Positions 1 to 33,789 of a stretch of DNA of 33,789 nt are shown here, in pieces. The notes under the pieces were generated by a model. It did no database searches and had not been told where the DNA came from. It was given only the letters and a program-made list of their open reading frames with translations. The number at the start of each line of letters is the position of its first letter. Within the stretch, counting starts at the first letter, position 1. Both the position numbers and the translations under genes were made by a program. Origin of the DNA: Geobacter sp. (GTDB lineage: Bacteria; Desulfobacterota; Desulfuromonadia; Geobacterales; DSM-12255); contig VFJK01000142.1 of the NCBI GenBank assembly GCA_009886125.1, positions 1-33,789 of the forward strand. The letters are read 5' to 3'.

Positions 1-48
1 CGTAAGCCTCTGCCCGTGGGATTCTCCTGCTGTCAGATAACGTAGCAT
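1..48 (-). CDS. aroC: Chorismate synthase, 5' end only (runs off the window)
   Basis: Only the first 16 codons are present, reading MLRYLTAGESHGQRLT. This matches the highly conserved N-terminus of chorismate synthase, where the RYLTAGESHG stretch helps bind FMN and substrate. The enzyme makes chorismate from EPSP in the last step of the shikimate pathway. An AAGGA ribosome binding site lies 6-7 bases before the ATG. The gene follows the pilus cluster in the same direction, as I recall for Geobacter genomes. The identification rests on a short but distinctive motif. Confidence 0.85.
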   Translation of the reverse strand, partial: MLRYLTAGESHGQRLT

Positions 49-91
49 CTCATTCCTTTCTATATCAGATACTTAACTGATAATTAACACA

Positions 92-754
92 TCACTCTTC
101 TTTTGCTTGAGGCTTATCTTCGAGCTGCTTCAGCATTTGGTCGGTCTTCAGATCACGGGTCTCCACATTCTGCCTTACGCCTTGAGCATCCTTGCGAAGA
201 GAGGCATATACAGCGCTCAGTTCCTTAATATACATACCGTACAGATAGACTCCTCCTGTAAGGACGATCATGAGAAAAAGCACTGTGCCGACTCTCTGAA
301 AGCCGATGTACTCTGAGATTTTGCCAAGGATGAAATAGATAGCCACAAGTCCGGCAATAATTGCGGCAGTATTGATAAATTTTTTCCTGCTGTCATTATT
401 AAGCGGCTGAACTTCATTCTGCGGCTCAGTTTGCACCTGAGCCCCTTGTGGAGCAGACACCGGATCGGTAGTCCGCTTCTGAGCCTCGGGCAACATTTTT
501 TTCTGCTGCGACTGTTGAAGGACATCCTCCTTGACGACTGTCATGCTAGAGCGAAATCGCTTGGGAACCTTTTCAAGACTATTGGTGATACATACCGATC
601 CAGTATCATCAGTGTATTTGTAGATATCTGCATACACATCGAAAATATAGCAAAACGTAATAAGCAGAAAGATGCTCGTTAAAAAAACACCTCTTTCTTT
701 GCTGAATTGTTGATTTTGAGAAAAATGAACAAGTTTTGCAGTAAGTATATTCAT
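92..754 (-). CDS. DUF4124-domain membrane protein of unknown function
   Basis: A 220-aa protein. A hydrophobic stretch at about residues 22-42 looks like a signal peptide or first membrane anchor. It is followed by a DUF4124-like segment (DIYKYTDDTGSVCITN, about 43-75), a fold common in small periplasmic proteins of proteobacteria. After a Gln/Pro-rich linker come two predicted membrane helices (about 128-147 and 157-175) and a charged, probably coiled-coil tail. The ATG at 754 has a GAGGCG ribosome binding site about 6 bases upstream. It lies between the pilus cluster and aroC. No function can be assigned, and a link to pili rests on position only. Confidence 0.7.
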   Translation of the reverse strand: MNILTAKLVHFSQNQQFSKERGVFLTSIFLLITFCYIFDVYADIYKYTDDTGSVCITNSLEKVPKRFRSSMTVVKEDVLQQSQQKKMLPEAQKRTTDPVSAPQGAQVQTEPQNEVQPLNNDSRKKFINTAAIIAGLVAIYFILGKISEYIGFQRVGTVLFLMIVLTGGVYLYGMYIKELSAVYASLRKDAQGVRQNVETRDLKTDQMLKQLEDKPQAKEE

Positions 755-1080
755 ACATTCCGCCTCAGCAAAACGAAAAATTGATAATACATATTAGATA
801 AATTGCTATATATACCAACAAGCCTCCGGGGTTTTTTGCCCCGGAGGCTCAAAATATTAAGGTTATTTTTTAAGCTCAATCGTTATATCTAATCCATAAT
901 AGTCTTATGAACCATGATTTCCTTTATTTCAGATTATAAGTGTAGTTATATTAAGTTCACCAAGTGCGGCCCCCCTGCAATAATCATATTAGAAGCACCC
1001 TGGCAGTAAACTGGAGCAAAAATATAATCTTCACATCATATCACAGATTCATATTAATCTTAGATAAACTTTGTTTAAAA
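755..1080. other. Intergenic region without a convincing gene
   Basis: This AT-rich gap separates the Ig-like lipoprotein gene from the DUF4124 gene. It contains a strong GC-rich hairpin (annotated separately) and, on the minus strand, a perfect TATAAT at 933-938 that could be a -10 element for the DUF4124 gene. No good -35 element sits at the right distance. An eight-codon minus-strand ORF with an AAAGG upstream occurs near 890-915 but is too short to support as a gene. Confidence 0.5.
821..849 (-). terminator. Hairpin, probable terminator after the Ig-like lipoprotein gene
   Basis: An 11-bp perfect inverted repeat (AGCCTCCGGGG and its complement) encloses a 7-base loop. It lies about 230 bases beyond the lipoprotein stop codon and before the DUF4124 gene. 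No run of T follows on the minus strand, so it is not a textbook intrinsic terminator. It may work with a factor or block exonucleases. Confidence 0.5.
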
Positions 1081-1881
1081 TCAGTTTGTTACGGTAGTTT
1101 GTGTTGCACCGGACGCAGTAAAAGTGAGCGGTATGTTATTGTATCCAAGGATATTCGCCGACGCCTTCCATATTACTGTAATAACGTGCTGCGAACCGAT
1201 TGAAGAAGGGGTGACAATTTCTATTGAGACAGGAATACTTGCTGTTCCAGCTGAATCAGTAGCTACAGTGATGGTGCCAGGAGGTGCAATTACCTCAGTA
1301 CCTGCTGTGGGGAAGAAAACCACCTGGTCGCCAACTCGCTGGTTGTTGATAGTATCAACGGTCAGAGTGATAGGCTGATTTTGTACAGGATTACCAAGAG
1401 AATCCTTGAAAGTCACAATCATGTTCGTTGCTACAAAACGAACCTTTTGATTTATACTCCCCGTAGCGGCGAATGTTGAATCCGCCGGTGGAGCCATTGT
1501 CAAAGTTGGGACAGTTACTGTCACAGGGACGGATACGCTTCTCAAGCCATCAACTTCAGCAATCAGGTTTACGATTTTTTGTGTCGTTATGACACTACGC
1601 GGCTGTAATGTAATATTAGCAACTCCGATAGAGTTGACCCGCCCACTCGCGTTCGGGATGACATCTGTGTTATCGGACAGGATGGAAACAGGTAATCCGC
1701 TGACAGAGCTACCTCTTGGTGATGAAACAGTTACCATTGCTACAATACCAGATCCTGTCCCCACGGAACTCCTGTCTACAGACAGTGTAATACTTCCATT
1801 TTCATTGTCATTCCCACAAGACTGAAACACAAGCATGTACGCTATTATAAAAATAATTGATAGAAACCTGGAAAACTTCAT
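1081..1881 (-). CDS. Ig-like (bacterial Ig/invasin-type) surface lipoprotein
   Basis: A 266-aa protein with a lipoprotein signal peptide: a hydrophobic stretch ending in FQSCG, with Cys22 the likely lipidated residue. The mature part is beta-rich, Val/Thr/Ser-rich sequence arranged as about two Ig-like modules. These have turns typical of bacterial Ig domains, such as GVANITLQP near residue 88 and DSAGTASIPV near residue 207. The ATG at 1881 has an AGGAGG site 5 bases upstream. It is the first gene after pilQ in the same direction, so it may be a surface or outer-membrane accessory of the pilus system. That role is inferred from position. I do not recognise a named family. Confidence 0.7.
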   Translation of the reverse strand: MKFSRFLSIIFIIAYMLVFQSCGNDNENGSITLSVDRSSVGTGSGIVAMVTVSSPRGSSVSGLPVSILSDNTDVIPNASGRVNSIGVANITLQPRSVITTQKIVNLIAEVDGLRSVSVPVTVTVPTLTMAPPADSTFAATGSINQKVRFVATNMIVTFKDSLGNPVQNQPITLTVDTINNQRVGDQVVFFPTAGTEVIAPPGTITVATDSAGTASIPVSIEIVTPSSIGSQHVITVIWKASANILGYNNIPLTFTASGATQTTVTN

Positions 1882-2093
1882 GAAGCCTCCTAGCTAAAAA
1901 ATGATGAATCGTCGTCGCTAGCTTGGTCAAAGCGACGTATGGTCAAAAATCCCTGTTCAGTAAAAATACCGCCAATTAATCACCAGATCACCAAATCAAG
2001 ACTGCAATCGTGCAAACGGAGATTAGGCCAAGCGTCCATATTCTCTGGCACGCTAAAGGTCAATGCGAACATTTGCAAGAACCAATTATAGTT

Positions 2094-5000
2094 CTAATTC
2101 ATTATCTTTGGCGTTATGAAAATCAGCAGCTCGTTTTTGCTTTTGTTCTGCGAGTTGGATTTAAAAAGCCACCCCAGAAGCGGTATGGATGAGAGATAAG
2201 GAATCCCTGTCTCACCTTCTGTATCGGAATCGACATATATACCGCCGATGACAGTGGTCTCACCATTTTTCACCACGAGTTCGGTTGTCGCCTCTTTCTT
2301 GTTGATAGGGGGCGGAGATCCTATGCCCGCAGTATTGTTACTTGCCTTGATCTTCATATTGACACTGCCATCAGAAGTGATGTGAGGGGTCACCTCCAGA
2401 CTCAGGGCGGCCTCAATAAACTCGGTCTTTGCACCGTCAGTAGAGCTGGTATTTTGGTAGGGAATCATCTGCCCCTGTGAGATCTTGGCTGCTTTGTTGT
2501 TTACGGTAAGCACCCTGGGAGTTGATATTATTTTGAGCTGCCCGACTGTTGCCGCAGCAGAGAGACGCATATCCAACTGAATATTGCTCAACAATTTGCC
2601 GAATGACATCCCGGTTGCCAGACCACCTGTCGTACCAGTCGGGAGGATGTTTGTTACAACCCCACCCATTGAGCCGGTAAGGTTGTTGATGTTGCCGATC
2701 GAGGCGGTCCCGTCAGTATAACCAAAGTTCCACTTGACCCCGATATCCCTGGCAAAGTTGGAGGAGGCCTCAACTATTCTTGCCTCGATCATTACCTGTC
2801 TTTCAGGGATATCCAGCTGCTCCAGAAGCTTCCGCATCTTATTTATGTTCGGTTCAGTGTCGGTAACAATGACTTTATTAGTTCTTGCATCTGATGATAC
2901 CGACCAGTCGCTTCTTGATCTTTTAAATGACTTGAATTGAGTTTCAATGTCACCCAGCCCAGCAAAGTTGACATCAAAAATCACTGACGAAAGCGGCAGC
3001 TTTTTCTCTTCTACTACCCGCATTTCAATTGCTTCATCATCCAGGGACTTCATCTTTGTTTTTGGACGGATCTGCACGATATTACCCGTCTTCTGCATTC
3101 CGAGTCCCTTGTTCTCCAGGATGACATCAAGAGCCTGGTCCCAGGGTACATTTACGAGTTTAAGACTGATAGTTCCGGTTACATCATCCGAAACAAGGAA
3201 GTTCTGATTACTGACCTCTGCGATCAGCTGGAATATTTTTCGTATGTCAGCATCTGAAAACTCAAGCGTAACCTTTCGGCCTGAATACACCTTGCCCTGC
3301 TTGGTTGTGGGCTGTGACTCTTTCTCGAGGACAAACGCCTCATCCATTGCCTTATCAGCAACGCTTTTTGCAGCCGGCTGCCTGGCTTCACCCATCTCGC
3401 CTTCAACACCAGTCGGCCTGACAAATGCAGCTTTCGCCGCTTTAGCCATTTTCAACGGTTTGACTTTTTTCAATGGTTCCTTGAAATCCCACTGCAGCAC
3501 ATCTTTGTCACGCTTGACACTGTTCGACACGGCCATTTTAAGCGAAACCAGGATTTTAGCTTCAGGTGGTGCCCCTTTTTTCTGCACAGAAGGGGTAATG
3601 CCTTTGATGACGCTATCGAACCCATGTGTATCAAGCTTCCGTTGAAGGTTTGCCGGCATACGGCAGGACTTTACTGTCAACAGCAGACCTTTTGATGTTT
3701 TAACCGGATCACCGGCGCGGCAGTCACCTGATGTACGTACTGTTACGCGTGATATACCTTCTGCCTGAGTAAACTCTATTGCCTCTACAACCCCGGCAAA
3801 ACTCTTTTTTGATACGGGCGGTGCAGGCAGAGGAACCGGTACTGCTGCGACTACCGGTGCTGCAGGCGGTGCAGCTGGGACCGGAAGAGCTACTGGCGCA
3901 GCAGGGGCCGGAACTGCAGCTTCAACAGGCTTTACAGTATCTGATCCTGACTTATCTTCTGCCACAGGAGGTTCAACCTTTACAGATTCGGCCTTCGCAG
4001 CTTCTGCTTTAATCAGCTCTTCTTTGACCGTTTCGGTTTTTACAGCCTCTTCCTTTGCTGCTTCGGCTTTTGCAGTGCCCTCCTGGGCAGGTTCCGCTTT
4101 AACTGGTTCCGCAATTTTCAGTTCTGTACTTACCGGATCTATTTTTCCAGGTTCTGGCAGTATAGTCTCAGATTTAACCGCTTCAGCCTTTTGGCTTTGA
4201 GTCTTTATCGCCGCTCCCCCAAAAACAAGAGCGAGGACTGACCCACTCTTTGTCAAAGTGTGAGCCGGAATTGATCCGCCTTGAGCATCAAAAACTATCC
4301 TGAGCCTTTCCGGTGACACCCCGATTCTTCCCTTGCCCAAATTAAATGCATTAATATCTATCGGTTTTGAATCCACTGCACTGGTGGTTTTCGGGACGTC
4401 AATTACAAAACGCTCAGGTGATCCGAGCTTGAATGCCTTGAAAGATTCCGGTTCAGCCGAGAACTCAAGCATGAGACCGTCATCACTCTTCTTTATGGCA
4501 GTCAGTGCCCGCTCTCCGGCTTTCAGAACAGTTTTCGATCCAGTTGTCAGTGCGACAGAAGCGGCAGGAGCTGCCGACACAGTCTCAATCCTGGGGGCTT
4601 CTGATTTAGCTGGTTCCTGGGCAGCCCCCTCATTCTCGATAACTGCAGGCTTAGGCTCAACGTCCTTTACCTGCACCACTGGCTGAGTATCAGCAGCAGG
4701 TGCAGACTGCTTTGCAGCAGACTCCTGCTGCTGAAGGGGCGCTGGAATCGGCAGATTAATGACGAGTCTTCCTTTATTTTGCTGGTCTAACTGAGCGGTC
4801 ACATCCAGTTTAGTTGTCAGGGAGATCTCCACTCTACTGAGAACGCCGCTTCCGAATTCATGTTTTGTGACATCAATTTTTGTCAGGCTGCCTTTATTAA
4901 CACTGATTGGATAAGATATTCTAGCAGGGGATGTGTTGGCTAGATCGACAATCAGCCTGTTCGGGGATTCCAGCGTGTAATATGTGTAGACAATCGGCTT

Positions 5001-5186
5001 ATTTGAAAGGATCTCAACTTTTGCCCCATCGTCTGAAACGTTTATCCCCAGTATCTCTGCACTCACAGCAGAAACGGCTACCGTATCAGGCTGAACCGTT
5101 TTCATCTGCTGAGCACACCCTGAGGATATCAATAGAATCAGGAGAAATAGAGCCCGCTGTATTGTTCCGATCTGGCTAATTTTCAT
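2094..5186 (-). CDS. pilQ: Type IV pilus secretin PilQ
   Basis: PilQ forms the outer-membrane ring through which the pilus exits. The 1,030-aa protein begins with a lipoprotein signal (LLISSGC, Cys24). It then has AMIN-type peptidoglycan-binding modules at about 42-147 and 225-325, and a low-complexity Lys/Glu/Ala then Pro/Ala linker at about 330-458. A further beta module lies at about 460-570, secretin N0 (EFSDADIRKIFQLIAE) at about 637-712, N1 at about 730-800 and the secretin barrel to the end (ELLIFITPK). At 1,030 aa it is clearly longer than the roughly 700-aa Pseudomonas protein, mostly because of the linker and extra module. The ATG at 5186 has a GGAG site 7 bases upstream. The gene starts 9 bases after pilP and ends the pilMNOPQ series. 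Confidence 0.96.
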   Translation of the reverse strand: MKISQIGTIQRALFLLILLISSGCAQQMKTVQPDTVAVSAVSAEILGINVSDDGAKVEILSNKPIVYTYYTLESPNRLIVDLANTSPARISYPISVNKGSLTKIDVTKHEFGSGVLSRVEISLTTKLDVTAQLDQQNKGRLVINLPIPAPLQQQESAAKQSAPAADTQPVVQVKDVEPKPAVIENEGAAQEPAKSEAPRIETVSAAPAASVALTTGSKTVLKAGERALTAIKKSDDGLMLEFSAEPESFKAFKLGSPERFVIDVPKTTSAVDSKPIDINAFNLGKGRIGVSPERLRIVFDAQGGSIPAHTLTKSGSVLALVFGGAAIKTQSQKAEAVKSETILPEPGKIDPVSTELKIAEPVKAEPAQEGTAKAEAAKEEAVKTETVKEELIKAEAAKAESVKVEPPVAEDKSGSDTVKPVEAAVPAPAAPVALPVPAAPPAAPVVAAVPVPLPAPPVSKKSFAGVVEAIEFTQAEGISRVTVRTSGDCRAGDPVKTSKGLLLTVKSCRMPANLQRKLDTHGFDSVIKGITPSVQKKGAPPEAKILVSLKMAVSNSVKRDKDVLQWDFKEPLKKVKPLKMAKAAKAAFVRPTGVEGEMGEARQPAAKSVADKAMDEAFVLEKESQPTTKQGKVYSGRKVTLEFSDADIRKIFQLIAEVSNQNFLVSDDVTGTISLKLVNVPWDQALDVILENKGLGMQKTGNIVQIRPKTKMKSLDDEAIEMRVVEEKKLPLSSVIFDVNFAGLGDIETQFKSFKRSRSDWSVSSDARTNKVIVTDTEPNINKMRKLLEQLDIPERQVMIEARIVEASSNFARDIGVKWNFGYTDGTASIGNINNLTGSMGGVVTNILPTGTTGGLATGMSFGKLLSNIQLDMRLSAAATVGQLKIISTPRVLTVNNKAAKISQGQMIPYQNTSSTDGAKTEFIEAALSLEVTPHITSDGSVNMKIKASNNTAGIGSPPPINKKEATTELVVKNGETTVIGGIYVDSDTEGETGIPYLSSIPLLGWLFKSNSQNKSKNELLIFITPKIMN

Positions 5187-5195
5187 CGATAACTC

Positions 5196-5813
5196 CTACT
5201 TTTTCCTTAATAACGTAAGCTTTACAATCCGTTTTCTGGCTTTTCCGTTGTCATCCTTGAAACTCTCCTCAACTTCGATAGAGTTAGGAGTCACTTTTTT
5301 TACGCGCCCGTCGTTATTTCCAATCTGCATTCCTTCCTTGATCACATATCCCTTGCCAGTAGGATCCATGACAAGAGCACTGTTTTCCTTTACGCCTGTT
5401 ATAATCCCGGTAATCCGGAATTTTTCAGTATCAAAGCTCTGAATCGGCAGAGCATCACGAAGCCTCCCCTTGGAAGGTTTTCCGCTTGCATCCTGCTTGC
5501 TTGAAGGGACCTGAATAAATGGCCTGAACGGGTCCCTTCTGTTGGTAAAGTCAAGGCTGACTGCGCCCGGAGGAAGAAGTCGCTTTGACGATGATATCTG
5601 CTTCTGGAGCGCAGGCTTCCCTGCAGTATTGTTAGCCATGACCGGCTTTACCGGCACAGACGGTGCTGCCGTAGTTTTCTTGGGAAGAGGAGTAGCCTGT
5701 GGCGGAGGCAGTGGAGCCTTCTTTTTGCAGCCAGGCATAGCAATAGCCATGATTGCAAATAATATCAGCCAGCCTCTTGAGATCAGGCGTATGCTATTTC
5801 TTCTTTTTATCAT
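5196..5813 (-). CDS. pilP: Type IV pilus inner-membrane lipoprotein PilP
   Basis: A 205-aa lipoprotein with a signal peptide ending AMPGC (Cys29), then a Pro-rich, disordered segment and a C-terminal beta domain. That domain includes the family-typical NRRDPFRPF stretch (about 91-99) and the small beta sandwich that binds the PilQ N0 domain. PilP joins the PilN-PilO dimer to the secretin across the periplasm. Its start overlaps the end of pilO by 20 bases, indicating translational coupling. An AAGGA lies 8 bases before the ATG. Confidence 0.92.
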   Translation of the reverse strand: MIKRRNSIRLISRGWLILFAIMAIAMPGCKKKAPLPPPQATPLPKKTTAAPSVPVKPVMANNTAGKPALQKQISSSKRLLPPGAVSLDFTNRRDPFRPFIQVPSSKQDASGKPSKGRLRDALPIQSFDTEKFRITGIITGVKENSALVMDPTGKGYVIKEGMQIGNNDGRVKKVTPNSIEVEESFKDDNGKARKRIVKLTLLRKK

Positions 5814-6402
5814 CCTTGGGATCCTTGACTTCGGTCTTATCCAGGAATCGGAACGTTGTAGCCTGACAGTTTACCCTGACAATATTACGCCCTCTGTCGT
5901 TTCGGATATCACTGAAGGAGACATTGCTTATATTAACTATCCTCGGGAGATTGCCGACAGCAACAAAGAAATTGGCAATGCCAAAGAATGGTCCTGACAC
6001 AGAAATATCCACCGGCACTTCGGCATAAAACTCTTTCGGGGTCTCCCCTTTAGGCCGGAAGATCAGAAAATCAAGTCCTGCGCCCTTGCCGGCACTGGTG
6101 ATACTGGTAAGAAGCGTCGGGATCTCCTTGGAATTCGGCAGTTCGGTCAGAGCACTGTCGAGATCTTTTTTAAGACCTTCGTACTCTGACTTGAATTTCG
6201 GAAGATTGTTGGCAAATTTTCTTGTCTCATTGATTTCAGCTTTTACCTTGTCGAGTTTACCCTGAAGAGCCTTCAACTCGTTGAGTTTCGGTTTCTCAAG
6301 CCCGAAGAAGAACCCAGCGCCTAAAGCGATCAGGATCACCGCTACAATGGCAATCTTCTTGGGTAACGGGAGATGCATTATTTTTTCTAGTTGCGGATGC
6401 AT
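5794..6402 (-). CDS. pilO: Type IV pilus alignment protein PilO
   Basis: A 202-aa bitopic inner-membrane protein with a short cytoplasmic N-terminus, one membrane helix (about 18-34), a coiled coil (about 36-90) and a ferredoxin-like periplasmic domain with the FYAEVPVDISVSGPF stretch. PilO dimerises with PilN and connects the cytoplasmic PilM ring to PilP and PilQ. The C-terminal tail is Lys/Asp-rich. The ATG at 6402 has AAGGA about 7 bases upstream and follows pilN by 29 bases. Confidence 0.93.
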   Translation of the reverse strand: MHPQLEKIMHLPLPKKIAIVAVILIALGAGFFFGLEKPKLNELKALQGKLDKVKAEINETRKFANNLPKFKSEYEGLKKDLDSALTELPNSKEIPTLLTSITSAGKGAGLDFLIFRPKGETPKEFYAEVPVDISVSGPFFGIANFFVAVGNLPRIVNISNVSFSDIRNDRGRNIVRVNCQATTFRFLDKTEVKDPKDDKKKK

Positions 6403-6431
6403 AATAAATCCTTGTCTATGGCTTCGCGCAT

Positions 6432-7028
6432 CTACTTCTTTTTCGGCAGCTCTTTAGCAGGCTGTTCTTTGGCAGATTCCTCTTTTTTCGCTACCTTCAA
6501 GGCACAGGAAATATCGAATTTCTTCAACTTTATCCCGTTAACCTCCTGTTGCTCTGATATCTGGAGATCGACATTCGTAAACTCATTTGAAGACTGAATG
6601 CTTCTCATGAACTCGGCGATATAATCCTCACTGTAGGACAACCCGGATATTGAAACTATAGCCCCGTTCTCTGAATATTTAGTAAGCCACATCTTCTCCG
6701 GGACTATATCACTCATCCGTGCCAGCCTGATAGCAGGGCCGGACTTCTCTTTTCTGAGCTGATTGAGGATATCCAGTTTTTTCTGTACCTCAGCCTGAAG
6801 TTTTTTAAGATTGTCTATCTCGCCGATCTTCTTCTTCAAATCAGCAAGTTCATTCTCAGCCCTTGTTATTTCGGTTTTTGTAGTCTTTATCTTCCCGATC
6901 GTGATTGTGTATACCGCGCCCAAAGCAATCAACGCTCCGACTATCACGACTGCGATAATGATCAACTGTTGCTGAGCAGTCTCCTTCTTCTTGGAGACCC
7001 TGTATGGTAGAAGGTTAATTTTGATCAT
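6432..7028 (-). CDS. pilN: Type IV pilus assembly protein PilN
   Basis: A 198-aa bitopic membrane protein. The N-terminal INLLPYR motif (residues 4-10) is the known docking peptide for PilM. It is followed by a membrane helix (about 21-44), a long coiled coil (about 48-95) and a periplasmic alpha/beta domain. The C-terminus is an unusually Lys/Glu/Pro-rich tail. The start overlaps the pilM stop by four bases (ATGA), so the two are translationally coupled. Confidence 0.95.
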   Translation of the reverse strand: MIKINLLPYRVSKKKETAQQQLIIIAVVIVGALIALGAVYTITIGKIKTTKTEITRAENELADLKKKIGEIDNLKKLQAEVQKKLDILNQLRKEKSGPAIRLARMSDIVPEKMWLTKYSENGAIVSISGLSYSEDYIAEFMRSIQSSNEFTNVDLQISEQQEVNGIKLKKFDISCALKVAKKEESAKEQPAKELPKKK

Positions 7029-8080
7029 TTATCGCCGAGCCTCCTTGAAGCAAGCCCGACAGCAATAGCCATGATCGGGGCGATTTCATCAAGAAACGCT
7101 TTTTCGAACTTTTTTTCATCGAACTTGATGCGACTGAACGGATTGAGGATTTCAACAGGGGAACTCAGCCTTGCACCAACAGCTTCTACAAGGTTAAACG
7201 TTTTACAGCCACCCCCCGAAAGGAATACTTTCGTTATCTTCCCACCGGTTGCGTTAGAGTTATAAAAGTCAAGTGAGCGTCTGATTTCAAGTGAGATGGT
7301 ATCATTGATTCTTGCTATAGATTCCAGAAGATCGGAAGGTGACGCCTTCGTTGCAGACAACTTCGTTCTTTCAGCATCCTCACCGCTCATTGCCAGTTTT
7401 TTCTGAATCTCTTCCGTGTAGAGTCCGCCCCCCATCTGCACGTCACGGGTAAAGAGCGACACTCCATTTTTCACTACGTTGATATTCATTGTATTTGCGC
7501 CGATGTTTACAAGGGCGCAGACCTCTTCAGGATCAAAATCATAATTCATCTCAAAAGCATTCTGCACTGCAAAGACATCCACATCCACCAGGACGAGTTT
7601 CAGTCCTGCTTCAGCAAATACCGACTGATAATCATTTACAATATCTTTTTTGCTTGCGACCAGGAGGACATACATCTTTGCCGGGTCGTTCTCATCAGGT
7701 TCAAGCATCTGGAAATCGATATTAACGTCGTTAATGTCAAACGGTATGTACTGTTCAGCCTCCCACTGTATCTCCTCTTCAAGCTCTTCAGTGGTGGATG
7801 TCGGTAGGGATATTTTTCTAATGATGACGGAATTCCCGGAAACGGAACTGGCAGCTTCTCTGGTATCTGCTATCCCCAAGCCTTCGAACAGAGACTTCAG
7901 TGCATCTACGACCGCAGAACTGTCCATCAGAGTGTTATCTACTATCGCCTCTAATGGAAGAGAGGCGATCCCGACACTATCGATTTCGTAGCGCCCACTA
8001 ACCCCTTTAAGCTTGACAAGCTTTACGGAGGTTGAACCTATATCTATCCCGATCAAATCCTTTTTCTTGGCAAAAAACAT
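7025..8080 (-). CDS. pilM: Actin-like type IV pilus assembly ATPase PilM
   Basis: A 351-aa cytoplasmic protein of the FtsA/actin-like fold. The phosphate-1 motif IGIDIGSTSVKLVKL is at residues 10-24. The phosphate-2 region ALVNIGANTMNINVV is near 189-203, and the adenosine motif VFLSGGG is near 290. PilM forms a ring that binds the PilN N-terminal peptide and links the periplasmic alignment complex to the motor ATPases. It starts 20 bases after the small HTH gene, with AGGA 7 bases before the ATG. Length and motifs are typical. Confidence 0.95.
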   Translation of the reverse strand: MFFAKKKDLIGIDIGSTSVKLVKLKGVSGRYEIDSVGIASLPLEAIVDNTLMDSSAVVDALKSLFEGLGIADTREAASSVSGNSVIIRKISLPTSTTEELEEEIQWEAEQYIPFDINDVNIDFQMLEPDENDPAKMYVLLVASKKDIVNDYQSVFAEAGLKLVLVDVDVFAVQNAFEMNYDFDPEEVCALVNIGANTMNINVVKNGVSLFTRDVQMGGGLYTEEIQKKLAMSGEDAERTKLSATKASPSDLLESIARINDTISLEIRRSLDFYNSNATGGKITKVFLSGGGCKTFNLVEAVGARLSSPVEILNPFSRIKFDEKKFEKAFLDEIAPIMAIAVGLASRRLGDK

Positions 8081-8100
8081 GGTCTGTTCCTGTCCGCGTA

Positions 8101-8301
8101 TTAGTCCTGAAAGACCTTTTCCCTGTCAGCAAGCGATAATCCGAGTGCCAGAATAATCTTTCGCTTCGTTTCGACCCTGCACTGCTCCCCACGCTCAATA
8201 CGGTCAATGGTAATTGCCGAGACACCTGCGAGGCGAGCTAATTCGGCCTTGCTCATCAGCTTTGCTGCCCTTAAGCTCTTGAGATTATTTTTCTCTTTCA
8301 T
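8101..8301 (-). CDS. Small XRE/Cro-type helix-turn-helix protein preceding pilM
   Basis: A 66-aa protein that is almost only a helix-turn-helix domain. The segment MSKAELARLAGVSAITIDRIE is a typical XRE recognition unit (helix 2, turn, helix 3), followed by one more helix pair. I place the start at the ATG at 8301, which has AGGT about 9 bases upstream. An in-frame ATG at 8322 has no ribosome binding site. The gene lies between the riboswitch terminator and pilM, 20 bases before pilM, so it is almost certainly co-transcribed with pilMNOPQ. It could autoregulate the operon, but no operator was identified. Confidence 0.8.
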   Translation of the reverse strand: MKEKNNLKSLRAAKLMSKAELARLAGVSAITIDRIERGEQCRVETKRKIILALGLSLADREKVFQD

Positions 8302-8347
8302 ATCAACACGACCTGAATTCATTTAGAATTTTCACATCATGTTGGGG

Positions 8348-8375
8348 AATGTACACCTATTAAAGGCAATGTCAA
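8348..8375 (-). promoter_or_regulatory. Candidate sigma-70 promoter just upstream of the HTH-pilMNOPQ operon
   Basis: On the minus strand there is a perfect TTGACA (8370-8375), a 16-base spacer and TACATT (8348-8353, 4 of 6 to consensus). Transcription would begin near 8341, downstream of the riboswitch terminator and 40 bases before the preferred HTH start. If active, it would give riboswitch-independent expression of the operon. Confidence 0.5.
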
Positions 8376-8436
8376 GTAATTAAATACAATTATATGCCAA
8401 TGATGCAACAAGTCATGAAATTAATCGCTTCCCTTT

Positions 8437-8490
8437 AAAAACAAAAAAGCCGGGTGCCTGATATCTTGATAGATATTTCGGCAACCCGGC
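8437..8490 (-). terminator. Rho-independent terminator forming the riboswitch expression platform
   Basis: On the minus strand GCCGGGTTGCC (from 8490) pairs with GGCACCCGGC (ending at 8449), with a single bulged T. The inner arms ATATCT and AGATAT extend the hairpin around an ATCA loop. It is followed by a run of six T, a G and five T (8448-8437). The 5' strand of this stem is also the 3' part of the GEMM aptamer, so the two folds exclude each other. Ligand binding should therefore prevent termination, making this an ON switch. Confidence 0.88.
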
Positions 8491-8550
8491 TGTCTGCTTG
8501 AGACCCTGTAGGCTTTCCGCCCCACCCTCGCAGATGGTTGAGTATTATCG
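8472..8550 (-). promoter_or_regulatory. GEMM-I cyclic dinucleotide riboswitch, probably the cyclic AMP-GMP (cAG) type
   Basis: The minus-strand RNA has the GEMM-I signature: a short P1 (GAUA with UAUC), AACC leading into a small P2 hairpin closed by GGGUGG, and the conserved GGCGGAAAGCC. These are followed by a P3 hairpin (GGGUCU with AGACAG) and CCGGGUUGCCGAA at the 3' side. Geobacter GEMM-I RNAs of this form are known to bind cyclic AMP-GMP (class Ib). In my hand alignment to the Vibrio Vc2 RNA, the position of the ligand-contacting G20 is an A here, the change associated with cAG preference. It lies directly upstream of the HTH-pilMNOPQ genes and reads into a terminator that uses its 3' strand. 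Confidence 0.85.
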
Positions 8551-8574
8551 GTTATCGGTATGTATGTGAATTCA

Positions 8575-8603
8575 CTTTAATTCAAATCCGGGTTAAAAGT
8601 CAA
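8575..8603 (-). promoter_or_regulatory. Possible promoter of the riboswitch leader
   Basis: On the minus strand TTGACT (8598-8603), a 17-base spacer and TTAAAG (8575-8580, weak) could start a transcript near 8568, about 18 bases before the aptamer. Read-through from the upstream minor-pilin genes is an alternative source of the leader RNA. Confidence 0.35.
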
Positions 8604-8681
8604 AGCCTTTCAAAGAATCTTACCCAGGAAACGGTACCTTTTACCTCACTTAAGTCATTCAGAACAGGCGCTCAATTCAGG

Positions 8682-9305
8682 TCAATATGCGTAAAGAACT
8701 GACAATTTCGCCTTTTCCTTCGGATTCACTAAAGCTTCGCCTTGCACTTCAACAGTGTAGATAGTCGGGGTACGCGGCGTTTGGGTACTTGTACTTGTCC
8801 CTGACACTCCTATCCCGGCATCAAGAAAATCAACACCGCTGGCATCTATAAGACCTACCCCTGCAATAGTATCGATAATCTTGGTGTAAACCTTAAAATC
8901 ATTGCCCGCAGTCTGCCCCTTGAGAACAAATGTCACATCCGGCGTATCCTTAGGGTCAACTGTCCTGCTGAGTCCGCCCCAACTCGCGGTGGACAGGCTT
9001 AGTTTTGTTCCTAATCCGGCTGTGGTGAACGTAAGCCCAAGCTTGTCGGCCGCACCGAAATCCGTAACAAGGGACTCCTTCCCTCCCGAATAGTTATTGA
9101 AAAGACGAGGGATAATGGTCTTGGTAACAAACTCGGTACCACCGTATGATGCTTCCATGGAGTTTCTGTAACGCTTCTGGGCTGCCGACATCCTGGTCCC
9201 GGCAAGCACATAATAAAGGAGCGTCATAATCATGCCTAGGCAGAGCAGGGTAAACATTAGCGCCGTGATCAGAGCTATGCCGTCTTCATTTCGCAGATAT
9301 CTCAT
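8682..9305 (-). CDS. pilX: Minor pilin assembly protein PilX
   Basis: A 207-aa protein with a short N-terminus followed by DGIALITALMFTLLC, the hydrophobic N-terminal helix of PilX-family minor pilins. It lacks the usual Glu at position +5 of the mature protein (Thr here), as is common in PilX. PilX belongs to the priming complex with PilV, PilW, PilY1 and a FimU/FimT-like pilin. I chose the ATG at 9305, which has GGTGA 5 bases upstream and lies 16 bases after pilW. The longer reading from a TTG at 9353 would overlap pilW and add a tail before the signal. The remainder is a Thr/Gly-rich beta domain. Confidence 0.85.
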   Translation of the reverse strand: MRYLRNEDGIALITALMFTLLCLGMIMTLLYYVLAGTRMSAAQKRYRNSMEASYGGTEFVTKTIIPRLFNNYSGGKESLVTDFGAADKLGLTFTTAGLGTKLSLSTASWGGLSRTVDPKDTPDVTFVLKGQTAGNDFKVYTKIIDTIAGVGLIDASGVDFLDAGIGVSGTSTSTQTPRTPTIYTVEVQGEALVNPKEKAKLSVLYAY

Positions 9306-9321
9306 AAAATCACCGCCAGCA

Positions 9322-10500
9322 TTATTGGACCAGATTTTTCGGTCGAACGACAATTGTGTAAACCTTCCATCGATAATACTTGTAGTCAGGGCCGATCAGG
9401 GACGGAAGGTGGAAATTCCGGCCCCTGTCAATACCGTTAATTTTCTCACCAACCCTTACTGTTGCTGATGAAGACACAGAGGAGTAGTTGTATAAAGTAT
9501 CCCTTTTCCCTTCCTGGGCAAGAATATACACCCTGATCTCTTTCAGCCTGCTCCTGATTTCAGAGGCTGATAATAATAAGATATCATCCGTGTGATCATT
9601 GACTGTGCTTGTATCCGGAGCAGCAAGGCCGTACACCACCTGCATATCCGCTACGCAGTCCAGAAGGGGTGTCCCTGCAGTAGGGCTTCCGCTTACATGA
9701 CTGATTGTTGATTTGTAGAGTATGCCGGTCTTGGTGGCGCAACTGGCCGGTATGCTTGCAGGGCGGCTCACATAGTAATCCGCACGATTGAACGGCATCC
9801 GAAGATCATTGGTCGGGTTGATACCGTAAACCTCGAAGGTATCTCCATTCTGATGGGTGTTGATCAGGGTCATATAGGTGCCATTTGAGGCTGAGCTGTA
9901 TCTGGAGAAAAACACCCCGCTAGCAGGAACCATCAACTTGCGGCCGACTGGAGTGGACATCAACGAGTTCTTCACAACTATTATCCGTTCATTAACGGTA
10001 AAATCCCGATCAGCAGCGCCCCATTTGCTGATACTTCTTATTCCATCCTTGTCAAAGGCCACGGTCGCCCACTTTTTCGAGGTGTCATTGGCAGCAGCCA
10101 TGGTTGACTTGATAACCAGATACTTGGAACCGACGTTTCCTACCTTGTTGAAGCTTGAATTGCCACTCAGTACTGGGCGCGGAGCATTGCCGGTCGAATC
10201 ATTGAACAGCAACCCTGTAGAGGCGTTAGTGAAGACCGCCTCAGCGTAAGTGCAACCAACCGACGCTGAACCGCTGGCAGCCTCCCATGGAAGTCCGAAT
10301 CCGGCACTCTCCAGATCTGCCCGCAGCATTTCTAGCCCGACGATCCCCTCTATCTGGGTTTCAGCTGATTTTGACAGCTGGGAAGAGCTGTTCACAATTG
10401 TTTTGAAGGCAGTTGCCGTAATCATGATAATTGTCAGGAAAATCCCCATGACAACAATCAATTCTGTAAGAGTAAAGCCCCGTCTGTTTTGAAAAAGCAT
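9322..10500 (-). CDS. pilW: Minor pilin PilW
   Basis: A 392-aa minor pilin with a class III signal: MLFQNRRG before the PilD cleavage point, then FTLTELIVVMGIF with Glu at +5. The large C-terminal domain is typical in size for PilW proteins. With PilV, PilX and PilY1 it is thought to initiate pilus assembly and sit at the tip. AGGA lies 8 bases before the ATG, and the gene follows pilV by 34 bases. Family and context agree. Confidence 0.88.
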   Translation of the reverse strand: MLFQNRRGFTLTELIVVMGIFLTIIMITATAFKTIVNSSSQLSKSAETQIEGIVGLEMLRADLESAGFGLPWEAASGSASVGCTYAEAVFTNASTGLLFNDSTGNAPRPVLSGNSSFNKVGNVGSKYLVIKSTMAAANDTSKKWATVAFDKDGIRSISKWGAADRDFTVNERIIVVKNSLMSTPVGRKLMVPASGVFFSRYSSASNGTYMTLINTHQNGDTFEVYGINPTNDLRMPFNRADYYVSRPASIPASCATKTGILYKSTISHVSGSPTAGTPLLDCVADMQVVYGLAAPDTSTVNDHTDDILLLSASEIRSRLKEIRVYILAQEGKRDTLYNYSSVSSSATVRVGEKINGIDRGRNFHLPSLIGPDYKYYRWKVYTIVVRPKNLVQ

Positions 10501-10534
10501 AAATCAGTCCTTTTGCCCGGTTACCAGGTATATC

Positions 10535-10942
10535 TCAGTCGTTGGTTACAGAGATGGGAGCTGTTACCTCATTCTCGAAATCAACCCCTTTATAACTCCA
10601 TCTGACTATGATCCGCATCCGTTTCGAGGGAGTTATTGTGTTCGTCGACAAATCAGTTGTTGTCATGAGTACCGTGTATGACTTGTTTGCCCCTCTGATC
10701 CTGCTGGGTTCGGAGCGTGGGGCATAACTGGTCGACAGCAGGCTGAACTGCTTTCCTCTCTGGATATTCATATATTTTTCGCCAACATAGACTGCCTCAT
10801 CACGCAGATGGTTTTTCAAATTGACCTCAGTAGCAATATTAATCGACGTAAGCAGCCCCAGCATCCCCACCATCATGATAATAATGGCTACCATCACCTC
10901 GACAAGAGTAAACCCGGCATTATTTCTGATCAATGTTGGCAC
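10535..10942 (-). CDS. pilV: Minor pilin PilV
   Basis: A minor pilin of 135 residues with a class III signal: a short leader ending NNAG, then FTLVEVMVAIIIMMVGMLG with Glu at +5, as in PilV/PulI-type proteins. I favour a GTG start at 10942 (first residues MPTLIRNNAG) because a GGAGGGG ribosome binding site lies 9 bases upstream. A GTG at 10948 is too close to that site. Longer in-frame readings would give an implausible leader. The start lies inside the end of the preceding fimT-like gene (23-base overlap), suggesting coupling. Confidence 0.82.
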   Translation of the reverse strand: MPTLIRNNAGFTLVEVMVAIIIMMVGMLGLLTSINIATEVNLKNHLRDEAVYVGEKYMNIQRGKQFSLLSTSYAPRSEPSRIRGANKSYTVLMTTTDLSTNTITPSKRMRIIVRWSYKGVDFENEVTAPISVTND

Positions 10943-11405
10943 TTTCACAATCCCCTCCGTTTCGCCAGCCGAGATTAATACGGGCAGGTGAAACAACGAT
11001 ACTGTCTACCGCTGCCGAGTTTACAACCGTAGTATCATTTGTCGGCAATATGCACATTGATCTCTCGTTACTGGTCAACCCCTGCGCGTCAAAGGTCAAC
11101 TTCGTACCTGCACCGTTCCATACTATCGGGTACCTGAGCTTCCTGGTCGCTACCGGCGTAGCAGAGGTATCAGTCGATGCATACGCCTTGTACTCCTGGC
11201 TACTGATGGTCACGCAGCGGGCTGTTTTGCTGTAGAGCGCCTGAAGACGTACTTCCATAAGATCAGCATGCAGCGTCTTGATCTGGCTTTCGATAGCTGC
11301 CTTGGTCTGCATTTCGTTCCAGTTGAGAGTAGCAATTGCCAGCAGAGTACCCATGATCGCTATCACTATCATCAATTCGACAAGAGTAAAACCACGTCGG
11401 CCCAT
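10920..11405 (-). CDS. FimT/GspH-type pseudopilin (FimU/FimT-like minor pilin)
   Basis: A 161-aa pseudopilin with leader MGRRG followed by FTLVELMIVIAIMGTLLAIA, the classic class III signal and Glu at +5. The rest resembles GspH/FimT proteins, which take part in pilus priming or DNA binding. The ATG at 11405 is one base after the pilY1 stop (TGA-A-ATG arrangement), with AGGAA 8 bases upstream. The longer reading from 11477 would lie inside pilY1 and misplace the signal. Whether it should be called fimU or fimT cannot be decided here. Confidence 0.82.
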   Translation of the reverse strand: MGRRGFTLVELMIVIAIMGTLLAIATLNWNEMQTKAAIESQIKTLHADLMEVRLQALYSKTARCVTISSQEYKAYASTDTSATPVATRKLRYPIVWNGAGTKLTFDAQGLTSNERSMCILPTNDTTVVNSAAVDSIVVSPARINLGWRNGGDCESANIDQK

Positions 11406-11406
11406 A

Positions 11407-14400
11407 TCAGTGTTCCTGTATATGAAGAATCTTCTTGAGCGGTTTGTTCTGGCTGCTGCTGACAATTGGTGGTGCATCTGAAGGCGGCTTGCCCGTCATC
11501 GGCGTAGCCATCCGACGGCCACCCATGGCAGTAAAGGAAGTGGAGAGGTCGACCTCCCTGAACTCTCCGGTTGAGAGCTGAATCAGGGCCTTCCCCGTAA
11601 GTGCACTTGCAGCAGCCGTTCCACCGGTATCAAAGCTAACCCCCCAGAGGAAGGAGTTACCTCCATAACCGCAAAGATCCATCGTCGGCTTGAAAGAGGT
11701 AAAAAATACCGTTCCGTTGGTCAGGGCAACCGTATCAGTTACGACCCGTTCTGCAGCCTGGGCAGGTGTAACCCCTGATGCTGTTGCCGCTTCAAGAGTG
11801 ATCTTCCAGCCCCCGGCATCAGGATCGATTGTCAACGCAGGAGGGATCCCCGTCTGATCCGCTAAAGTCTTTGAGACAGGGGCAACGCAGTTTTTATCAA
11901 CGGTATTCCCCGGCGCGCCGGCCTGAACTCCGTAGCAGGGCTCCTTAATACCGTAGAGCGCCCTTATGCCGTTATTGTCGTCCAGTTCGGCACTGTCCCT
12001 GAAAAAGTAGCGCCCGGTCCCGAAAAACAGCCAGAGATTCCTGCTGATCGTTCTTTTATCCACCAGCCGTGAAATTGCCGTAGTCACCGGGCCTATATCA
12101 TCTATAACCTTGCTCCAGACCCAATCAGAAACAGTCGTGCTCTCCTTGGTAAAAATTCTCCCTACCCCCCCCTTTGTCCAGGTATTGGGGGTGACGGACG
12201 TATCTGCTTTTGTATACCCGACGTAAAGGGCATCGTCCTGATAATTTCCGGCTGCTGTAGATTCAGACCTGTGGACGTCAATTGAAGCGCCTATCATTGA
12301 TCCGGCAAAAGCCATAGGTATCCCGGTTGAAATAACTCTCTCCTCATATCCGGTCTGCAGATCGACTACGAAGAACTTGAGCTCCTGGTCCGAGCGCGCC
12401 AGAAACTGATGCGTGCTTGTATTGATCGGGCCGGTAGGGCCTGAACCGAACACCGCATACCACTTGCCGTTTTTTTCCTTGTCGCCGATCCTTATGATTG
12501 CCGGTCCGGTCGTTGAGTATCCAAGCGCAGGATTGTTATACTCCCAAAGCAGTACAGGAGCTGCAGGATCGGTCACGTCCAGCGCGAAGTAGGAGGAGTA
12601 GCCAAGCCCGGGGTTCGTCAGGATGTCAGAAGGATCGGTAATCGGTGTCGCTACACAGTTTGCGCCTGCGGCACAAGTTGCAGCTGGTGCAGATGCACCG
12701 CCAACCCCCATCCCGCCGATGACAACTGTCCGCCAGGTGTTCTTCGTCGGATCCAGGAAGTTGCTGGCGTCAACAACCGAAAAGTTTTGTCTCGGCTTGT
12801 CGCACAATTCGTAGGTAGATCTGATACAAGGCCCAGTCAGAGCCGTATATCCAATACTGGCATCAAAAATTATAGTGCGCCCGTCGATGGAGTAAATATG
12901 GCTGTAATTGGGATCAGCCAGATATTTCAGATACGGGAGGGTGTTTTTAGGAATATACGCCCACTCTTCATTGCCAAGATTGCTTCCGGTAAGTTCCGCC
13001 TTCTGGAAGCCGATGGATTCAACTGAAAGAAGACCGAGCTTGAACGCATGAAGCATACCGTCATTTCCGCCGACATAGACCATTCCGCGGCTCTTGTAGT
13101 CTTTTGAACTGATGTAGGATTCATAGGACTTATCGGAATAACCGCCGGGGGAGGACAGATTGTAGGTACTCAGCCTGACTGTCGACTGAATTCGCGGGGT
13201 CGATGATATGATATCACCGAGTCTCCATGTCCCGCTCACAAGTGTCCCGAGCGAGTTTCTTATCTGCACTGTCCTTGATCGATATGTTGAGGAGTCCAGC
13301 CCGTGAACCCAGTCGATCAGGTTCGGGGCCTCTGCTGTAGAGACATCCAGGAAAGGAGCGAGTGTATCTGAATTACTTGCAATAGCGGTCCCGCCAATAG
13401 TCCCGGGATAGGTCGCCGATGAAAAGTAGATCAAGGAAGGTTTAAAAAGTGCAGACGCCTTGTTCGCATTGGTACTCGTATAGAGTTTTCTTGGATTGTC
13501 GACAAGATCCCTTGCCCAGAGAAGCTTCCCTGCCCTCCAGAGGCTCTTGACGTTGTCAGGATCGATAAGTCCCCCTTGAAGAGTATCACCGGTGCCATTG
13601 CCATCATCATCGCTCAGCAGCTGCACCATCGTCTTGTCGGCCGTAGCGTCGAATGCAAACCGTGCAACATAATCGTTCCTGATATTAAGCTTGAAATCGA
13701 GGTTTGTATCCTCACGGATAGTGCTGTTATTGATGTACGGATCAACGAAATACCAGAGATTCTGCATCTCGCCAACCCAGCTCGCTTCGGTAGCGTTGTC
13801 GAAAATTTTCTTCGGATAGAAGACCGCCTGGAGGATGTTGGCGCCGCTCCCCTCACTGTTGGAGAGAATCGAAGCGGCCGTACCGGATGCCGCCTTGGCA
13901 GCTATCTCTTCAAAGGTGGTACGCAATCCATCTTCAAGCTGTTTCGGGTTTTCCGCCTGATAGAAACGCCCGCCACCCTTAGTTGCTGTGTTGCTCATCA
14001 TGGTAACAGAGTTGCACTCGCCTGCCGCAGTGTTATTCTGACCGTTGAAAACCACATAGGTCGATATCTTGTCGCGCATGGTGACCGCATCTGGTGATGT
14101 CCCCGGTGTCCCGGTGAAGCTGCTGATTTTCTTGTTGCGCGCCAGCCAGGAGAGAATCGGCAGGTTGCTGCTCCCCTTGTAGTCGGGACAGGTGCCGCCG
14201 GTGAGGCCTGCAGAAGTTTTATATGCGTTAGAAACCGCCATGACTGTGGACTCTTGATCGGCAGTCGGATTGCCGTCACTGATCAAAAGGACGTAGTTCT
14301 GCTGGCAGGCATACTGGGAAGGGTTCAGGTCGCCGGGAAAATCGGCAGAATTAATACGAATGCCCGTCCTGCTGGTAGTGGGCGACATATAGGCGAAATA

Positions 14401-17091
14401 GCCTATGGCGCTGAAGAAAGCCTCTGAAAAAGGGGTCCAGCTGGCAGCCTTGAGCTCATCGATCTCTCTGACCAGACCGCTGCTGTGCGTTCCGGCACCG
14501 GTCATGGTGCAACTGCTCGTCGGATGAAGCAGAGAGATGCAGTTTTCGTTGGTCGTACACGCTGTGGTGCCGTCATGGATGCAGGTCCCCTTGCCGACCG
14601 GATACAGCAGTCTGCCGCCGTCAATATTGGTTGCTGCCGTGGTATCGTCACAGGTGCAGCCATTGCCGCCGACACAGCAGTCAACCGCCGTCGTACAGGT
14701 GTTGCCGGCATTGGCGCCGCTGGAACTGCTGCATATTTTCGGGCAGGGGATGCTGGTGTTGGCGGCACATTCGGTTTTGGAGCCGTTGTAGTTGAAGCTC
14801 AGCACCCCGACACGGATCTTGCTGGCAAAAGTCTGCATAAGCCCCGACGGGACCGTAACCGTGCCGTCAGGGTTCGTAGATGACACCTTGACCGTCGCAG
14901 CAGGATACTCCACCCCTCCGCTAACAAGTTTGAGAGGTGCACCCAGCTGGCCGGCAATCGCAACATCGGCGATAACTGCCGGGAGATTGGCATAGCTGTT
15001 GGTCTGGTCGAGCACCACGTTGGTCGGGTCGGTGACCGGCGGGAGACTCATGCCGCCGCAGTATTTCTCATGCTGCGACTTGACGCAGGCATCGGAGGTC
15101 CAGGTGCTGGGCCAGGTGCCAGCAGCCGGAACGGTCTCTGTTATGGTCACTGTTGACACGCTGGGCGTGCCGAGCGTGGCGCCGGTTACTGCAGAGAGGG
15201 TGACAGTAAAGGTTTCGTTCGGCTCGGCAGTCCCATCGCTGAGAATCGGGATCGGAATGGATTTCACGTCAGAATTACCGGCATCCCAGCTCAAATCGCC
15301 GAAGGTATTCTCATAGTCGCTGCCGGACAGTGCCGTGCCGTTACTGGTTGCATAGTGCACCGTGACCGGACCGTTATTACCGTCGATGCGCAGCACCCTC
15401 AGAGTAATCGACCCTACCGTTTCATTGACTGCAGAGGGTGCAGCCGACTCGAACTTGATGGTCCCCTGGCTGGAAGCATCGTCATTATCCGTGATCGTAA
15501 CTGTAGTCGTAGTGGTGGTACCAAGTAGCGCCGGCGTTGCAGCGTTGACGACCTTCGGGTTGGAGAGTTCCACGGTAAAGTCCCTGCTGCCATCGACAAT
15601 AGCATTGTCGTTGAGCGTGATGACAATCGATTTGTCATCGCTATTGTTGTTGGCCCATGAAAGCGTGCCATTGCTCTTGACATAGTGTTTAGTAAGATCA
15701 CCGGCCAGACCTCCGGCGGCCGTGCCGTCTACCGTGGCAAAGGCAACGCTGACCGCCTGATCGCTCCCTCCGGTCCGTGACACGAGCAGCGTGATGGTGC
15801 CTCCGTTTTCAGTCACAGTGTAGGTGGCTGACTTGAACTGCAGCGTGCCGTTGGAGCCGGCGTTAGCAGCATTGGGGGTCAGCAGGGCGAGCAGGCTGGG
15901 GAAAGGGGTCGACAGCGACGCAATATAACCGGCATAACAGGCACCGACATAGTTGTCACTGCAGAGCAGGGAAGCATCGCCGACCACGATGTCAGCGGCA
16001 GGATTGGCCGAAACCCTGGACGGGTCGCGCAGGTTGTAGACATCGGTGCAGAAGTTTTTCACGGTCAGATAATCGTTCCCCTGCATGACCTTAGGAGTGC
16101 TGGTGCTGCGGTTATACTGCCAGCACTCCTGAAGGCTCTGCTGGAAAATCTGCTTCCCCTTACCTGCCAGATCGGTGGTGCCAGATGCACCAATACAGTC
16201 GGCAACCGCTGTTTTCACCGCATTGGAGATGGAGTTGGTGGTCTCCAGCAGGTTGATGGCTTCATTGCATTTTTCATAATTCAGCGGGGCAGAACCCTTG
16301 TAGAAATATACCGACGTCTGCCCGCCGTTCGAAGGTGCCGTCGCATCAAACGAAGTGCTCGCCCCCTTGATCTGGAGAGATATGGGAAACGGTGTATTGG
16401 TCCCCCCCTCTACATAATTGCCGTTGTTGCTGCTCAGCGGCTGCTTGACAAAACCCTGGCCGACACAGCCGCGGGATTCACCGACCAGATCTGCACCGTC
16501 ATACTTGCCGCCGGTGAGTATTTTCTTCTGAACGTCGAACTTGGAGGCAGACAGCCAGTTCAGGTAATTTCCGTTTGCGCTGAATTTGGTTACTTTTGGA
16601 GGAGTGGATGCATCGACGGCCACGCAGAACTTGTTGGCATGATAGTAGGTGCAGTCACCTGAAGCTGGAAATGACGAGATCTTGGTGAATCTGCCGTTCG
16701 GGATATCATAATTATAATACGATGCCGTATCAAAATAACCGGCATAGGTATTGTTGCATGTGTTCCCGGTACCGCAGACTGCTTCAGCATTGGCGGTCGT
16801 ACAGCTTAGTGATGCGTTATTCGAGCAGGACTGAGACTTGTAGGTGTTGTCAAAACAGTAATTCGGCTTGCGGACCGGCGAACAACTGCTGCACCCCTTG
16901 TCGACATAGGTCAGATCGAACATACTTGAGGAGTTATCGATCATCAGGAGCAGGTTCGGCTGGATACCGGCGGTAATGAACGGAGGGGTTACGCAGTACT
17001 GGTTCCCCGGATCGGCCTGTACCTGTGCTGGAACAGCTTGAAACGCTATGAGTAGAGTCAGCAGCAGCGAAATCCTGATCACTGTTTTCAT
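11407..17091 (-). CDS. pilY1: Giant PilY1-type pilus tip adhesin with two Calx-beta domains
   Basis: A 1,894-aa secreted protein with a Sec signal peptide (about 1-25, ending VQA). A von Willebrand A-like domain appears split: MIDNSSSM (MIDAS-like DxSxS) at about 49-56 and YVLLISDGNPT at about 932-942. Two Calx-beta domains lie between them (about 413-538 and 541-652), followed by a Cys-rich patch (about 774-862). The C-terminal half is the PilY1 beta-propeller (GMVYVGGNDGMLHAF at about 1335). An EF-hand-like DDDGNGTGD loop lies at about 1160-1168. PilY1 caps the pilus, aids priming and mediates Ca-dependent adhesion. I place the start at the ATG at 17091: it has AAGGGG 7 bases upstream, begins the signal peptide and lies downstream of the sigma-54 promoter. 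A start at 17148 would lie within that promoter. Confidence 0.9.
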   Translation of the reverse strand: MKTVIRISLLLTLLIAFQAVPAQVQADPGNQYCVTPPFITAGIQPNLLLMIDNSSSMFDLTYVDKGCSSCSPVRKPNYCFDNTYKSQSCSNNASLSCTTANAEAVCGTGNTCNNTYAGYFDTASYYNYDIPNGRFTKISSFPASGDCTYYHANKFCVAVDASTPPKVTKFSANGNYLNWLSASKFDVQKKILTGGKYDGADLVGESRGCVGQGFVKQPLSSNNGNYVEGGTNTPFPISLQIKGASTSFDATAPSNGGQTSVYFYKGSAPLNYEKCNEAINLLETTNSISNAVKTAVADCIGASGTTDLAGKGKQIFQQSLQECWQYNRSTSTPKVMQGNDYLTVKNFCTDVYNLRDPSRVSANPAADIVVGDASLLCSDNYVGACYAGYIASLSTPFPSLLALLTPNAANAGSNGTLQFKSATYTVTENGGTITLLVSRTGGSDQAVSVAFATVDGTAAGGLAGDLTKHYVKSNGTLSWANNNSDDKSIVITLNDNAIVDGSRDFTVELSNPKVVNAATPALLGTTTTTTVTITDNDDASSQGTIKFESAAPSAVNETVGSITLRVLRIDGNNGPVTVHYATSNGTALSGSDYENTFGDLSWDAGNSDVKSIPIPILSDGTAEPNETFTVTLSAVTGATLGTPSVSTVTITETVPAAGTWPSTWTSDACVKSQHEKYCGGMSLPPVTDPTNVVLDQTNSYANLPAVIADVAIAGQLGAPLKLVSGGVEYPAATVKVSSTNPDGTVTVPSGLMQTFASKIRVGVLSFNYNGSKTECAANTSIPCPKICSSSSGANAGNTCTTAVDCCVGGNGCTCDDTTAATNIDGGRLLYPVGKGTCIHDGTTACTTNENCISLLHPTSSCTMTGAGTHSSGLVREIDELKAASWTPFSEAFFSAIGYFAYMSPTTSRTGIRINSADFPGDLNPSQYACQQNYVLLISDGNPTADQESTVMAVSNAYKTSAGLTGGTCPDYKGSSNLPILSWLARNKKISSFTGTPGTSPDAVTMRDKISTYVVFNGQNNTAAGECNSVTMMSNTATKGGGRFYQAENPKQLEDGLRTTFEEIAAKAASGTAASILSNSEGSGANILQAVFYPKKIFDNATEASWVGEMQNLWYFVDPYINNSTIREDTNLDFKLNIRNDYVARFAFDATADKTMVQLLSDDDGNGTGDTLQGGLIDPDNVKSLWRAGKLLWARDLVDNPRKLYTSTNANKASALFKPSLIYFSSATYPGTIGGTAIASNSDTLAPFLDVSTAEAPNLIDWVHGLDSSTYRSRTVQIRNSLGTLVSGTWRLGDIISSTPRIQSTVRLSTYNLSSPGGYSDKSYESYISSKDYKSRGMVYVGGNDGMLHAFKLGLLSVESIGFQKAELTGSNLGNEEWAYIPKNTLPYLKYLADPNYSHIYSIDGRTIIFDASIGYTALTGPCIRSTYELCDKPRQNFSVVDASNFLDPTKNTWRTVVIGGMGVGGASAPAATCAAGANCVATPITDPSDILTNPGLGYSSYFALDVTDPAAPVLLWEYNNPALGYSTTGPAIIRIGDKEKNGKWYAVFGSGPTGPINTSTHQFLARSDQELKFFVVDLQTGYEERVISTGIPMAFAGSMIGASIDVHRSESTAAGNYQDDALYVGYTKADTSVTPNTWTKGGVGRIFTKESTTVSDWVWSKVIDDIGPVTTAISRLVDKRTISRNLWLFFGTGRYFFRDSAELDDNNGIRALYGIKEPCYGVQAGAPGNTVDKNCVAPVSKTLADQTGIPPALTIDPDAGGWKITLEAATASGVTPAQAAERVVTDTVALTNGTVFFTSFKPTMDLCGYGGNSFLWGVSFDTGGTAAASALTGKALIQLSTGEFREVDLSTSFTAMGGRRMATPMTGKPPSDAPPIVSSSQNKPLKKILHIQEH

Positions 17092-17144
17092 ATTGGTACC
17101 CCTTAAATAAGCTTGGTTGATCCAATTCGAACAGACTATACAGA

Positions 17145-17160
17145 GCAACTATAGTGCCAA
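17145..17160 (-). promoter_or_regulatory. Sigma-54 (-24/-12) promoter of the pilY1-minor pilin operon
   Basis: On the minus strand TTGGCAC-TATAG-TTGC has GG and GC separated by exactly 10 bases, matching the sigma-54 consensus at nearly every key position. The start of transcription would be near 17133, about 40 bases before the pilY1 ATG. The locus also encodes a sigma-54 activator (18126-19508), the obvious candidate partner. Confidence 0.85.
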
Positions 17161-17241
17161 TTAATCTCCAGGCAAAGCTTACCATAACCATCTGAAATAA
17201 TTACAGCTAATTACTTCGCCACTATCGACTGGCGCCTACGA

Positions 17242-17258
17242 TATGCATTTTTTGCATA
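17242..17258. promoter_or_regulatory. Palindrome, candidate enhancer site for a sigma-54 activator
   Basis: TATGCA-TTTTT-TGCATA is a perfect 6-bp inverted repeat centred about 117 bases upstream of the predicted sigma-54 start site. This is the usual distance for NtrC-family activator sites. No second copy was found, so the role is inferred from position and symmetry. Confidence 0.4.
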
Positions 17259-17271
17259 GTTATACGCAACA

Positions 17272-17358
17272 TCACCCCATCCCGTACTCCTTGATCTTGT
17301 AGATCAACGACCGCAGGCTTATCTCCAGCACTTTTGCGGCATGGGTACGGTTGCTGCC
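17272..17358 (-). pseudogene. Remnant: duplicated 3' end of the sigma-54 response regulator gene
   Basis: The minus strand encodes GSNRTHAAKVLEISLRSLIY followed by KIKEYGMG and a stop codon. This is nearly identical to the last 28 residues of the regulator encoded at 18126-19508 (the Fis-type DNA-binding helix-turn-helix). The DNA similarity starts abruptly at about 17358 and ends at the stop codon. There is no start codon or upstream domain, so it is a truncated copy left by a duplication followed by deletion or insertion. Confidence 0.85.
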
Positions 17359-17412
17359 CACAAACAAAACAAAAGGGGATCAGATTTATTTAGCCACCTA
17401 AAAAACCCTTAT

Positions 17413-17508
17413 TCAACTCTCTTTCACCAGATAAACCCCATGATGCGCCCCTGTGTCGGCCCGATGAGCCTTCAAATCGGCAGAAAGTTTGCAGAAGAGA
17501 TTACTCAT
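17413..17508 (-). pseudogene. Fragment related to the C-terminus of the 84-aa coiled-coil protein
   Basis: A 31-codon reading frame ends LKAHRADTGAHHGVYLVKES. It aligns with the C-terminus LQAHRADTEAHDGKGFYVVR of the intact protein at 17845-18099. The coiled-coil N-terminal two-thirds are missing. An ATG happens to open the fragment but no good ribosome binding site is seen. It lies one base after the stop of the HTH remnant and is best read as a decayed paralogue. Confidence 0.65.
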
Positions 17509-17509
17509 C

Positions 17510-17767
17510 CTATGCCACAAGGTTCAACTCAATTGTCATTCTGCTATTTGGTGACATTATATGCTTTCGATTGTCTCGCTCTATCAGACCTGAGTCTTCG
17601 AGTATAGCAACATCCTGATGCACGTTTTTGTAATCTCTTCCAAGCATTACAGCAAGAGCTCTGACACTCATCGCTCCATTTGCATGAAGAGTTTTCAGGA
17701 GAATATGCCGCTGCTTTGTAAGAACTCTCGAAAGAGCTAAGCGGGAATGGATGGCTATTGCTTGATT
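17510..17767 (-). pseudogene. Headless HTH (HVO_A0114/antitoxin-like) gene remnant
   Basis: The open frame reads SRLALSRVLTKQRHILLKTL and continues with LGRDYKNVHQDVAILEDSGL and IERDNRKHIMSPNS. This matches the winged-helix part of HVO_A0114/MarR-like DNA-binding proteins, often antitoxins paired with a small toxin. There is no usable start codon before the homology, and an in-frame stop lies just upstream (17768-17770). The usual N-terminal 30-40 residues are absent and no toxin gene is adjacent. A different, non-homologous reading frame also spans this stretch and should not be annotated. Confidence 0.65.
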
Positions 17768-17781
17768 TTACCCTTATCCCC

Positions 17782-17810
17782 TTGACCGCAAGCATAGCTT
17801 CAGGTATTTT
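17782..17810 (+). promoter_or_regulatory. Candidate sigma-70 promoter for the 84-aa coiled-coil gene
   Basis: TTGACC (17782-17787), a 17-base spacer and TATTTT (17805-17810) predict a start near 17817, 28 bases before the ATG at 17845. Confidence 0.5.
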
Positions 17811-17844
17811 TCAAGCGGCATCACTTAAGAATTATGGAGAATAC

Positions 17845-18099
17845 ATGGAAAAAGATCATCTTGAAATAATCCTTGAATCGATCGACAACAAATTCCAGCT
17901 CGTACTTGAAGGGCACTCCTCACTTGCAAACCAGATTGCAGAGCTGAGGCAAGAAACTAATGAACGTTTCGATCTTGTTGACTTCAAGTTCCAGGTAATG
18001 AATGACAAGATCGATGCTGTTGCAGCCGGCCTACAGGCTCACCGTGCTGACACAGAAGCTCACGACGGCAAAGGGTTTTATGTAGTCCGGGAAGGGTAG
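17845..18099 (+). CDS. Small coiled-coil protein of unknown function
   Basis: An 84-aa, strongly charged protein. Residues about 5-65 have the heptad pattern of a coiled coil (IDNKFQLVLEGHSSLANQIA, then VDFKFQVMNDKIDAV), followed by a short conserved-looking tail, AHRADTEAHDGK. I chose the ATG at 17845 because GGAG lies 6 bases upstream. The longer frame starting with TTG at 17758 has no support. It is the only complete plus-strand gene in the window, converges on the regulator gene and sits beside remnants of the same family. Similar proteins occur in Geobacter genomes as far as I recall, without known function. Confidence 0.75.
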   Translation: MEKDHLEIILESIDNKFQLVLEGHSSLANQIAELRQETNERFDLVDFKFQVMNDKIDAVAAGLQAHRADTEAHDGKGFYVVREG

Positions 18100-18125
18100 C
18101 TCACTAAAAACGTACAGTTTCCCAC

Positions 18126-19508
<1,383 letters not shown>

Positions 19509-19520
19509 AACTGCTCCCGA

Positions 19521-19576
19521 TCAACAAACTTACCACTCAACAAACTTACCACTCAACAACTCAACAACTCAACTAA
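19521..19576. repeat. Short tandem repeats between kinase and regulator genes
   Basis: A 16-base unit (TCAACAAACTTACCAC) occurs twice in a row and is followed by about three copies of an 8-base unit (TCAACAAC). The tract fills the gap between the regulator start and the kinase stop and slightly overlaps the kinase 3' end. It looks like slippage-prone simple sequence. Confidence 0.8.
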
Positions 19577-21038
19577 TATCCCCCTCAACCACCCCCGGCA
19601 GTCTCACCCTGAATGTTGTCCCCCTGCCCGGTTCGCTCTCGACATCGATTCTCCCGCCAAAGTTTTCGACCAATCGTGCCGCGATGGCAAGACCAAGTCC
19701 TGTCCCCCTGCCCGGCTCCTTTGTGGTGAAAAACGGTTCGAAAATCCTGTCGATATTCTCTGTTAAAATCCCTTCGCCGCTGTCTTCGACCTGTATCAGC
19801 AGACAATCGATATCGACAGCAGAGGCACTTATACTGAGACTTCCGCCATCTGGCATGGCATCACGGGCATTCATGACCAGGTTCATCAGGACCTGCATCA
19901 GCTGATGACGGTCGAGATAGAGTGTCGGCAGATCATCATCCAGGGAGAGAGAGGCGTCCAGCTTCTTGAAAACCCCCTGCCGCTCCAGCATCGCATACAG
20001 GTCGTCAAAGAACTCCTTGACATCGATCCGCTCGATCTCCGGCTTTACCGGCTTGGCATAATTAAGAAGGTCCCTGACAAGACGGTCGATCCGACCGGCA
20101 TCCTCGGTGATCCGGCGCAAATAGTCGCTCTTTTCAGCATCGCCTGAAAGCTCCTCGGAAAGTATCCCGCTGTAGCCGATGATTGCCGCAAGCGGCGCGC
20201 CTATCTCATGCGCCATACCTGCCGCCAGCAGACCGACAGAGGCCATTTTTTCCGAGCGGATCGTCTCAAGCCTGGCCTCCTGCAAAGCCCTGTTTGCCGC
20301 TTCAAGAGAAAGAAGATGGGCCTCGACCTGATCACGCCGCTCTCTCAGTGTATCCTGCATGAGATTGAAGGATTCAGCCAGGCCGGCGATCTCCCGGCTC
20401 GCGGGGATATGGACCGGGTGGCTGTAATCACCTTCGATAACCCGCTCAGTCGCCGTCAAAAGGCGCTCAAGAGGTGAGACAATGATCCGCCGCAGAATGA
20501 ACGCGCCCAGTCCGAGCAGCAGAATGAAATCGAGTATGAAGTAACCGAGGAAAAGTGTCCGGGAACGGGCAAGGAGTTCATACTCACTGCCAAGCGACAG
20601 CTTCAGCCGGATTGCTCCGGTCACTGTATCCCCCTGCATGATCGGAGCATAGCTCAACAGCTGGATACCTTGAGGGGTGAACCGACTTTTAGATGCCGGA
20701 TGACGGAGCGTTTCCAGCAGCTGCGCATCGACTGCCAGCCCATCAGAAAGCCTGAAGAGGGTCTCCCCCTTCTTATCTATGAGGAGAAACCCGGCAAAAT
20801 CCTTCTCAGCTGAAAGTGCAGCCGAGAGAGAGCTTAGCGAATCCGCGCTGACCTTCGCAGGCAGGGTCGAAATGATGATTTTCAGAAGAGAGGAAGCGTG
20901 GGCGCTCTTTGCTGCAAGGAGGTCTTTTTCCGCGGTTTTGAAGGAGATGATGCTCAGGAGAAGCCATGTCAGGAGAAGCAGGGATGCGAGAGAGGCCAGT
21001 ATGGCGAATGTAAGGTTGAATCTGAAGCGGGAGATCAT
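19569..21038 (-). CDS. Membrane sensor histidine kinase (PilS-like partner)
   Basis: A 489-aa kinase. A membrane helix at about 11-32 is followed by a periplasmic sensor region (about 33-160) and a second helix (about 162-183), then a HAMP segment (about 184-237) and coiled coil. The HisKA box reads AAGMAHEIGAPLAAIIGY with His277, and has GAP instead of the common NPL. The ATP-binding domain has N box NLVMNARDAMPDGG (386-399), G1 DSGEGI and G2 GRGTGLGLAIA (444-454). No strong ribosome binding site precedes the ATG. It lies 60 bases upstream of the regulator gene and is its probable cognate. The sensed signal is unknown. Confidence 0.9.
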   Translation of the reverse strand: MISRFRFNLTFAILASLASLLLLTWLLLSIISFKTAEKDLLAAKSAHASSLLKIIISTLPAKVSADSLSSLSAALSAEKDFAGFLLIDKKGETLFRLSDGLAVDAQLLETLRHPASKSRFTPQGIQLLSYAPIMQGDTVTGAIRLKLSLGSEYELLARSRTLFLGYFILDFILLLGLGAFILRRIIVSPLERLLTATERVIEGDYSHPVHIPASREIAGLAESFNLMQDTLRERRDQVEAHLLSLEAANRALQEARLETIRSEKMASVGLLAAGMAHEIGAPLAAIIGYSGILSEELSGDAEKSDYLRRITEDAGRIDRLVRDLLNYAKPVKPEIERIDVKEFFDDLYAMLERQGVFKKLDASLSLDDDLPTLYLDRHQLMQVLMNLVMNARDAMPDGGSLSISASAVDIDCLLIQVEDSGEGILTENIDRIFEPFFTTKEPGRGTGLGLAIAARLVENFGGRIDVESEPGRGTTFRVRLPGVVEGDIS

Positions 21039-21050
21039 AATCAGAAACCA

Positions 21051-21122
21051 AGTGAAAAGTGAAATGTGAAATGTGAAATGTCGATATGATCTTCCTTCAC
21101 TCTTCTCTTTTCACTTTTCACT
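21051..21122. repeat. 14-bp perfect inverted repeat with GTGAAAT direct repeats
   Basis: AGTGAAAAGTGAAA (21051-21064) is exactly complementary to TTTCACTTTTCACT (21109-21122). The first arm runs into further GTGAAAT repeats of period seven. The element fills the gap between pilD and the kinase gene. The hairpin would be AT-rich and, on the minus strand, no T run follows, so a terminator role is doubtful. Confidence 0.8.
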
Positions 21123-21126
21123 GTTT

Positions 21127-21903
21127 TTATCTCCCGATCGTCATATACCAGCTGATTATCTGCCTTCCGTAAAATATATACAGAACTGCACCGAAAGCAA
21201 GGAAAGGGCCGAACGGGATAGCCAGTTTGGTATCCTTTTTCTGGATCAGCATGGTCGTAACTCCGATGAGAGAGCCGATCAGCGACGCCGAAAAGATGAT
21301 AAAAAGTATCGAGCGCCACCCGAGAAAAGCCCCCATCATGGCTAACAGTTTAATATCACCGCCACCCATCCCCTCTTTGCCGGTCAGCTTCTCATACCCC
21401 CATGCCACAAGAAACAGGGAGCCGCCACCGAACAGGATTCCAAGCAGGGAGTTGAGCCAGCCGTTCCAGGGGAGGAAAAAGGAGAATATGAAGCCGATGA
21501 CTATACCTGGGAGGGAGATCTCATCCGGGATGATCTGGTGATCGAGGTCTATGAAGGTGATGACGACAAGCGCTGAGCAAAAAATGAACAGGGCGGGAAA
21601 CGTCAGGGAGAAACCGTATTTCATGAACAGCAGGAGGGTCAGGGTCCCGTTCAGAGCCTCCACAAGTGGATAGCGCCAGGATACCGGCGCATGGCAGGCA
21701 CGGCACTTTGCCCGCAGGATCAGAAAACTGAAAATCGGGATGTTGTCGTACCAGCGGATCAGAGTCCCGCAGTTCGGGCACGCCGACGGGGGGGAGACGA
21801 TCGACCGGCTCTCCGGCAGACGATAGATACAGACATTCAGAAAGGAGCCGACAACCGCTCCGAAGATGAAGGCGTATATGTAGAACGGGATCGGCAGATT
21901 CAT
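21127..21903 (-). CDS. pilD: Prepilin leader peptidase / N-methyltransferase
   Basis: A 258-aa polytopic inner-membrane enzyme that cleaves class III leader peptides and N-methylates the new N-terminus of pilins, including the minor pilins encoded here. The N-terminal cytoplasmic loop has the four-Cys zinc motif CPNC...CRAC (about 42-70). The two catalytic aspartates lie in TFIDLDHQIIPDE (Asp119) and GMGGGDIK (Asp183). Seven to eight membrane helices fit the family. The start at 21903 has AGGA about 8 bases upstream, immediately beside a palindromic element. Confidence 0.95.
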   Translation of the reverse strand: MNLPIPFYIYAFIFGAVVGSFLNVCIYRLPESRSIVSPPSACPNCGTLIRWYDNIPIFSFLILRAKCRACHAPVSWRYPLVEALNGTLTLLLFMKYGFSLTFPALFIFCSALVVITFIDLDHQIIPDEISLPGIVIGFIFSFFLPWNGWLNSLLGILFGGGSLFLVAWGYEKLTGKEGMGGGDIKLLAMMGAFLGWRSILFIIFSASLIGSLIGVTTMLIQKKDTKLAIPFGPFLAFGAVLYIFYGRQIISWYMTIGR

Positions 21904-21914
21904 ATATTAATCCT

Positions 21915-21988
21915 TGTAGGGGCGGACGGCGTCCGCCCGGCTGAAAGCATGCTACCCTCGTTCAGGGCGCATGCAATGCGCCCCTACA
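21915..21988. repeat. Palindromic GTAGGGGC element (REP/MITE-like), 74 bp
   Basis: The outer arms TGTAGGGGCG and CGCCCCTACA form a 10-bp terminal inverted repeat. Inside are two further hairpins, GGGCGGAC/GTCCGCCC and GGGCGCAT/ATGCGCCC. Elements with GTAGGGGC ends and hairpin cores are scattered in many bacterial genomes. This copy lies 12 bases upstream of the pilD start codon, and its far end supplies the TAG stop codon of valS. Confidence 0.8.
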
Positions 21989-24644
21989 TTAACTGTTTTA
22001 TCTTCTCAAGACTCCCCTCAAGCAGAGCTTTTTTGGCAGTCACCTCAACCAGTTTCTCCCGCTCCCTGGCCACGATATCTGCCGGAGCACGGTCCACAAA
22101 CGCAGGATTCTCAAGCTTTTTCGAAAACAGCTCTATATCTTTCTCTATCTTTCCGATTTCCTTCTGCAGACGTTCCTCTTCGGCAGCGACATCGACCAGC
22201 CCCTTGAGCGGCACGAAAATCTGCACATCACCGGCAACCTGGATCGATGCATCCTCCGGTTTCTCGACATCGAGACCGATGGCAAAATCGCCGACACGGG
22301 CAAGCCCCATGATGGCGCCTTCGTTATGCTTCATAAGGGTTCGGCTCTCTTCCGAGCCGCAGGAAAGTATGACCGCGATCTCTTTGGACGGAGGGACCTC
22401 CATCTCGCCACGGATGTTCCGGATCCCGCTGATGACTGCCATGATCCGCTCCATCCGCCCGGCTGCCTCCGGATGTTCACGGTAGTGGCAGGCTTCCGGA
22501 TAATCCGCCAGCATGATGCTGGGAACAGTTTTGACCCCGGGGAGCGCCTGCCAGATCTCTTCGGTGATGAACGGCATGAACGGATGCAGGAGCCTCAGGA
22601 GGTGGTCGAGGGTATACCAGAGAACGTACCGGGCCACGCCTTTCCGCTCCGGATCTCCGCCGTACAGATCTCTCTTGGAGAGCTCAAGATACCAGTCGCA
22701 GAACTCACTCCAGGTGAACTGGTAGAGCCCCATTGCTGCCTCATTGAAACGGTATTCGCTAATCGCCTGGTCCGTCTCCCTGATCGTCTCGTTCAGCCGG
22801 TGGAGGATCCATTTATCAGCCTCGGAAAGCTGCAGTTCCTCGAATCTGACTGAATCAGGATCAAACCCTTCCAGGTTCATGAGCGTGAAGCGGGCAGCGT
22901 TCCAGACTTTGTTGCAGAAGTTGCGATAGCCTGCTATCCGCTCCTCCGCAAGCTTTATGTCTCTTCCCTGGGCAGCGAACGCAGCCAGCGTGAAGCGGAA
23001 GGCATCGGTTCCGTACTGATCTATCACAGTCAGCGGATCGATCACATTCCCCTTCGATTTGCTCATCTTCTGGCCGTGGGCATCACGAACAAGAGCATGG
23101 ATGTAGACGTCTTTGAAAGGGACCTCGTCCATGAAGTGCAGCCCCATCATCATCATTCTGGCGACCCAGAAGAAGAGGATGTCAAAGCCGGTAACCAGGC
23201 ATGACGTCGGGTAAAAGGTTTTGAGTTCGGGAGTCTGCTCCGGCCAGCCCATGGTCGAAAACGGCCAGAGAGCAGAAGAGAACCAGGTGTCGAGGACGTC
23301 GGTCTCCTGCCTGATCTCGTCGCTGCCGCATTTCGAGCATTTCGACGGATCATCCATCGCAACGGTGATCTCTCCGCAGTGGTCACAGAACCATGCAGGT
23401 ATCCGGTGACCCCACCAGATCTGGCGCGAAATGCACCAGTCGCGGATATTTTCCATCCAGTCAAAATAGGTGTTTTCCCACTGCTTCGGGAGTATCCGTG
23501 TCCTTCCATCCTTTACTGCTGCCAAAGCACGCTCTGCAAGCGGAGCGACCTTCACATACCACTGGAGAGAAAGGTACGGCTCCACGACCGTTTTGCAGCG
23601 ATAGCAGCCACCGATCGACATCCCGTGATCATCGATCTTTTCAAGGAGCCCTGCGTCTTCAAGCTCGGCAACGATCCGCTTTCTCGCCTCGAACCTGTCG
23701 AGACCCTCGTACTGGCGGCCTGCAGCATTGATGACCCCGGACTCGTCAAGGACATTGATCCGGTCGAGTCCGTGGCGAACGCCGACCTCGAAGTCGTTGA
23801 AGTCGTGAGCCGGAGTGATCTTGACCACTCCGGTCCCGAACTCGCGGTCGACGTAATCATCGGCGACAACCGGTATCTCGCGGTTTACGAGGGGCAGGAG
23901 GACTTTCCTGCCGATCAGCCCCTGATAGCGTTCGTCTTCGGGATGGACCGCAACAGCCGTATCGCCGAGCATGGTTTCGGGTCGGGTTGTGGCGACGACG
24001 ACAAAGCGGCCCGGCTCACCGACCACCGGATAGCGTATATGCCACAGATGCCCCTTCTTCTCTTCGTGTTCGACCTCTATGTCGGAGAGCGCGGTATGGC
24101 AGCGGGGGCACCAGTTGATGAGGCGGTTGTCCCGATAGATCAGACCGTCTTGATGGAGCTTGACGAATACGGTCCGGACTGCTTTCGACAACCCCTCGTC
24201 CATGGTGAACCGTTCGCGTTCCCAGTCGCAGGAGGCACCCAGGCGCTTCAGCTGGCCGATGATCTGCCCGCCGGACTCGGCTTTCCACTGCCAGACCCGC
24301 TCGATGAACGCTTCGCGACCAAGATCATGACGATCTTTTTTTTCTGCGGCAAGCTGACGCTCGACGACATTTTGTGTTGCAATTCCCGCGTGATCAGTAC
24401 CGGGCATCCAGAGGACATTGTACCCCTGCATACGCTTCCAGCGGCAGAGGATATCCTGAAGAGTATTGTTCAGGGCGTGGCCCATATGCAGAGCACCGGT
24501 AACGTTCGGCGGAGGGATTACGATTGAATACGGTTTTTTGTCCGAGGTCGCCTCAGCGCGGAAATACCCCTTTTCCTGCCACTCGGCATACCATCTCGAC
24601 TCGACATCATGGGGCTCATAACCCTTGGCAAGCTCTACTGTCAT
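21984..24644 (-). CDS. valS: Valyl-tRNA synthetase
   Basis: An 886-aa class I aminoacyl-tRNA synthetase that charges tRNA-Val and edits mischarged threonine. The HIGH-type signature is PPNVTGALHMGHALN near residue 46, and the KMSKS loop is GQKMSKSKGNVIDP near residue 525. A Cys-rich zinc site and the C-terminal coiled-coil arm typical of ValS (last about 65 residues) are present. I place the start at the ATG at 24644 (MTVELAKGYEP), with AAGGA 9 bases upstream. The open frame continues upstream only because it reads into a palindromic repeat. The TAG stop lies inside another repeat element. Confidence 0.95.
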   Translation of the reverse strand: MTVELAKGYEPHDVESRWYAEWQEKGYFRAEATSDKKPYSIVIPPPNVTGALHMGHALNNTLQDILCRWKRMQGYNVLWMPGTDHAGIATQNVVERQLAAEKKDRHDLGREAFIERVWQWKAESGGQIIGQLKRLGASCDWERERFTMDEGLSKAVRTVFVKLHQDGLIYRDNRLINWCPRCHTALSDIEVEHEEKKGHLWHIRYPVVGEPGRFVVVATTRPETMLGDTAVAVHPEDERYQGLIGRKVLLPLVNREIPVVADDYVDREFGTGVVKITPAHDFNDFEVGVRHGLDRINVLDESGVINAAGRQYEGLDRFEARKRIVAELEDAGLLEKIDDHGMSIGGCYRCKTVVEPYLSLQWYVKVAPLAERALAAVKDGRTRILPKQWENTYFDWMENIRDWCISRQIWWGHRIPAWFCDHCGEITVAMDDPSKCSKCGSDEIRQETDVLDTWFSSALWPFSTMGWPEQTPELKTFYPTSCLVTGFDILFFWVARMMMMGLHFMDEVPFKDVYIHALVRDAHGQKMSKSKGNVIDPLTVIDQYGTDAFRFTLAAFAAQGRDIKLAEERIAGYRNFCNKVWNAARFTLMNLEGFDPDSVRFEELQLSEADKWILHRLNETIRETDQAISEYRFNEAAMGLYQFTWSEFCDWYLELSKRDLYGGDPERKGVARYVLWYTLDHLLRLLHPFMPFITEEIWQALPGVKTVPSIMLADYPEACHYREHPEAAGRMERIMAVISGIRNIRGEMEVPPSKEIAVILSCGSEESRTLMKHNEGAIMGLARVGDFAIGLDVEKPEDASIQVAGDVQIFVPLKGLVDVAAEEERLQKEIGKIEKDIELFSKKLENPAFVDRAPADIVAREREKLVEVTAKKALLEGSLEKIKQLM

Positions 24645-24673
24645 TGTTAAATATCCTTCTGATGTTCTTTTGC

Positions 24674-24833
24674 ATCCGTGGCGGAGAGAGTCGTCTCTCA
24701 CTGCAACGCCTCTGCTTCGGTTTTTCCCGGCTGCTCTTTTCCGGCACAGGCTGACCGGTACAAAAAATTGAAACATTCTGCCGGCGGTGAGCCCCGGCTG
24801 TTTCCGTTCGATACGACTCTCACCGTCACGGAT
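24674..24833. repeat. Palindromic-end element, family 1, copy A
   Basis: A 160-bp element with 21-bp terminal inverted repeats (ATCCGTG..GAGAGTCGT, two mismatches). The interior begins CTCTCACTGCAACGC and ends CCCCGGCTGTTTCCGTTCGA, both shared with copies B and C. It fills the junction between valS (28 bases after its start codon) and the receiver gene. No coding capacity is evident. Confidence 0.85.
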
Positions 24834-24844
24834 TTCAAATTTCT

Positions 24845-24874
24845 AATAAAAATGGGGACTTATCATCCCCATTT
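24845..24874 (-). terminator. Probable terminator of the receiver-protein gene
   Basis: On the minus strand a 9-bp stem (AAATGGGGA with TCCCCATTT) closes a 7-base loop about 20 bases after the stop codon and is followed by TTATT. Confidence 0.6.
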
Positions 24875-24896
24875 CCAAGCATATATGTACTGGCTG

Positions 24897-26141
24897 TCAG
24901 GCGATGCCGGCTTTCAGCTTTCTGATCTCTTCCTTGATAATCGTTTCGGCAAGATCCGGGACCACCTCCCAGACTATCCGCTCGATGACATCGCGCGAGA
25001 CCCTTGAGAGAAGCTCTTTAAGCTGAGCTTCATCAATAGAAACCGATGCAGGGAGAACGGATGCGGCAGGTGCTGCGGCAAGCGGTGCAGGTGCGACCGG
25101 CTCCGGAACAGGAGGAGGAACCGGGACTGCCGGAGCAGGAGCAATGAACGGTCCTGGGTCATCAGCAAAAGGCTGCACGAACGAAGCAGTCTCTGCAACA
25201 GGCGGAGCAGCCGGAGGCGCTTCATCGAAACTGATCGAAGAGAAGTCCTCCTCAATAGGTGCAGGGGCTTTTTGAACCTCTACGGCAGGTTCAGACGCGA
25301 AATCGGCAAAAGAGATCTCTTCTTCACCGACAGGCTCAAAACCGGTTGCAGTCGGGACCGGGACCGGCTCCGGTTCATCAAGAGCCAGCTCCTCAAGGAC
25401 GAATTCATCGTCGGCGGGACTCGGCACAAGTGCCGCGGAAGGCTCTTCAAAAGAGAACATATCGTCGGCGGGAGCAGCCTGGACCGGAGTTGAAACAGCT
25501 TCGGCATCCATATCGAAAGCCCCCCACAGGTCCTCATCGGAGGTCACTTTCACCGATGCGACAGCAGAGACCTCCTCTACTGGTGCTGCGATATCAAAAG
25601 TCGGCTCCGCGACGCTCTCTGCGGCAGGCTCCATATCAAAACCTGTTGCCCAGACGTCATCAACGGATTGGGCTGGTGCTGCTGGTGCAGCCACTGGCGC
25701 TGCAACCGGTGCGGCCTGGATCTGCTCCGGCACCGCCGGCGCAGAAGGCACAGCGCCTGAAGCTCTCTGCCCGGTCAGCGAAATCATCCTGTTGGTCGCT
25801 TCAATAAGAGCCTGCGACTCGAAAGGCTTGGTTATGAATTCATCGGCACCGCTCTGCCTGCTTTTCTCCTCATCAATGGCCTCGAACGCTCCGGTCATAA
25901 GCAGAATGGCTGTGTGGGCAATAGCCGGGTTCTGCCGGACTTCACGGCAGACTTCATAGCCGTTTTTCCCGGGCATAAGGGCATCGACAAGAATGACGTC
26001 GGGCTTTATCTCGACTGCCTTCTGGAGTGCAGCATCTCCGTTACCGACTACGGTGAGTTCATACCCTTCGTTTGCGAAGATTATACCGACTACTTTCTGA
26101 ATTGTTACGCTGTCGTCGGCGAGGAGTACCTTGCTGCCCAT
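24897..26141 (-). CDS. Receiver-domain protein with long Ala/Pro/Glu-rich linker and conserved C-terminal helix
   Basis: A 414-aa protein. Residues about 3-120 form a CheY-like receiver domain: VLLADDSVTIQKVV, phospho-acceptor Asp53 in ILVDALMPGKNGYEV, a Thr-containing LLMTGAF and Lys in ITKPF. Then comes about 230 residues of Ala/Pro/Glu-rich low-complexity sequence with short acidic aromatic islands (DEDLWGAFDMD, DDMFSFEEP). The C-terminal 45 residues form amphipathic helices (LLSRVSRDVIERIVWEVVPD). There is no output enzyme or DNA-binding domain, so it probably acts by protein-protein contact. GGAGG lies 5 bases before the ATG at 26141. A GTG just upstream is too close to that site. Confidence 0.8.
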   Translation of the reverse strand: MGSKVLLADDSVTIQKVVGIIFANEGYELTVVGNGDAALQKAVEIKPDVILVDALMPGKNGYEVCREVRQNPAIAHTAILLMTGAFEAIDEEKSRQSGADEFITKPFESQALIEATNRMISLTGQRASGAVPSAPAVPEQIQAAPVAAPVAAPAAPAQSVDDVWATGFDMEPAAESVAEPTFDIAAPVEEVSAVASVKVTSDEDLWGAFDMDAEAVSTPVQAAPADDMFSFEEPSAALVPSPADDEFVLEELALDEPEPVPVPTATGFEPVGEEEISFADFASEPAVEVQKAPAPIEEDFSSISFDEAPPAAPPVAETASFVQPFADDPGPFIAPAPAVPVPPPVPEPVAPAPLAAAPAASVLPASVSIDEAQLKELLSRVSRDVIERIVWEVVPDLAETIIKEEIRKLKAGIA

Positions 26142-26231
26142 CACTTCCTCCGTTATTGGCTGCCGTATTCCGCTACAAATGAGAAAAAACTAGCATAAAG
26201 GATACGCCCTGTCAAACAATTCACAGAGCTA

Positions 26232-27653
26232 TCATTTTATAATTTCTGCGGTGAATCGGTACAGTTTCCCGCCTCTCCACCCTTCCGGCGAAAGACCTGC
26301 CTTCATGGCAAGCTGCTTCAGGTAGGTATCGAGATCCCACCCCTCTTCAACAGGGACCTGAGGCAGGAAAACGCTGCTCCTGCCTGATGCTTCAAGATAG
26401 ACACCATGCGTGCCGATTTCGATCTCACCTGCTCCGGCAACCGGCTCCATAGGCGACAGCACTGTCACCTCCAGATCAAGGTTCGGCAGCTCCTCGGGTC
26501 GCACCGGCTTGAAGCGCGGGTCTCTGGATGCCGCAGCGACTGCATTCTGGATGACCGACCGATACAGTGCCGTATATGCCTGTATGCTGCCGATACAGCC
26601 TCGCAATCTGCCGTTCTTCTCCTTCAGAGTTACGAACACGGCTCCGTCCGCCTTCATCCGAAGGTCTGAACCGTTCCAGACAGGAAGAGGTCCGCCCGTT
26701 ACCTGGCGCTCTACCGTGCTTTTGGCGAGGGTCAGAATCTCTTTACGGACAGCGGGAGAAATCTGCTTTTTATAAAAGCCTGCGGCACCATATCCGACAA
26801 CACGTTTTGTATCTCCTGAAACAGCACCGGAATCCGCATACTTGAATATCTTCGCTTCAGTCGCTCCGGCCCCCCTGGCAGCCGCCATCCCGTACAGGAC
26901 CGGGGCGCCGCCGCATGCCTCCCCTTCTCTGCTCTGGAGCAGCCGTTCAAGATCACCTGCAGAGAGGCGCTCGACCGCATCGAGAACTTTTCTGTCCATA
27001 CCGGATGCGGTTCTGCTGTCATGGTAATGGGAAAGATCGGTGCTGATCACAAGAAGTGCATGTTCATCATTTTTGAGAATCGTCGCGATCCTGTCCGAAA
27101 GGTGACGGTACGATTCAACCGTCATCCTCCCGACGAGGATCGGTACGACACTGAAATCCTTGAGCGATCTCTGCAAAAAGGGGAGCTGTACCTCAAGTGA
27201 ATGCTCACGCTCGAACGGCTCCGCTGAGAGCTTCACGCCATCCTTGTCACTGGCAATCGAACGGGCAAGGGATTCATCGACTTTGACAACGCCGAGCGGC
27301 GTCTTCAGACCACCTCCGGGATATACTGCCGCACCGTGTATATCGGAATAGTGGGTCGGACCGATCAGGATGACTTTCCTGATATCCTTCCCTTTCAGTT
27401 GTGCGTACGAATATCCGGCTACACCTCCGGAGTAGATGTAGCCGGCATGAGGCGCGACAAGAGCAAGAAGCCTCCCCTCGTCAGGAGCCTCAGCGGGCTG
27501 TGAAAGATACCGGTCTACATCGGCAGCCAGAAGCTTTTTATCAGCAGGATAGAAACTGCCTGCAACCGCAGGCTCCTTGACCCCGCCGCTGCAGGCACAG
27601 GGGAAGAGTACCATCAGAAGCATCGTCTTCAACAGATATCTCAATCGTCTCAT
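26232..27653 (-). CDS. AmmeMemoRadiSam system Memo (AmrB)-AMMECR1 (AmrA) fusion with an export-type N-terminus
   Basis: A 473-aa fusion. A hydrophobic N-terminus (about 1-22, ending FPCAC) resembles a signal peptide, possibly a weak lipoprotein signal. Residues about 25-295 are a Memo/AmrB domain (AVAGSFYPAD, APHAGYIYSG, GPTHYSD, REHSLEVQLPF, STDLSHYH and the conserved Cys in EACGGAP). Residues about 300-473 are an AMMECR1/AmrA domain with LRGCIGS and RDPRFKPV. The biochemical function of the system is not established. The start at 27653 has GAGG 7 bases upstream. Further upstream the frame runs into a repeat element. The radical SAM partner gene lies immediately upstream. Confidence 0.9.
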   Translation of the reverse strand: MRRLRYLLKTMLLMVLFPCACSGGVKEPAVAGSFYPADKKLLAADVDRYLSQPAEAPDEGRLLALVAPHAGYIYSGGVAGYSYAQLKGKDIRKVILIGPTHYSDIHGAAVYPGGGLKTPLGVVKVDESLARSIASDKDGVKLSAEPFEREHSLEVQLPFLQRSLKDFSVVPILVGRMTVESYRHLSDRIATILKNDEHALLVISTDLSHYHDSRTASGMDRKVLDAVERLSAGDLERLLQSREGEACGGAPVLYGMAAARGAGATEAKIFKYADSGAVSGDTKRVVGYGAAGFYKKQISPAVRKEILTLAKSTVERQVTGGPLPVWNGSDLRMKADGAVFVTLKEKNGRLRGCIGSIQAYTALYRSVIQNAVAAASRDPRFKPVRPEELPNLDLEVTVLSPMEPVAGAGEIEIGTHGVYLEASGRSSVFLPQVPVEEGWDLDTYLKQLAMKAGLSPEGWRGGKLYRFTAEIIK

Positions 27654-27691
27654 GAATTCACCTCGTATGGGCAATCTGATCCCCCCTGACA

Positions 27692-27848
27692 CCTTGCCGG
27701 GGAGAGCCGTATCGAACGGAAACAGCCGGGGCTCATCGCCGGCAGTAAAGTTTCTATATTTGCACCGGTCAACCTGTGCCGAAAACGAGCACCAGGGAAG
27801 AAACAGAAGCATAGGCGTTGCAGTGAGAGACGGTTCTCCCCGGCAAGG
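27692..27848. repeat. Palindromic-end element, family 1, copy B (opposite orientation)
   Basis: A 157-bp element with 19-bp terminal inverted repeats (CCTTGCCGGGGAGA..CCGT, one mismatch). Its reverse complement aligns with copy A along the whole length, including GGCACAGG(C/T)TGACCGGT in the centre. It separates the two AmmeMemoRadiSam genes and lies about 40 bases before the start of the fusion gene. Confidence 0.87.
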
Positions 27849-27872
27849 ATCGGAAGATGCAGCTCCCCGGGA

Positions 27873-29000
27873 TCAGATTTTCGTCCCTCCATCGATAAGT
27901 CCGACACCATCGATCTTCTCGTTACAAAATCTGCACCTGCCCCCCTTCAAATGCCGCTCAAGCACACTGAATCCGGAGCGTTTTATTACTATTTTCCGGC
28001 ATCTGGGGCAGAACGTGCTGTTGCCGGGATGCCCCGGCACGTTACCGATATACGGGTATTTCAGCCCGGCCTTTATTGCAATCTCGCGTGCCATCTCCAG
28101 TGTACTGACAGGGGTCGGCTGCACAGAGGTCATGCGGTAAAGCGGGAAGAAACGGGAGAAGTGAACCGGGGTCTGAGATCCCAAATTCTGGCGTATCCAG
28201 CCGCACATCTCCGAGATCATACCCGGACTGTCGTTGTATCCGGGGATCACGAGATTAGTTACCTCCAGCCAGACACCATGCTTCCGGTAATTTCTGAGTG
28301 TTTCGAGGACAGGTGCAAGCTCGGCTTCGCAGACAGAGTCATAGAATTTCTCGGAAAAACCCTTGAGATCGATATTTGCCGCATCCAGATGTCTGCAGAG
28401 TTCGGCATGCGGCTCCGGATTGATAAAGCCGTTTGAATGGGTGACTGCAAGAATCCCTTTTGAGCGGGCAGCCTTTGCAGAATCGAGCATGTATTCAAAG
28501 TAGGTTGTCGGCTCGGTGTAGGTGAATGCAATGCTCTTGCACCCCTGTGACTGCGCCATCTGCGGTAGCTGGGAAGATGGGGTGAAGATGTTGCGGGACT
28601 CGGCAGGGGATATCTGGGAGATCTCCCAGTTCTGACAGAACTTGCAGCGAAGGTTGCACCCTGCACAGGCCAGGGAGAACGACCTTGAAGTCGGATGAAA
28701 GTTGAAGAACGGCTTTTTTTCAACGGGGTCGACATTGATCGAACAAGGAAGCGCGTAACCGAGAGAGACCAGTTTTCCGGTAAAATTTTTCCGGGCCCGG
28801 CAGAACCCCGTCGTCCCTTCAGGGATCGTGCAGCGCCTCGGGCAGAGCCCGCAGCGTACCGTCCCCTTGGCGTCATCAAGACGCTGATACCAACTCGACT
28901 CCTTGCGCCCGGCAAGGTCCGAAACTATCTCCCGGGCATGGGAGTTGAGCGCAAGCGCTGAGATGCAGGCGGTTTTGATGAATGTCCGACGCGAGATCAT
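27873..29000 (-). CDS. AmmeMemoRadiSam system radical SAM protein (AmrS) with a Tat-like signal
   Basis: A 375-aa member of the AmrS/PflA-like radical SAM family. The iron-sulfur motif CNLRCKFC is at residues 115-122. It is preceded by an N-terminal Cys cluster (CGLCPRRC at 50-57, Cys67) and followed at the C-terminus by a zinc-ribbon-like CPRC...CRFC, both usual for AmrS. The N-terminus MISRRTFIKTACISALAL is a good twin-arginine (Tat) motif with hydrophobic core. This is surprising for an enzyme needing SAM and an electron donor. AGGA lies about 8 bases before the ATG. It is upstream of, and codirectional with, the Memo-AMMECR1 fusion. Confidence 0.9.
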   Translation of the reverse strand: MISRRTFIKTACISALALNSHAREIVSDLAGRKESSWYQRLDDAKGTVRCGLCPRRCTIPEGTTGFCRARKNFTGKLVSLGYALPCSINVDPVEKKPFFNFHPTSRSFSLACAGCNLRCKFCQNWEISQISPAESRNIFTPSSQLPQMAQSQGCKSIAFTYTEPTTYFEYMLDSAKAARSKGILAVTHSNGFINPEPHAELCRHLDAANIDLKGFSEKFYDSVCEAELAPVLETLRNYRKHGVWLEVTNLVIPGYNDSPGMISEMCGWIRQNLGSQTPVHFSRFFPLYRMTSVQPTPVSTLEMAREIAIKAGLKYPYIGNVPGHPGNSTFCPRCRKIVIKRSGFSVLERHLKGGRCRFCNEKIDGVGLIDGGTKI

Positions 29001-29017
29001 GAATGTGTCCTGGATTC

Positions 29018-29193
29018 GGCAGTTGGAAGCTGCCGGTGAGAGCGCCTCAGGGCTGTTTCGTCGTAATTCTTGGCGAAATGGAGCGTAAAGCCGATATTGT
29101 CTGAGCGCAGCGAGTTTATCGGCTGTAGCGAAATGAGCCTAGAATTACAGAAGCAGCCCGTCAGCGCGAATGCCGGCGGTTTTCAACTGCCGG
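29018..29193. repeat. Long palindromic element, family 2, copy 1
   Basis: About 176 bp folding as one long imperfect hairpin. The left arm GGCAGTTGGAAGCTGCCGG...GTAATTCTTGGCGAAAT pairs with the right arm ending CCGGCGGTTTTCAACTGCC. The centre is AGCCGATA-loop-TATCGGCT with CTGAGCGCAGCGAGTT in the loop. A second copy lies at 32094-32267. It lies just upstream of the amrS ribosome binding site. Confidence 0.87.
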
Positions 29194-29258
29194 ATCCAAT
29201 GCCGGCGGTTTTCAACTGCCGGATCCAATGCCGGCGGTTTTCAACTGCCGGACCCAAT
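29169..29258. repeat. Three tandem copies of a 29-bp unit
   Basis: The unit, starting TGCCGGCGGTTTTCAACTGC, is repeated at 29171, 29200 and 29229, almost without change (GGATCC becomes GGACCC in the last). The first unit is also the right end of family 2 copy 1, so the tract is an amplification of that terminus. Confidence 0.93.
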
Positions 29259-29275
29259 ACAATGATCAAATTCTG

Positions 29276-29437
29276 AATACGTGCCGGGGAGAGCCGTCTC
29301 TCACTGCAACGCTCTGCTTCTGCACCCTTTACGGAGTTGTAAGTGAATGGCCCAAGATTGACCTGCATAGCCTGTTGTCGTTCCGTCTTCGGAAGCCCCG
29401 CTGTTTCCGTTCGATACAGCTCTCCCCGGCACGTATT
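29276..29437. repeat. Palindromic-end element, family 1, copy C (divergent centre)
   Basis: A 162-bp element with 22-bp terminal inverted repeats (AATACGTGCCGGGGAGAGC..GT, one mismatch). The flanking interior segments TCTCACTGCAACGC and CTGTTTCCGTTCGATAC match copies A and B, but the central about 70 bp are unrelated to them. It ends 2 bases from the stop codon of the spermidine-synthase-like gene. Confidence 0.85.
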
Positions 29438-29439
29438 CC

Positions 29440-31722
29440 CTATATTTTAACCTTTTTCCCATGGAGATAAAGACAAAAAAAACTCCCCCCCTTCAGCATG
29501 ATAAGGATCATCGCCGTTGCTGAAAACCCGAGCAGCGGGAGCAGCAGCGCCCCGCCGACCACCCCGCCGAGCCACCCGCCCAGAAGATCGAACCCGTACA
29601 CCAGTGAAGTCCCAGGGGCTCCGTTTTGAGCTGTCAGTCTCGTCGCAGGGGGGAACTGCGCTCCTGCGGCAAAACCGGTCAGCAGAAGAAGCGGCAGCAG
29701 GGTCAGATATACGGCCGCATGTGAAGCACCTGTCGACAGCAGCATACCGGAAGAGATCATCCAGAGGAGCCCTGAAATGACCATCAGCAGGATCTCCCCG
29801 GAAAAAAGCCACCTTACATCCGAAGCTTCAGAGTGAGGAGTGCTGGAGGTAATCCTGCTCCCTGCCCAGAGACCAGTCATGAAAACCGCTATCAGAAGAC
29901 CGATAGACTGCAGCATGACCCCCTGGAAAAGCTGGAAGATAAAGAAAAACGAGAGTTCAAGCAGCATTGCAGAGAAGCCGGTTGTGGCGATCATCCAGAT
30001 CACGGAGACTCTGGACCGCCTCCCGGAAAAAGCAGCGATACCGGCAGCAACACATAAGATGGCAGCTGCAAGGGGCACCGGATTGACCCTTCGCATCATC
30101 TCCAGAGCAGACTTCATCTCCGGGTTGAACAGGGTTGTCATGTACGAAAGATGCCTGGTAAGAAGATAGGGAGAGTAATCACTGTTAATGACTCCGCCAT
30201 CGCCGACACTGTTTTTGAACCACTGGAGTTGCGTGCCGCTGGTAAGCCACTCAAGATGCTGAGCGTTTATGAGCAGGGTGTTCACACCTCTCGATGCAAG
30301 TCGTCCGGAGAGGTCTGTTGCAGACAGTTTCTCCACAGAAAGCGTTGCTGAGGCGACAAAAAGGTTCCTCTCTCCCGGCACGATCAGCAGGTGAGGAAAA
30401 GCATTCCCGAGTGTGGCAGTCAGAGACCTTGTCACCTCTTTCAGATCGTCCCCGTAGTAAGAAAGGGACCCGGCTGACCCCAGGCTTACGATCCCGTCCG
30501 GGGCGAGGACCCTTTTCAGCGCGGCAAAGAATTCGGCAGTGAAATAGCGATTTTCCTGAAGATTCTGCGGCAGCGCCTCCCCCAGCAGAACAACATCATA
30601 ACGGATCCCGGTATCGCGAAGAAATGCCCTGCCGTCCTTATGGTGGATATGGACTCTGGGATCATTGAGTTCCTTATGTATGGCTTCTGGGGCATATTCC
30701 CCGATTGTCGCAAGAAGGGCAGGATCACGCTCCGGATAGTCGATCCTCTCGACGGTCCGATGTTTAAGGACCTCTGTTATCAGCCCCCCTGCCCCGCCCC
30801 CGAGGAGGAGCACCCTCCGTGGAGAGGGGTGCGCCAGCAGAGGGATATGTGCAGACTCCTCGATCCGTGCAGTGTCAGGATCCGGAAGCGAAAGGACCGG
30901 AACGCCGTCGGTAAAGAAGGTGAACTGCTCACCGTTTCTGATAACTGCAATGTTCTGATACGGGGTACTTCTGACTGAGACCAGAGATTCATCGTGCCAC
31001 TGCAGCCGTAATGATCCATCTTCCAGAAAGTACGCACCCGGGTAGAACATAATAAGTGCTGCCAGGAGAGGGATGAAGAGAATGGCTCTACCGGTATGTT
31101 TCATGAGAGCCGGGATAATCGCCCAAAGGAAAAAACAGATAGCCGTGTTCATAAGGAGGAGGAGCGCGGAAATCTGAAAGGGGCGGAGGTATGGCGTCAG
31201 GATGAATGCAACAGCTGCTCCGCCGATGACCGTACCGACAGTATCGACTCCGTATACCCTGCCGGGAGAGTCGGCACCGCGCCCGGTGAACCCGGCATGA
31301 ATGAGCGTGACCAGGAAAAACTGTGCACCGTGGATAATTGCCAGCGGAAAGATAATCGCTATCGAAGAGAGCAGGATCTGCCAGAATGAAGCGCCCTCAT
31401 GAAGGGGGAGGGAGAATACGAACCGGTAGGAGCGGGAAAGAAAGAGCATTGCCGGAAAGAGCAGTGAGAAGAGTATGGTCAGATGAATGAAGCGGGAGAA
31501 AGCACGGCAGGGATCTTTCATGAAACGGCCTGCAGCAAAAACTCCGAGCGACTCTGCCGCGATCCAGTTCCCGATTATAAGACCTACATACAACTCGCTT
31601 CCAGCATACTGAGACAACAGCTCCCGCAGCAGTGTCGTCTGGGCGATCATACCAGCGGCGCCGATCGAAAGGATCGCGGCCGTACAGGCAGCAGGCACGC
31701 GTGAGAGGCCTCCCCTAGCCAC
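29440..31722 (-). CDS. Polytopic membrane protein with spermidine-synthase-like domain (active site degenerate)
   Basis: A 760-aa protein. The N-terminal part (about 10-230) has about six to seven membrane helices. Residues about 250-460 form a spermidine-synthase-like Rossmann domain with SAM-site motif VLLLGGGAGG (about 304-313). The C-terminal part (about 555-755) adds about six more helices. Where aminopropyltransferases have a catalytic D-x-x-D, this protein has LLGEALPQN (about 379-387). The acidic residue at the end of strand 2 is in YPERDP rather than the usual ELDP. A true polyamine synthase activity is therefore doubtful. The start is uncertain: a GTG at 31722 overlaps the SUI1 gene by 8 bases, and a GTG at 31698 follows AGGGGAGG. 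Confidence 0.82.
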   Translation of the reverse strand: MARGGLSRVPAACTAAILSIGAAGMIAQTTLLRELLSQYAGSELYVGLIIGNWIAAESLGVFAAGRFMKDPCRAFSRFIHLTILFSLLFPAMLFLSRSYRFVFSLPLHEGASFWQILLSSIAIIFPLAIIHGAQFFLVTLIHAGFTGRGADSPGRVYGVDTVGTVIGGAAVAFILTPYLRPFQISALLLLMNTAICFFLWAIIPALMKHTGRAILFIPLLAALIMFYPGAYFLEDGSLRLQWHDESLVSVRSTPYQNIAVIRNGEQFTFFTDGVPVLSLPDPDTARIEESAHIPLLAHPSPRRVLLLGGGAGGLITEVLKHRTVERIDYPERDPALLATIGEYAPEAIHKELNDPRVHIHHKDGRAFLRDTGIRYDVVLLGEALPQNLQENRYFTAEFFAALKRVLAPDGIVSLGSAGSLSYYGDDLKEVTRSLTATLGNAFPHLLIVPGERNLFVASATLSVEKLSATDLSGRLASRGVNTLLINAQHLEWLTSGTQLQWFKNSVGDGGVINSDYSPYLLTRHLSYMTTLFNPEMKSALEMMRRVNPVPLAAAILCVAAGIAAFSGRRSRVSVIWMIATTGFSAMLLELSFFFIFQLFQGVMLQSIGLLIAVFMTGLWAGSRITSSTPHSEASDVRWLFSGEILLMVISGLLWMISSGMLLSTGASHAAVYLTLLPLLLLTGFAAGAQFPPATRLTAQNGAPGTSLVYGFDLLGGWLGGVVGGALLLPLLGFSATAMILIMLKGGSFFCLYLHGKKVKI

Positions 31723-32080
31723 CTGCAGCCTTGACCTTGTAGCCTCGTGCCGAAAGCTCCGCCATCAGGAGATCTCGATGGTCACCCTGAATCTCGATGA
31801 CTCCGTCCTTGACCGTACCACCGGTCCCGCAGCGCTTTTTCAGCTCACCTGCCAGGGCACTGATTCCGGCATCATCCAGAGGGACCCCGACAATAACAGA
31901 AACCGTCTTCCCGCCGCGCCCTTTCGATTCCCGCCTGATACGGACGATCCCGTCACTAGTTGGCGAAGCGCTCTTTTTCCGGCAGACACAGGCTTGAGCA
32001 GCCTTGCCGCAGCCGGGGCAGATCCGGCCGATCGTAGACGAATAGACCAGCGTGCTGTTGCAATTCCCATATTTTTTCAT
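31715..32080 (-). CDS. yciH: YciH/SUI1 (eIF1-like) translation factor family protein
   Basis: A 121-aa protein. The N-terminus has a small Cys cluster (RICPGCGKAAQACVCRK) typical of bacterial YciH proteins. It is followed by a SUI1 domain: VRIRRESKGRGGKTVSVIVG, KKRCGTGGTVKDGVIEIQGD and a final LSARGYKVKAAGG. The eIF1-like fold contacts the small ribosomal subunit and in E. coli affects initiation fidelity, though the protein is not essential. I chose the ATG at 32080, with GGAG 4 bases upstream. The 6-codon longer form reads back into a repeat element. It overlaps the next gene by 8 bases. Confidence 0.9.
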   Translation of the reverse strand: MKKYGNCNSTLVYSSTIGRICPGCGKAAQACVCRKKSASPTSDGIVRIRRESKGRGGKTVSVIVGVPLDDAGISALAGELKKRCGTGGTVKDGVIEIQGDHRDLLMAELSARGYKVKAAGG

Positions 32081-32093
32081 AACTCTCCGTGTC

Positions 32094-32267
32094 TGCATTT
32101 GTGGTCTGCCGGGATGAGAGCCTTAGGGGTATTTCGTCGCAATCCTTAGCGAAATGAAGCGTAAAGCCGATACTGTCTGAGCGCAGCGAGTTTATCGGCT
32201 GAAGCGAAATGAGCTTAGGATTGCAGAAATAGCACGTCAGCTCGAATGCCGGCAGATCGCAAATGCG
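32094..32267. repeat. Long palindromic element, family 2, copy 2
   Basis: A 174-bp element with the same layout and central AGCCGATA...TATCGGCT hairpin as copy 1. Its ends (TGCATTTGTGGTCTGCCGGG and CCGGCAGATCGCAAATGCG) pair with each other but differ in the outer part from those of copy 1. It lies directly upstream of the yciH ribosome binding site and 11 bases after the methyltransferase stop. Confidence 0.87.
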
Positions 32268-32278
32268 TACTACGTTGA

Positions 32279-33274
32279 TTATCGCTTCACCCCGACCATT
32301 ATACCTGCTCCGTTTGGGAGTTCCACTGGCAACCGCCTGACATCGTGAAGCCCTGACGCAGTCAACATGTCAGACAGTTCCCCTTGAGAGTACGAGCGCC
32401 CGGCAGAGGTTCCCAGAAGCATGTTCAGCGAGAAGAGCGCCGGGAACAGCGGGCCGTCTTTGGTATCGTTGAGGATGAACTCCTGGACCAGCAGCATCCC
32501 GCCCGGCTGCAGTGCAGCAGCCCCCCGGCGAAGTATGTTCAGACACCCCTCAGGACCTTCGGAATGGAGGATATGTGAAAGCCAGGCAACATCAAAACCG
32601 CCAGAAATGGCATCGACATCAAAATCTCCGGAAATGAAGTTGATCCTGCTCTCAAGACCAAAACGGGCAATCGTGGTCTCCGCAAAAACCCGGGTGGTGG
32701 GAAGATCGAAGACCGTTGCCGAAAGCGCGGGAAACTGCCGGCAGAAATAGATCGCATAGGTACCGGGACCGCCCCCCAGATCAAGGAGCCTCTGCCTGCC
32801 GGAAAGGTCGATACTGCCTGCAACCAGGGGCGCCAGCTGACTGGCCAGATTGAACATCCCCATCAGAAAGCTCTCCCGCTCCTCGGCTTCATCCCCATGG
32901 GAGACACTGCCTCTGACCGGACCGCCGTTTTTGACAGCTACGGGCAGCCTGGCCCAGCCCCCCATGAGATGATGGTGATGCATGATGATATGACCAAGGT
33001 AATCCGGCGCGGCGCGGACAAGGTGAGCGGCGGCGAAACCGGTCAGAGCATATTGATCATCTTCCTTCACCACAAGATCCAGAGAGGCCAGAGCGTCAAG
33101 CAGCATGGCAGTGGCACGCGGATCAGAGCCGCAGCTCTGCGCCACTTCACCTGCGGTTCCTGGCTTGCCAGCCAGAGAAGAGAAAAGATCGAGCTTTACC
33201 CCGGCATGCAGTGCGCATACCCCCCAGTACCCGCCGGAAAACTGCAGAAGTCCGGGAATCGTCCAGTTATTCAT
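32279..33274 (-). CDS. SAM-dependent O-methyltransferase (acetylserotonin/COMT-like family)
   Basis: A 331-aa protein with an N-terminal winged-helix dimerisation domain (about 10-100). The Methyltransf_2 domain has LLDLGGGPGTYAIYF (163-177, SAM-binding loop I), FDLPTT (189-194) and AWLSHILHSEGPEGCLNILR, where the first His of SHILHS is in the position of the family catalytic base. The C-terminus ends VELPNGAGIMVGVKR, usual for the family. A strong AAGGAGGT lies 8 bases before the ATG, 17 bases after the GDSL lipase stop, so the two are probably co-transcribed. The substrate cannot be inferred. Confidence 0.87.
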   Translation of the reverse strand: MNNWTIPGLLQFSGGYWGVCALHAGVKLDLFSSLAGKPGTAGEVAQSCGSDPRATAMLLDALASLDLVVKEDDQYALTGFAAAHLVRAAPDYLGHIIMHHHHLMGGWARLPVAVKNGGPVRGSVSHGDEAEERESFLMGMFNLASQLAPLVAGSIDLSGRQRLLDLGGGPGTYAIYFCRQFPALSATVFDLPTTRVFAETTIARFGLESRINFISGDFDVDAISGGFDVAWLSHILHSEGPEGCLNILRRGAAALQPGGMLLVQEFILNDTKDGPLFPALFSLNMLLGTSAGRSYSQGELSDMLTASGLHDVRRLPVELPNGAGIMVGVKR

Positions 33275-33291
33275 CGTCTGTTACCTCCTTG

Positions 33292-33789
33292 TTACTTCAC
33301 CGCACCGCTTTTTTTGAGCATCATCATCAACTCCACAGCCAGTTGCCGGTAGCCTGCGGCATTAGGGTGGATCAGGTCTGACTTCAGTGAACTTTTGCCG
33401 AGAATTTTCGACAGCACCTTTTCTTCCAGCGGCAGAGCAAACTCCTTCGCCACCTCGCCATAGAGTGGCGGCGGTTTTAGCGAGAGATCCGGAGAAGGCA
33501 CCGCGATCAGAATCACCTCGACCCCCTTTTCTCTCGCGGTCCGGATCATGGTGCGAAGGTTCTCCGTCAAGCGCCCCTGATCCAGCTTCTGCAGCAGATC
33601 ATTGCCGCCGTGGCAGAGAATCAGGAGAGCCGGCTTCTCCCGCTCCAGGACTTCAGGAAGCCGTGCAGCCCCCGCAGTCGAAATCTCTCCATGGACACCT
33701 GCGTTCACCACCTTCCGGCCGATCATCGTAGAAAGTACCGCCGGATAGCTCTCAGATTCATTGGCACCTGCCCCGGCAGTCAGGCTGTC
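33292..33789 (-). CDS. GDSL-type lysophospholipase/arylesterase (TesA-like), 5' end outside the window
   Basis: The open frame runs to the window edge. Its first visible residues are DSLTAGAGANESESYPAVLS, which continue the GDSL block with the nucleophile Ser. Further family blocks follow: VNAGVHGEIS (oxyanion Gly), LLILCHGGNDLL (GxND) and SDLIHPNAAGYRQLA with the DxxH catalytic pair. The SGNH hydrolase family includes thioesterase I/lysophospholipase TesA. About 165 residues are visible. The signal peptide and start lie beyond 33789. An internal ATG at 33726 should not be taken as the start, because it would drop the catalytic Ser. Confidence 0.9.
   Translation of the reverse strand, partial: DSLTAGAGANESESYPAVLSTMIGRKVVNAGVHGEISTAGAARLPEVLEREKPALLILCHGGNDLLQKLDQGRLTENLRTMIRTAREKGVEVILIAVPSPDLSLKPPPLYGEVAKEFALPLEEKVLSKILGKSSLKSDLIHPNAAGYRQLAVELMMMLKKSGAVK

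Follow-up and report, generated by a model that had tools for sequence, protein, structure and literature searches.

A predicted cyclic AMP-GMP riboswitch at the junction of two pilus operons in Geobacter, and a conserved promoter-like site behind its terminator

Introduction

Riboswitch control of pilus-assembly genes has precedents in Geobacter. For Geobacter metallireducens, the accessible portions of one report describe the pilM riboswitch as an ON switch for cyclic AMP-GMP (cGAMP), in which aptamer and terminator are mutually exclusive (PMC9262584). For Geobacter sulfurreducens and its GEMM-Ib RNAs, the accessible text of a second report counts a transcriptional regulator and pilMNOP among the genes that are both riboswitch-linked and GacA-dependent (PMC6456294). 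According to the same text, deletion of gacA lowers the regulator and pilMNOP 2-3 fold, pgcA 10 fold and omcAHG 16 fold, while omcST also falls only 2-3 fold.

In this report, we analyze a stretch of DNA of 33,789 nt from Geobacter sp. (assembly GCA_009886125.1, contig VFJK01000142.1, positions 1-33,789), which we refer to in its entirety as the window. A preliminary description of its sequence had placed a GEMM-I riboswitch at 8437-8550 on the minus strand, with a terminator sharing one of its strands, and had taken it to gate the output of the pilus machinery. Set against the G. metallireducens pilM riboswitch, as far as the available parts of PMC9262584 describe it, the element in the window has the same GEMM-I fold, the same cGAMP type, the same predicted ON-switch behavior and the same position before pilM, and its terminator likewise takes up the aptamer 3' strand together with the ligand-pairing C. 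The two, whose likeness is one of description, differ in species and in a promoter-like site that we name P2, which is absent from that description. Since a cGAMP ON switch at pilM has already been described in G. metallireducens, the window element belongs to a known kind, and the arrangement is not new, having been described for both G. metallireducens and G. sulfurreducens. The premise of the preliminary description that Geobacter GEMM-I RNAs can be cGAMP ON switches thus has published precedent, in the portions of PMC9262584 and PMC6456294 that are accessible.

Results and discussion

The first finding in this study is that the window contains a complete GEMM-I aptamer. When the entire window was compared by cmscan with all 4227 Rfam families, the sole match above threshold was RF01051 (GEMM-I, c-di-GMP-I) at 8477-8553 on the minus strand, with 39.8 bits (gathering threshold 35, E 1.4e-4) and spanning model positions 1-87 of 87, which upholds the riboswitch assignment made earlier. 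A chance match as the source of this score is ruled out by the E value and by the presence of the same element in 21 other pilM leaders. These come from a set of 73 distinct leaders, namely the window and 72 loci that are a subset of the pilM loci listed in 141 genomes of the order (L003 was left out because it has the same sequence as L039), and 22 of the 73 have GEMM-I above threshold. The bearers belong to genera g1, g2, g9, g11, g13, g14, g16, g22, g23 and g25, and no GEMM was found in the examined leaders of g3, g4 and g12, among others. Helices P1b, P2 and P3 of the aptamer are conserved: all 19 named pairs are standard in the window (one further Rfam pair, non-standard in the window, lies outside the 19), and 99.0% of 398 cells are paired over these 19 pairs in 21 distinct rows. 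Two pairs of helix P2 change on both sides, in 10 cells, a number of cells reached by none of 500 shuffles. The count of such pairs (two) and that of further pair types (four) are not above shuffles, which reach them in 403 and 495 of 500 cases, respectively, and 14 pairs never vary and are therefore uninformative on covariation. Among the 22 GEMM-bearing leaders the window has the lowest RF01051 score, and it differs from the majority at two of eight nearly invariant aptamer columns.

The aptamer shares its 3' strand with a predicted intrinsic terminator (8443-8490, minus strand), which consists of a 5' arm at 8480-8490 (GCCGGGTTGCC, read from 8490 to 8480), an inner AUAUC/GAUAU stem, a 3' arm at 8449-8458 (GGCACCCGGC, read from 8458 to 8449) and six T at 8443-8448. 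The hairpin has a predicted stability of -23.6 kcal/mol, which none of 500 mononucleotide shuffles equals. Because the 5' arm lies inside the aptamer at 8477-8553, the shared strand that the preliminary description had noticed is real, and the two folds should be mutually exclusive. A simple terminator scan of 8100-8800 reported none, and it presumably missed the hairpin at 8443-8490 because of its 8-base loop limit. Judged from the letters, this layout of aptamer and terminator is that of a transcriptional ON switch. A terminator formed with the aptamer 3' strand is predicted in all 22 GEMM leaders; a terminator-like hairpin at the same place is also found in 23 of the 48 leaders without GEMM and in 34 of 350 shuffled regions. 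Five leaders have an altered shared strand, and three of them (L085, L097 and L115) have a 3' arm that still complements the altered site; L060, whose duplex is weaker than any other, offers its changed base no partner outside the T-run, and in L089 the changed position of the terminator 5' arm stays unpaired. Shared-strand pairing in L066 and L085 was seen with a longer T-run setting. Ranking the terminator 5' arms against the 3' arms of their own and of other leaders gave no information overall, since most of the 5' arms have the same sequence.

The genes on either side are those of two pilus gene groups on the minus strand. The first gene behind the switch encodes a 66-aa HTH protein of the Cro/C1 type (8101-8301; PF01381, E 9.7e-8) and is followed by pilM (7025-8080; PF11104, E 2.3e-77), pilN (6432-7028; PF05137), pilO (5794-6402; PF04350), pilP (5196-5813; PF04351) and the secretin gene pilQ (2094-5186; PF00263, PF11741 and PF07660), so that Pfam confirms the proposed placement before HTH-pilMNOPQ, with pilM to pilQ covering 2094-8080. 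An HTH gene stands before pilM in 70 of the 73 leaders, and the PilM protein of the window is 77% identical to that of the closest named record found, a Geobacteraceae MAG. On the other side, the last gene of the upstream group (8682-9353, minus strand) is without a Pfam match and is one that we take, from its position and N terminus, to encode a PilX-like minor pilin. Of the 20 other GEMM leaders that could be tested, 17 have a homolog of it in the same orientation immediately upstream of the aptamer (L066, with too short an upstream sequence, is outside this count). The stretch at 9322-17091 (minus strand) holds, by Pfam, minor-pilin genes and a gene for a PilY1-like protein with Calx-beta domains whose ATG is at 17091; it includes a PilW-like gene at 9322-10500 and two genes for proteins with an N-methylation motif. 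Pfam further identifies, at 18126-21038 on the minus strand, an NtrC-type response regulator and a histidine kinase that are PilR/PilS-like by domain make-up.

The second finding, which the earlier reading missed and which is the only part of this work that may be new, is a promoter-like site between the terminator and HTH-pilM. This site, P2 (8348-8375, minus strand), reads TTGACA-16-TACATT and matches the consensus at 10 of 12 positions. Its TTGAC occurs 50-85 nt before the HTH start in all 70 HTH-bearing leaders (22 of 22 with GEMM and 48 of 48 without), as against 25 of 414 control windows of 40 nt further upstream in the same leaders, so that by sequence the interval between terminator and first gene is not free of promoter-like sites. 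In this count, which leaves L047, L112 and L120 outside since they have no HTH match, the HTH start of 21 of the 70 leaders was placed by alignment, at a position that is not an ATG, and the anchor in L080 and L087 is the first of two TTGAC. P2 agrees best with the consensus among the sites near the gene in 52 of the 70 leaders; in the other 18, chiefly from g12, P2 has a poor -10 box and is equaled or outscored by another site. Conservation extends beyond the TTGAC: the -10 region carries 0.90 bit of information per column, compared with 0.13 bit in the 30-60 nt before the -35 box, and an AT-rich element, a candidate UP element or operator, abuts the -35 box upstream (8377-8395, minus strand) with a mean of 0.69 bit versus the same 0.13. 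P2 has the look of the operon's basic promoter, with the riboswitch as a layer added in front of it in some lineages, and since its TTGAC box is found in 70 of 70 leaders, some of the transcription of pilMNOPQ should escape the switch. In the open literature searched, as far as its text was accessible, we found no mention of a promoter behind the pilM riboswitch or of pilM transcription start sites. A third promoter-like site, ATGACT-16-TATAAT (8389-8416; 10 of 12), is also located behind the terminator and overlaps the AT-rich element, which reads TATAATTA..TATAATTT in relatives. Between P2 and the HTH start, 8303-8343 (minus strand) forms an imperfect inverted repeat, AACATGA...TCGTGTT, with an inner GAATTC-like stem; its arms co-change in close relatives when compared by eye, and it is perhaps an operator for the HTH protein or an mRNA hairpin.

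Leaders without the riboswitch show several features of their own. The idea that they hold a decayed aptamer found no support, as cmscan at a permissive threshold gave no GEMM match in 17 loci, chiefly from g12. By eye, L102 keeps the GEMM 3' half and the terminator with a degenerate 5' half, and it has no Rfam GEMM match even at an E value of 5. The g12 leaders L064, L067, L070, L071 and L073-L078, all lacking GEMM, share a box, TTTTTATTGGTATSATCTCCC, upstream of P2; it follows a terminator-like hairpin in most of them, with variants in L063 and L065, and some g12 terminators contain GGGTTGC. In L044, L045, L046, L086 and L098, the riboswitch slot upstream of P2 is occupied by an inverted repeat, TTGAC or CTGAC...GTCAA, with a conserved center.

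Two sources could feed the switch with transcripts. One is a candidate promoter, P1 (8574-8603, minus strand), which reads TTGACT-18-TAAAGT and matches the consensus at 9 of 12 positions. Taken alone, P1 of the window is not above chance (47 of 200 shuffles are as good). Its TTGAC about 50 nt before the aptamer is kept in all five leaders of g1 and g2; in three of these the site agrees with the sigma-70 consensus at 10 or 11 of 12 positions, a score that no more than 2 of 200 shuffles equal. A P1 common to all GEMM leaders was not found; a good one is present only in g1, g2 and L113, and none was seen in most f3 and f4 leaders. The second likely source is read-through from the minor-pilin operon, which is suggested by the PilX-like neighbor and by the lack of any evident terminator from that gene to the aptamer (inspection of the window by eye, and the scan with its 8-base loop limit). 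That operon had been proposed to be under sigma-54, and there is indeed an exact match to the sigma-54 promoter consensus, TGGCACTATAGTTGCT, at 17144-17159 (minus strand), about 50 nt before the pilY1-like ATG. It is the one exact match in the window, compared with seven in 200 mononucleotide shuffles of the window; matches with up to two mismatches number 17, versus 16.7 by chance. In a relative, L144, the exact consensus precedes a long ORF in the corresponding place, which position and size suggest to be the counterpart; in another, L143, the contig ends before this place.

The explanation that we favor, and consider well supported as a whole, is anti-termination in response to cGAMP where two pilus operons meet, together with a base level from P2 that is independent of the switch; our confidence in the riboswitch itself is higher still. 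The GEMM-Ib riboswitch would be a transcriptional ON switch for cyclic AMP-GMP. In the absence of ligand, the aptamer 3' strand together with its ligand-pairing C92 would pair with 8449-8458 and polymerase would stop at 8443-8448, and with ligand the aptamer would retain this strand and polymerase would continue into HTH-pilMNOPQ. The switch would act on transcripts from P1 and also, because no other terminator is evident, on those from the sigma-54 minor-pilin operon. Transcription from P2 would start behind the terminator and provide a ligand-independent base level, in a transcript that would never carry the switch. In all this we infer ligand binding by the window RNA, the direction of switching, the use of P1 and P2, and read-through. 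Of the earlier reading, the GEMM-I identity, the shared-strand terminator with its ON architecture, the A at the specificity position and a sigma-54 site before the minor-pilin half are borne out; the proposal that the switch gates pilus-machinery output is not supported in that form, given the TTGAC of P2 in every one of the 70 leaders. The switch probably adds ligand-dependent transcripts to a base level and is not a gate for all pilus-assembly transcription.

The strict form of that proposal, in which all HTH-pilMNOPQ transcripts start upstream of the switch and need cGAMP, appears unlikely to us. It would account for the strong terminator that precedes the whole operon and for the description of the G. 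metallireducens pilM genes as under riboswitch control in the available text of PMC9262584, but 48 of the leaders with a P2 TTGAC have no riboswitch, in the window P2 lies behind the terminator, and the loss of expression in the gacA mutant is only 2-3 fold according to what is accessible of PMC6456294. A loss of this size for pilMNOP fits a switch that adds to a base level, and P2 could explain this modest effect of cGAMP loss in the published RNA-seq. Since omcST likewise falls only 2-3 fold, the small effect on pilMNOP need not mean that there is a second promoter, and it is no proof of one. With a conserved promoter-like site behind it, the well-studied pilM riboswitch may have less than full control of the operon. 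That such a switch exists here is no surprise, and this correction on operon control is the useful part of our analysis. We also suggest, as a tentative idea that we do not hold firmly, that the cGAMP switch is a ligand-controlled operon junction, at which a minor-pilin operon of the sigma-54/PilR type and a pilM operon with its own older promoter can be transcribed jointly or apart, and that the slot between them is a place where pilus control has been rewired repeatedly, as relatives without the riboswitch hold other conserved devices or plain terminators there.

The identity of the ligand can be predicted from the bases at three contact positions. We took Rfam position 11 to be Vc2 position 20, a mapping inferred from the alignments of RF03167 (GGC) and RF03168 (UAU), whose sub-family names we read as the bases at positions 20, 47 and 92. 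The aptamer at 8477-8553 has A20, A47 and C92, identical to the other 21 leaders, so that the A reported earlier at the specificity position (Vc2 G20) is indeed found at Rfam position 11, in the window as in all 22 GEMM pilM leaders. This combination is neither GGC nor UAU, and the window is below threshold for RF03167, with 40.8 of 59 bits. An A in place of G at Vc2 position 20, together with A47 and C92, is said to define cGAMP-selective GEMM-Ib RNAs (Kellenberger 2015), and the rule that A20 denotes cyclic AMP-GMP reportedly stems from the Geobacter work of Kellenberger 2015 and Nelson 2015. Statements on GEMM-Ib RNAs in Geobacter in the accessible parts of PMC6456294 and PMC8835794 agree with this rule. 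The window RNA is thus of the cGAMP (GEMM-Ib) type and, on the strength of these bases, most likely senses cyclic AMP-GMP.

The genome from which the window comes also encodes, by homology, a protein closely related to GacA, a cGAMP synthase. This REC-GGDEF protein (G000:C19:33119-34516), next to an ORF that we take to encode histidyl-tRNA synthetase, has GacA of G. metallireducens (6d9m) as its best PDB match, with 224 bits and the next match at 140. Its Ser and Tyr align at both of the GacA selectivity positions named in the accessible portion of PMC6456294. Relatives of this protein with E values of at most 1e-80 are present in 123 of the 141 genomes of the order. Selectivity motifs were read in all of 22 GGDEF matches but those of L133, L138, L139 and L141, and L130 contains another GGDEF protein that has Ser at the first selectivity position. 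We consider it highly unlikely that c-di-GMP is the main ligand of the RNA or that both dinucleotides act on it. The Rfam family takes its name from c-di-GMP, cGAMP riboswitches can bind it (PMC9262584, in its accessible part), and some predicted cGAMP-activated genes are raised in a strain with high c-di-GMP, for which such binding has been suggested (PMC12285248); against this stand the A at the specificity position throughout the 22 pilM leaders, the GacA-type synthase gene and the roughly 1600-fold selectivity of the Gm0970 aptamer for cGAMP that is given in the available text of PMC8835794.

The window element is one of two GEMM-I that we found in its genome, where 150 of 268 candidate places were scored, compared with 17 in G. 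sulfurreducens, as counted in the accessible text of PMC6456294, and with the eight other near-complete genomes of the family, which gave 8, 11, 14, 15, 16, 18, 20 and 20 matches. This scarcity, the lowest Rfam score among the 22 and the terminator-like hairpins in 23 of 48 GEMM-less leaders would suit a simple terminator at the end of an operon whose aptamer has decayed and become inactive, a reading that we find barely credible for an element in which all 19 counted pairs are standard and the ligand contacts are those of the other 21 leaders, in a genome that retains a GacA-like synthase. Under the cGAMP-switch explanation that we prefer, two GEMM-I with sequences of the cGAMP type, together with a GacA-like enzyme, would make this genome a possible natural minimal cGAMP regulon. 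The second element, L001 (G000:C92:23707-23781), is A-A-C by eye at the contact positions, and it precedes a gene whose product consists of repeats, each about 45 aa long, that have FKSxDxGxSW-like motifs.
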